From Pyrrhoderma lamaoense (lineage: Eukaryota > Basidiomycota > Agaricomycetes > Hymenochaetales > Hymenochaetaceae): a stretch of 64,000 nt of DNA. Within the stretch, counting starts at the first letter, position 1. Each line of letters begins with the position of its first letter. The stretch spans positions 17,643 to 81,642 of the forward strand of contig NBAZ01000044.1 of NCBI GenBank assembly GCA_002794735.1, read 5' to 3'. The translations under genes and the position numbers were made by a program. This document shows positions 1-64,000 of the stretch, in pieces. The notes beneath the pieces are model-generated. The model made no database searches and was not told the DNA's origin. It saw nothing but the letters and a program-made list of their open reading frames with translations.

Positions 1-739
1 TTCTGTGATTCAAGACCAGAGCCCGGACTGTACGAATGAAAGGGAGCGAGACGGCCTCATAGTACAAGACGAAGACCCTTATCTCAGATACTGTACTGGG
101 ATCTTGGAGGCCCTTCAAGACGTTCGCCTCCATATTATTAAGAGTGTGGTTCGACTTGAGGTTTCTCACGAACTCTATTAGTTCGATAAAAAGGTTTTTT
201 TGTTGGAAGACGACACAGGCGGCCTCAAGAAAGGAGGCATACTGTGTATTCGACACTTCAGGGAAAGGTGTCAAAGACCCGGTATGCATCTTCATATACC
301 AATTGTAGGTATTATGAAGTCCTTTTTTGTCATCCTTATTGTTAAATAGAGCCCCCATTAGGCTGAGGAGCTTAGCGGCCCCCCCGATAGATACGTCCTG
401 AGCCCTAGAAGAGGCTATAGTCTCGGGATCTAGCCCAGCCGTAGCCAATTCTATAACTACGGCGTTATCCTTGTTTGCTAGTGGTACCGGTGAGTCCTCT
501 TTTGTTTTCCAGACCTCCTGCATAGCTAAGTTGCCTCCTTTTACAGCATTTAGATCCTTATGCATACAGCAGCCAACCCAGACAAACAGGGAGTCCCTCC
601 CCCTTTCCTCATCGGTAAGTAGATCCATAGCCTCTTCAGCAAACGAACAGAACAGCCAGTCAGACCATTTTCTAGCAGATTCTTCTTCATCTTCTTCAGA
701 AACCGAGTCAAGACCCCCGCGCTCTCTAAGATAGATAGC
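1..739 (-). pseudogene. DDE-type transposase copy A, second segment (cut by Ty3-1, runs off window)
   Basis: Reading the minus strand from 739 down to 1 gives one open frame that continues the protein encoded at 17319-16021. It aligns residue for residue with copy B (20532-21240). Visible motifs are GCCMHKDLNAVKGG in the middle and NHTLNNMEANVLKGLQ near the end. A Cys-Cys-x-His signature and a late Glu are common in RNase-H-fold DDE transposases, and proteins with this set of motifs are abundant in Agaricomycetes; I am not sure of the superfamily name (KDZ-like is one possibility). The segment begins exactly at the ATAGC duplication of Ty3-1, so the gene is broken by that insertion. At the equivalent of copy B's TAG stop (21209) copy A has TAT (Tyr). 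The 3' end of the gene lies outside the window. Confidence 0.8.
735..739. repeat. Target-site duplication of Ty3-1, left copy
   Basis: ATAGC lies directly before the first base of the left LTR and again at 16021-16025 directly after the right LTR. Five-base duplications are normal for Ty3 integrases. Removing the element and one ATAGC restores the transposase reading frame. Confidence 0.92.
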
Positions 740-794
740 TGTTAGGATTTCCAAACTTTAGGCTTACCAATAACGATTATAAAGCGCTTACATC

Positions 795-1445
795 ATGTCT
801 AATGAAGAAGTCACACAAGGCTCATCAACTAGCCGGGACAGACCCCAAAACATATGCCGAACCTGTTATAGAACAATACAAGAAATGGAAGAGATATGTA
901 ATAATATGGCCATACGAATAACAAAGGCCTTAATCAAGAACCAGAAGGAAGATTGGCGGTATTACAATAATTATGAATGGTTTGATATGCATACAAACAA
1001 CTATCCATACGATACCACCCTGCATAACATAACAAGGGTACAGAACCACCTGTGGTTGGAAGAACCATTCAAAGGCATATACCCTGATCAACCTGAACTA
1101 CAGGTTCGCTCCGAAGCAATGCTAGATGCTAGAAACCATGGAGAACCAATCCTAGTAGCATCCTCAATATGTGTTATACTACACAAGCAAGCTTCAGATG
1201 AAATCAAGGAAGCAATTCGTAAATCTGTAATCAGAGCTACAGACGAAAGCTTTGCACTACAAGGACCAGGCATAATGACTATAGATGAACAGGAGACAAC
1301 TCACTTTGCAATGCGAATGCACACACTGTGGAGAGGAATGATACATGAAACATATAACAAAGCTCCTCGTCCAGGATTCGAGAGAGTAGATTGGATCACT
1401 CTTAACAGAGCTCAACCAGTAACACCTCCAGTAATACCACAGTGA
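795..1445 (+). CDS. ORF carried inside the Ty3-1 left LTR, unknown function
   Basis: The ATG at 795 lies 55 bases into the LTR and opens 216 codons beginning MSNEEVTQGSSTSRDRPQN. I do not recognise the family. A CRTC pair sits near residue 21, the middle is rich in Trp, Tyr and Asn, and the end is Pro-rich. There is no signal peptide or membrane segment. The frame ends in TGA (1443-1445) but stays open for another 56 codons to TAG at 1614-1616, continuing the Pro-rich tail, so the TGA may be a recent mutation of a roughly 272-residue protein. The copy in the right LTR (14607-15257) differs by one residue (Pro to Leu at about residue 97). Because it lies upstream of the LTR's own TATA box, it would need a different promoter, or readthrough from outside. 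Confidence 0.55.
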   Translation: MSNEEVTQGSSTSRDRPQNICRTCYRTIQEMEEICNNMAIRITKALIKNQKEDWRYYNNYEWFDMHTNNYPYDTTLHNITRVQNHLWLEEPFKGIYPDQPELQVRSEAMLDARNHGEPILVASSICVILHKQASDEIKEAIRKSVIRATDESFALQGPGIMTIDEQETTHFAMRMHTLWRGMIHETYNKAPRPGFERVDWITLNRAQPVTPPVIPQ

Positions 1446-1809
1446 GAAAGTCCTCCATTACCAGTCATGCCTCATAGGGAACGCCCTATACTACCACACA
1501 TCAATACTATTCTCCCAAGAGAGGAATGGGACAGAAACAATCCATCAGCCCATGCTAGAACAAGCATTGCGTCAGACCATCCACAGTTTGAATGGCGGAC
1601 TAGCCATTCCTCTTAGCAAGCCCGAGGCTGGGCTAAGAAGATATTCCCATGCTGGGAGTAGACGCGCCGGTCGAATAAATTCTCACGATACGAATACGGT
1701 AATTCACGAGTCAGGTGATTGTAATAATGGACGCGGCAACAGAAATAGTTATAAACAACATAACAAGCTTAGTGCTTTTGGATGAAGGACGAATTGGACA
1801 CTTTAACTA

Positions 1810-1914
1810 GTGCCACAAATTGCTGGAGATATGGATACAGGTGCCATAAACAGTGGTGCCACAATGGTGCCACACTAGGTGCCACATTGGTGCCACACTA
1901 AGTGCCACAAATTA
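1810..1914 (+). repeat. GTGCCAC direct repeats in the Ty3-1 LTR
   Basis: Seven copies of GTGCCA[C/T] lie within 105 bp, several in the larger form GGTGCCACA with alternating flanks. They sit 60-160 bp upstream of the TATA box, where enhancer repeats of an LTR promoter would be expected. The same array is at 15622-15726 in the right LTR. Confidence 0.75.
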
Positions 1915-1973
1915 AATATAATAATAGTATTTCTTGACGATTAAATGGGTAGTTAGTTCACATGTAGTAGATG

Positions 1974-1981
1974 TATATAAG
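1974..1981 (+). promoter_or_regulatory. Ty3-1 LTR TATA box
   Basis: TATATAAG, about 230 bp before the LTR end and directly after the GTGCCAC repeats. The copy in the right LTR is at 15786-15793. Confidence 0.6.
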
Positions 1982-2303
1982 GAGGTCAATTTTGACCAAG
2001 ATCTCCTCATTGAAATCAATCTTGTCACAAACCCAAAGACAGCTAATCTGTCTACATCTGATACATCACTATCATCTGTCAGTATATCTGGCCTACAAGT
2101 CGTTTCTGTTTTGAACACTGTGATATTAAGTACAAGGGCATCTTATATAATTACGCTTAGTCGTATTATCCCCTTGCTTATACAAGCAGATCAATACAGA
2201 TCCTAACATATTGATTTCAATCTTCTTTCTACTACCCCTCTGGAGCAGTAGCCCGATACCAGTCTTGGTTTAGGAAGAATATCATACTCCGGGCACTAGG
2301 TTT

Positions 2304-2930
2304 ATGGAACAAACTGTTTACCTCGCCATAACAATTGTTTCTACCTCACTCCTAGTTAACCACTTGGCGAACAAAGCTATCAAAGCTAAGCTTGACAAAG
2401 CAGAAGGTTCTTTTCATCGTATTAGGGAAACCATCACCGAAATCCTCCTAAGACATACCGAAACATTACGAACTGTTGCAGAGATTGACAGATACTTAGT
2501 CACTCTCACATCAAAGAATAATTTCTTGGAACAGAAACACACAAGAACGGAAAAGAAGACCGAAAGGGCGCATCAAATAATAAGGAATATCCAAGTACAG
2601 CTTTGTGATAGACGAGAACAAGAAAGGAAAATCGATTCCTATATCTCACAGAACTTCCAGAATCAGTCCGAGTTTCTAAAACTATTTAAACAGTTTTTAG
2701 AACTTTGTGTCTACGAAGACAACAGAAAGATCGAAGAATTCGCTCAACATCTAGCCAATCTACCCACAGAAGTAGTTGGAAACATTGGTCAAGAAATACC
2801 ATCTGATCCGATTACTCGCATCTCCAGCCCAGACTCAGGATATCAAGTAGATACCCCAGAAGCTCAGTTCACTACCACAGTAACCACTGAACCAGTTACT
2901 TATTACGACGAGTCTAGTGAAGAAAACTAA
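2304..2930 (+). CDS. Coiled-coil ORF between left LTR and gag
   Basis: 208 codons from ATG 2304, ending three bases before the gag ATG at 2934. The N-terminus has a short hydrophobic stretch (VYLAITIVSTSLLV, residues 5-18) that could anchor or insert in a membrane. Residues of about 28-150 are charged with heptad-like spacing, a likely coiled coil. The tail is Ser/Thr/Pro-rich. I do not recognise it. An ORF in this place is not part of the standard gag-pol layout. It could be an extra structural protein translated before gag, or the first part of a bicistronic gag. The close spacing suggests one transcript. Confidence 0.6.
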   Translation: MEQTVYLAITIVSTSLLVNHLANKAIKAKLDKAEGSFHRIRETITEILLRHTETLRTVAEIDRYLVTLTSKNNFLEQKHTRTEKKTERAHQIIRNIQVQLCDRREQERKIDSYISQNFQNQSEFLKLFKQFLELCVYEDNRKIEEFAQHLANLPTEVVGNIGQEIPSDPITRISSPDSGYQVDTPEAQFTTTVTTEPVTYYDESSEEN

Positions 2931-2933
2931 ACA

Positions 2934-3860
2934 ATGGCTGCTACATCTAAAGTTATTGCCAGGCTTGTTCCATACGATGGAAAGAAGAATGATGACCTTG
3001 CTAACTTCTTCTATCATGCAAGCCTTCGATTTAAAGCAGCAGGATTGGATACAGACGAAAAGAAAGTAGGATTTGTGCTACAGCACTTGCAGAAACCTGC
3101 ATCTTCTTGGGCACAACCTATAGTCGAAAAATGGACTGAAGATAAATTAATACAAGTATCAAATACAGCAAATGGAGTTACAACATGGGATGCAACATCT
3201 GGAGCATGGAAAGATTATAATGAATTCAAGACTTGGCTATGGGATAGATCTGGAAAAGCTGATAGAACTAAAGACGCAGAAGCCAAACTCGAAGCTATTA
3301 AACAAGGAAAGGGTAGTGTACACGACTACATAACCCTATTTGAAGATATAACTCTACAATTACCCTCTCATTACGTTGAACCTCTTCTTAGAAGAGTATT
3401 CATGAAGGGACTTCGAGAAAGTGTTAGAGTAACCTTGGAATCTTATAAAGATTCAAGTACTTGGACACTAAAAGAATGGAAGAAGAATGCGATTGACTTG
3501 GAAACGAACAAGAAGATTAATGCCCTACATTATACTGAATATACCCCTCAGAAGGCTATAAAGGAAATGCCTAAAGGATGGGGCGATCCAATGGATGTGG
3601 ATGCACAACGATATGCATTCAAGAAGAAGAAGGGTTGGATTAACAAAAGACACCAACGCCCGAAATCCCAATTTAAAGGGACTTGCAACAAGTGTGGCAA
3701 AACTGGCCACAAAGCTGCTCAATGCTTCGTGAAGAAGAAGAAACCCTTGGTGACCAAGGAGCAGCAATGGGATGATAACCTCTTTGGAGGTAGTAATGAT
3801 GATATGGATGAGGATGAGAGTGATAATGAGGATTTTCAACACCCCACTCTAGCAAACTAG
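2934..3860 (+). CDS. gag: Ty3-1 Gag
   Basis: 308 codons. Residues 1-210 form the capsid-like region typical of fungal Ty3 Gag (the segment AEAKLEAIKQGKGSVHDYI followed by FEDITLQLP matches the usual helix before the retrotrans_gag core). A zinc knuckle CNKCGKTGHKAAQC (CX2CX4HX4C) lies near residue 250, after a Lys-rich stretch, and would bind RNA during packaging. The tail is acidic. The pol frame is open from 3830, overlapping the last 30 bases of gag in the -1 frame, so pol is probably made by -1 frameshifting, but I see no classical slippery heptamer. Confidence 0.9.
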   Translation: MAATSKVIARLVPYDGKKNDDLANFFYHASLRFKAAGLDTDEKKVGFVLQHLQKPASSWAQPIVEKWTEDKLIQVSNTANGVTTWDATSGAWKDYNEFKTWLWDRSGKADRTKDAEAKLEAIKQGKGSVHDYITLFEDITLQLPSHYVEPLLRRVFMKGLRESVRVTLESYKDSSTWTLKEWKKNAIDLETNKKINALHYTEYTPQKAIKEMPKGWGDPMDVDAQRYAFKKKKGWINKRHQRPKSQFKGTCNKCGKTGHKAAQCFVKKKKPLVTKEQQWDDNLFGGSNDDMDEDESDNEDFQHPTLAN

Positions 3861-4606
3861 CTGCGCCTAGAAGTGGGAAGACTCGGTTAATAAATGATAA
3901 TTTATTTATGTATAGCTTGCCTGTTGTATCTGAGCAACCAAGAATAAAGGTTAAAGGATATCAAGGGCAGCTCGAAGTCGCAGCAGAGGCATTGATCGAT
4001 TCAGGATCAGTGTGCTCAACGATACATCCAGCTCTAGTCGAAGAGTTCGGAATAAACACTCAAAAACTCCCTCATCAACGAATCATCCAAAATGCTGATG
4101 GAACTGTTAATACCAGTGGTCCAATCAGAAGAGAAGTTAAAATGGCTATAAGCACTGGAATAGCTCCAAGAAAGCTACATACCTTTGCAGTAGTCAATAC
4201 AGGGCGAAATGAAATGATTTTAGGATTAGATTTCCTAAAACGGTATAACCCAATAATCGATTGGGTGGCCAAGACTATCAAAAGTCGCAAATGGCCTCGA
4301 TTTAAAGCCACAAGGCTTATCATAGCCCAACAGGAATATCAACCCATGGAACGGCTGAAGAAACAGCGAAAGAAAAAGAAAAAGAAAAAGTTGCAAGAAG
4401 AAGTTGGATATTATGAACTGATCCAACAAACCGGAAACAGGTACGCACCCTTAGCTAAAACACCTGAACAGGCAAAAGCTAGCCAAACAGGTAAAAGACC
4501 CCGAGGGCAAAGTGATTTAAGGAAATCACTCGAGTCCAGAAAGAGGACGAGACCAAGTCCTAAAAATGGGGATGTCAGTAATAAAAGCGAAAATCAATCT
4601 AAATGA
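3830..4606 (+). CDS. pol: Ty3-1 Pol: aspartic protease region
   Basis: The frame opens at 3830 inside gag; the first ATG is 3908 (232 codons from there). The protease active site is in EALIDSGSVCST (Asp-Ser-Gly, about residue 35 from the ATG), followed by the flap and an ILGLDFL segment typical of retropepsins of this family. The end is a Lys/Arg-rich linker. The frame closes at 4606, where the next frame has already opened at 4566, so protease and reverse transcriptase are now separated by a +1 change. Confidence 0.85.
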   Translation, partial: GFSTPHSSKLAAPRSGKTRLINDNLFMYSLPVVSEQPRIKVKGYQGQLEVAAEALIDSGSVCSTIHPALVEEFGINTQKLPHQRIIQNADGTVNTSGPIRREVKMAISTGIAPRKLHTFAVVNTGRNEMILGLDFLKRYNPIIDWVAKTIKSRKWPRFKATRLIIAQQEYQPMERLKKQRKKKKKKKLQEEVGYYELIQQTGNRYAPLAKTPEQAKASQTGKRPRGQSDLRKSLESRKRTRPSPKNGDVSNKSENQSK

Positions 4607-5840
4607 GGTTGATGCCACTTTACGAGATGTTAAGTTTCCTGATATAGAACAGGAACTTGAAATGGAATCACTGTCCAGACAGTTTTCACGAATGGTTACT
4701 AGATCACCTAGTGAAAAGGACTATGATGCTGATGCGCAGACATCAGGTCTGGAATCTAAACAAGATTCAGATACTGACATGGCTAGACATGATTTAGATC
4801 ATGATCTAGATTTTGAAGCCTTACAGATTAATCGCAATTGGATGCCTGATCAGAGTCGTTATAAAGAATACAAGAAGAGCCAACAGAAGCTCAGGAATCA
4901 GGCAATAAAGGCTGGAAGGGTTGCACAACGATATGCACAAGAAAAAGCTGCGTGCTTGGGGAGACTAGTAGATGGAATGGCACCAAGGAAAACCTTTGAG
5001 GAACTAGTCCCAAAACGACTCTGGAAATTCAAGGATAGATTTAGCGAAGAAGCTAGTAAAAGAATTCCAAAACATAGCAAGTATGATATGGAAATTAACC
5101 TTGAAGACGAATATGAAGAAGATCACAACAAGCTGCCAAAACCACAAAATCGATACAAGATTAGTCGAGACCATGCTAATGTTTTAGCGAATTGGGTCAA
5201 AGAAAATTTGGATAAAGGATGGATTAGAAAATCATTCTCTCGAGTAGCAGCAAGAGCCTTTGTGATTGGAAAGAAAGATGGAGGACATCGAATTGTATTG
5301 GACTATAGAGACATAAACAACTGCACGAAGCCAGATGTGTTTTCTATACCAATAATGAGCCAACTCACTGAAGATGTTGGCAAGGCTAAACACTTTACCA
5401 CCTTAGATATGCGTTCTGGTTATAACAATATCAGAATCAAGGAAGGAGACGAATGGAAAGCTGCATTTAAAACACCACAGGGTGTTTATGAACCCTTGGT
5501 TATGCAGTTCGGAACCATGAATTCACCTGCAGTATTCCAACGAGCTATGAATGATCTTTTTGAAGATCTAATCGGAAAAGGAGTCCTAGTCTATTTAGAT
5601 GATGTTATCATCTATACAAAGACTGAAGAAGAACATTGGCCTTTGGTAGAAGAAGTTTTACAACGAATGCGAAAAGCAGACTTCTATCTAAAGCCAGAGA
5701 AATGTTATTTCGATCAACCAAGAGTAGATTACCTTGGTTTTGTTATAACTAGAGAAGGACTTACAGTGGACCCGAGAAAATCAAAGGAATACAAGAATGG
5801 CCAGCACCAAAGACAAGAAGACAAGTCAAAAGCTTTTTAG
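4566..5840 (+). pseudogene. pol: Ty3-1 Pol: reverse transcriptase (frameshifted at end)
   Basis: 424 codons. After about 130 residues of linker comes the RT domain: KKDGGHRIVLDYRDIN, then TTLDMRSGYNNIRI with the first catalytic Asp, then VLVYLDDVIIY with the catalytic YLDD pair. The frame is lost near 5780 at VDPRK: the run GAGAAAATC has one A too few compared with the expected frame, and the downstream thumb and RNase H continue in another frame. Apart from this base the domain looks functional. Confidence 0.88.
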
Positions 5841-7048
5841 GGTTTACAAACTTCTACAGCAAGTTTGTTAAAGGATATGCAGGCATAGTCGAGCCTATAT
5901 CCAGTCTTCTAAAGAAGAAACTTCGATTTAAATGGGATCAAGGACGTCAGCAAGCATTTGAAGCTATAAAGAAAGCTTTCACATGTACTCCAGTCTTACA
6001 ACATCCTGACGATACCAAGCCATATATTATCGAAACTGATGCTTCCAAATATGCTACAGGAGCAGTAGTTCTTCAGAAAGGACCTGATAATGTCGAAAAA
6101 CCAGTAGCCTTTCTATCAAAGAAACTCACTCCTACAGAAGCAAGATGGCCAGTCTATGATAGGGAAATGTTGGCTATACTTCGAGCTCTTAAACAATGGA
6201 AACATCACCTTAATGGGAAAACCATAATCCGTACTGATCACCATAATCTCAAGTACTTTATGGAGGCCAATGAGTTGAATGATAGACAACTCCGATGGTA
6301 CGAAATCTTGCAACCATACAAGATTCAAATCGAATACAAGCCAGGTAAAAGTAACACTATACCTGATGCTTTATCCAGACGACCAGATTATGTCCCAGAA
6401 GGCGAAGAAAAGGAGCCCAAGAAAGTGATAGGAACTTTACTTCCTAAAAGTTTACTTATGGGCAAAGATATAACCAAAGAACTCGAAACAAAGGCTCAAC
6501 CCATAATGGTTAAAACTATGAATGCAATAGTTAACCAGGATCCTCTATTGAAAGAAATCGAAGATGCTTACCAGGATTCTAACTGGGAAGAAGAAAAGAC
6601 ACTGGCAGGAAACAAACATGCATGGACACAACGAAGTGATTACCATACTAATGGTAAAATTCACTATATAGGATCTCAAATTTGGATTCCACCAAATAAA
6701 GAACTTCGAAACAAGATCCTAAAACGAGTCCATGATGAATCTACAGCAGGACATCCAGGAATACATCGTACCTTAGTTAAACTACATCAAGAGTTTAAAT
6801 GGTGGAAAGATAAACAAGACGTTGAAGCATATGTCTCAACATGCGAAGTATGTCAAAGAATAAAGACACGAAGAGGGAAGATACAACCTCCTCTCCAACC
6901 AATGGAGATACCACAACAGCCATGGGAAATCCTTAGTTGTGATTTCATAATGCCTTTACCACAGACTCAAAGTGGAAAAGATGCGATTTTTGTTATACAG
7001 GATTACTTAACAAAGTGGTTCATTTTGTTGCTTGCAATAGCAACATAA
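5841..7048 (+). pseudogene. pol: Ty3-1 Pol: RT thumb, RNase H, integrase zinc domain
   Basis: The frame runs from about 5780 to 7048; the first ATG is only at 6167, but the protein clearly begins earlier (SFLGFTNFYSKFVKGYA at about 5830-5880). RNase H shows IIETDASKYATGAV with its catalytic Asp, and RTDHHNLKYF. The integrase zinc domain follows (HPGIHRTLVKLH, then CEVCQRIK; HHCC pattern), then the start of the catalytic core with ILSCDFIMPLP (first Asp). The frame is lost again near 7030, where one G is missing from AAGTGGTTCATT. Confidence 0.86.
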
Positions 7049-7494
7049 CTTCGGAACAAACCGCAAGTGTATTCTTAAAAACTATATTCCATCACTATGG
7101 AGCACCAAGAAAAATAGTCTCGGATAGAGGAACTCAGTTTACTAGTGCATATTTTCGGAGTATACTCCAAAAACTTGGAATAACACCGGGATTAAGCACA
7201 GCTTATCATCCTCAAATGGATGGCCAAACTGAGAGAACTAATAAAGTTCTAGAGGATTACTTAAAGGGATATACCAATACCCTTCAGGACGATTGGGATA
7301 CACATCTTAGCAATGCTATATTTGCTTATAATACGAGCTATCATTCGGCTATACAAATGGAGCCTTATAAAGCCTTATATGGTTTTATACCGAAGTTAAC
7401 TTGGTTAAACGAACCTGGGAACGTCCCAGCAGCGGATCATTTTGCTAACAGAGCAAAACAAGCGCAAATAGAAGCACAAAAGCATTACAAATAG
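7015..7494 (+). pseudogene. pol: Ty3-1 Pol: integrase catalytic core
   Basis: Continues the integrase core in a new frame: VSDRGTQFTSAYF carries the second Asp and YHPQMDGQTERTNK the catalytic Glu, normally spaced. The frame closes at 7494 (AAATAG). Downstream to 7560 the coding signal continues with another shift and an in-frame TAA, so the link to the chromodomain is also broken. Confidence 0.86.
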
Positions 7495-7563
7495 CACAAG
7501 AAGCTATGAAAGCATGGAAATAAAACCCGTGGAGATAAAGCCAACTTCGAAATCGGAGATAGG

Positions 7564-8061
7564 GTGTTGCTTAACAGCAAGAACCTTAATCTAAACATAC
7601 CATCCCGGAAACTTGGTTATCAGCATTTAAGACCCTTCACCATCATAGAAAAGATTGGCGAAGTTTCTTACAAATTGGAATTGCCACGAACCATGAGAAT
7701 ACACCCAGTATTTCATGAGTCCTTATTAAAACCATACAATAAGGATGATAACCCAAATAGAGAACAATTTGCTCATCCAGATCCGGAAGTTATAGATGGA
7801 GAACCAGAATATGAAGTAGAAGAAATAATAGATTTTGATACTGAGGAACATCCTAATCAGTACAAAGTCCGATGGAAGGGATATCAAGAAAATGATGATT
7901 CCTGGGAACCTATTTCAAATCTGGAAAATTCACCGGAGTTATTATGGCGATATCATACAGATAATAGCGATAAATCCATACCTGCTAAGGTTAGAAAATG
8001 GATACGAAATTGGAAAGTACTCCAAGGAGCTGCTATTATCTTGGGAGGAATGAATTATTAA
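7564..8061 (+). CDS. pol: Ty3-1 Pol: integrase C-terminus with chromodomain
   Basis: 165 codons. The first part is the GPF-like integrase tail (LGYQHLRPFTIIEKIGEVSYKLELP, in part), then HPVFHESLLKPY. Residues of about 80-140 are a chromodomain (YEVEEIIDF, YKVRWKGY, DSWEPISNLENSPELL), the module that directs chromoviruses to chosen chromatin. The hairpin array begins immediately after the stop. Confidence 0.88.
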   Translation: MLLNSKNLNLNIPSRKLGYQHLRPFTIIEKIGEVSYKLELPRTMRIHPVFHESLLKPYNKDDNPNREQFAHPDPEVIDGEPEYEVEEIIDFDTEEHPNQYKVRWKGYQENDDSWEPISNLENSPELLWRYHTDNSDKSIPAKVRKWIRNWKVLQGAAIILGGMNY

Positions 8062-8500
8062 ATTGATTCATGTTACGTCCGGAAAGACGTTAAAATACCA
8101 GTTATGGAATATTATTTATCTCATATACGTCCGGAATGACGTTAAACTAGCACACATGAGTCTTAATTGATTCATGTAACGTCCGAAAAGACGTTAAACT
8201 AAGCCATATGGATCATGTATTGATTCATATATGTCCGAAAAGACATAAAACTAACTCCATGGGATAATACTTATTCCATAAACATCTGAAAAGATGTAAA
8301 ACTAACCTAATAGGCCTAAGATGCTTATTACGTCCGAGAAGACTTAAAACTAATGGAATAAACCAATTAGGTTTATTATATCCGAAAAGATATCAAACTA
8401 GTAATATAACCTTATAGGGTTATAGTCCGAAATGACTAGAAACTAACTTGCCTCCTAAACTTAAAGGAGATGATTATAAGTCCGAAATGACTAGAATAAA
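8062..8500 (+). repeat. Array of nine regularly spaced RNA hairpins after pol
   Basis: Nine stem-loops of one design recur every 45-56 bases: 8075-8090, 8127-8142, 8177-8196, 8230-8247, 8282-8297, 8330-8345, 8378-8393, 8423-8438, 8479-8492. Each has a stem of about five pairs, a six-base loop close to CGAAAA, and then AAACTA. The stems change on both sides together: ACGTC/GACGT, ATGTC/GACAT, ACATC/GATGT, ATATC/GATAT, TAGTC/GACTA. Between them lie second hairpins, unrelated in sequence to each other: 8155-8176, 8206-8230, 8259-8279, 8308-8330, 8357-8377, 8405-8424, 8452-8469, several with G-T pairs that are allowed as G-U in RNA on the plus strand. There is no open frame. I know no named element like this. 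It may be a packaging, localisation or translation signal of the element's RNA. Confidence 0.8.
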
Positions 8501-8642
8501 CTATGTGGCATAATTTGCAGTTGCCACAAGGAAGTGGATTAAAGGAGTAAAACTGGAACTTATAGCATATAAAACTCCATCAAAGATAATCGAAGCAGAA
8601 GCATCAATCAAACCCTTGAACTCTATTCACAACTCTAACACG

Positions 8643-9995
8643 ATGTCTCGCGATAAAATCGAACATGTTGCCCTGGGAGAATTCACTATAGTGGAAGAAG
8701 CACCTAAAGAACCTATTATCTTGCCTAATACTTCGGCGGAGTTACCTCTAGGAGAACTTTTTGCTGGTGAAAACATGTACCCACATGTTAAACTATCAAA
8801 ATACGATCAATTTGTTACCATGGTTCTTCCTGGCCCAGACAGTCTCAATAAGGTACCATCTCCATCAATTACAAAGAAAGAATTGATGCCGCCTTTAGAC
8901 ATGTGAGAAATACACTTACTGTGTCGGAAACTAATATACCTTGGTACAAGTTTATTGAATACCAACCGCGGATCAAACTGGACTTGGCAAGACATGTATC
9001 CCCTTTAGTTCTGGATCGGATAATCAAAGGTCTTCGACATGTGCTACAGGCTTACAAACTAAGCTATGCACACGAATGGCATGGGAAAATTTCTCTAACT
9101 TGCAACTAGAAGCATTAATCTATTTTGGAAATCACTTGATACATCCAAATCGATTTGAGCTTAATGGTAGTTGTGCAACCATCAATCCATTTGATGAGTT
9201 GATCGCAAAAGGCATGCACTTATGCGATAACTATGAAGAGTTTTGTGAACTTTATGTAGAGTTTACAGAAAGGGCTAAATGCGAAATCATAGCACGAAGA
9301 GCAGCAGCAATCTATGCTCCATTTCCTAGTCCTCAGGAAAGAAGCAAGCTAGTACTCTATACACAGATAGTGGATAATATGAAGAATATTCCGGAGTTTG
9401 TAGGATTGGAACAGGCACTCAACCGGAGCTTCATACAAGTCTATAATGATGCTTACCGAAAGGAGTATTGAAAGATGCTAAACAGGAAGGTTCTAGCAAG
9501 GACCCTATTAACTTAGGCGCCCAGGAACCTATAGTATTGCCACTTGGATTGACGCAATTCTGCGATCAGTGGCTGGACAAGGTTACAACCCCATATGATA
9601 ACTTGCCAGAAGAAGTTCTCAGCAACCAAGATGCCGAAACTGCGGCACAGAATCCACAGAATGCGCCAGGACCTTGGGGACCACAAGGATTCTTAGCGAA
9701 GGAAGCAGCAAAAGCTGTTGCTAATGGACTTAACTTTAAGCCCTTAAACGAATGGTCTAAACTGGAAAGGGATGTGTTTGCCACAACGGGTTGGCTTAAT
9801 GTAAAACATCCTAATGCGGAAGATAAACAATACATAGAACCCCCTACTCGTACTGGGGATCTGAAGCTAATGATATCTAGAGAAGAGACCCTAAAAGAAT
9901 TATACCCTCACCTCCGTTTGGTTTCTAACTTATTCTCACCTCTTAACATAAAAGCAACATCTCGGAATTTACTATTTAAAGGAGCCCATCAATGA
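8643..9995 (+). pseudogene. Accessory ORF of Ty3-1 after integrase, broken by frameshifts
   Basis: Four overlapping open segments (8643-8906, 8903-9109, 9076-9471, 9468-9995) join end to end through single-base shifts and read as one protein of about 450 residues starting at ATG 8643 (MSRDKIEHVALGEFTIVEE). I do not recognise it. There is no zinc knuckle, signal peptide or obvious membrane segment, so it is not a normal envelope gene. The middle segment (FNPF-type hydrophobic stretches, then FPSPQERSKLVLYTQIV) looks like a folded, mainly helical domain. It lies where some Ty3 elements carry a third ORF. Confidence 0.6.
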
Positions 9996-11083
9996 CTCAA
10001 GAATCTATCAACTCGCTCTATTCACTGGTCTTTGCCATCTATATCACTCAACTACTACTACTACTACTACTACTCATACTTCTACATCATGTCGTTCCTC
10101 AACACCTTTAACATCATCTCCTCTTACATTGCCGCTTACCTTCTCCACTTACTCCATCCTCGCTCAACTACGTAAAATACGAACAATGGGTCCAGAGGTT
10201 ATTTGCTCAAAAGCATACTGACTCTGTCACTGTGGACATGATAATCATGGAACGACTGTTGGATTGAGGAATGTAGCTGTAGAGAAAGAGGAAAGAACTG
10301 GTCGGTGTAACGAATGGTTCTGCGATGTATGTGATCACTGGGTAGGAGCTACTTGGATGACTATGAAGTCAAGTGCTGGGTGACAGAAGAGACCGAGTCA
10401 ACTAGTGAGCTCATAGAAGAAGTCCATGACCCTCGAATTGCTGACTTACTGGACTTGATAGCCAGCATAGAAGAGGGTTTGCAGATGACGATGATGAGTA
10501 TGATGGTGATGTAGAGCCTCCAAGACCCTTTACTCCATTCATTAATTATATTAGAGTCGGAAAGGTTGATGATGATGATGATGATGATGGCAATCTAACG
10601 CCTGATTCAGTTCTTGTTAGAGAGGAGTTTGATGATGACTCTTTCTTTAATTTACCCTCTTAAATTGTTTATTCTTTCTTTCTTTCTTTCTTTCTTCTCT
10701 CTCTTTAATTCTTTTTGGACTGTCTCGCTTTTCTCTTCTTTTTCTAGCTTCATGTAAAAAGGATTGACATGTCTCTTTATTTATTATAAAAGTTTTCTTC
10801 TCCAACGTTGGGTCCGACACTATGCAGGACTAATCATGTATTTATAGGGTTGACTTGCCCTCGATTTTACATGTATAGAGGCTTATTTATTCTTGAAGGG
10901 CCAGTAGTCGACCATTAACTTAAATGGACGCTTACTGGGGTTTCAAAGATAACGGAAAGCCAAAGCAGTATATCTTCGGATATGTACTAGCTGTGACTAA
11001 CTTAGATTGCTACAGCTGTGGATGTGGAAACATCACACGCTTGAGCAATTAAGAAAGTCGAGATATTAAGTTGTTGTACCTCC
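9996..11083 (+). other. Ty3-1 3' region: decayed coding stretch and simple repeats
   Basis: No intact gene. A (CTA)n run lies at 10050-10074, a GAT run at 10568-10588 and CTTT repeats at about 10672-10700. From about 10350 to 10663 the sequence still reads like protein: YLDDYEVKCWVTEETESTSE, then about 30 further residues, then after a shift at 10484 a 59-codon acidic tail ending FFNLPS and TAA at 10661-10663. This is probably the remains of another element-encoded protein, or the far end of the accessory ORF. Confidence 0.5.
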
Positions 11084-11200
11084 TGTTACGGGATTGGAGG
11101 TTTGAAGATTCGCGGATCATCGGCTAGGTCGGAGATCAAACACAAACCAAATATAGGAAGCTGCAAATCCTGCCTATTACGAACAATAGCAAACTCAGCT

Positions 11201-12046
11201 ATGTCACACAGGGAAGTCCTCTCTCAAGATGGAGAAAGGCCTGCGGTGTTTGAACGACTACATGCGCAGCCAGCAGAGCCATTGCTGGATCAAGTCCGTG
11301 GCTGGATAGAATCACGGCAAAGGTTGGAAACTAGGGCCTTACCAAATCCTACAGGAGATGTAGGTGTTCGTATAGCAGTACATGAAGCAGAACGAACTAG
11401 CGAATCTCAAGTACACAGTCAGGTGGAACGAGTCCCTTGGTACCAGACCAGAGTAGGGTGTATTAATTGCAAGAAGACTTATTCGTTACAATCGGACCTT
11501 TACAGGATCACTTGGACAACTCTCTTCGAAATGGGAGTGGATGCTACCGAGTTTACAGTACAGGTACAGAAGTACTGGACAGACGATTCTATCCGAGAAT
11601 TCCCTCACTGGGAACAAGATGTATGGACTTTTCACTACATTACACTCTTGAAGTTAAAAAGGGAGGAAAAGGTCTGGGGTCAAATTAGGATTGTGGTCTT
11701 AACGAATATGGAGCATACAGGACACCAGCACGAAGAACAGTGCAGCAGTAGTGTGGTTCACTATCAAGTGATACCAAAGGATCCCCCAGAATGGGGAATA
11801 CTCTTACTCCGTCAGCTACCAAGGAAAGTCTACGATCACCTCAAGTTAATCGATGTGCCTGGATACATACGGTGGGGATATCACCAATACTTCAATGCCG
11901 AACAACGTGTGGCCTGCTGGGTCGGCACGGACCATTCAGGGTCTTTGTGGAGTGAAGGCACAACACGCTTCAGCCACAATTGGGGTTATCTAGGGTTCAG
12001 GACAGTGGACCCTAACTCAGGGACAGGAGATTGGGAATCTCTCTAG
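11201..12046 (+). CDS. ORF inside LTR-2 copy 1, unknown function
   Basis: From ATG 11201 the frame runs 281 residues (MSHREVLSQDGERP); upstream it stays open to a TTG at 11102. I do not recognise the protein. It has GCINCKKTY near residue 90, many Trp and His residues, and no signal peptide. It lies in U3, upstream of the LTR's TATA box, like the unrelated ORF in the Ty3-1 LTR. The copy at 17437-18282 is equally long and also intact, although the two differ at about 17 residues, which is some evidence that the frame was under selection while the LTRs diverged. Confidence 0.5.
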   Translation: MSHREVLSQDGERPAVFERLHAQPAEPLLDQVRGWIESRQRLETRALPNPTGDVGVRIAVHEAERTSESQVHSQVERVPWYQTRVGCINCKKTYSLQSDLYRITWTTLFEMGVDATEFTVQVQKYWTDDSIREFPHWEQDVWTFHYITLLKLKREEKVWGQIRIVVLTNMEHTGHQHEEQCSSSVVHYQVIPKDPPEWGILLLRQLPRKVYDHLKLIDVPGYIRWGYHQYFNAEQRVACWVGTDHSGSLWSEGTTRFSHNWGYLGFRTVDPNSGTGDWESL

Positions 12047-12237
12047 ATCAGATCTAAGGGTCTCAGGGTCTCAGGGTCTCAGGGAGTAATGCGATCGTAT
12101 GGACTGCGGAGCAGGGACGATAAGGGTTCAGACATGTGTGGGACACACAGGGTCTTCAGGGACTTGTGGAGCAAGTGCCCTTAAAGTTATGATTAGGATA
12201 AAGGAATACCCATAGCATAATGGGTGTTGATGAAGGC

Positions 12238-12245
12238 TATAAAAG
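12238..12245 (+). promoter_or_regulatory. LTR-2 TATA box (copy 1)
   Basis: TATAAAAG, conserved at 18474-18481 in copy 2 and placed after the ORF, so it would drive the element's full transcript rather than the ORF. Confidence 0.55.
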
Positions 12246-12849
12246 CAGGACTTTTGGACATCGTAGAGTAGATTGTTCAGACTCACTTATAGCCATCATC
12301 TGGTAATAAGTTTACTTCAAGCCGTAAAACGGTAACAAGTTACAACTACACTTAAAGTACAATACCTGCGCTCAGTCAAGATTGTCATTAGCTGGCAAAG
12401 GTGTTGCTTTAAGGGTATCTGTATTGTGGTAGAACATCTAGCTTTCTCTAACATTGTTACTTGTTCTCTATCACTGTACAGTGAGGAGACTACTTCTATA
12501 CTCTCCAAGAAGGACCACGTTATCGTACTACGAGTTATTGCATCGGCATCGTTTAGGTTGAATCAATACCTTGGTCGACACCTCGCGTGATTACCTCTTT
12601 GTCACAATCTACTTGTAGTGTCCTCGGCACTTGGCACGACGACTTCGAGACCCCCTACCTTGAAGAAGCACCAACTGCTCGTTAGCTTTAACCGGACTAG
12701 GTGTCTATTTAGTCTGATCAACTACTCAGCACACTGCTAGCCCACCCCTGTTGGCGAAAGGATTAGAGTTGCCTTATCTGGGTTATCGAACCTCTATTAC
12801 TAAGGATTGTAGATCACACTGATCCCTTAGTTTTAAGGAAACCGTAACA

Positions 12850-13392
12850 CCTCCTGTACCATCTTTTATATAAGATTGGGCAAGAAGTCGACAAATTAAT
12901 GCAAACCTAAGTCTAATCCCTAAGGGATGTAATGACAAAGGTTAAACTAGACTTCGTTAATCTGAGCATTGGGTCCAGTGACAAACTGGGAACTAAAGCT
13001 TAGATAATTGGGAAGGTCGAAACTATTGTAGTGTCTGGCTCTTCTTACAATGTTAAGATAGAGAAGAAATGCAATAGAATGACGTATATTTATGTCTAAT
13101 CCTTAAGGGATGTAATGACAATGGTTATATGTCATAAAGTGATCAATATTAGATGCACTTTTGGGACGTATAATAGAACTATCATAATCTTTTTGTCCAG
13201 CTTAGAAATAAGTGGCATAAGATATGATAAAGTTGGACGAAGCTAATCTGAGCTTACAAGTCTAACTTATAGAAGTGTATAGTCATACTTATATGAAGTC
13301 TACACAATGGGGGAGAGAGGTTGAGAGTAATTAACTCGAAAATTCTCAAAAACCCACTTGGACATTTACAGATGTTGAAGCAAAGGCTTTAT
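12850..13392 (+). other. Ty3-1 3' region between two solo LTRs, no gene
   Basis: AT-rich, no open frame. A short segment recurs within it: a 20-base stretch close to CTAATCCCTAAGGGATGTAA at 12912-12931 and again, with CTTAAGG, at about 13098. The core is a small palindrome (CCCTAAGGG). Confidence 0.4.
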
Positions 13393-14210
13393 TGTTATGA
13401 AACCAAGTCTATTTTCGCTTTTTTGCTTACTAAGCAGCTTACATAAGCTGACTAAGCACTTACATAAGCATCTTACATAAGTGGATTATCTAATCATCTT
13501 ACATAAGCTGCTTACCTAATCATTATTACCTAAGCATCTTACCTAATCAGCTTAGTCAGCATGCTTACCTAATCACTTACATAATATGCTTACATAAGTC
13601 GCTTACTAAGCACTGACTCAGCACATGACTCAGCTGTCTTATTAAGCATCTCATCTTATCTTATCTCTCTCTTATCTCCACTGCTTACTCATCTGTTCTA
13701 GAACATTCTGAGACCTTCCAGAACACTCTAGAACATTCCACCATGTTCTACCACCTTCCATCATTCTCCATGGCCACCTTTCCTTATTTGGTTTAGTCCC
13801 CTTTGTAATTAGCCTATTTTATGTTTCAGCTAGCACAGCCTAGCTTAGCCTGTTTGTTTAGCCTATTTCTTATGTTTCATCTAACACAGCCTAGCACAGC
13901 TTAGTTAGCCTAATAGTTTAGCCATAGACCCTGCCGGGTTTTTTCATTATTCCCACACTGCCTCCCACATGTATAAATACCCCCCTCCTGTCAGTAGCTA
14001 GTCCCCCAGTCTTGATCTTGTCTTCCCTCCTAGACTAGTACCTTCTAATACATCCTCTTGTCCCCTCCTCACTGTTCTTCCCCTCCTCTTGCCCCTCCTC
14101 TCCTCTGTCTCTGTCTATATCAGTGTATGCTGGTTGTGCCTTGTCTTCAGACCCTGCTGACTAAGCATTCTGCTGACTAATACTGGTACTAGAACTAGTC
14201 ATTGCTGACA
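13393..14210 (+). mobile_element. Solo LTR of the Ty3-2 family inside Ty3-1
   Basis: 818 bp, starting TGTTATGAAACC and ending TTGCTGACA, flanked by TTTAT (13388-13392 and 14211-14215). It matches the Ty3-2 LTRs (21427-22237, 27486-28353) read from their minus strand. It holds the same array of short CTTACATAAG-like palindromes (about 13425-13640) and a T-rich promoter region ending near 13990. Confidence 0.92.
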
Positions 14211-14551
14211 TTTATAATACCATGGGAGTGGACAGCGGTTACTTAAACTCGTCTACTTAATGGGTATTTATGCGAAACAAGCTAATGTTATCTGGAAAGA
14301 AGGAAATTATATCTTTATTCTTCACCCATAACATTCTCTATTTGGATCTAACGAGACGAAGCAGTTCCCACAATTGTTATGGCTAAATTAAACTATTTGT
14401 TAAACCAAGACATACTTTTGTTGTATGTTGGACAGCCTTATAGGTTGTTAAACATATTTAACAAAATAATTGTTAAAAGTTTGATAAATTAGGCCTTATT
14501 TTCGATAAAAACTTTGTTTTCACCGGAAAATGAAGTCTTGGGAGGGCAGTT
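14211..14551 (+). other. End of Ty3-1 internal region with polypurine tract
   Basis: No gene. The purine-rich stretch GGGAGGGCAG (14540-14549) directly before the right LTR is the expected primer for plus-strand DNA synthesis. Confidence 0.65.
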
Positions 14552-16020
14552 TGTTAGGATTTCCAAACTTTAGGCTTACCAATAACGATTATAAAGCGCT
14601 TACATCATGTCTAATGAAGAAGTCACACAAGGCTCATCAACTAGCCGGGACAGACCCCAAAACATATGCCGAACCTGTTATAGAACAATACAAGAAATGG
14701 AAGAGATATGTAATAATATGGCCATACGAATAACAAAGGCCTTAATCAAGAACCAGAAGGAAGATTGGCGGTATTACAATAATTATGAATGGTTTGATAT
14801 GCATACAAACAACTATCCATACGATACCACCCTGCATAACATAACAAGGGTACAGAACCACCTGTGGTTGGAAGAACCATTCAAAGGCATATACCTTGAT
14901 CAACCTGAACTACAGGTTCGCTCCGAAGCAATGCTAGATGCTAGAAACCATGGAGAACCAATCCTAGTAGCATCCTCAATATGTGTTATACTACACAAGC
15001 AAGCTTCAGATGAAATCAAGGAAGCAATTCGTAAATCTGTAATCAGAGCTACAGACGAAAGCTTTGCACTACAAGGACCAGGCATAATGACTATAGATGA
15101 ACAGGAGACAACTCACTTTGCAATGCGAATGCACACACTGTGGAGAGGAATGATACATGAAACATATAACAAAGCTCCTCGTCCAGGATTCGAGAGAGTA
15201 GATTGGATCACTCTTAACAGAGCTCAACCAGTAACACCTCCAGTAATACCACAGTGAGAAAGTCCTCCATTACCAGTCATGCCTCATAGGGAACGCCCTA
15301 TACTACCACACATCAATACTATTCTCCCAAGAGAGGAATGGGACAGAAACAATCCATCAGCCCATGCTAGAACAAGCATTGCGTCAGACCATCCACAGTT
15401 TGAATGGCGGACTAGCCATTCCTCTTAGCAAGCCCGAGGCTGGGCTAAGAAGATATTCCCATGCTGGGAGTAGACGCGCCGGTCGAATAAATTCTCACGA
15501 TACGAATACGGTAATTCACGAGTCAGGTGATTGTAATAATGGACGCGGCAACAGAAATAGTTATAAACAACATAACAAGCTTAGTGCTTTTGGATGAAGG
15601 ACGAATTGGACACTTTAACTAGTGCCACAAATTGCTGGAGATATGGATACAGGTGCCATAAACAGTGGTGCCACAATGGTGCCACACTAGGTGCCACATT
15701 GGTGCCACACTAAGTGCCACAAATTAAATATAATAATAGTATTTCTTGACGATTAAATGGGTAGTTAGTTCACATGTAGTAGATGTATATAAGGAGGTCA
15801 ATTTTGACCAAGATCTCCTCATTGAAATCAATCTTGTCACAAACCCAAAGACAGCTAATCTGTCTACATCTGATACATCACTATCATCTGTCAGTATATC
15901 TGGCCTACAAGTCGTTTCTGTTTTGAACACTGTGATATTAAGTACAAGGGCATCTTATATAATTACGCTTAGTCGTATTATCCCCTTGCTTATACAAGCA
16001 GATCAATACAGATCCTAACA
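14552..16020 (+). repeat. Ty3-1 right (3') LTR
   Basis: 1469 bp, same ends as the left LTR and nearly identical. Followed by ATAGC (16021-16025), the duplicate of 735-739. GTGCCAC repeats at 15622-15726, TATA box at 15786-15793. Confidence 0.93.
14607..15257 (+). CDS. ORF inside Ty3-1 right LTR (second copy)
   Basis: Same 216-codon frame as 795-1445, with Leu instead of Pro at about residue 97, and the same TGA followed by 56 further open codons. Since both LTRs of one insertion come from a single template, agreement between them says little about selection. Confidence 0.5.
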   Translation: MSNEEVTQGSSTSRDRPQNICRTCYRTIQEMEEICNNMAIRITKALIKNQKEDWRYYNNYEWFDMHTNNYPYDTTLHNITRVQNHLWLEEPFKGIYLDQPELQVRSEAMLDARNHGEPILVASSICVILHKQASDEIKEAIRKSVIRATDESFALQGPGIMTIDEQETTHFAMRMHTLWRGMIHETYNKAPRPGFERVDWITLNRAQPVTPPVIPQ

Positions 16021-17319
16021 ATAGCCATGCGCTCGGCTCGTAGTTCTGCTTGTTCCTCAGGGGTCTTGGAGTAAAAAAAACAAGCCCCATAGGCCCGGGG
16101 TAAGTTCTCTTCTTTCCATTTCTGTAGTATTCCATATTTTGACTTTTGATCTTCAGCATGGTCACTATGAAACCCCAAGAACTTGATAGGAACAGAAAAC
16201 ACATTAAAACACTCCCCAAGACCAAGATTTGAGGACACCGGGCTTGATTTGAAGGTATCTAGAACCTTTTCAAGTGTTTCTCTTATTTCTTGAGCTTGAG
16301 TTGCTGACTTATGATTCGCAGTTAGATTTACCCCGAGAAGACAAACCCTAGGCTTGATCTCGGAGGAGTCGTCTTGAAGGTATGAACTTGGGGCACTCAA
16401 ATTTAAATGTAAAGATTCAAAATTTTTATTTTTATTACTAGTGCCGTCACCACCAATTGTAAAACCTTTAAAGTAAGTTTTAAAGTTAAAATTCTATCTT
16501 TATTTAGGTTGTATATTCTCTATCTTACTGGCAGCCTGGTTTATCTCATAACCAGCTTGTACATCTGCCGCCACCCCCTCCTCTAATATCACCCTCTTAA
16601 CCGTCCGAGAACTAACTTCTTTTAGTTCTCGGACACCTCTAGGCCTCGATACCCACTGCGATACATAGCCTAGGACGCAGTGAAGGATTCGGCCGGCCTT
16701 TTGAGACGGACAGCCAAGTTGAACCACTATCCGTATAAGGGATCAGAACCCCGGGGTATAGACTCCTTTATCAGATAGGTTGAACACCATATTTGCTTTC
16801 TTTAAGACTCTTGAATACTGATTTTTCTTCATCCTAGCTCTCTTGTAGCGGCAATCAAGTCTACGGCCCCTAGCACGGGCCTCTTCGAGTTTGGACTTCA
16901 AGATCTCATTTCTTAGAGATAAACCAGAGAGCTTCGCTCGGGAAGCTTCTAACTCTTTCTCAAGCTTCAAGTAAGACTCTGAGTGCAAGGACAGGGACCT
17001 TTTTGAGAGGTCTAGATGCTTCTGAGTCTGAGTCGATAGCTGGAGGGTCGTCTGGGACCATGCTAGTGTGTTCGAGCAGCTTGCTCGTGTTTCGGTGAGT
17101 TCCCTATCTTTTGATTCTATTTCTTTTTCTAATCTAGCCAAATCTTCTTTTAAAGTATTATTGATGGCTTCAAGGTCTTTGGACCTTTTTTTGTACCAGA
17201 AAAGAGAAGCCCTTTTACTTTCTTTAACCTGAGTCAAGTCCAGAATACGAGCACGAGCGTTTTGAAGGTCTTGCTCGTATGTTTCTCCTAGCTCAGCCAA
17301 CTCTTCTTCAAGCTCTTCA
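16021..17319 (-). pseudogene. DDE-type transposase copy A, first segment (5' cut by LTR-2, 3' cut by Ty3-1)
   Basis: Minus strand, exons 17319-16529 and 16465-16021 with a 63-nt intron (GTAAGA...AAAG). The first 180 residues are a long coiled coil (heptad-rich, Lys/Glu/Leu). Then comes the region VQLGCPSQKAGRILHCV, an SSRTVKRVILEEGVAAD block, and across the intron the motif FTIGGDGTSNKN, whose Asp should be the first catalytic acid of an RNase-H fold. A TGA at 16745-16743 interrupts the frame after KGVYTPGF; the same stop is present in copy B, in the same place. The protein resumes at 739-1 beyond Ty3-1. The N-terminus is missing because the solo LTR at 17320 replaces it. Confidence 0.82.
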
Positions 17320-19096
17320 TGTTACGGGATTGGAGGTTTGAAGATTCGCGGATCATCGGCTAGGTCGGAGATCAAACACAAACCAAATATAGGAAGCTGT
17401 AAATCCTGCCTATTACGAACAATAGCAAACTCAGCCATGTCACACAGGGAAGTCCTCTCTCAAGATGAAGAAAGGCCTGCAGTGTTTGAACAACTACATG
17501 CGCAGCCAGCAGAGCCATTGCTGGATCAAGTCCGTGGTTGGATAGAATCACGGCAAAGGTCAGATACTAGGACCTTACCAAATCCTACAAGAAACGTAGG
17601 TGTTTGTATAGCAGTCCATGAAGTGGAACGAACTAGCGAATCTCAAGTACACAGTCAGGTGGAACGAGTCCCCTGGTACCAGACCAGAGTAGGGTGTATT
17701 AATTGCAAGAAGACTTATTCGTTACAATCGGACCTCTATAGGATCACTTGGACAACTCTCTTCGAGATGGGAGTAGATGCTACCGAGTTTACAGTACAAG
17801 TACAGAAGTACTGGACAGATGATTCTATCCGAGAATTCCCTCACTGGGAGCAAGATGTATGGACCTTTCACTACGTTACATTCTTGGAGTTAAAAAGGAA
17901 AGAAAAGGTCTGGGGTCAAGTCAGGATTGTAGTCTTAACGAATATGGAGCATACGGGACACCAGCACGAAGAACAGTGCAGCAGTAGTGTGGTTCACTAT
18001 CAAGTGATACCAAAGGATCCCCCAGAATGGGGAATACTCTTACTCCGTCAGCTACCAAGGAAAGTCTACGATCACCTCAAGTTAATTGATGTGCCTGGAT
18101 ACATACGGTGGGGATATCACCAATACTTCAATGCCGAACAACGTGTGGCCTGCTGGGTCGGCACGGACCATTCAGGGTCTTTGTGGAGTGAACATACAAC
18201 ACGCTTCAGCCACAATTGGGGTTATCTAGAGTTCAGGGCAGTGGAGCCTAACTCAGGGACAGGAGATTGGGAATCTCTTTAGATCAGATCTAAGGGTCTC
18301 AGGGTCTCAGGGTCTCAGAGAGTAATACAATTGTATGGACTGCAGAGCAGGGACGATAAAGGTTCAGACATGTGTGAGATACACAGGGTCTTCAGGGACT
18401 TGTGGAGCAAGTGCCCTTAAGGTTATGATTAGGATAAAGGAATACCCATAGCATAATGGGTGTTGATGAAGGCTATAAAAGCAGGACTTTTGGACATCGT
18501 AGAGTAGATTGTTCAGACTCACTTATAGCCAATAACTGGTGGTAATATCCAACAACTGTTGGTAAAAACCATCATCTGGTAATAAGACATCAACTACACT
18601 TGAAGTACAATACCTGCGCTCAGTCAAGATTGTCGTTAGCTGGCAAAGGTGTTGCTTTAAGGGTATCTGTATTGTGGTAGAACATCTAGCTTTCTCTAAC
18701 ATCGTTACTTGTTCTCTATCGCTGTACAGTGAGGAGACTACTTCTATACTCTCCAAGAAGGACTACGTTATCGTACTACGAGTTATTGCATCAGCATTGT
18801 TTAGGTTGAATCAATACCTTGGTCGACACCTCGTGTGATTACCTCTTTGCCACAATCTACTTGTAGTGTCCTCGGCACTTGGCACGACGACTTCGAGACC
18901 CCCTACCTTGAAGAAGCACCAACTGCTTGTTAGCTTTAACTGGACTAGGTGTTTATTTAGTCTGATCAACTATTCAGCACACTGCTAGCCCACCCCTTTT
19001 GGTGAAAGGATTAGAGTTGCCTTATCTGGGTTATCAAACCTCTATTACTAAGGTTGTAGATCGCGCTGATCCCTTAGTTTTAAGGAAACCGTAACA
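17320..19096 (+). mobile_element. Solo LTR of family LTR-2 (copy 2) between the two transposase copies
   Basis: Starts TGTTACGG and ends CCGTAACA like copy 1, about 1777 bp. The flanks are CTTCA (17315-17319) and GGGTT (19097-19101), not a duplication. On the left it cuts copy A at a point equal to about 19258 of copy B; on the right it cuts copy B at 19097. It contains a 282-codon ORF and a TATA box at 18474-18481. Confidence 0.88.
17437..18282 (+). CDS. ORF inside LTR-2 copy 2, unknown function
   Basis: Same length and layout as 11201-12046 (281 residues from ATG 17437, open upstream to TTG 17338). Differences are scattered substitutions such as ERLH to EQLH and LLKLKREE to FLELKRKE, with no indel and no stop over 945 bases. 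Function unknown. If the ORF were neutral, stops or frameshifts would be likely at this divergence, but two copies are too few to be sure. Confidence 0.5.
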   Translation: MSHREVLSQDEERPAVFEQLHAQPAEPLLDQVRGWIESRQRSDTRTLPNPTRNVGVCIAVHEVERTSESQVHSQVERVPWYQTRVGCINCKKTYSLQSDLYRITWTTLFEMGVDATEFTVQVQKYWTDDSIREFPHWEQDVWTFHYVTFLELKRKEKVWGQVRIVVLTNMEHTGHQHEEQCSSSVVHYQVIPKDPPEWGILLLRQLPRKVYDHLKLIDVPGYIRWGYHQYFNAEQRVACWVGTDHSGSLWSEHTTRFSHNWGYLEFRAVEPNSGTGDWESL

Positions 19097-19117
19097 GGGT
19101 TTGAGTCTCTGAGGTGA

Positions 19118-21389
19118 GAAAAAGAAGAACTCAAAGCCCAGAATTCTAGTATTCGGGCAAGAATAGAGCTGCTTGAGGACTCGCTTAAAAGACTTGCTGA
19201 ACTTGAAGAAGAGAATCTCTGTCTTGAAGAGGAAGCTGGTGTTCTAGATCTAGAGGCTAGAGAGCTTGAAGAAGAACTGGCCATTCTAGGGGAGGCCTAC
19301 GAGCGAGACCTTCGGGATGCTCATGCTCATGTCCAGGGTCTGCTTCTTCTTAAGGACAACAAGAGGAAGTCCTTATTCTGGTTTAAAGGGAAGACCAAGG
19401 ACCTTGAAGCCGTCAACAATAACTTAAAGAAAGATATGAAGATGTTAAACGAAGAATTAGAAAGAAAGAAAGAAGAATTCACCCAGACATACGACATGCT
19501 AGCCCAGACACAGGCAACCCTCTCTAAGGACCAGAAGCTTCTGGAGCTCACGAAAAGAGCTTTGGCTTCGTCTTGCGAATCCTACTTGAAGCTTGAGAAA
19601 AATTTTGAAGCTTCCCGGATGAAGCTCTCTGGTTTATCTTCTAAAAATGAGGTCTTGAAGTCTAAGCTGGGCCGCTCCCGTAAGAAGGCTAAGAGGAATT
19701 ATGATCTATTCTATAAGTCTCAAGAAAGGGTAAATACATACCGAACAGCCGTACAGAGAGCAAATAAGATGCTCAATCTGTCTCAAAAGGGAGTCTATAC
19801 CCCCGGGTTCTGATCCCTTTTACGGATAGTGGTTCAACTTGGATGCCCGTCTCGAAAGGCCGGCCGAGTTCTTCATTGCGTCCTAGGCTATGTGTTGCAG
19901 TGGGTAACAAGGCCTAAAGGTGTCCGAGAACTAAAAGAAGTTAGTTCTCGGACGGTTAGAAGGGTGATATTAGAGGGGGGGGTGGCAGCAGACGTACAAG
20001 CTGGTTATGAGATAAACCAGGCTGCCGGTAAGATAGAGAACATACAACCTAAATAGAGATAGAATTTTAACTTTTTAACTTACTTTAAAGGCTTTACCAT
20101 CGGAGGCGATGGTACTAGTAATAAAAATCAAAATTATGAATCCTTACATTTAAATTTGCGTGCCCCAGACTCTTACCTTCAAAACAACCCCTCCGAGATT
20201 AAGCCTAGAGTTCGAATGCTCGGGGTAAATCTAACTGCAAATCATAAGTCAGCGACTCAAGCTCAAGAAATAAGAAGTAGACTTGAAAATGTTATAAGTA
20301 CCTTTAAATCAAGCCCGGTGTCCTCAAATCTTGTTTCTGGGGAGTGTTTTAATGTGTTTTCTGTTCCTATCAAGTTCTTGGGGCTCCATAGCGACCACGC
20401 TGAAGATCAAAAGTCAAAATATAGAATACTACAAAAATGGAAAGAAGAGAACTTACCTCGGGCCTACGGGACTCGTTTTTTTTACTCTAAGACCCCTGAG
20501 GAACAAGCAGAACTACGAGCCGAACGTATGGCTACGTATCTTAGAGAGCGCGAGGGTCTCGTCTCGAATTCTGAAGAAGATGAAGAAGAATCTGCTGATA
20601 AATGGTCTGACTGGCTGTTTTGTTTGTTTGCTGAAGAGGCTATGGCTCTGCTTACCGATGAGGAAAGGGGGAGGGACTCCCTATTTGTCTGGGTTGGCTG
20701 CTGTATGCATAAGGACCTAAATGCTGTAAAAGGAGGAAACTTAGCTATGCAAGAGGTCTGGAAAACTAAAGAAGACTCACCGGTACCCCTAGCCAACAAA
20801 GAAAACGCCATAGTCATCGAATTGGCTACGGCTGGGGTAGATCCAGAGACTATAGCCTCTTCTAGGGCTCGGGACGTCTTTATCGGGGGGGCCGCTAAGC
20901 TTTTAAGCTTGATGGGGGCTCTATTCAATAACAAGGACGACAAGAAGGGCCTTCATAATACCTATAATTGGTATATGAAGGTGCATACCGGGTGTTCGAC
21001 ACCTTTCCCCGAGGTGTCGAACACCTGGTATGCATCCCTTCTTGAAGCCGCTTGTGTTGTCTTCAAAGATAGAGGTCTATTTATCAGTATAATGAACTTT
21101 GCAAGAGATCTCAAGTCGAACCACACACTTAATAACATGGAGGCGAATGTCTTGAAGGGCCTCCAAGATCCCAGCACAGTATCTGAGATGGCGGTCTTCG
21201 TCTTGTACTAGGAGGCCGTCTCGTTTCCTTTCATCCGTACGGTCCGGGGCGAGGGCCTTGAAACTCAGAACAGCCTCGAACTTGGGCTGTCTCTCTTGAA
21301 AGTCAAAGGGCACCTCTCGATATTGATCGAGAGGCCTTTTCTTCTTCTTTCGGAGTCCTTGTGCCCCTTGGAGGCCATTTTATGTGGAG
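19118..21389 (+). pseudogene. DDE-type transposase copy B, exons 1-2
   Basis: Exon 1 19118-20027, 63-nt intron 20028-20090 (GTAAGA...AAAG), exon 2 20091-21389. The start is lost at the LTR boundary; a TGA at 19115 bounds the open frame. Residues of about 1-230 are coiled coil. Then VQLGCPSRKAGRVLHCVLGY, SSRTVRRVILEGGVAAD, FTIGGDGTSNKN (first Asp, joined across the intron), GCCMHKDLNAVKGG, and SNHTLNNMEANVL. Two in-frame stops break it: TGA 19811-19813 after KGVYTPGF (shared with copy A) and TAG 21209-21211 in VLY*EAVS (copy A has TAT). The intron must be removed to join GFTIGGDG, which supports the splice model. It continues at 28447 beyond Ty3-2. Confidence 0.84.
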
Positions 21390-21426
21390 GTGAGTCTGAA
21401 ATATTAATTATATCAGTCGACTGTAC

Positions 21427-22237
21427 TGTCAGCAATGACTAGTTCTAGTACCAGTATTAGTCAGCAGAATGCTTAGTCAGCAGGGTCTGAAGACAAGGCA
21501 CAACCAGCATACACTGATATAGACAGAGACAGAGGAAAGGAGGGACAAGAGGAGGGGAGAACAGTGAGGAGAGGACAAGAGGATGTATTAGAAGGTACTA
21601 GTCTAGGAGGGAAGACAAGATCAAGACTGGGGGACTAGTTACTGACAGGAGGAGGGTATTTATACATGTGGGAGGCAGTGTGGGAATAATGAAAAAACCC
21701 GGCAGGGTCTATGGCTAAACTATTAGGCTAAACTAAGCTGTGCTAGGCTGTGTTAGATGAAACATAAGAAATAGGCTAAACTATGAGGCTAAGCTAGGCT
21801 GTGCTAGCTGAAACATAATAGACAGGCTAAATAATCAGGCTAAGCTAGGCTGTGCTAGCTGAAACACTAAATTAGGCTAATTACAAAGAGACTAAACCAA
21901 ATGGGGAAAGATGACCATGGAGAATGATGGAAGGTGGTAGAACATGGTGGAATGTTCTAGAACAGATAAGTAAGCAGTGAAGATAAGAGAGAGATAAGAT
22001 AAGATGAGATGCTTAATAAGATAGCTGAGTCATATGCTGAGTCAGTGCTTAGTAAGCAACTTATGTAAGCATATTATGTAAGTGATTAGGTAAGCATGCT
22101 GACTAAGCTGATTAGGTAAGCAGCTTATGTAAGATGATTAGATAATCCACTTATGTAAGATGCTTATGTAAGTGCTTAGTCAGCTTATGTAAGCTGCTTA
22201 GTAAGCAAAAAAGCGAAATAGACTTGGTTTCATAACA
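21427..22237 (-). repeat. Ty3-2 3' LTR
   Basis: 811 bp; on the plus strand it starts TGTCAGCAATG and ends TTTCATAACA. Compared with 27486-28353 it lacks 30 bp in the GTTCTAGAA repeats and 27 bp in the TTAGGTAAG repeats. Confidence 0.93.
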
Positions 22238-22264
22238 TTACCCCCTCTCTTAGATTGATTGTCC

Positions 22265-24655
22265 TCAATCATGATTTAGACTTTGAAAAGAGGGTATGTA
22301 TTTCATGTCTATAACTCTTAATCTTCTGGGAGCTCTGGGATTTTCTTTGTAAAACTCTTCAATTAATTCTTTAGAGTTTTCCAAATGTTCTTCAGGCTCC
22401 CAAGTTCTGCTTTCAACATCATATCCTTTCCAGTGTACCAGGAATTTAAGCTTATTTCTGACAAACTTAGAGTCTACAATGGATCCCACTTCATACTCTT
22501 GTTCTTTGCCAATAAGCACTGGAGGTGGGGGTGGAGCTTGTTGTTGGTTTTCAAAGGCTGGAGTTGTATAAGGAGACAGTAAAACTTCATTAAATACTGG
22601 ATGTATTCTTCTCCAAGTACTTGGAAGTTTTAGCTTGTAAGCACCTCTATTGACCTTTTCTATTACTTCAAATGGACCATATCTTTTACAGTCCAGTTTT
22701 TTCATAGGTCTTATAGAGGGTAAGTTGGTTGCTTCAAGCATTACTAAGTCTCCTTTCTTGTACTCAATAGATTCACCTTTATTTCTATCATAAAAGTGTT
22801 TCATAACTTCAGCAGCTTTCTTTAAACTGGCTTCAACTTCTTCTCTGACTTTCTGCATAGTTTTAGCAAATTGTCCAGCTGATTCATTGACAGGTTCTCT
22901 TCTGGGATTGGACCCTTTGTATGGATGTAATCCATAATTTACAAAGAAGGGTGAATATCCAGTAGAGGATTGTACTTTGTCATTATAAGAGAATTCAGCT
23001 ATTGCTAACCACTCAGCCCAGTCTGATTGTCTATGATTGATGTAGGCTCTGAGATACTGCTCAATTTCTTGATTTATTCTCTCAGTCTGGGGGTGATATG
23101 CAGTAGAAGGATTTCCAGTAATACCCAACAATCTATACAAGTCATGCATGAAATTAGACTCAAATTGTGGACCTCTGTCACTTATGATCTTTCTGGGAAG
23201 ACCATGAAGTCTGAAGACTTGATCTCTGTAAATTCTTGCTAACCCCTCAGATGTGAGTTCCATATTAGTGGGGAGAGCATGAATTTGTTTACTAAATCTG
23301 TCCACAATTACACATATTGCATTAAAACCCTTAGACTCTGGTAATTCACCTATTAAGTCAATAGATATAATTTCCCAGGGTCTAGTTGGTATTTCATTAG
23401 GGTTTAATGGAGCATGCTTTTTGTTTCTATGAGCCTTAGTTCTCTGACATGTATCACAACCAGAAACATACAAGCGAATGTCATTTGTGATTCTTGGCCA
23501 CCAAAAATTGCGAGTCACTAATTCCTGGGTTTTGTTTCTACCAGGGTGACCAGCTACTGTCTCATCATGATGAACTTTGATAATTTTAGCTCTCAAAGTT
23601 TTATCTTTTGGGACATAAATTTTGTTTTGCCAAGTGATCAAATGATCATTCTCTGCCCAGTCTTTTTCTTTGTTATCAAGTGCTCTTTTTACAGACTGGT
23701 CAATTGCATGTGTACTTTCTTTAATGCTTTTAATCAGTTCTGTATCTAATGATTCAATACTTGTGGCTCTGAACCACTCAGGTTTTAACATGGTAACTCT
23801 CTTATTATCATTCTCCCCCCTGTCATGATCAACTCTTCTTGACAGAAGGTCAGCCTTTTTCATTTCTTTTCCAGGCTTGTGAATGATTGTAAGATCATAT
23901 TTCCACAAAAGCAGCATCCATCTGGCCTGTCTTCTGTTTAAATCCTGAGGTTCTCTAAAGTACTGAATATTAGCATGATCTGTCCAGACTTCTACTGTAT
24001 GTTTGGCTTCATACAAGTATGGTCTCCATTTTTTCAGAGCTTTAACAATGGCTAGCATTTCTTTGTCATAAATGGGATAATTTCTTTCCTCTGGTGTCAT
24101 AGATTCTGACATAAATGCTATGGGATGCCATTTGTTATCTTGCTTTTGAGACAAAACTGCCCCAATTGCAAAGTTAGAAGCATCTGTTTCAATTCTGAAT
24201 GGATCATTGTCTGTGGGCACTGCTAAGACTGGAGCAGAAGTGATAGCTTGTTTGAGCTGTATCACTGCTTCTGCTTCTTCTTTTCCCCATTTCCATCCTG
24301 ATTTTCCTTTTAACCTGTTGAGTGGAGTGGTAATATGACTGTAACCCTTGACAAAGCGTCTATAAAATCCACAGAATCCCAAAAATGATTCTAACTGTTT
24401 AATATTCTTGGGTTCTGGCCATTCTTGTATAGCTTTTATCTTTTGGGTTTCCATTTCAATTTTACCACCACCCACTACATATCCCAAGTAACCAATTTTG
24501 GGTTCAGCAAATGAACATTTAGAGTATCTCAGACATAAGTGATTGTCTTTTAACACTTGTAGTACTTGTCTGACAAGTCTAATATGTTCAGATAAACATC
24601 TGGTGAATATCAAGATGTCATCCAAGTAAACTATTACTGAACCCTCCTGTATCAA
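22265..24655 (-). pseudogene. pol: Ty3-2 Pol, second part: RT palm end, RNase H, integrase, chromodomain
   Basis: 796 codons starting just before the catalytic YLDD (VIVYLDDILIF). RNase H has FRIETDASNFAIGAV. The integrase has the HHCC domain (HPGRNKTQELV, CDTCQRTK), IISIDLIGELP and ISDRGPQFESNF for the two Asp, and AYHPQTERINQEIE for the Glu. Related integrases read HPQTDGQTER here, so four residues (DGQT) seem to be missing just before the catalytic Glu. A chromodomain (YEVGSIVDSKF, LVHWKGYDVESRTWEPEEHL) lies near residues 705-760. The N-terminal boundary is not a real start but a frameshift. Confidence 0.9.
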
Positions 24656-25938
24656 GTTTTTAATATGGTGTTCATAAAAGCTTGAAAAGTAGCAGGAGAA
24701 TTGGTTAATCCAAAGAACATAACAGTGGGTTCAAACAGTCCTCTATTAGTTTTAAAGGCTGCTTTCCACTCATCACCTTCTTTAATTCTAATATTATTAT
24801 ATCCCCATCTAACATCTAACTTTGTGAAGTAATTAGACATTTTGGTTTTATCAAGCAACTCCTGGATTAGAGGAATGGGGTATCTATTTTTAATAGTGCC
24901 CTCATTTAACTTTCTATAATCCTGGATTGGTCTTAAAGTGCCATCTTTTTTCTTAATAAAGAAAAATGGAGATGCTTGAGGGGATTTAGAAGGTCTGATT
25001 CTACCACTTTTAAGATTTTCATCAAGAAACTGATCCAGAGCTTCTTGTTCTTTGACTGTTAATGGATAAATTTTACAGTCTTTTGGAACAAAGTCAGGTT
25101 TGGTTTCAATAGCATGATCCCAAGGCCTTCTCTCTGGTAGTTTGTTGAATTCTTGCTCACTAAATACAGTGGGATACTCTTGACTAAAGTCAGGTATTAC
25201 TATATTTTCTTTAACTAGTTGGCAAGTCTTAAGTGGAGAATTGATGTTCTCTGGAGTGGATTGAGAAGAATTTGGCATGTTACACTCTTCTGGGCATCTG
25301 TCAAAGTTTATAGTGGCTTTAACCCAATCTATGCTTGGATTATGTTTCTTTAACCACTCATGACCAATGAAGATGTCTGTGTCTCCCAGATTTGTGACAG
25401 CCAGATCTATTCTTTCTACATGATTGTGGATAGACAAACGCATAGAAATATATTCTCTTATTGCACCAGCTTTATTGAGAGTGCCATCAGCATTGTATAC
25501 AGGAATTGCTAGTGGTGTTTTCTTTGTAACAAGCTGATGTTTCTTTACTAAACTCTCATTAATGCATGAACCTGTGCATCCACTATCAATCAATCCTTGA
25601 GATTGTATTTGTAGGTTATTATCAAGAGTAGCTAAGAGTATGGGGACAGTAAGTTGTCTCCCTTTTCCACCTCTAATAAATTTTTTGGGTTCTTTCAGAG
25701 AAGCTATTGCAGAAGTTAACTCATCACCTGTCAGCTGATTTATTTGTCTGACTAAGCTTCTGGTGATTTCTTTGGTTCTTTTGGGGTGTACTATCTGCAA
25801 CAGTCTATCTCTGGTTTCTTTAAAAGAGGGTACTTTCTTACAGAATTCTGTGGATTTTGATTCATTACTGGTATTAAAAACAACTTTATTTGTACTAGTA
25901 TTTGAATCATTACTAATGCCTTTCTCTGCCACATTCAA
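24652..25938 (-). pseudogene. pol: Ty3-2 Pol, first part: protease and RT (frameshifted)
   Basis: 428 codons. Protease active site in LIDSGCTGSCI (about residue 117). RT fingers and palm: KKDGTLRPIQDYRKLN, TKLDVRWGYNNIRI (first catalytic Asp). The frame ends FMNTILKT-stop where homologues continue into LIQEGS; the A-run at about 24660 (TTAAAAACTTG) is one A short for the frame that resumes at 24655. The frame overlaps the end of gag in the -1 register, so gag-pol frameshifting is likely. Confidence 0.9.
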
Positions 25939-25940
25939 AG

Positions 25941-26903
25941 TCAGGCTTCCACAAAATCCTGTTCTACTCTAGCTAACTCTGATTCTTTCAGGATATCAAC
26001 TTCATCAGCCCAAGCTTGTCTCTCTTCAGGTTCCATGCACATCAAGATAGATCTAATCTGTGCTTTCTTCTGAGGACATTCTCTGGCTAAGTGGCCTTTA
26101 AGTCCACATAGATAGCATAAACCATTTCTCCTGGCCCTGTCAATAGAGACATCCATGGGCTGTCCTTTGCCACCAAAAGTAACACCAGTGTTGTCGCTTT
26201 TCTCTGGTATTTGGCTGTGTTGTTTGGGGAGGACTGGAGGTTTTGTGTAAGAAGTGGGTTTAGCTACTATGGTACTGGCCAAATGAAGTTTTCTATCTAT
26301 TTTAATTGCCATCCTTTTCCAAGTATGGTAATCTTCAGGCTCATCCACCATCTCTGTGATCTTCATGACTACTTTTGGGTTAACTTTTTCTCTAAGAATA
26401 GAGATAAGATATTCATCATGGTTCTCATGGTATTTAGCTGCTCTGATTAGCAAATCAAACTCTTGGAAGAACTCCTCTGCAGTTTTCTTTCCTTGAGTGA
26501 TGTTGTTTAGCTTTTCTTGAGCATTAGCTTTCTCATGAGGATCATCAAAGGTCTCTTTGAGCCTGGCTAGAAAAGTTTCCCACTCATCAGTGATGACCAT
26601 GTCACATTCCTCCAAGTAGTTGTCTGCCCATAACCCAGCTAAGCCATCTGTCATGAATGAGAGAGTAAAGATGATTTTCTCCTCATCAGTGGTGAGTTCA
26701 TCTCTGGCTGCTAACAGGTATAATCTCAAGGATTTCAGAAAAGGTTTGAAGTCCTTTCTTTGTCCTGAGAATGGGTTGGGTTTGGCTACATGGATCTGTC
26801 TATGCAGTTTTCTTTTTCCCTTCAATGAGTCACTGAGATGCACACTTGATAACTGGTCAACAAGTGCATCCAGCTGCTCAGAGGTACTTGAAATATCTGT
26901 CAT
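25941..26903 (-). CDS. gag: Ty3-2 Gag
   Basis: 320 codons, intact. A capsid-like region covers residues of about 40-200 (PNPFSGQRKDFKPFLKSL; EEFFQEFDLLIRAAKY is the usual retrotrans_gag pattern). Zinc knuckle CYLCGLKGHLARECP near residue 265. Pol follows three bases later in the -1 register. Confidence 0.9.
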   Translation of the reverse strand: MTDISSTSEQLDALVDQLSSVHLSDSLKGKRKLHRQIHVAKPNPFSGQRKDFKPFLKSLRLYLLAARDELTTDEEKIIFTLSFMTDGLAGLWADNYLEECDMVITDEWETFLARLKETFDDPHEKANAQEKLNNITQGKKTAEEFFQEFDLLIRAAKYHENHDEYLISILREKVNPKVVMKITEMVDEPEDYHTWKRMAIKIDRKLHLASTIVAKPTSYTKPPVLPKQHSQIPEKSDNTGVTFGGKGQPMDVSIDRARRNGLCYLCGLKGHLARECPQKKAQIRSILMCMEPEERQAWADEVDILKESELARVEQDFVEA

Positions 26904-27485
26904 AGATGAAGTAACTATGGGGTGAACTGAGTGAAGGTACTACTAATCTAGATAAGGTAAAAATAAAGGGAATAAGTAAATATCTACTCTAGGCTATCTA
27001 GTGTCTAATTCTAAGAGAAGGCAAGTCAACCTTACTCTATTACACTCTACAAAACTACTTGTGGGGTTTTACTACTGCTTAAGGGAACACACTCTGCTTG
27101 TAACAACAACTCACTAGTGGTTTTGACTATTATCCACTGAGTAAAGGTGTTCAAACTAGTCTCCAGGCCAAGGCCCTTAAGTTGAGAATCTAGCCAAGGG
27201 ATAGTGTGTTGTGTATCTAAGTAACTTAGTGCAGAAGTTATCCTCAAGTGAGAAATAACTCTGGACAAACAATCAAAAGAGTAATGTCCCAAACACTACT
27301 AGAAAAGGAAAAGGGACTGGCTTTACTCTTATAGGAATAGTGGTGAGAAAATGGTAGAAGGCTTTAATGGGTATGTCTGATAGAAAGTGAACAAGGGTGG
27401 GGAAAGATGGTTGGTGGAAACACCACAGAAGTGGTGATAAGAGAGTAACACTAGGAAAGTAGTGATAGAGGGAGTCTTGATCTAA
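26904..27485 (-). other. Ty3-2 untranslated leader
   Basis: 582 bases between the 5' LTR and gag in the element's sense. No ORF of note. I could not identify the primer-binding site; the bases next to the LTR (minus strand TTAGATCAAGACTCCC) do not look like a tRNA 3'-end complement. Confidence 0.5.
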
Positions 27486-28353
27486 TGTCAGCAATGACTA
27501 GTTCTAGTACCAGTATTAGTCAGCAGAATGCTTAGTCAGCAGGGTCTGAAGACAAGGCACAACCAGCATACACTGATATAGACAGAGACAGAGGAGAGGA
27601 GGGACAAGAGGAGGGGAGAACAGTGAGGAGAGGACAAGAGGATGTATTAGAAGGTACTAGTCTAGGAGGGAAGACAAGATCAAGACTGGGGGACTAGTTA
27701 CTGACAGGAGGAGGGTATTTATACATGTGGGAGGCAGTGTGGGAATAATGAAAAAACCCGGCAGGGTCTATGGCTAAACTATTAGGCTAAACTAAGCTGT
27801 GCTAGGCTGTGTTAGATGAAACATAAGAAATAGGCTAAACTATGAGGCTAAGCTAGGCTGTGCTAGCTGAAACATAATAGACAGGCTAAATAATCAGGCT
27901 AAGCTAGGCTGTGCTAGCTGAAACACTAAATTAGGCTAATTACAAAGAGACTAAACCAAATGGGGAAAGATGACCATGGAGAATGATGGAAGGTGGTAGA
28001 ACATGGTGGAATGTTCTAGAATGTTCTGGAAGGTCTCAGAATGTTCTAGAACAGATAAGTAAGCAGTGAAGATAAGAGAGAGATAAGATAAGATGAGATG
28101 CTTAATAAGATAGCTGAGTCATATGCTGAGTCAGTGCTTAGTAAGCAACTTATGTAAGCATATTATGTAAGTGATTAGGTAAGCATGCTGACTAAGCTGA
28201 TTAGGTAAGATGCTTAGGTAATAATGATTAGGTAAGCAGCTTATGTAAGATGATTAGATAATCCACTTATGTAAGATGCTTATGTAAGTGCTTAGTCAGC
28301 TTATGTAAGCTGCTTAGTAAGCAAAAAAGCGAAATAGACTTGGTTTCATAACA
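27486..28353 (-). repeat. Ty3-2 5' LTR
   Basis: 868 bp. It keeps the 30-bp and 27-bp repeat units lost from the other LTR. Like the solo LTR at 13393 it has a dense array of short palindromes of the form CTTATGTAAG/GCTTAGTAAGC (about 28100-28325). Confidence 0.93.
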
Positions 28354-28446
28354 TGTACGAGTACATGTATATATATGTACTTATATCATATTTCTTATTT
28401 TTGATTCAAATAAATATAATTACTCACAAATAATCCATTTTTTTAG

Positions 28447-29153
28447 ACACTGGGTCTACTTGGCAACACCCCGGGGCCGTAGCTCTAGTCCAGGAGTTTG
28501 CGAGGACGTCGGATCACCTAGAGGAGCTTCTTGTAGCTTTTTTGAAGGGGGCTCTAACTACATTTGAGAGGTTTATGTCAGAGTTTGAAGAAGAAGGGCC
28601 ATTATCAAGACTTACCGAGGACCAAAAAAGGGCCACCTGGGTCCCTACCACTAACGATGCCAACGAGGGGGCCTTTGGGAAGTACCGGCTCTCTGTCAGA
28701 GCTGCCCCAAGGGTCACTAACGAGTATTTTAATTCATTAAATAAACATCATTATAATAATACTCAAAATTTTATGGATGGGGTACTTACCTCTATTGAAG
28801 CCCAAAGCCACCTCTGGAGGGTTGCACGCGCGCGAGACGCTGCCGGCATTGACAGGAAACATCAAGCGGCGGTGATTCAGGATCTGGAGAAGCAAGTTGA
28901 AATTAAAAGGTTAAAGTTAGAAACCCGGGCTAGAAGAAAAGAAGAAAAATTACAACGTACCAAAGAAACAACTCTAATTCTTGAATATGATACGCTTCAG
29001 GGCCTGTCTAACGTTCGTCTCAGAGAGCAGCTCGATCGACTAGCTCTCGAGGATCCAGAGGTCCCTCCCCATGGCCTTATGAACAAGGCTCAGCTTCTAG
29101 AGTCCTTAGCCTCGGCCTTAGATAGATATAAGACTAGAAATAATTTATTTTGA
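28447..29153 (+). pseudogene. DDE-type transposase copy B, exon 3 (C-terminus)
   Basis: Opens TGSTWQHPGAVALVQEF in frame with exon 2 and ends at TGA 29151-29153. WVPTTNDANEGAFGKYR near 28640-28690 carries Glu in a position I infer to be the last catalytic acid. A charged helical stretch follows (EKQVEIKRLKLETRARRKEE, in part). The last 45 residues (LREQLDRLA, NKAQLLESLASALDRY) look like a SAP-type DNA-binding helix pair. This exon shows no damage, unlike exons 1-2. Confidence 0.82.
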
Positions 29154-29306
29154 TGTATTTTTTAGAAGATTTTGGTTACTTTTTAACATTATTTCATACT
29201 ATATGCATATAAAATAGAATTTATGTACCTTTTTCCCTTATATTTCATCCAAATAGACTAGCTCTTTGATTTACAAATATTTTTAGATGAATTTAAGATT
29301 ATAATA
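29154..29306 (+). other. 3' flank of transposase copy B
   Basis: AT-rich, no gene. May contain the transposase polyadenylation site. Confidence 0.35.
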
Positions 29307-29582
29307 GACACCCGACTGCCCTGGAGTTGTTTATGGCAGTCGGGTGTCGAGGTGGACAAAAAAAAAGCGAAGCTGCAGACAGTCTGATCAGACTGTCTGC
29401 AGCTTCGCTTATATAACATAAATATCTTATTTTTTAAAGTCATTTTCTTACTTTTTAACTTAATTTTATTCATTATAACATACCCTTGTGCCCTAGAAGT
29501 GTTCACGGGCACAGGGGAGATGAATTGACAAAAAAAAAGCGGGACTGTGGACAGTTCAATTGAACTGTCTGCAGTCCCGCTT
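29307..29582 (+). repeat. Two paired-hairpin units with long palindromes
   Basis: Unit 1: a perfect 14-bp stem (29307-29320 with 29335-29348, 14-nt loop), an A-run, then a perfect 46-bp palindrome (29365-29410). Unit 2, about 172 bases on: an 11-pair stem with one G-T (29483-29493 with 29507-29517, 13-nt loop), an A-run, then a 46-nt palindrome (29537-29582) whose only two departures are both G-T pairs. Both palindromes start AAGCG, end CGCTT and are followed by ATATAA, but their cores differ. Whether they form RNA hairpins or DNA cruciforms is unknown. They lie 154 bases past the transposase stop and could be the subterminal part of the transposon. Confidence 0.88.
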
Positions 29583-30013
29583 ATATAATATAAAACTCTT
29601 ATTAATAAACTTATATTCTTATTATCTAACTTAAAATCTTTCATTTTAACTTAATTTCCGGCGTCTTGAGGCTTAGATTCAATTATTTTATGTTTAAAAG
29701 TAAAATTACATTAGGTTGGAAAGTGAACTATTGATAAATACGCTTATATAATACAATTTCTGACTAATAACGAAAAAAAACTTACGCGCGTCTCTTAAAG
29801 GGATTGCCCCTCCCCACATACAAGATAGGAAATTATGATACACACAGTGGATAACAATTGTCAGCAGTTTACTTACTCTGTGGCGATATCCACAATTATT
29901 GGCTGGCTGGAGTAAAGAGTCTAGCAGAAACCGTAGAGTTATCGATAAGAAGCGGACTCCGGAAAGACTTGTACTGTGTATAACGTGTATGACGATATTT
30001 GGAAGTATCTTTC
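29583..30013 (+). other. Upstream region of NLR1
   Basis: No gene. From about 29820 it matches the regions before NLR2-NLR5, so it is the shared promoter of the array; before that it is unique AT-rich sequence, marking the left edge of the tandem units. Confidence 0.55.
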
Positions 30014-30021
30014 TATAAATA
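30014..30021 (+). promoter_or_regulatory. NLR1 TATA box
   Basis: TATAAATA, 155 bases before the ATG, in a block conserved upstream of all five NLR genes. Confidence 0.65.
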
Positions 30022-30168
30022 CTTGACCTGTAACACGCTCCTTATCTAGTACAAATCGGTGATCTCTCAGCAATCTATTATTGGATATAGGTTGATGTTG
30101 TTGATGATCAGTACTTAGCTTTCAGCCATCCTCCACTGATCTACCTACGACTCAAGCACATTAGTATA

Positions 30169-33100
30169 ATGCCCTTCAGACAAGATGGTCCTAGCAACTG
30201 CGCTCACATTAGTAATTATGATGATATAACGGGGAGCCAGACAAACAATGTATATTATGGTGACACTAGTACTACTCTATCTAGTGAGTTTCATGACACA
30301 TTTTTGTGTGTGATCGTGATCCAAACAGCTATTGTATATTACAAGGATTGAAGACTACTCTTAATCCATCTCATCTACCTGGAGATGGTCGACCGACGTG
30401 CTTGCGAGGCACTCGGACTCGTATTCTGGAACAGATTTCGAGATTTATAGATAGGGAGAGCTACGGCACGGAACCAAATGTAACATTCTTGCTAGGTGGA
30501 GCTGGTACGGGGAAAAGTTCCATCGCCACAACTATTGCGAACGATTACTGCGAAAAGAGGCAACTTGGATGTCACATATTCTTTCTCAGGGGAAGAAGTG
30601 ATCCAGATGCAGTGATCCGGACAATCGCATACAATCTCGCTGCATTCAATTCATCTATAGCGCTCTCCATTGAAAGCTCTCTTCAGAGCCGTGGTGAATT
30701 GACCTCGCTGACACTCCAAACCCAATTCAATATCCTTGTTAAAGAGCCACTCTCTACCAGTCACGTACAACATACTGTCCTCGTTGTCCTTGACGCTCTT
30801 GATGAATGCGGAACATCCCAGACCAGACACGCCTTACTCCGCGTCTTGGGGAAGGGCTCGCTGGATTGCCTCCCAACTTCCGTTTCCTTATCACAGGACG
30901 TCCCGAGAGTGACATTGTGTCATTCTCGCACTCACTTAAAGCATACGAAATCAATCTGAACGACTCTACAAACGACAACAAGAAGGATGTCTGTACTTAT
31001 ATTAATCATGAATTCGGGCTGTGGAGAAACATTGTCAAACTACCAGGTGACTGGCCATGGGACGACAATATGGCGAAACTTGGTGAGGCAGCAAATGGAT
31101 TGTTCATTTGGGCATCTACAGCAGTCAAGTTTGTGTTTGAGGGAAAGCTAAAACGCATTGCACGTCTTAACCATCTGGTGAGCAACGCGAGAGCACTAGA
31201 CTTGAAAGAGTTATATGTGACTGTACTAGAGAACTCGTTCGAGTGGGATGAGGAGACACAGACACTCTTTTCAAGTGTATTTTCGCTCATTTTCTTCGGA
31301 AAGTCTCCATTATCGGATGAGGTCATCGACGGGATCCTAGACGTTGATCCAGGAACAACATCAGAGTTACTCTCTTGTCTTCGATCTTTGGTATCATTCG
31401 GATCGGGTCAGCCAGTCAAGATACACCACACGTCATTTTATGATTATTTGGTGTCATGCGAAGGGAGACGATGGCATATTGATACTGGATCACAAAAGAG
31501 GGGAATTGCTAATAACTGTCTCAACAAGATGAATCATTCGCTCTGCTTCAATATCTGCAATCTTGAGTCATCCTTCTTATTCAATAATCAAATTCTCGAT
31601 CTCCAGGAACGCATCGAGAGAAATATCCCGATGCACCTGAGGTACATATGCTGTTACTGGGGTCATCATATTCAGGATACGTCATACTCACCCGAACTGG
31701 GTGATTCATTGAAGACATTTGCATTCAACAAACTTCTATATTGGTTTGAGGTATTGAGCCTCACAGATACGTTTGATGACCATGTTGGCACTGCATTGAC
31801 GTACGCAATTTCATGGATTGGGGTGAGCATTAAGTAATGTACCTCCATTTTTTAGGCTGACTTACAAAAGGGTAAAGACCCGGAGTTGTCTGCATTCCTC
31901 AGAGATGCATATCGACAGGCCAGAACATTCTCAGAAGCTATTTCAAGAAGCGCGCCCCATATCTATTGCAGTCTTCTACCCCTCACCAGAGACGAATCTG
32001 TAGTATCAATGCACTACAAGAAATACGCCAATCCAGTTGCTCATATCGAGTATATTGGGAGTAGACAACGAAGCGCAGTCATTAAAGTCATCAAAAGCGG
32101 AGACGAGGACTTAAGAGGGTTATCATTTTCTCCAGACGGAACCCGTATCGTTTCTATTACATGGGACAATGAAGTTTGCATGTGGGATGCAGCGAGTGGG
32201 AAGTTGATCGCGGATCTTAAGCATACTGATGACAGAATTGCATTCTCTCCAAATGGTGATCTCGTAGCATTAACGTGTTCTTTTGATAAGAAAGGAGTGA
32301 TAGCGGTGTGGAATCCCAAAGTAGGGGAGATAGTTCGAGAGCTATGCACAGACGTTGCGGTTCAATGTATCACATTCTCAAAAAGCGGGAAATTTATTGC
32401 ATCGGGATATAGATTTGGATTTATCCTGATTTGGGATGTCGAGAGCGGAAGAGTAGACGGAAGGCCACTGGTTGTTCATGAAAATGATGTTACCTCTATT
32501 TCTTTCTCGTACGACGACCAGTATCTTGTTTCCGGGTCGGATGACGGGACGATTGTTTTATGGAGCTTTCAAAGCAGGACGATGGTGTATTCTCGGTTGG
32601 ACGATTACATGTTTGGGGTTCGAACCATCGCATTCTCGCCCACTGCAGAATATTTTGTGTCGGGCTCAGATATTGGTCCCGCTCGTATATGGAGAGCATC
32701 AACAGGCGAGGTGATACACCGACTTGAAGGATGTAGAGAAGCGGCATACTCATCCGATGGTCTTCGTGTTCTGGGATTCGATGGTCGCAAGACAATTAAA
32801 GTATGGAACATGTTGAATGTTGACGAGCCTCCAAGGGAAATTGATACTGGGTATGAGTGCCGCTGTGTTACATTTGCCTCCGATGGCACGCGCTTCGCGT
32901 TTAGTTATGAGGGAGGTCCATTTGAAATTTGGGATGCCACTGTTAGCGTGGTTAACACTGATCGAACTCAGGTGCAGAGTGGGATATTGTCATTGGCAGT
33001 ATCACCAAGAGGAAGGTATATTGTTTCCGGAGACCGGGATGGTACAGTTTGTGTGTGGAATTTGGCCAGCGAAATTCTCATCGCTGGGCCGTGGAAGGCA

Positions 33101-34039
33101 CACTCTAAATATGTCATGTCCGTTGCATTCTCGCCAGACGAAGAACTCGTTGCTTCTGGCTCTGGAGACAAAACAGTGAGAGCGTGGAAAGCCTTGAGTG
33201 GAGAATCTGTCACGATATTCGAAGGTCACACAGACTATGTCAGATCCATTGCCTTTTCCCCAAATGGAAAGCACATCGCTTCGGGCTCACATGACTGCAC
33301 GATCCGGGTCTGGAGTGTCGAAAGAAGGGAACTGGCTCTCACGCCATTTAAAGGTCATCGTAGCTATGTCAATTCGATCGCTTATTCACCCGATGGATCG
33401 AAGATCGTCTCGGGATCAATTGACAAAACTGTCCGTATTTGGAATGCCACAACTGGCCAATTACTTTCAACGCTGGAAGGTCACTTTGGTTGGGTCCACT
33501 CTGTAGCTTATTCTCCTGATGGTTTGCACGTCGCCTCTGTATCTAGTGATAAAACTATGCGAATATGGAACGCTGAAAGCGGCGACATTCAATCTGAGAT
33601 CAGACATGACACGGCGGTGAGGTCGGTATGCTTCTCACCTGACGGAACGAAAATCTTGTCAGGTTCCGATGACGGAACCATTCGTGTGTGGAATTCTTCC
33701 AACTACGAACTTCTCTTTGAAATTCTAGCTGCACACTCCGACTTTGTCACCTCGTTCTCCTTTTTCCCTGATAACAAACACTTTGCATCTTACTCTCGCG
33801 ATGGAACAATCAGAATCTGGTCACTGGGTGCTGTAGATTGGGATCTACGAAGAAAAGATGGATGGGTTGTTGACAAAGACGACAGATTGCTCATGTGGCT
33901 ACCTAAGGGGCCTCTTAGGACACTTATTACTCCCAGAAACCCTGTCATTATGTATGCCCCATACAACACAAGAGTCGACTTCTCTCGCTATCTAGTCGGA
34001 GACGAGTGGACCAGACCCATTGCTGTCATCTCTGGGTGA
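30169..34039 (+). pseudogene. NLR1: NACHT-WD40 receptor, one frameshift
   Basis: Exon 1 30169-30283, intron 30284-30345 (62 nt), exon 2 30346-31822, intron 31823-31855 (33 nt), exon 3 31856-34039. Exon 1 encodes an Asn/Gly/Tyr-rich leader (MPFRQDGPSN). Exon 2 has Walker A GGAGTGKSS and Walker B VLVVLDALDECG of a NACHT ATPase, the switch of signal-transducing STAND proteins. Exon 3 has 14 WD40 repeats (two seven-blade propellers) and the tail ending DEWTRPIAVISG. One A is missing near 30850 (TTGGGGAAGGG; the paralogues have TTGGGAGAAGGG), which would end the protein at 30959. Everything else is open. It could be a young pseudogene or a sequencing error. Confidence 0.88.
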
Positions 34040-34259
34040 AACGTCTATTTCATCTCCTGTCATACGTACTAAACTTCCAGACCTTCTCGCCATCCTCTCT
34101 TGTAACATCCATTTCTCACCGCAGTAGTTTCATTATCAAATTAATTTAATTGACGTTCTAAGATTCATATCTTTTTCTCTTGACTTCATACACTAGTAGT
34201 AGCATATATCGTTATAATTCATCAACAAATGCAACCAAGGCTGTGCAAGCCCGAAAGAA
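34040..34259 (+). other. NLR1 3' flank
   Basis: Matches the 3' flanks of the other NLR genes (CATCCATTTCTCACC block). Probably the 3'UTR and terminator region. No gene. Confidence 0.45.
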
Positions 34260-35026
34260 ATTTTCAAATTTTCGTTGAAAACTAAACTTTTGGTCAGATT
34301 TTGACCTTGGTGTCGTATTTAGTGGCGAGGACGTGGGGTTTAGAGTCTGCCTACACCAGACACGATGCTCAGGCTAAGATTTGGGGGCTAAAAAGCGAGA
34401 TACTCGACCTCGGCCGTCCGGCTGAGATCTTGGTCGGACCGTAGAGACTGATAGAGACCTCGAGGCAAGCTGAGACTTCACAGACCAGTAAAAGTAGTAG
34501 AAACGTATAGAACAGAGCCCCGACCGAGGCTGTATATTGAGGAAAAAGTGTATGTATTTCAGTCCGCCCGGACGAATTGTAGTACGGTCAGAGCGTTACA
34601 AGCGCGCCCGGGCAGCCTAATAAAGCAGCAGAGAAGTAGATAAAGAGTACAGGAGACTTTAGAGAGCTACTTGGGGGGGGGGGGGGTGAATAGACTGGTA
34701 ATTTAGTAGGAATTGATTAGGGATCTCTTCCTTCACTACGGCCTCAAGTCTGGAGGCTTATATAGCAAAACGCGAGATAAAGGTTAGATAATAAGGAAAG
34801 CATGGCGTCCAGGTGGCTATATGCCACTGGACGAAGGGTTTAAGCTATCAGAAACGAGGGGGTCGTATAAACGAACCCTACCCTCGAGTAAGAGTAGAAA
34901 GTGATGCTAAATAGTAAGAGAAATGAACGAGGCGCGCGGCCGAGTAGTAGCAATGGACTTCTCGGGCGAGTTAGAAAGTGCATTATAAATGCACTACGAC
35001 CGGCCAAACACTTAGCTGGTCCTACA
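34260..35026 (+). repeat. Dispersed repeat R, copy 1
   Basis: About 770 bp, shared with 37000-37690, 45027-45720, 53041-53440 and 60367-61045. It has a run of 14 G (34673-34686), the block GGCTATATGCCACTGGACGA and a palindromic TGCATTATAAATGCA near its end. No coding capacity. Here it interrupts the NLR1 3' flank, while the other copies sit after the WD40 relics, so it has moved or been copied independently. I saw no clear inverted ends or target duplication; a solo LTR or a non-autonomous element are both possible. Confidence 0.6.
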
Positions 35027-36317
35027 TCGTCTTCGGGATTATATTTTCTCTCATCCATGATATAGCCTAGCTTACCTTTTGCGTTTATAAACAAATGTAA
35101 AAACTCTATTTGTGTCGGTAGTAATCGCCCCTCCACTCTCCTCATTTTCTATCTTACTGTAGCGCAAAAACAGTAAGTGTGCACACACTCTATAGATCAA
35201 GCTGATCAACATGCGCGAATATCAAATAGTATCACATATTTGATGATAAGCACGTAGCTTAGTAGTCCAAAAACAGGGTTCGATACTCTATCTTCTTCAG
35301 AGAATGTCCAAATCTGATAACATCACGCCTTACAGTATGATGTATGAGAGGAAGGGAAGGAAGGGAAGATTGGCAGTAACTGATATATGGCTTTGAAGCT
35401 AGTGAGCTCTGATCGAAATTGTAGTGTTGAATAGATTGAGTCGGACATCATAAACTCAGCATCACATCATGGTTTATCACATTGGTATCATAGAATGGAA
35501 GGCAAAAGGAGGAAAATAATGTAAGGTATTTAATAGAAAAGATGTTCTTGAATTCGAATGGGACAGACTCCATAGAAAATAACGAGTGGAACAGTAGTCA
35601 GGAACGAGTTATGTTATTTGCAAGTCAAAGACTCAGCTAAAAGCTAGATTATATACTTTTACACACTTCCGCTCTGGAGTTAGTCTCATAAACCGTCCAG
35701 TGAGTCTTAGTGACAGTTCATGAGGTTCGCGGGTTTCAATCAGATTTCAAATGAGAGAAAAAAAGCGAACTCACTATCTCGACACAAATCTATGCATTAT
35801 TTGAGTGTCACCGAGTCCTGTTGATAATAGATATAGCCACCTCATTTGACTTCTCTATCATCTATCTCATCACTAGAATCAAGCTACTGTTCTGTTCTGT
35901 CCAAAGACCCGACTCATAGCTTAGCAGAAACAAAGCCGTGCGATTTGCACGTGTTAGATAATGATAACTACAAACTCAGTTATTATGTCATCTCTATATT
36001 ATTATATTCAACTTACCGTGCTCAAAATACTACTTTATGCTATGTAAGCATGATAGGCAGACTTGATTCGATTCATCACAAGTCCGATGCAGAATATCTC
36101 AATTTATATCTCTTTTACCATATTCAAGTACAGATTCAACTATCCGTTTCTTATATATATCTCCTGATTATGTCTATCAATGTGAAAAGCTCGAGAATCA
36201 TCACACCAGTTCCAATATACAAAAACTCTCGAGCCTCTCGTAGTCATCTTCCTCTCTTAACTTGTTCCGCTCAGAATAATCATCATATCTTAAAACATCA
36301 TCTCATCGTATCATAGG
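35027..36317 (+). other. Unit 1 intergenic region with short conserved ORF
   Basis: Matches 43080-44345, 51060-52387 and 58850-59880. It holds a short frame starting [M/L]TSLSSISSLESSYCSVLSK at 35846 (TTG here; ATG at 43865 and 51903). The frame is 30 codons in unit 2, 79 in unit 3 and longer but different in unit 1, so it is more likely a relic exon or chance conservation by duplication than a gene. Confidence 0.35.
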
Positions 36318-36999
36318 GAATACGCCAGTCCGATTTCTCATGTTGTTGAGTACACTGCGATAGACATTAAAACGCAGTCATGAATGCCATAGAAAGCGAC
36401 GGCGAGGGTTTCATGATGTTATAATTTTCTCCAGACGGGACCGTTATCGTTTCTGTATCAGAAGATGATAAAGTTTGCATGTGAAAATGCAGTGAGTGAG
36501 AAGTTGATCGTAGCTCTTGGATATGAGGCCGACGGAACCACGCACTCCCCAGATGGTGATTTCTTAGTGTTGTCTCAATCTCGGAGCATCTGGAAAGAGG
36601 AAAGTGTGATAGCGGTGTGGATACCAATGGGAGGGAGGATAGTTCGAGAGCTAGGCAAAGGCATTATGGATGAAGTTTACTGTATCACATTCTCGAAAAG
36701 CAAAAGATACACGTATATTGCATCAGGATATAGAAATAGAAATACTTTAATTTGGGACGTGGAGAGCGGAGAAATAGACGGAAAGCCACTAAAATGTCAT
36801 AGAGAACTTATTCCATCTTCCTCTCGTACGACGATTAGTACCCTGTTTCCGGATCGGATGGCGAGACAGCTGTAATTTGAAATGTCCGAAGCAGGGAGAT
36901 AGTCAATGCTCTGTTGAAGGATCGCAAAAGATTGGCTGTTACCTTGCATTCTCTCCAAACGCAGAATACATCGTAGCAGCCGTTGAAGACTTAACTTTA
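36318..36999 (+). pseudogene. WD40 relic of an older NLR, unit 1
   Basis: Reads like the start of exon 3 of the NLR genes (the NTPVRFLMLLS region, then SPDG, then VCM, then a 136-codon open piece at 36465-36875 with VIAVWIPMGGRIVRELGKG and YIASGYRNRNTLIWDVESGE). Stops and shifts are frequent. It covers about the first five WD40 repeats and ends where repeat R begins. Confidence 0.75.
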
Positions 37000-37690
37000 G
37001 GTCAGGGTTCAATCTTTTAGTCGTATCTAGTGGCGAGGGCTTGGGGTTTAGAGTCTGCCTACACCAGAAACGATGCTCTGGCTCAGATTGGAGGGCTAAA
37101 AAGCGAAGAATTCGACTCCGGCCGGAGCGTAGAGCGAGATAGGGACCTTGAGGCGAGCTGAGACTTCACAGACCAGTAGAAGTAGTAGAAACGTATGGAA
37201 CAGAGCCCCGACCGAGACTGTAGTTTGAGAAATGTGTGTATGTATTTCAGTCCACCCGGACGACTTGCAGTACGGTCAGAGCATTACAAGCGCCAGCGTA
37301 AAAAGACGCAGAGTAGTAGACAAAGAGTACATGAGACTCTTAGAAAGCTACCCTGGGAAGGGATGTGGATATATTAGTTGGTGATTGACGGCCTCAAGTC
37401 TGGAGGCTTATATATCAAAAGTCGAGATAAAGGGTAGATAGTAAGGAAAGCATGGCGTCCAGATGGCTATATGCCACTGGACGAAGGGTTAAAGCTATCA
37501 GAAACGAGGTGGTCATATAAATGAATCATACCCTCAAGTAAGAGTAGAAAGTGAAGCTAAGTAGTAAGAGAAATGGGCGAGAAGCACGGCCGAGAGTAAA
37601 GAAGTATAGTAGTGATGGACTTTCCGGGCAAGTTACAAAATGCATTATAACTACATAACGACCGGTTATATAGTTAGAGTTGGTCCCACA
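37000..37690 (+). repeat. Dispersed repeat R, copy 2
   Basis: Follows the WD40 relic directly. Same order of blocks as copy 1 (GGTTTAGAGTCTGCCTACACC, then GGTGGCTATATGCCACTGG-like sequence), without the G-run. No gene. Confidence 0.6.
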
Positions 37691-38766
37691 CCCTTATTTA
37701 GATTCTGTACGTTGAACACCAGCTGATGCTCCGATTCCTTTCAAGCTCGGCTTCTCGGAGGATACTACTCTTCGGAAACAACCTCTCTTATATCGGTTAA
37801 TCCTGCCTTCTGCAAGAGCAATATACATACCAGACTCAGAAAGTCGAAGAAGAAAACGCCACCAAAAGTGAGGCTTTCAATAGCACAAACTGTATACATT
37901 AGCACGTATCTGTCTATGAACCGAGTTTTACTAAGGAGATGTTCAGTTAATTTCAAAACAAGGTTCACAAGCATGGAAGATATATCATCTTCATGTTTCC
38001 AGTCTGCACCAGAGGACATCAATGTTAATGAATATAGGATTAACGGAGTGCTCGTCCATATCAACATCTGGTAACTACCGTGGTTCTCTGATATATAAAA
38101 CCCTATATCGTTCATAAATTACTTTTAAAGCCTCCAACGGTGCGATCACCCGCTGTATATTATCATCTTGTGCTAAAAAATCTTTACCAGAAGATTAAAT
38201 ATCATCCCATCAGAATGTCCTTTCTCAGTTTTGATTTTCTCATGTACCTCCCACCTTTCATTCTATTCAATTGATCCGATCTTTCTGGAGCTCTTATTCT
38301 GTCAAGCAACGCCCGCTCTAAGAACCGGTTCAGCTCCGCCAACAGTGAGCTCCGTTACATGAAATAGATAATATAAATGTGTAACCCCTATATTCCCTCT
38401 AATCAGTGGACTGCTGAGCTGTTCAATATGATGGTCGCGATGCCGAATTGTTATGAAGTATGGTTCGAAGCTCATGAGAAAAAGACACTGATTACAGATC
38501 AGAAATGAAAGTCTGGAACCAGACTTCTTATAATAGCGTGTCAAGATGCCGCATTTTTAATTGATGGATTAGTCACGAGTAGCGGCACGAGTCCATACAA
38601 GATAGGAAATTTTGATACACATACTGGATTATAATTTTCAGTGGTTTAATTACTCTATGGCGATATCCACAATTATTGGCTGGCTGGAGTGAAGAATCTA
38701 GCAGAAACTGCAAATTATCGATTGTACTGTGTATATCATGTATGACACTATTTGGAAAGATCATTC
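37691..38766 (+). other. Unit 1 distal intergenic region and NLR2 upstream region
   Basis: No gene; matches 45721-46837, 53441-54540 and 61046-62136. It contains a small palindrome AAGTCTGGAACCAGACTT near 38507, kept in the other units with a changed centre. Confidence 0.5.
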
Positions 38767-38774
38767 TATAAATA
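38767..38774 (+). promoter_or_regulatory. NLR2 TATA box
   Basis: TATAAATA, 156 bases before the ATG. Confidence 0.65.
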
Positions 38775-38922
38775 CTTGACGTGTAACACGCCTCCTTATC
38801 TAGTACAAATCGGTGCTCTCTGAGCAATCTATTATTAAGTATAGGTTGATGTTGTTGATGATCAGTACTTTGCTTTCAGCCATCCTCCACTGATCTACCT
38901 ACGACTCAAGTACATTAGTATA

Positions 38923-41900
38923 ATGCCCTTCAGACAAGATGGTCCTAACAACTGCGCTCACTTTGGTAATTATGTTGATATAGCGGGAAACCAGACAAAC
39001 AATGTATATTATGGTGAAACCAGTACTACTCTATCTAGTGAGTTCATAACACATTTTTGTGTGTGATCGTGATCCAAACAGACATTATATATTACAAGGA
39101 TTGAAGACTACTCTCAATCCATCTCATCTGCCTGGAGATGGTCGACCGACTTGCTTGCGAGGAACTCGAACGCACATTCTGGGGCAGATAAGAAGATTTA
39201 TGGATAGAGAGATCTACAGCTCAGAGCTAAATGTGACATTAATAATAGGTGGAGCTGGTACGGGGAAAAGTACCATCGCAACAACTATTGCAGATCATTA
39301 TCGCGAAAAGAGGCAGCTTGGATGTCACATATTCTTTCTCAGGGGAGGAAGTGATCCAGATGCAGTGATCCGGACAATCGCATATAATCTCGCTGCATTC
39401 AATTCATCTATAGCGCTCTCCATTAAGAACGCTCTTGAGGGACGTGGTGACTTGTCTTCGGCTACACTCGATAGTCAGTTTGATATCCTCCTTAGAAAGC
39501 CACTTTCACTCGCTTCCAACCACATACCGTGTCCTGTCCTCATTGTCCTTGACGCTATCGATGAGTGCGGAACATATGAAACCAGACACGCCTTACTCCG
39601 CGTCTTGGGAGAAGGGCTCGCTGGATTGCCTCCCAACTTCCGATTTCTCATCACTGGACGTCCCGAGAGTGACATTGTGTCATTCTCGCACTCACTTAAA
39701 GCATACGAGATCAATCTGAGTGACGCTACAAGTGATAACAAGAAGGATGTCTGTACTTATATCAATCATGAATTCGGGTTAAGGAAAGACAGTGTCAAGC
39801 TACCAGAGGACTGGCCATGGGACGACAATATGGAGAAACTTGGAGAGGCAGCAGATGGATTGTTCATTTGGGCGTCTACAGCAGTCAAGTTTGTGTTTGA
39901 GGGAAAGCTAAAACGCATTGCGCGTCTGAACCGATTGGTGAACAACGCGAAAGCGCTAGACTTGAACGAGTTATATGTGACTGTACTAGAGAACTCGTTC
40001 GAGTGGGATGAGGAGACACAGACACTCTTTTCAAGCGTATTTTCGCTTATCTTCTTCGGAAAGTCTCCATTATCGGATGAGGACATCGACGGGATCCTAG
40101 ACGTTGGCCCAGGAACAACGTCAGAGTTACTTTCTTGTCTTCGATCTTTGGTATCACTCGGATCGGGTCAGCCAGTCAAGATTCACCATACGTCATTTTA
40201 TGATTATTTGGTGTCTTGTGTAGGGAGACATTGGTATATTGACGTTGGACCACAAAAAAAGGAAATTGTGGTTAACTGCCTCAACCAGATGAATTATTCG
40301 CTCTGCTTCAATATCTGCAACCTTGAATCATCCTTCGTTTGCAACAGAGATGTTTCCGATCTTCAGGAGCGCATCGAGGGAAACATCCCAAAGCATCTGA
40401 GGTACATATGCTGTTACTGGGGTCATCATATCCGGGATACGTCATACTCACCCGAACTGGGTAATTTGTTGAAGACGTTTGCACACAACAAACTTCTATT
40501 CTGGTTTGAGGTATTGAGCCTCACGGATACGTTCGATGATCATGTTGGTACCGCATTGGTGTATGCGATTTCATGGATTGGGGTGAGCATCAAGTATCCA
40601 TTCTCCATTTTTCTAGGCTGATGTACAAAAGAACAATAACCCGGAGCTGTCTGCATTCCTCAGAGATGCATATCGACAAGCCAGTATATTTTCAGAAGCT
40701 ATTTCAAAAAGCGCGCCCCATATCTATTGCAGTCTTCTACCCCTCATCAGAGACGAATCTGTAGTTTCATTGCACTACAAGAAGTACGCCAATCCAGTTG
40801 CTCATATCGAGTATATTGGGTATAGACAACGAAGCGCAGTCATTAAAGTCATCAAAAGCGGCAAGGATGGATTGTCAGCTTTATCATTTTCTCCAGACGG
40901 AACTCGTATCGTTTCTGCGTCAGAGGGCAATGAAGTTTGCATGTGGGATGCAGCGAGTGGGAAGTTGATCGCAGCTCTTGATTATATGGCTGACAGAGTC
41001 GCATTTTCTCCAAGTGGTGATCTCGTAGCATTGACGTATTCTTTTGGAAAGAAAGGAGTGATAGCGGTGTGGAGTCCCATAGGAGGGGAAGTAGTCCGAG
41101 AGCTATGCATAGACAATACAGGTTGCGTTTACTGTATCACATTCTCAAAAAGCGGAAAATATATTGCATCGGGATATAGAGATGGAAATATACTAGTTTG
41201 GGATGTCAAGAGCGGAAGAGTAGACGGAAGGGCACTAAAGGTTCATGAAGATGTTGTTAGTTCTGTTTCCTTCTCGTACGACGATCAGTATCTTGTTTCC
41301 GGGTCGGCTGGCGGGACAATTGTATTGTGGAATGTGCAAAGCAGGACGGAGGTATATTCTCAATTGGACGATCACATGGATTGGGTTAACACCGTCGCAT
41401 TCTCGCCAATTGCTGAATATTTTGTGTCAGCCTCTTTCGATGATATTGCTTGTATCCGGAAAACATCCACAGGCGAGGTTATTCACCGACTTGGAGGATG
41501 TAAAGAAGCAACATACTCATCCGATGGTCTTCATGTTCTGGGATTCGATGGTGACAGTAAGATCAAGATATGGAACACGTTGGATGCTGACGAACCTCCA
41601 AGGGAAATTAATACTGGGTATAAATGCTATTGTGTTGCATTTGCCCCCGATGGCACGCGCTTCGCGTTTATAAATGGGGAAGGTCCAATTCGGATTTGGG
41701 ACGCCACTGTTAGTGTGGACAGCACTGAACGAACTCAGGTGCTGAGTGAGATTAGATCATTGGCAGTATCGCCAAGTGGAAGGTATATTGCTTCCGGAGA
41801 CCGGGGCGGTACAGTTTGTGTGCGGCAAACGAACAACGGAATGCTTATCGCTGGGCCAATGAAGGGACGCTCTGTATATGTCGCTTGGTCATGGAAGGGA

Positions 41901-42833
41901 CACAGGGAAGGAGTCAGGTCCGTTGCATTTTCGCAAGACGAAGAGCTTGTCGCCTCTGGCTCTTACGACAAAACAGTGAGAGTGTGGAAAGCGTTGAGCG
42001 GAGAAGCTGTCACGGTATTCGAAGGTCACACACACTGGGTCAGATCCGTTGCCTTTTCCCCAAATGGAAAGCACATCGCTTCAGGCTCCGTGGACGGGAC
42101 GATCCGGGTCTGGAGTGTCGAAAGGGGGCGATTGGCTCTCACGCCATTTGAAGACCACAGTGGCGGTGTCACTTCAGTCGCTTATTCACCCGATGGATCG
42201 AAGATCATTTCGGGATCGGAAGACGAAACTGTCCGTATTTGGAATGCTACAAGTGGCCAATTACTTTCAACGCTGGAAGATCATTCTGAACCGGTCAACT
42301 CTGTAGCTTATTCTCCTGATGGTTTGCGCATTGCCTCCGTAGCATATGATAAAACTATGCGAATATGGAATGCTGAAAGCGGCGACATTCAATCTGTGAT
42401 CAGCCATGACACGGCGGTAAGGTCGGTATGCTTCTCACCTGACGGAACGAAAATCCTGTCAGGCTCCGGTGACGGAACTATTCGTGTGTGGGATCCTTTC
42501 ACCTACGAACTTCTCCTTGGAATTCTAGCTGCACACTTCGACTCCTCGCTTTCCTTCTTTCCTGATAATAAGCATTTTATATCTGTCTCCGAAGATAAGA
42601 CAATCAGAATCTGGTCTCTGGGTGCTGTAGATTGGGACCTACGAAGAAAAGATGGATGGGTTGTTGACAAGGACAACAGATTACTCATGTGGCTTCCTAG
42701 GGAGACTCACGAGTCACTTATTACCCCCAGAAATCCTGCTATTATGAATGCCCCATACAACACAACAGTCGACTTCTCTCGCTATCGAATCGGAGACGAG
42801 TGGACCAGACCCATTGCTGTCATCTCTGGGTAA
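38923..42833 (+). CDS. NLR2: NACHT-WD40 receptor, intact after splicing
   Basis: Exon 1 38923-39037, intron 39038-39098 (61 nt, GTGAGT...AAG), exon 2 39099-40582, intron 40583-40616 (34 nt, GTGAGC...CTAG), exon 3 40617-42833; 1271 residues. Both intron lengths are exactly those needed to keep frame, although they differ from the paralogues (61 not 62; 34 not 33). The leader is MPFRQDGPNNCAHFGNYVDI. NACHT: Walker A GGAGTGKST at about 89-97, Walker B VLIVLDAIDECG at about 185-195, then FLITGRPESDI. WD40 repeats run from about 615 to 1210. An extra stretch of about 11 residues (GRSVYVAWSWKGH) between repeats 8 and 9 looks like a small duplication of blade sequence. Predicted cytosolic sensor: NACHT oligomerises when the propellers bind ligand. 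Confidence 0.9.
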
Positions 42834-44345
42834 AACATCTCATTCATCTCTAGCTATGTGTACTTATCTCCCAGACTCTCCCGTCATCCTTTCTTGTAAC
42901 ATCCATTTCTCACCGCAGAACGTAGAATACTTTTATTATCAATTTATTTTTACTGATGCTCCAAGATGCATATCTTTTTCTCTTCCCTTCATACGCTAGT
43001 AATAATATTTGTCACTAAAAGCCATCAACATTTAAAATCAAGGCTTCACAACCTCAAAAATAACAATTGTATTTTCTTCTTCGGGATTATACTCTCTTTC
43101 ATCTATGGCACTAGCCTACTTTACCTTTTACATTTATAAACAAATGTAAAACCTCTATTTGTCTCGGTAGTAATCGCCCCTCCACTCTCCGTATTTTTAT
43201 CTACTACCATAGCGCATAAAGAATAAGAATGCACGCACACAGAAGGCCAAGCTGATCAACATGTGCGAAAGACATATTTATTATTAAATTATTGATAATA
43301 AGCACGTAGCGGAATGATTCAAGAACAGCGTTCTATACTCTGTCTTCTTCAGAGAATGTCCAATTCTGATATCATCACACCTTGAAGTATGATGTATGAG
43401 AGAAAGGGATGGAAGAAGATATTGACAGTAACTGATATATGGCTTTGAAGCTAGTGAACTCGAACCAACACTATAGTGCGGATAGATTAAGTCGGGCATC
43501 ATAGATCTCAGCATTACAGCTTGACTCATTACACTGGTATCATATGATAGAATAAAATGATAGAAAAGATGTTCTTGAATTCGAACGGGCTCATAGAAAA
43601 TCATGAGTGGAACACTAATCAGAAATGAGTTTTGTAAGTTGCAAGTCAAAGACTCAGCTGAATATCAGGCTCACGTACTCTTGTATACTTCTACCTCAGG
43701 GGAAAGCTCATAGAGTAATAAGTGAGTCTTAATAACAATTCACGAGGTATGAGGGGTTTCGATTAAATTCAAAATGAGAAAAAAGCGAGCCCACTATCTC
43801 GACACACATCTATGTATTATTCGAGTGTCACCGAGTCCTGTTAATAATAGATATAGCCACAAAAATGACTTCTCTATCATCTATTTCATCAGTAGAGTCA
43901 AGCTACTGTTCTGTTCTGTTTAAGGACCCGACTCATGGCTTAGTAACAGAGCCGTGAGAATTGCACGTATTAGATAATATTAGATACAAACTCAGACATT
44001 ATGTCATCTCTTTCTTGAACTCTAAAATTATTATATTCAATCTACAGTGCTTAAAATACTACTCCATGCCATGTAAGCATGATATGTATGGGCAGATTTG
44101 AATCGATTCATCACAAGCTCCGTGCAGAACATCCTATTTGTGCCTCTTCTACCAAGTACAAGGACAGGTTCAATACTCCATTCTTTACATATCTCCTGAT
44201 TATGTCCATCAATATGAAAGGCTTGAGAATCATCATACTAGCTCTAGTATATAAGAACACTCAAGGCTCTCGTGGTCATCAACCTCCCGTCATTTGTTCC
44301 GCTCAAAACAACTATCATATTTAAAAACATCATCTCATTGCATCA
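42834..44345 (+). other. Unit 2 intergenic region
   Basis: NLR2 3' flank, then sequence shared with the other units. The short frame MTSLSSISSVESSYCSVLF starts at 43865 and stops at 43957. No other gene. Confidence 0.45.
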
Positions 44346-45026
44346 TAGGAAATACGCAAGTCCGATTTCTCATGTTGCTGAGTACACTGTAAATAGACAT
44401 TGAAATGCAGTTATGAATGTCATAAAAAGTTATGGAGAGGGGTTTATACTGCTATCATTTTCTCCAGACGGGACTCTTATCGTTTCTGTATCAGAAGATG
44501 ATAAAGTTTGTATGTGAAATGTAGCGAGCGAGAAGTTGATCGCAGCTCTTGAGTACGAGGCTGACAGAATCGCATTCTCTCCAAATGGTGATCTCGTAGC
44601 TTGTCTCATACTCGGAGCAACTCGAAAGAGGAGGGCGTGATAGTGGTGTGAGCTCCATCGGGAGGTAAAATAGTTCAGAGCTAGGCAAAGGCATTATGGA
44701 TGAAGTTTACTGTATCACATTCTCGAAAAGCAAAAGATACACGTATATTACATCAGGATATAGACATAGAAATACTTTAATTTGGGACGTGGAGAGCGGA
44801 GAAATAGACGGAAAGCCACTAAGAGGTCCTACAGAGAGTTTATTCCATCTTCTTCTCGTACGACGATTGGTATCCTGTTTCCAGATCGGATGGCGAGTCA
44901 ACTGTAATGTGAAATGTCCGAAGCAAAGAAATAATCAATGCTCTGTTGAAGGGTCACAAAAGATTGATTACCTTGCATTCTCTCCAGTCGCAGAATACAT
45001 CGTGGCAGCCGTTGAAGACTCAACTT
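44346..45026 (+). pseudogene. WD40 relic, unit 2
   Basis: Same relic as 36318-36999, with more damage. Recognisable pieces: ALEYEADRIAFSPNGDLVA near 44545-44600 and the piece from 44696 (MDEVYCITFSKSKRYTYI, then LIWDVESGEIDGKPL). Confidence 0.72.
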
Positions 45027-45720
45027 TAGGTAATGGTTCAACTTTTTAGTCGTGTTTAGTGCCGAGGACTTGGGGATTAGAGTCTGCCTACACCAAAAAC
45101 GATGCTCTGGCTCAGATTTGAGGGATAAAAAGCGAGGAACGCGACTTCGGCCGGAGCGTAGAGAAAGATAGAGCCTTTGGGGCGAGCTGAGACTTCACAG
45201 ACCAGTAAATGCAGTAGAAACGTATAGAACAAAGCCCTGACCATGACTGTAGTTTGAGATAAAAGTTTATGTATTTCAATCCGCCCGGACGACTTACAGT
45301 ACGGTCAAAGCGTTACAAGCGCGCCCGGGAAGCCAAATAAAGCAGCAGAGACAAAGAGTACGGGAGACTCTTAGAAAGCTACTCCGGGAAGGGAAGTGGA
45401 TATATTGGTTGGGGGTTAACTGATTCATTACAGACTCAAATCTGGAGGCTTATATATCAAAACGCGAGATAAAGGGTAGATAATATGGAAACGTGGTTTT
45501 CAGGTGGCTATATGCCACTGGACGAAAGGTTTAAGCCATCGGAATCGAGAGGGTCATATAAACGAACGCTCTCCTCGAGTAAGAGTAGAAAGTGAAGCTA
45601 AATATTAAGAGAAATAGACCAGGCGTGTGGCTGAGTAGTAGCAATGGACTTTCCGGGTGATTTAGAAAGTGCATTATAATTGCACTACGACCGACTGGAC
45701 ACTTAGCTGTTCCTTCAACT
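45027..45720 (+). repeat. Dispersed repeat R, copy 3
   Basis: Follows the relic as in unit 1. Same blocks; no gene. Confidence 0.6.
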
Positions 45721-46837
45721 CTCATTGAGATTCTGTACGATGAACACCAGCTGATGCCCCGATTCTCCTCAAACTCAGTTTCTCGGAGGATACTACTCTT
45801 CGGAAATAACCTTTCTTGTATCGGGCTGACATACTTTCTGCAAGAGAAATAAACATAATAGACTTAGAAAGTCGAAGAGGACACCGCCACCAAAAGCAGG
45901 ACTTTCAAAATGTCACATAACGTATACATGAACATCTATTTGCCTATGAACTGAGTTTTACTAAGAATATGTTCAGTTTTTTATCAAAACAAGGTACACA
46001 AGCATCAGAAATACTTCATCTTCATGTTCACAGTCTGCACCAGAGGACATCAGTGTTAATAGATATAGGACCAGCTACGCGTTCGTTTGTACCAGCATCT
46101 AGTGAGTACCGTAGTTCTCTGATATATCTAATATTAAACTCTATATTTTCAATAAACGACTCTTTATAGTTCCTATAAGTGAGATCTCTTGTTACCAAAA
46201 GTTACCAACCATCACTTCGCGCTCACGATCTTTACCAAAAGACTAAATATCATTCCATCAGTATGACCTTATTTGTGATTTAATTTTACCACGAATCTCC
46301 TATCTTTCATCCTGTGTATATGATCTGATGTTTCTGGAGCTCTGATACTGTCAAGCAAGGCCCACTCTAATACCCGGTTCTGTTTCGCCCACAGTGGGCT
46401 CTGTTACATGAAATAAAGAACATGAACGTGTAAAATTCCTACTTTTCCTCCCTTATAATTGATGGGTTGTTTAGAATAGATAACGTAATATCAAAGTTCT
46501 GAGAAGTATGACTCGAAGTTCATGAGGAAAAGACACTGATTACAGATCAGAAACGAAAGTCTGGAACCAGACTTCTTATAATACCGTGTCTAGATGTTGC
46601 GTTGTTGATTGATGGATTAGTCACGGGTAGCGGCACGAGTGCATACAAGATAGGAAATTTTGATACACATACTGGATTTAAATTGTCAGCGATTTACTTA
46701 CTCTGTGGTGATTTCCACAAATATTGATTGGCTAGGGTAAAAAATCTAACAGAAACTGTAAACCATCGATAAGAAACGGAGTCCGGAAAGACATGTACTG
46801 TGTATATCGTGTATGGGACTATTTGAAAAGATAATTC
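45721..46837 (+). other. Unit 2 distal intergenic region and NLR3 upstream region
   Basis: No gene. Shared with the other units, including the AAGTCTGGAACCAGACTT palindrome near 46555. Confidence 0.5.
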
Positions 46838-46845
46838 TATAAATA
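46838..46845 (+). promoter_or_regulatory. NLR3 TATA box
   Basis: TATAAATA, 146 bases before the ATG; a 10-base loss just before the ATG accounts for the shorter distance. Confidence 0.65.
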
Positions 46846-46983
46846 CTTGACGTGTAACACGCCTCCTTATCTAGTACAAATCGGTGATCCCTCAGCAATC
46901 TATTGTTGAATATAGGTTGATGTTGTTGATGATCAGTACTTACCTTTCAGCCATCCCCCACTGATACATCTACAACTCGTATA

Positions 46984-49900
46984 ATGCCCTTCAATCAGAC
47001 TGGTCCTAGCAACTACGCTCACTTTGCTGGTACATATATTGATAATACCGGCAATCAGAATCATAACGTATATAATATTGACACTAGTACTACTCTATCC
47101 AGTGAGTTTCATACCACATTCTATGTGATCGTGATCCAAACGGCCATTGTATATTACAAGGATTGAAGACTACTCTCAATCCATCTCATCTGCCTGGAGA
47201 TGGTCGACCGGCGTGCTTGCGAGGCACTCGGACTCGTATTCTGGAGCAGATATCGAGATTTATAGATAGGGAGAGCTACGGCACGGAACCAAATGTGACA
47301 TTCTTGCTAGGTGGAGCTGGTACGGGGAAAAGTACCATCGCAACATCAATTGCAGATCATTATCGCGAAAAGAGACAACTCGGATGTCACTTGTCCTTTC
47401 TCAGAGAAAGAAGTGATCCAGATGCAGTGATCCGGACAATCGCATACAATCTCGCTGCATTCAATTCATCTATAGCGCTCTCCATTGTGAACGCCCTTGA
47501 GGGACGTGGTGACTTGTCTTCAGCAACACTCGATAGTCAGTTTGATATCCTCCTTAGAAAGCCACTTTCACTCGCTTCCAACCACATACCATGTCCCGTC
47601 CTCGTTGTCCTTGATGCTCTTGATGAGTGCGGAACATCTCAGACCAGGCACAACTTACTCCGCGTCTTAGGGGAAGGGCTAGCTGGATTGCCTCCCAACT
47701 TCCGATTTCTCATCACAGGACGTCCCGAGAGTGACATTGTGTCATTCTCGCGCTCACTTAAAGCATACGAAATCAATCTGAGCGACGCTACAAGTGATAA
47801 CAAGAAGGATGTCTGTACTTATATCAATCATGAATTCGGGTTAAGGAAAGACAGTGTCAAGCTACCAGAGGACTGGCCATGGGACGAAAATATGGCGAAA
47901 CTTGGAGAGGCTGCAAATGGATTGTTCATTTGGGCATCTACGGCAGTCAAATTTGTGTTTGAGGGAAAGCTAAAACGCATTGCACGTCTGAACCATCTGG
48001 TGAACAACGCGAGAGCACTGGATTTGAAAGAGTTATATGTGACTGTACTAGAGAACTCGTTCGAGTGGGATGAGGAGACACAGACACTTTTCTCAAGTGT
48101 ATTCTCAATCATTTTCTTTGGGAAGTCTCCACTATCGGATGAGGTCATCGACGGGATCCTAGGCGTTGAGTCAGGAACAACGTCAGAGCTGCTTTCTTGT
48201 CTTCGATCTTTGGTATCATACGGATCGGGTCAGCCAGTCAAGATACACCACACGTCATTTTATGATTATTTGGTGTCTTGCGTAGGGAGTCGTTGGCATA
48301 TTGACTCTGGATCACAAAAAAGGAGCATTGCCAATAACTGCCTCAACCAGATGAATCATTCGCTCTGCTTTAATATCTGCAATCTTGAATCGTCTTTCTT
48401 GCTCAATGAGGAAGTTTCCGATCTTCAGGAGCGCATTGAAAGAAATATCCCAAAGCATTTGAGGTACATATGCTGTAACTGGGGTCATCATATCCGGGAA
48501 ACATCATACTCGCCCGAACTGGGTAATTTGTTGAAGACGTTTGCACACAAGAAGCTTCTGTTTTGGTTTGAGGTGTTGAGCCTCACGGATACGTTCGATG
48601 ATCATGTTGGTACCGCATTGACGTACGCGGTTTCATGGATTGGGGTGAGAATTAGGTATCATTATCTATGTCTTTATTCTGATTTACAAAAGAACAAAAA
48701 CCCGGAATTGTCTGCATTCCTCAGGGATGCATATCGGCAGGCCAGTACATTCTCAGAGGCTATTTCAAGAAGCGCGCCCCATATCTATTGCAGTCTTCTA
48801 CCCCTCACCAGAGACGAATCTGTAGTATCATTGCACTACAAGAAATACGCCAATCCAGTTGCTCATATCGAGTATATTGGGAGTAGACAACGAAGTGCAG
48901 TCATTAAATCCATTGAAAACGGTGGCAGGTATTTAAGAGGGCTATCATTTTCTCCAGACGGAACCCGTATCGTTTCTATAACATGGGACAATGAAGTTTG
49001 CGTGTGGGATGCAGCGTGTGGGAAGTTGATCGCGGCTCTTGAGTATACTGCTGACACAATCGCATTCTCTCCAAGTGGTGATCTCGTAGCATTGACGTAC
49101 TCTTATGCAGGGAAAGGAGAGATTGCGGTGTGGAGTCCCATAGGAGGGGAGATAGTTCGAGAGCTATGCACAGGCTATGCGAGTAGCGTCTACTGTATCA
49201 CATTCTCAAAAAGCGGGAAATATATTGCATCAGGATATGGAAATGGGAACATACTGATTTGGGATGCCGAGAGCGGAAGAGTAGACGGAAAACCACTAAA
49301 GGCTCAGACAGATGGTATTAGTTCTGTTTCCTTCTCATACGACGACCAGTATCTTGTTTCCGGGTCGTATGACGGGACGATTACTTTATGGAGCTTTCAA
49401 AGAAAGACGATGGTGTATTCTCGTTTGCTCGATCACAGGAGACGTGTTATTACCATCGCATTCTCGCCAAATGCAGAATATTTTGTGTCAGCCTCTTTCG
49501 ATGGTATTGCTTGTATCTGGAGAACATCCACAGGTGAGGTGATTCACCAACTTGGGGGTTGTAGAGAAGCAACATACTCCTCCGATGGTCTTCATGTTCT
49601 GGGATTCGATGGTATCAGCACGATCATGATATGGAACGTGTTGAATGTTGACGAGCCTCCGAGGGAAATTGATACTGGGTATAAGTGCCGCTGTGTTGCA
49701 TTTGCCCCCGATGGCACGCGCTTCGCGTTTAGTGTTGAGGGAGGTTCAATTCAAATTTGGGACGCCACTGTTAGCGTGGTTAACACTGATCGAACTCAGG
49801 TGCAGAGTGGGATATTGTCATTGGCAGTATCGCCAAGAGGAAGGTATATTGCTTCCGGAGACCAGGACGGTACAATTTGTGTGTGGAATACGGCCAACGG

Positions 49901-50852
49901 AACGCCAATCGCTGGGCCATGGAAGGGACACTCTCAAGAAGTCTCGTCCGTTGCATTTTCGCCAGACGAAGAACTAGTTGCCTCTGGCTCTCTCGACACA
50001 ACAGTGAGAGTGTGGAAAGCGTTGAGCGGAGAATCTGTCACGGTATTCAGAGGCTGTGTCGTTGCCTTTTCCCCGAATGGAAAGCACATCGCTTCGGGCT
50101 CAGCTGACAAGACGATCGGAGTCTGGAGCATCGAAAGAAGGGAACTGGCTCTCACGCCATTCGAAGGTCATAGTGGCTGTGTCAATTCGATCGCTTATTC
50201 ACCCGATGGATCGAAGATCGTTTCGGGATCATTTGACAAAACTGTCCGTATTTGGAATGCTACAAACGGCCAGTTACTTTCAACGCTGGAAGGCCATTCT
50301 GCCTTGGTCCACTCTGTAGCTTATTCTCATGATGGTTTGCGCATCGCCTCTGTATCTAGTGATAGAACTATGCGACTCTGGAATGCTAAAAGCGGCGACA
50401 CTGAATCTGTGATCAGACATGACACGATGGTGACCTTGGTGTGCTTCTCACCTGACGGAAAAATAATCCTGTCAGGATCCAAAGACGGAACCATTCGTGT
50501 GTGGAATTCTTCCAACTACGAACTTCTCTTTGAAATTCTAGCTTCACACTCCAACTGGGTCACCTCGCTCTCCTTTTTCCCTGATAACAAACACTTTGCA
50601 TCTTACTCTCCCGATGGAATAATCAGAATCTGGTCTCTGGGTGCTGTGGATTGGGATCTACGAAGAAAAGATGGATGGGTTGTTGACAAAGACGACAGAT
50701 TGCTCATGTGGTTCCCTGATGGGACTCGTAGGACACTTATTACTCCCAGAAATCCTGTTCTCCTAAATTATCCATACAACACAACAGTCGACTTCTCTCG
50801 CTATCGAGTCGGAAACGAGTGGACCAGACCCATTGCTGTCACTTCCGAGTGA
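46984..50852 (+). CDS. NLR3: NACHT-WD40 receptor, intact, second intron exonised
   Basis: Exon 1 46984-47101, intron 47102-47160 (59 nt), then a single exon 47161-50852; 1269 residues. Walker A GGAGTGKST, Walker B VLVVLDALDECG. At the place of the 33-34-nt intron of the paralogues the acceptor AG is gone and the sequence is open, adding 12 residues (VRIRYHYLCLYS) between SWIG and DLQKNKNPEL. Fourteen WD40 repeats follow; repeat 10 is short (VFRGCVVAFSPNGKHIASGS), having lost about nine residues of its first strand. The tail reads DEWTRPIAV-like (NEWTRPIAVTSE). Confidence 0.91.
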
Positions 50853-52387
50853 AACATCTTATTCATCTCCAGTCATGTGTACTTAACTCCCAGACTCTCC
50901 CGTCATCCTCTCTTGTAACATCCATTTCCCACCTCAGAGCGTTAACAAATCATATTCACTCATGTTCCAAAATGCATATCTTGTTCTCTTCTCTTCATAC
51001 GCTAGTAGTAACATGTGTCATTATAAACCATTAACAAATACAGCTAAGGCCTCACAACCTCAAAAATAATATCCGAACTTTCTTCTCCGGATCTATATTT
51101 ACGTTCTCATTCATGATATAGCCTAGTTTACCTTTTGCGGTTATAAACAAATGTAAAAACTCTATTTGGCTCGGTAGTAATCGCTCCTCTACTCTCCTCA
51201 TTCTTATCTACTACCATAGCATAAAAAGAGTAAGTGTGCACGCACTCTGTAGGTCAAGCTGATCAACCAGTGCGACAGATATTTGATGTTATATGTTTGA
51301 TGATAAGTACGTAGCGGAGTATTCTAAAAACAGCGTTCTATACTCTGTCTTCTTCAGAGAGCGTCAAATTCTGATTTCATCATGCCTTTAAAATATGATG
51401 TATGAGAGAAAAGGAAGTAAGGGAAGATTGACAGTAACAGATATATGGCTTTGAAGCTACCAAACTCTAATTGAGACTGAAGTGCTAGATAGATTGAGTC
51501 GGGAGTCATAGATCTCAGTATTCTAGCATGGCTCATCACATTGGTATCATAGAATGGAAGGTACAAGGAGGAAAATAATGTAAGGTATTCGATAGAAAAG
51601 ATGTTCTTAAATTCGAATGGGACAGACTCCATAGAAAATAACGAGTGGAACAGTAGTCAGGAACGAGTTATGTTATTTGCAAGTCAAAGACTCAGCTAAA
51701 AGTTAGATTATATACTTTTATTTACTTCCACTCCGGAGGTAGTCTCATAAACCGTCCAGTGAGTCTTAGTGACCGTTCATGAGGTTCGAGGGTTTCAATT
51801 AGATTCCGAATGAGAGAAAAAAGCGAACTCACTATCTCGACACACATCTATGTATCACTTGAGTGTCACCGAGTCCTGTTGATGATAGATATAGCCACAA
51901 AAATGACTTCTCTATCATCTATCTCATCACTAGAGTCAAGCTACTGTTCTGTTCTGTCGAAAGACCCGACTCATAGCTTAGCAATAACAGAGCCGTGTGA
52001 TTTGCACGAATTAGATAATGATAATTATAAACTCAGTGATTATGTCATCTCTTTCTTGAACTCTAAAATTATTATATTCAATCTACCGTGCTCAAAATGC
52101 TACTTTACGCCATGTAAGCAAGATATGTACGGACGGACTTGAATCGACTCATCACAATCTCCGTGCAGAACATCCTATTTGTTTTTCTTTTACCAAGTAC
52201 AAGGAAAGGTTCAATACTCCGTTCTTTACATGTGTTTCCTGTGTAAGTCTATCAATAGGAAAATATAAAAATCATCACACTGGCTCCAGTGTATGAAAAC
52301 ACTCGAGCCTCTCGTGGTCATCATCCTTTCGTCATTTTTTCAGCTCAGAACAATTATCATATTTTAAAAACATCTCATTGAATTGTT
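50853..52387 (+). other. Unit 3 intergenic region
   Basis: NLR3 3' flank and shared intergenic sequence. The short conserved frame is longest here: ATG 51903 to 52142, 79 codons, MTSLSSISSLESSYCSVLSK at its start. Unknown; low confidence as a gene. Confidence 0.4.
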
Positions 52388-53040
52388 GGGAATACGCCAG
52401 TCCGATTTCTTATGTTGTTGTTATTAGATACACCGGAAATAGAAATTGAAACGTAGTCATGAGTGTCATAGAAAGCGACGGCGAGGGTTTTATAATGTTC
52501 TCATTTTCTCCAAAAGGGACCCGTATCGTTTCTGCATCAGAGTGCGATGAAGTTTGCATGTGGGATGCAGCGAGAGAGAAACTGATTGCAGCTCTTGGGT
52601 ACGAGGCTGATAGAATTGCATTCTCTCCGGATGGTGATTTCTTAGCGTTGTCTCAATCTTGGAACATCTCGAAAGAGGAAAGTGTGATAGCGGCGTGGAT
52701 TCCAATGGGAGGGGCGATAGTTCGAGAGCTAGTCAAAGGCATTATGCCTAAAGTTTACTGTATCATATTCTCGAAAAGCAGAAGATATAACGCATTAAGA
52801 TACAGAAAGGTAAGTGCTTTTTTCTGGGAAGTCGAGAGCGGATGAATAGACGGAAAGCCACTAAAAGGTCATACAGAGAGTTTATTCCATCTTCTTCTCG
52901 TACGACGATTAGTATCTTGTTTCCGGGTAAGATGACGAGACGAATGTAATGTGAAGTGTCCGAAGCAGGGAAATAGTCAATGCTCTGTTGAACGGTCACA
53001 AAAGAATATTTAATGCCTTGCACACTCTCCAAACGCAGAG
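52388..53040 (+). pseudogene. WD40 relic, unit 3
   Basis: The best-preserved relic: 128 codons open at 52459-52845 covering WD40 repeats 1-3 (FSFSPKGTRIVSASECDEV, then EKLIAALGYEADRIAFSPDG, then VIAAWIPMGGAIVREL). It stops at TGA inside VESG. It is more diverged from NLR1-4 than they are from each other, so it predates the array's expansion. Confidence 0.75.
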
Positions 53041-53440
53041 TACATCGTGGCAGCTGAGACTTCTAAGATCAGTAAATGCAGTAGAAACGTATAGAGTAGA
53101 GCCCGACCGAAGCTGTAGTTTGAGACAAAGGTGTATGTATTTCGGTCCTCCAGACGACTTGCAGTACAGTCAGAGTGTTACAAGCAAGTCCGGGAAGCCT
53201 ACTAAGTAGCAGAGTAGTAGATATGAAGTACGGGAGACTATTAGAGAGCTACTCCCGGGGCCATATATATGAGCCCTATACTCGAGTAAGAGTAGAAAAT
53301 GAAGCTAGATAGTAAGAGAAATGGGCTAGAAGCACGGCCGAGAGTAAGGAGATGTAGTAATAATGGACTCTCCTAGCAAGTTACGGAATGCATTATAACT
53401 AGATAACGACCGGTTATCTAGTTAGTTGGTGCTACACCCT
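53041..53440 (+). repeat. Dispersed repeat R, copy 4 (truncated)
   Basis: Lacks the first part (the TAGAGTCTGCCTACACC block) and an internal piece; joined directly to the relic. No gene. Confidence 0.55.
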
Positions 53441-54540
53441 CATTGAGATTCTGTACGATGAACACCAGCTGATGCCCCGATTCTCCTCAAACTCAGTTTC
53501 TCGGAAGATACTACTCTTCGGAAACAACCTCTCTTAAATCGGTTAATCCTGCTTTCTGCAAGAGCAATATACATACCAGACTTAGAAAATAGAAGAGGGA
53601 CACCGCCACCAAAGCAAGACTTTTAACATGGCACATAACGTATACACGAACACGTATTTGTCTATGAACTGAGTTTTACTAAGGAGATGTTCAGTTTGTA
53701 TCAAAACAGGACTTACGAGTATCGGAGAAACTTCATATTCATGTTTACAGTCTGAATCAGAGGATATATGTGTTAGTAGATACAGGACTTGCTATGCGTC
53801 CATCCATCTTTGCGTCAAGTTACTACCGTAGTTCTCCGGAATATAAATCCCTATATCGTTCATAAATTACTTTTAAAGCCTCCAACGGTGCGATCACCCG
53901 CTATATAATATCATCTTGTGCTAAAAATTTTTTACCAAAAGATTAAATATCATTCCATCATGATGTCCTTTTTTTAGGCTTAATTTTACTATGAACCTCC
54001 TAACTTTCATCCCAATTATTTGATCCGATCTTTCTGGAGCTCTGATACTGTCAAGCAATGCCCACTCAGGGACCCAGTTCTGTCTCGCCAACAGTGAGCT
54101 CTGTTACATGAATTAAAGAATATAGATGTGAAATGCATATTCTCCTTCTAATCAGCGAACTATTGAATTGCTCAAAATGATAATTGTGATACCAAACTGT
54201 TATGAAGTATGGCTCGAGGCTCATGAGAAAAAGACACTGATTACAGATCAGAAACGAAAGTCTGGTTCCAGACTTCTTATAATAGCGTGTCAAGATGTTG
54301 CGTTATTGATTGATGAGTTAGTCGCGAGTAGCGGCACAATTCCAAACAAGATAAGAAATTATGATACAAATAGTGGATAAAAACTGTCAACTATTTACTT
54401 TCTCTGTGGTGACTCCCACAAATCTTGGTTGGTTGGGGTTTAAAGCGTCTGATAGAAACTGTAAACCATCGATAAGAAACGGAGTCCGGAAAGACATATA
54501 CTGTGTATATCGTGTATGACACTATCTGGAAAGATCCTTC
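53441..54540 (+). other. Unit 3 distal intergenic region and NLR4 upstream region
   Basis: No gene. The palindrome reads AAGTCTGGTTCCAGACTT near 54256, with TT in place of AA at its centre. Confidence 0.5.
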
Positions 54541-54548
54541 TATAAATA
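54541..54548 (+). promoter_or_regulatory. NLR4 TATA box
   Basis: TATAAATA, 156 bases before the ATG. Confidence 0.65.
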
Positions 54549-54696
54549 CTTGACGTGTAACACGCCTCCTTATCTAGTACAAATCGGTGATCTCTCAGCA
54601 ATCTATTATTAAGTAAAGGTTGATGTTGATGACGACCAGTACTTTGCTTTCAGCCATCCTCCACTGATCCATCTACGACTCAAGTACGCTCGTGTA

Positions 54697-57600
54697 ATGC
54701 CCTTCAACCAGACTGGTCCTAGCAACTACGCTCACTTTGCTGGTACATATATTGATAATACCGGCAATCAGTTTCATAACGTATATAATATTGACACTAG
54801 TACTACTCTATCCAGTGAGTTTCATAACACGTTTTGTGTGATCGTAATCTAATCAGTCAACATAAATCAACAGGATTGAAGACTACTCTCAACCCATCTC
54901 ATCTACCTGGAGATGGTCGACCGATGTGCTTGCGAGGAACTCGAACTCACATTCTGGAGCAGATATCGAGATTTATGGAAAGAGGGAGCTATAGCTCAGA
55001 GCCTAATGTAACATTCTTGATAGGTGGAGCTGGTACGGGGAAAAGTACCATTGCAACAACTATTGCGAACGATTACTGCGAAAAGAGGCAGCTTGGATGT
55101 CACATATTCTTTCTCAGGGGAAGAAGTGATCCAGATGCAGTAATCCAGACAATCGCATACAATCTCGCTGCATTCAATTCATCTATAGCGCTCTCCATTG
55201 AAAACTCTCTTCAGAACCGTGGTGACTTGACCTCGCTGACACTCAGAACCCAATTCAATACCCTTATTAGAGAGCCACTTCTACTCTCTACTAGTCACGT
55301 ACAGCATCCTGTCCTCGTTGTCCTTGACGCTCTTGATGAATGCGGAACATCCCAGACCAGACACGCTCTCCTCCGCGTCCTGGGAGAAGGGCTCACTGGA
55401 TTACCTCCCAACTTCCGATTTCTCATCACAGGACGTCCCGAGAGTGACATTGTATCATTCTCGCGCTCACTTAAAGTATATGAAATCAATCTGAACGACT
55501 CTACAAATGAGAACAAGGAGGATGTCTGTACTTATATCAAACATGAATTCGGATTGTGGAGAAACAGTGTCATGCTACCAGGTGACTGGCCATGGGAGGA
55601 CAATATGGCGAAACTTGGAGATGCAGCAGATGGATTGTTCATTTGGGCGTCTACGGCAGTCAAATTTGTGTTTGAGGGAAAGCTAAAACGCATTGCACGT
55701 CTGAACCATCTGGTGAACAACGCGAGAGCACTGGACTTGAACGAGTTATACGTGACTGTATTAGAGAACTCATTCGAATGGGATGAGGAGACACAGACAC
55801 TTTTCTCGGGTGTATTCTCGCTCATTTTCTTTGGGAAGACTCCACTATCGGATGAGGTCATCGACGAGATCCTAGGCGTTGATCCAGGAACAACATCAGA
55901 GTTACTCTCTTGTCTTCGATCTTTGGTATCATACGAATTTGGTCAGCCGGTCAAGATACACCATACATCATTTTATGATTATTTGGTGTCTTGCGTAGGG
56001 AGTCGTTGGCATATTGACGCTGGATCACAAAAAAGGGAAATTGTTGTTAACTGTCTCAACAAGATGAATCATTCGCTCCGCTTCAATATCTGCAATCTTG
56101 AATCATCCTTCTTGTTCAATAATCAAATTCTCGATCTCCAGGAACGCATCAAGAGAAACATCCCGATGCACCTGAGGTACATATGCCGTTACTGGGGTCA
56201 TCATATTCAGGATACGTCATACTCACCCGAACTGGGTAATTTGTTGAAGACGTTTGCACACAACAAACTTCTATTCTGGTTTGAGGTATTGAGCCTCACG
56301 GATACGTTCGATGACTACGTTGGCACTGCATTGACGTACGCAATTTCATGGATTGGGGTGAGCATTAAGTAATGTACCTCCATTTTTTAGGCTGACTTAC
56401 AAAAGGGTAAAGACCCGGAGTTGTCTGCATTCTTCAGAGATGCATATCGACAGGCTAGTATATTCTCAGAAGCTATTTCAAGAAGCGCGCCCCATATCTA
56501 TTGCAGTCTTCTACCCCTCACCAGAGACGAATCTGTAGTATCATCGCACTACAGGAAGTACGCCAATCCAGTTGCTAGTATCGAGTACATCGGGAATAGA
56601 CAACGAAGCGCAGTCATCAAATTCATAGAAATCGGTCACGGGCACTTAACAAGGTTATCATTTTCTCAAGACGGAACCCGTATCGTTTCTTCATCAAGGG
56701 GCGATGAAGTTTGCATGTGGGATGCAGCGAGTGGGAAGTTGACCGCGTCTCTTGAGTATAAGGCTAACAGTGTCGCATTTTCTCCAAGTGGTGATCTCGT
56801 AGCATTGGCATATTCTGAGGAAGAGGAAGGAGTGATAGCGGTGTGGAGTCTCATAGGAGGGGATATAGTTCGAAAGCTATGCTCAGGCTATACGGATAGC
56901 GTTTACTGTATCACATTCTCGAAAAGCGGAAAATATATTGCATCGGGGTATGATAACGGGATTATACTAATTTGGGATGTCGAGAGCGGACGAGTAGACG
57001 GAAATCCACTGGAAGTTTATGATGATGGTGTTACCTCTATTTCTTTCTCGTACGACGACCAGTATCTTGTTTCCGGGTCGGATGACGGGACGATTGTTTT
57101 ATGGAGCTTTCAAAGCAGGACGATGGTATATTTTCGATTGGACGATCACATGGATTGGATTAACAGCGTCACATTCTCGCCCACTGCAGAATATTTTGTG
57201 ACATGCTCAGATGATTGTACTGCTTGTATATGGAGAGCATCAACAGGCGAGGTGATTCACAGCCTTGAAGAATGTAGAGAAGCAACATTCTCATCCGATG
57301 GTCTTCATGTTCTGGGATTCGATGGTATCAGCACGATCAGGATATGGAACGTGTTGAATGTTGACGAGCCTCCGAGGGAAATTCAAATTGATACTGGATA
57401 TGAGTGCCATTGTGTTGCATTTGCCCCCGATGGCACGCGCTTCGCGTTTAGTGTTGAGGGAGGTTCAATTCAAATTTGGGACGCCACTGTGACTGTTAGT
57501 GTGGACAACACTGATCAAACTCAAGTGCAGAGCGGGATTGAGTCAGTGGCAGTATCGTCAAGTGAAAGGTATATTGCTTCCGGAGACCGGGATGGTACAG

Positions 57601-58592
57601 TTTGTGTGTGGAATACGGCCAACGGAATGCTCATCGCTGGGCCATGGAAGGGACACTCTGATTATGTCACGTCCGTTGCATTTTCGCAAGACGAAGAGCT
57701 TGTCGCCTCTGGCTCCAGCGATGGAACAGTAAGGGTGTGGAAAGCGTTGAGTGGAGAGTCTGTCACGATATCCAGTTGTCTCAGAGGTCGGATCATCTCC
57801 GTTGCCTTTTCCCCGAATGGAAAGCACCTCGCTTCGGGCTCAGCTGACAAGACGATCCGAGTCTGGAGCATCGAAAGAGGGAAATTGGCTCTCACGCCAT
57901 TTGAAGGTCACGGTGGCGGTGTACTCGCAGTCGCTTATTCACCCGATGGATCGAAGATCGTTTCGGGATCATTTGACAAAACTGTCCGTATTTGGAACGC
58001 TACAAACGGCCAATTACTTTCAACCCTAAAAGGTCATTCTGGTTCGGTCCGCTCTGTATCTTATTCTCCTGATGGTTTGCGCATCGCCACCGTGTCATAT
58101 GATGAGATAATGCGAATATGGAATGCTGAAAGCGGCGACATTGAATCTGAGATCAATCATGACACGATGGTGACCTCGGTATGCTTCTCACCTAACGGAA
58201 CAAAAATCCTGTCAGGATCTCTTGACGGAACTATTCATGTGTGGGATTCTTCAAACAACGAAATCCTCCTTGGCCCTTTAGCTGCACACTCCGGCAGGGT
58301 CACCTCGCTTTCCTTCTTTCCTGATAATAAGCATTTTATATCTGTCTCCACAGACAAGACAATCAGAATCTGGGCACTGGATGACACAGATTGGGACCTA
58401 CGAAGAAAAGATGGATGGGTTGTTGACAAGGACAACAGATTACTCATGTGGCTTCCTAGGGAGACTCACGAGTCACTTATTACCCCCAGAAATCCTGCTA
58501 TTATGAATGCCCCATACAACACAACAGTCGACTTCTCTCGCTATCGAATCGGAGACGAGTGGACCAGACCCATTGCTGTCATCTCTGGGTGA
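54697..58592 (+). CDS. NLR4: NACHT-WD40 receptor, intact after splicing
   Basis: Exon 1 54697-54814, intron 54815-54873 (59 nt, GTGAGT, branch-like CTAAT, CAG), exon 2 54874-56357, intron 56358-56390 (33 nt, identical to NLR1's and holding an in-frame TAA), exon 3 56391-58592; 1267 residues. The leader is MPFNQTGPSNYAHFAGTYID. Walker A GGAGTGKST, Walker B VLVVLDALDECG. Fourteen WD40 repeats. The middle of its NACHT domain matches NLR1 (LTSLTLRTQFN block), while its tail and 3' flank match NLR2 (DNRLLMWLPRETHESL), so the gene is a mosaic. Confidence 0.9.
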
Positions 58593-59881
58593 AACATCTC
58601 ATTCATCTCTAGCTATGTGTACTTATCTCCCAGACTCTCCCGTCATCCTCTCTTGTAACATCCATTTCTCACCGCAGAACGTAGAGTACTTTTATCATCA
58701 ATTTATATTTACTAATGCTCCAAGATGCATATCTTTTTCTCTTCTCTTCATACGCTAGTAATGATATTTGTCACTAAAAGCCATCAACAGTTAAAATCAA
58801 GGCTTCACAACCTCAAAAATAATAATCGTACTTTCTTCTCTAGGATTTACTCTTTTCATCTATGACACTAGCCTAGTTTACCTTTTACGTTTATAAACAA
58901 ACGTAGAATCTTATAAAAGTTCTTATTTTTTCATTTTTAGCAGCAATAAGCTCATCCATCCTCCTTACTCTTATCTGTGACCATAGCGCAAAAAGAATAA
59001 CTGTGCACGCACTCTGTAGGTCAAGCTGATCAACATGCGCGAATATCAAATAGTATCACATATTTGATGACAAGCACGTAGCTTAGTAGTCCAAAAACAG
59101 GGTTCGATACTCTATCTTCTTCAGAAAGTTTCCGATTCTGATATCATCACGCCTTGAAGTATGATGTATGAGTGAAAAGGAAGAAAGGGAAGATTGACAG
59201 TATCAGATATATGGTTTTGAAGCTACCGAATTCTGATCGAAGATATATTGCTGAATATATTGAGTCGGGCATCATAGATCTCAGTATTCTAGCATGGCTC
59301 ATTATACTGGTATCATAAATTGGGTAGTACATGGAGAGAAAGAGCGTAAGGTAGTTGACGGAAAAGATGTTGTTGGATTCGAACATGACAGACTCTATAG
59401 AAAATGAGTGAAACAGTAATCAGGAATGAGTATCGTAGTTTGACATAGACTCAGCTAAGTAGCAAGCTCATATACTTTTACACACTTCCACTCTGGAGGT
59501 AATCTCATAAACGGACCAGTGAGGCTTGGTAACAGTTCATGAGGTTTGAGGGTTTCGATTAGATAAAAAACGAGAAAAAAGCGAACCCACTATCTCGAAA
59601 TACATCCATGTCTCATCCGAGTGTCACCGAGTCCTGTAAGTAGTAGATATAGCCACCTCATATGTATTCTCTAACATCTATCTCGTAGCTATTGTTCTGT
59701 TCTGTCTTAAGACCCGACTCATAGCTTAGTAGCAACAAAGCAGTGCGATTTTGACGTATTAGATAATGATAACTACGAACTTAATTAATAATTTATTATG
59801 TCATCTCTTTCTGAACTCTAAAATTATTATATTCAATCTACCGTGCTCAAAATGCTACTTTATGCCAAGTAAGCATGATAC
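58593..59881 (+). other. Unit 4 intergenic region
   Basis: NLR4 3' flank, nearly identical to that of NLR2, then shared intergenic sequence. The short MTSLSS frame is destroyed here (near 59664). No gene. Confidence 0.5.
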
Positions 59882-60090
59882 TATACTCCACAAAAGTTTT
59901 GCGACAGCATGAGATTTTAATGAAAAAATATATAGACTTAGTATATAGTATTATCAATTTATATACATATAAATCTATCTATTATCTTTAGCTAACATAC
60001 ATATTTGATTAGAACGAAGACGTGTAGTTCTTGTACAATATCTACGACAAATGAGTTACAAGGTGTGTCGCAAAACTTTTGTGGAGTATA
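59882..60090 (+). mobile_element. 209-bp MITE with Tc1/mariner-type ends
   Basis: Perfect 25-bp inverted ends (from TATACTCCACAAAAG at 59882 to GCGACA at 59906, mirrored at 60066-60090), bounded by TA. The CTCCACAAAAG...GCGACA ends and TA duplication fit the Tc1/mariner superfamily. It is too short to encode a transposase. It sits between sequence matching about 36050 on its left and about 36715 on its right, so roughly 670 bp of the unit (most of the WD40 relic) is missing at the insertion point. Confidence 0.85.
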
Positions 60091-60366
60091 GTATATTGCA
60101 TGATGATATAGAAAGGTAAGTGCTTTTTTCTGGGAAGTCGAGAGCGGATGAATAGACGGAAAGCCACTAAGAGGTCATATAGAGAGTTTACTCCATCTCC
60201 TTCTCGTACGACGATTATTATCATGTTTCCGGATCGGATGACGAGACTACTGTAATGTGAAATGTACGAAGCAGGGAAATAGTCAATGCTCTGTTGAAGG
60301 GAAGATAGGTTGTTACCTTGCATTCTCTCCAAACGCAGAATACATCGTGGCAGCCGTTGAAGACTC
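60091..60366 (+). pseudogene. WD40 relic, unit 4 (remnant)
   Basis: Only the end of the relic remains (repeats 3-5). It shares the GGTAAGTGCTTTTTTCTGGG variant with the unit 3 relic, which indicates units 3 and 4 are sister duplicates. Confidence 0.65.
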
Positions 60367-61045
60367 AAGTTAGGTCAAAGTTCAATCTTTTAGTCGTGTT
60401 TAGTGCCGTGGACTTGGGATTTAGAGTCTGCCTACACCAGAAACGATGCTCTGAATCAGTTTTAAGGGCTAAAAAGCGAGAAAATTGACTTCGGCCGGGC
60501 GTAAAGACTGATAAAGACCTTGGGGCGAGATGAGACTTCACATACCAGTAAAAGTAGTAGAGACATATAGAGTAGAGCCCGACCGAAGCTATAGTTTGAG
60601 ACAAAGGTGTATGTATTTCAGACTTCCGGGTGACTTGCGGCAGCCTAATAAAGCGGCACAGGAGTAGATAAAGAGTACGGGAGACTATTAAAGAGCTACC
60701 CCGGGAAGGGGAGTGGATGTATTAGTTGAGGATTAACTGATTAACTACGACCTCAAGTCTGGAGGTTTATATATCAAAACGCGAGAATAAGAGTAGATAA
60801 TAAGGAAAGCATAGTTTCTAGGTGGCTATATGCCCCTGGACGAGAGGTTTAATCTATCAGAAACGAGGGGCTATATAAACGAACCCTATCCTCGAGTAAG
60901 TGTAGAGAGTGAAGCTAAATAGTAAGAGAAATGGGGGAGAAGCGGGGCCGAAGTAAGGAAACATAATAGCAATGGACTCTCCGGGCAAGTTACAAAATGC
61001 ATTATAGATGCACTACGGTTGGCTATCTACTTAGTTGGTTCTACA
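60367..61045 (+). repeat. Dispersed repeat R, copy 5
   Basis: Follows the relic. Same blocks as copies 2 and 3. No gene. Confidence 0.6.
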
Positions 61046-62136
61046 CCCTCGTTGAGATTCTGTAAGATGAACACCAGCTGATCCCCCGATTCTCTTCAAG
61101 CTCTATTCCTCGGCGGATACTATTCTCGGCCATAACCTTTCTCATATCGGTCTAATATACTCTCTACAAGAGCAATACATATACCAGACTTAGAAAATCG
61201 AGAAAGATACCAAAAGCAGGACTTTCAAAATGCCACATAATGTATACAAGAACATGCATTTGTCTATGAACAGAGATTTACTAAGGAGATGTTCATTTTT
61301 GTATCAAAACAAGGTTCACAAGCACGGAAGATATATTATCTTCATGTTTACAATCTGCACTAGAGGACGTCAGTGTTGATGGATACAGGTCTAGCACTGC
61401 GCTCGTCCATATCAGCGTCTGGTGACTACCATAGTTCTCTGATATAATAAACTCTATATTTTCAATAAACTACTTTTTATAGCTCCTATAAGTGAAATAT
61501 CTTGTTATCAGCCATAATTTCGCGCTCACGAGTTTTACTAAAAGATTTTATATCATTCCATCAGTATGTCCTTCTGAAGTTTTAATTATACCATGTACCT
61601 CTTTCATCCCAGTTATTTGATCCGATCTTTCTGGAGCTCTGATACTGTCAAGCAACGCCCGCTCTAAGAACCGTCTCGGTTTCGATAACAGTGAGCTCTG
61701 TTACATAAAATAAAGAATATAGATGTAAAATGCCTATTCTCCTTCCAATCAGTCGACAATTGTGTTGTTCAAAATGATGGTCGCGATGCCGAATTGTTAT
61801 GAAGTATGGACTCGAAGCTCATGAGAAAAAGACACTGTTTCTATATCAGAAAGGAGAGTCTGGAATCAGACTTCTTGTAATAGCGTGTCAAGATGTTGCG
61901 TTATTGATTGATGAGTTAGTCGCGAGTAGCGGCACGAGTCCATACAAGATAGGAAATTTTGATACACATACTGGATTAAAATTGTCAGCGGTTTACTTAC
62001 TCTGTGGCGATATCCACAAATATTGGCTGGCTGGAGTAAAGAATCTAGCAGAATCTGTAAATTATCGATAAGAAGCGGACTCCGGAAAGACATGTACTGT
62101 GTATATCGAGTATGACACTATTTGGAAAGATACTTC
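61046..62136 (+). other. Unit 4 distal intergenic region and NLR5 upstream region
   Basis: No gene. Shared with the other units; the palindrome near 61858 is imperfect here (AGTCTGGAATCAGACT). Confidence 0.5.
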
Positions 62137-62144
62137 TATAATTA
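62137..62144 (+). promoter_or_regulatory. NLR5 TATA box position, altered
   Basis: TATAATTA where the other four genes have TATAAATA, 155 bases before the ATG. Could weaken the promoter. Confidence 0.5.
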
Positions 62145-62291
62145 CTTGATGTGTAACACGCCTCCTTATCTAGTACAAATCGGTGATTTCTGAGCAATCT
62201 TTTGATGTATTAAGTTTGATGTTGTTGATGACCAGTACTTTGCTTTCAGCCGTCCTTACTGATCCATCTACGACTCAAGTACGCTCGTATA

Positions 62292-64000
62292 ATGCCCTTC
62301 AACCAGACTGGTCCTAGCAGCCGCGCTCACTTTGCTGGAAATTATAATGATATAGCAGGCAACCAGACAAACAATGTATATAATATTGATACTAGTACCA
62401 CTCTATTTAGTGAGTTTCATGGCACGTTTTTGTGTGATCGTGAACCAAACAGTCAACATGATATAACAGGGTTGAAAGCGATTCTCAATCCAGCTCATCT
62501 ACCTGGAGGTGATCGACCAACTTGTTTGAGAGGTACCCGAACTCATATCAGGGGGGAGATCTCTGAGTTTATGAATGGAAAGAGATGCGAGTCAAATGTA
62601 GTATTCTTACTGGGTGCAGCCGGAACAGGCAAAAGTACTATTGCGACAGCTATTGCAGATAAGTATCGTAGGGCGAAGCGACTTGGATGTCACCTATTCT
62701 TTCTGAGGGAGAAGAGCGACCCTATGACTGTGATCCAAACAATCGCATATAATCTCGCTGCATCCAACGATTCCATAGCACTCGCTATCGATAAAGCACT
62801 TCGGAGATATGGTGACTTGAGTTCAGCAACATTCGATAGCCTCTTCAATATTCTCCTACATGAACCTCTTTCTTCTGTTGCGTCTAGAGTGAGTTCTCCA
62901 AATCTCATTATTCTCGACGCGTTAGATGAATGCGGTACATCGGAATCTCGAAAATCTCTTCTCTACGTCCTTACAAATAATATATCTACCTTGCCTCGCA
63001 ACTTCTACTTCCTTATCACCTCACGACCAGAGATAGACATCTTGTCTTTTGTGTCATCAATAAAGCATTACATTATTGATTTGGACATGCTCCCGGACGA
63101 GAATATGAAGGACGTTTGCACTTACATCAGTCACGAGCTTAACGTGAAGAAGAAGACGGGGCAGCTAGTTCTTCCGAACAACTGGCCAGGGAAGAGAACA
63201 TGAGGAAGCTTGAAGAAACAGCAAATGGCTCGTTCATTTGGGCATCGACGGCCATCAAATTCATCGAAGGGAGGGGGAAGGGGGTTTCGAAGCTCTCGAA
63301 GCATTGATTCTCAATAAATCACTCAACCTGGATGACTTATATGAATCCGTTTTGAGGAATTCTCTTACGTGGACTGAATCCACGAAAACTAACTTTCCTA
63401 ATGTCTTTTCTCTCATTTTCTTTGGAAGAAGCCCTTGAATGACAATGAAATTGACGGAATCCTGAATCTCAAGGAAGGAACAACTCGAAGCATTCTCTGT
63501 CGTCTACGATCCCTTGTATTTTTTGCAGCAGATCAGAATATACGGATCCACCATGCATCATTTTATGACTACCTCGTTTTCCGGACCAGCAGAGACCAAT
63601 TTTGGTATATCGATGCTAAACGACAGAAGGAGATGATGGTCGAGAAGTGCTTTGGCCGGATGGGAGATTTTACTTCGCTTCAATATTTGTGGACTCGAAT
63701 CGTCTTCTTATTCAATAATCAAATCATCGATCTCCAGGAACGCATCGAGAGGAACATCCCAAAGCACCTGAGGTACATATGCTGTTACTGGGGTCATCAT
63801 ATTCAGGATACGCCATACTCACCCGAACTGGGTAATTTGTTGAACACATTTGCATACGAGAAGCTTCTGTTTTGGTTTGAGTATTGAGCCTCACGGATAC
63901 GTTCGATGACCATGTTGGTATTGCATTGACGTACGCAATTTCATGGATTGGGGTGAGAATTAGGTATCATTTTCTAATTCACTAGGCTGATGTACAAAAG
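62292..64000 (+). pseudogene. NLR5: NACHT-WD40 receptor pseudogene, runs off window
   Basis: Exon 1 62292-62409, intron 62410-62469 (60 nt, so the frame also stays open if it is not spliced), exon 2 62470-63952, intron 63953-63985 (33 nt), exon 3 from 63986. Walker A GAAGTGKST (first Gly replaced by Ala relative to the others' GGAGTGKST), Walker B NLIILDALDECG. Single-base shifts near 63190, 63280, 63435 and 63882, and possibly 63690, break the frame. From 62470 to about 63690 it is much more diverged than the other genes; after that (LFNNQIIDLQERIERNIPKH onward) it is nearly identical to NLR1 and NLR4. Confidence 0.88.

Follow-up and report, generated by a model that had tools for sequence, protein, structure and literature searches.

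A tandem array of hairpins with a shared loop type and tail behind the pol gene of a Ty3/gypsy-type retrotransposon in Pyrrhoderma lamaoense

Behind the pol gene of a retrotransposon in Pyrrhoderma lamaoense lies a row of regularly spaced inverted repeats, which raises the question of whether an RNA structure is kept there and what it might do for the element. The locus is part of a window of 64,000 nucleotides (positions 17,643 to 81,642 of the forward strand of contig NBAZ01000044.1, which is contig C44 in the 30.65 Mb genome searched), and all coordinates below are those of this window unless another contig is named. A sequence-only reading had described the row as nine covarying RNA hairpins directly after pol.

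The host element is a Ty3/gypsy LTR retrotransposon with a chromodomain integrase. Its LTRs are 1469 nt long, start with TGTTAGG and end with CCTAACA, and the element is flanked by the 5-base target duplication ATAGC at 735-739 and 16021-16025. The Pfam families Retrotrans_gag, gag-asp_proteas, RVT_1, RT_RNaseH, Integrase_H2C2, rve, SH3_Tf2-1 and Chromo follow in this order, all above cut-off. A zf-CCHC zinc knuckle in gag is borderline at 20.5 bits, just below its cut-off of 20.8. The pol frame shifts repeatedly and is interrupted by an in-frame stop at 7492-7494; with these breaks in its protein genes, it is doubtful that the window copy is itself active. The main parts of the element are:

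740 to 16020, the host LTR retrotransposon, defined by paired LTRs and the target duplication
740 to 2208, plus strand, 5' LTR, 99.9% identical to 14552-16020
2934 to 3860, plus strand, gag open reading frame (ORF), with Retrotrans_gag and Ty3_capsid above the Pfam cut-off
7564 to 8061, plus strand, C-terminal end of pol, with SH3_Tf2-1 and a chromodomain; the stop codon TAA is at 8059-8061
8039 to 8048, plus strand, polypurine-type decamer TCTTGGGAGG, just 5' of the pol stop and the array
8643 to 9995, plus strand, accessory ORF region 3' of the array (8643-8906, 9076-9471 and 9468-9995)
12850 to 13392, plus strand, second structured RNA block, with the motif GTC..GAC..TTAAACTA at 12911
14552 to 16020, plus strand, 3' LTR, 99.9% identical to the 5' LTR

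The three accessory ORFs sit in different frames. None of the pieces tested matches Pfam at E 0.1, and one has a single relative in a protein search. The stretches 11086-12849 and 13393-14211 are later insertions, since both are repeats present elsewhere in the window and a copy of the element on contig C50 crosses both insertion points without them. The only other plus-strand occurrence of TCTTGGGAGG in the element is the 3' polypurine tract at 14536-14545. The decamer at 8039-8048 is therefore a possible central polypurine tract; alternatively, it may be the trace of an older element end behind which the array and the accessory region were added later. Other ORFs were also seen. Each LTR contains one of 216 amino acids (795-1445 and 14607-15257) that has no Pfam family above cut-off and only two relatives in a protein search, 98% and 89% identical, and one of 208 amino acids (2304-2930), with Pfam matches below cut-off only, lies directly 5' of gag. 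Elsewhere in the window, 29817-63887 carries several related genes in a row with 81-87% DNA likeness, of NACHT-WD40 type as assigned from their translations rather than by a family search.

The region between pol and the 3' LTR contains nine tandem units at 8075-8493, against a threshold of at least three. Each has a hairpin, termed A, and successive A hairpins start 52, 52, 52, 51, 48, 48, 45 and 55 bases apart, in agreement with the regular spacing claimed earlier. All are on the plus strand and are given as 5' arm, loop and 3' arm:

8075 to 8090, A1, ACGTC-CGGAAA-GACGT
8127 to 8142, A2, ACGTC-CGGAAT-GACGT
8179 to 8194, A3, ACGTC-CGAAAA-GACGT; 7 bp including flanks
8231 to 8246, A4, ATGTC-CGAAAA-GACAT
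8282 to 8297, A5, ACATC-TGAAAA-GATGT; a GAAA tetraloop closed by U-A
8330 to 8345, A6, ACGTC-CGAGAA-GACTT; one C-U mismatch
8378 to 8393, A7, ATATC-CGAAAA-GATAT
8423 to 8438, A8, TAGTC-CGAAAT-GACTA; competes with B7
8478 to 8493, A9, AAGTC-CGAAAT-GACTA; inner 4 bp kept

The five compensated stems listed in the sequence-only reading are all present. Seven of the nine hairpins have a perfect 5-bp stem; A6 has the mismatch and A9 keeps 4 bp. A loop close to CGAAAA had been described for every unit. All nine 6-nt loops fit the pattern Y-GNRA-W, and the inside varies between GAAA, GGAA and GAGA. That this variation stays within GNRA is suggestive, although it comprises three units and A-to-G differences only. 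The shared AAACTA tail is exact and in register in seven of nine units, but it reads AAAATA in unit 1 and is shifted 3 bases further on in unit 9. In the 27-column alignment, the two top pairs (U-A and C-G), the first and last GNRA bases and three A of the tail are invariant, while the lower stem positions vary between units and include no invariant column. No open frame crosses the array, with stops in all three frames, and tandem duplication is evident from periods of 52 and 104 bases. AAACTA occurs 20 times in the native parts of the element, six of them within the array right behind a hairpin in a strict scan. Outside the array it follows a hairpin in one strong case (8790) and two weaker ones (6513 and 8928). 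A perfect 7-bp hairpin, AACATGT-ACCC-ACATGTT, was noted at 8772-8795, directly 5' of AAACTA and within the first accessory ORF.

Each of the nine gaps is able to form a second hairpin of 5-10 bp, termed B, as had been described, with one mismatch in B1. A tenth, B0, precedes the first unit. All are on the plus strand:

8050 to 8071, B0, 8 bp with one U-G; spans the pol stop codon
8104 to 8124, B1, 8 positions with one mismatch and one G-U
8154 to 8177, B2, 9 bp with one G-U
8206 to 8230, B3, 10 bp with one G-U
8259 to 8279, B4, 9 bp with one G-U
8308 to 8330, B5, 8 bp with one G-U; last base overlaps A6
8357 to 8377, B6, 8 bp
8405 to 8424, B7, 8 bp with one U-G; last two bases overlap A8
8452 to 8469, B8, 5 bp
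8504 to 8528, B9, 7 bp

The array thus extends from about 8050 to about 8528, starting slightly before 8062. It adjoins the chromodomain end of pol, and B0 lies over the stop codon. The ten B stems contain five G(5')-U(3') and two U-G wobbles, whose minus-strand equivalents are A-C mismatches; wobbles that pair only in plus-strand RNA had been reported and are borne out.

The plus strand of the 474-nt array folds at -120.9 kcal/mol (z -7.67), and none of 100 shuffles is as good. The minus strand reaches z -3.87 and the array folded as single-stranded DNA z -5.91. When the element was scanned in 95 windows of 240 nt, with 30 shuffles each (mean z -1.75, sd 1.84), the lowest was 8100-8339 at z -8.95 and the runner-up was 12900-13139 at -7.19. 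Hairpins of at least 4 bp with a YGNRAW loop number eight in the array, compared with a mean of 0.03 and a maximum of 2 in 5000 shuffles, for a loop pattern that was chosen after inspection of the data. Two more lie on the plus strand elsewhere in the window.

The covariation score of the A stem is 0.417 compared with 0.170 in shuffles, none of 500 shuffles reaches it, and slid partner registers give at most 0.083. Pairing is found in 87% of cells, and changes on both sides occur in four of the six pairs counted. Two simpler counts separate the array from shuffles less sharply: 169 of 500 shuffles also reach six further pair types, and 34 of 500 have as many pairs changed on both sides. Three of the stems (ATGTC/GACAT, ACATC/GATGT and ATATC/GATAT) differ from ACGTC/GACGT only by C-to-T or G-to-A changes at CpG. 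Since CpG decay alters either arm independently, the 3' arms were permuted among the units, and 24 of 100,000 permutations pair as well, a figure that is not a strict probability because the units are tandem duplicates and not independent. The matched A pairs could therefore arise partly by chance through CpG decay, with the permutation test putting this at about 2 in 10,000.

For the B stems, none of 100,000 permutations of the arms as chosen is as good, a result with some circularity, since pairing had guided the choice of arms. When each gap was cut at its midpoint after a linker of 8, 9 or 10 and the best stem joining the two halves was scored, the counts were 3, 4 and 3 of 100,000. Crude cuts of the whole gap at 45, 50, 55 and 60% gave 9353, 3313, 401 and 18 of 50,000; the weak or absent signal at 45 and 50% results from the cut landing inside the 5' arm. 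The best B stems sum to 153 with plus-strand wobbles and 126 with minus-strand wobbles. Taken with the fold energy, the strand asymmetry and the matched-arm tests on the A stems, these data support the earlier claim of a maintained RNA structure, here in the plus strand, with the caution that three of the variants are explainable by CpG changes.

The regular row of hairpins that had been described is only partly recovered by folding. In the free fold of 8040-8535, six of nine A stems are complete (A1-A5 and A7), A9 has four of five pairs and A6 three of five, and A8, which overlaps B7, is absent with a highest pair probability of 0.53. B0, B2, B3, B5, B6, B7 and B9 are present, their highest pair probabilities being at least 0.9, the B1 and B4 regions pair together over 130 bases rather than locally, and B8 gives way, forming if the stretch starts at 8062. 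When pairs are limited to 70 bases, all ten B hairpins form (B1 with seven of eight pairs) and A1 and A2 are lost. Given the long-range B1-B4 pairing, the weakness of A6 and A8 and the loss of A1 and A2, the neat alternating row is a common theme of the predicted folds and not a single predicted structure.

A second copy of the array was found on contig C15 (16558-17242, minus strand), and these two are the only copies found in the genome, where the LTR has 34 matches including the two of the window element. The C15 copy is 91% identical in protein over the pol end and 92% identical in DNA over the best aligned piece of 6775-8060. It is decayed, with 66 G>A and C>T changes compared with 23 in reverse, and CG has been lost 13 times and never gained. 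Four units of its array precede an insertion of other sequence, and the interrupted stretch seems by eye to hold an extra unit. All four retain the Y-GNRA-W loop and AAACTA, and they score 22.3-34.7 bits with an A-hairpin model built on the window units only. Internal mismatches (1, 2 and 2) are present in three of the four A stems, and the remaining stem retains 4 bp. One unit has lost the top pair, which does not vary among the window units, and another has lost the next pair down. Decay of this copy has broken its A stems, and the matched A variants of the window copy are therefore not what decay alone gives. The B stems do not discriminate in this way, with all three fully complementary in the decayed copy. 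In its free fold the first two B regions also pair with each other, and the B0 region pairs in a different register.

Further searches returned few relatives. Across 41 loci, the A-hairpin model matched only the four C15 units, listed twice each since two of the loci overlap, and one stretch at locus L022 (14.3 bits, E 1.3), and it had no match in four further loci or L021. Within the window, it matched its nine training units and nine places at no more than 13.4 bits. A degenerate pattern has nine exact matches in the whole genome, seven on C44 and two on C15; with one mismatch it has 17, three of them on these contigs, and a backward control pattern has 13. A protein search gave 34 proteins, the best of which is a 98% identical pol end on a contig of 1354 bases. 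A viral contig collection scanned with pol-end, integrase and RT pieces and one 23-base pattern yielded no relatives. In Rfam, the window has no match at gathering scores and four weak matches (E 2.3-3.3) in 7900-8700. Readings of the array as a ribozyme, an H/ACA snoRNA or a CRISPR-like repeat were rejected as lacking Rfam support, and the hairpins are also too short for H/ACA.

An excess of structure over shuffles is also seen in the native stretch 12850-13392 (z -6.96 plus, -3.55 minus). Its C50 counterpart (L044:1292-1870) has z -6.05 and -5.75, a weak strand preference, and differs from it mostly by single changes, with a few indels. The motif at 12911, GTC-TAATCCCTAAGGGATGTAAT-GAC-AAAGG-TTAAACTA, resembles a larger version of an A unit (GTC..GAC..TAAACTA), and its first part has a 31-nt relative 183 nt downstream. 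Post-pol regions were surveyed at 30 of 62 pol-end matches, using 450 nt after the pol stop and 40 shuffles each. The window element has z -7.22 and the C15 copy, whose stretch is about half insertion, -1.02; of the 28 other loci, 22 lie between 1.04 and -2.33. The remaining six (L033, L034, L035, L037, L038 and L039) are at -3.49 to -6.91. By eye they belong to one Ty3 family with repeated CTTACATAAGC palindromes just after pol, and the A/B alternation is absent from these repeats. The CTTACATAAGC repeat type was also seen in the window at 13425-13598, inside the later insertion 13393-14211.

Several known systems are comparable in part. The Drosophila roX RNAs have several tandem stem-loops acting together on a long RNA, but they are noncoding, do not belong to a retroelement, and differ from this array in organism, loop and protein. 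Engineered MS2/PP7 arrays repeat one loop on varied stems for multivalent protein docking; they are man-made, whereas the present array occurs in nature and has a second set of hairpins between its units. The location itself is already known. According to passages of a study of plant Retand Ty3/gypsy elements, tandem family-specific repeats and additional ORFs likewise lie between pol and the 3' LTR, with tandem repeats there in about half of recently active elements (PMC11963269). The ORFs after the array are sense, whereas the Retand ORFs are described as mainly antisense, and the main text of that study does not use the words hairpin or secondary structure, whereas here the stems change together around a fixed loop type (PMC11963269). 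Covarying hairpins at this location are probably the new part. The Element for Nuclear Expression (ENE) of the Evade LTR retrotransposon is described as a structured RNA located in the 3' UTR, with higher RNA stability and more new insertions as its effects (PMC12501189). It is a single element whose triple helix includes the poly(A) tail, whereas this locus has an array with no Rfam match. Among the matches listed in a search of open-licence papers, covering titles and the starts of abstracts, no such hairpin array in an LTR element appeared.

The reading with about an even chance of being correct is that the array works in cis as a multivalent docking platform for a protein, on the plus-strand genomic RNA of this long Ty3/gypsy-type element. 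Each unit of about 50 nt would present one reading head, made up of the two top pairs, the Y-GNRA-W loop and a single-stranded AAACUA tail. The B hairpin would act as a spacer between heads, its sequence being free provided that pairing holds, and with many heads in a row binding could be strong and cooperative. A protein that reads the hairpin top and the tail would be expected to leave such a pattern, in which loop, top pairs and tail are conserved while the stems vary and the spacing is nearly equal. RNA signals of retroelements are frequently linked to packaging, and the first candidate partner would therefore be Gag or its nucleocapsid, which may mark the full-length RNA for its own particle. 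A second candidate use is nuclear export or RNA protection by an accessory or host protein. That a protein reads the loop and tail, and that this protein is Gag, are both things we infer. The plus-strand structure excess, the co-changing stems of both hairpin sets, the loop and tail kept also in C15, the lack of an open frame across the array, the position directly after the chromodomain end of pol, the borderline zinc knuckle and the further block of excess structure with a related motif near the 3' end are consistent with a docking platform. Points against it are the finding of only two array copies, a fold that is not nine equal units, the three A-stem variants that CpG decay could make, the non-independence of the duplicated units, and the top pairs lost in C15. 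The array (8050-8528) also does not lie near an end of the RNA of the element (740-16020), as a packaging signal would be expected to. Passages of an account of Ty1, Ty3 and retroviral packaging describe signals that are likewise cis-acting RNA and are thought to be recognised by Gag, located within the first 580 nt in Ty1 and delimited at both ends in Ty3, and contain no array of equal hairpins (PMC4974528). According to the same passages, localisation and packaging of yeast Ty3 RNA depended on UTR or POL sequences, and nt 429-4979 were dispensable in cis when proteins were supplied in trans (PMC4974528). An internal packaging array would therefore depart from the Ty3 model.

The alternatives differ in which molecule is read and by what. 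An element for nuclear export, retention or stability, read by a host or accessory protein and likened to the use of Rev or NXF1 as export factors by retroviruses, is unlikely as a separate explanation; it is a version of the docking platform with another partner, and its probability falls largely inside that of the platform. The accessory ORFs directly 3' of the array and the structured block beyond them favour it, as does the report, in passages of a study of the LTR retrotransposon Cer1, that genomic RNA export needs the accessory protein CERV (PMC10309623). The accessory pieces themselves, with no Pfam match and a single protein-search relative for one of them, speak against it. Control of termination, readthrough or internal initiation of the accessory ORF by the array has a low probability. 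The pol stop codon at 8059-8061 lies within B0, whose formation is predicted with a highest pair probability of 0.99, and the array fills most of the gap between pol and the accessory region, ending about 110 nt before the ATG at 8643. However, known compact initiation elements do not resemble a series of near-equal units sharing a fixed loop, all frames are stopped inside the array, and the B0 region does not keep its register in the C15 copy.

It is very unlikely that the array acts as DNA, with repeated palindromic sites for a DNA-binding protein in the manner of an insulator or enhancer. Tandem sites with a 10-base conserved core could serve such a protein, single-stranded DNA and the minus strand beat shuffles too, and the CTTACATAAGC palindromes of the other Ty3 family fold well at six of 28 loci. 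Against this, the stems vary while keeping their complementarity, for which a fixed DNA site would have no use, and the wobbles favour the plus RNA strand. The absence of any function, with palindromic units multiplied by replication slippage and compensations due to chance or CpG decay, is also quite unlikely. Tandem duplication is evident, CpG transitions account for the single changes in three A variants, only two copies were found and the predicted fold is non-uniform. This explanation is opposed by the permutation tests on both stem sets and by the internal A-stem mismatches in three of four decayed C15 units compared with one of nine in the window copy, a counterpoint that is weakened by the three C15 B stems that are still fully paired.

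A broader form of the docking-platform reading would make the array a new retroelement RNA module: a GNRA-type loop and AAACUA tail presented nine times on freely drifting stems, drifting spacer hairpins, a dedicated RNA-binding protein of the element or host, and a second related block toward the 3' end. This is possible but doubtful. With such a compact and repeated reading head, the protein partner could be found directly by pull-down, and the stem variants already present in nature would serve as a ready-made mutation series. The finding bears on how LTR retrotransposons mark their RNA for particles or export, a poorly defined matter, given that the Gag-binding sites in Ty1 and Ty3 RNA are described in part of one account as "not precisely defined" (PMC4974528). 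It also suggests that RNA structure under selection can take the form of tandem repeats after pol, a class of repeats considered in plants as an origin of satellites.
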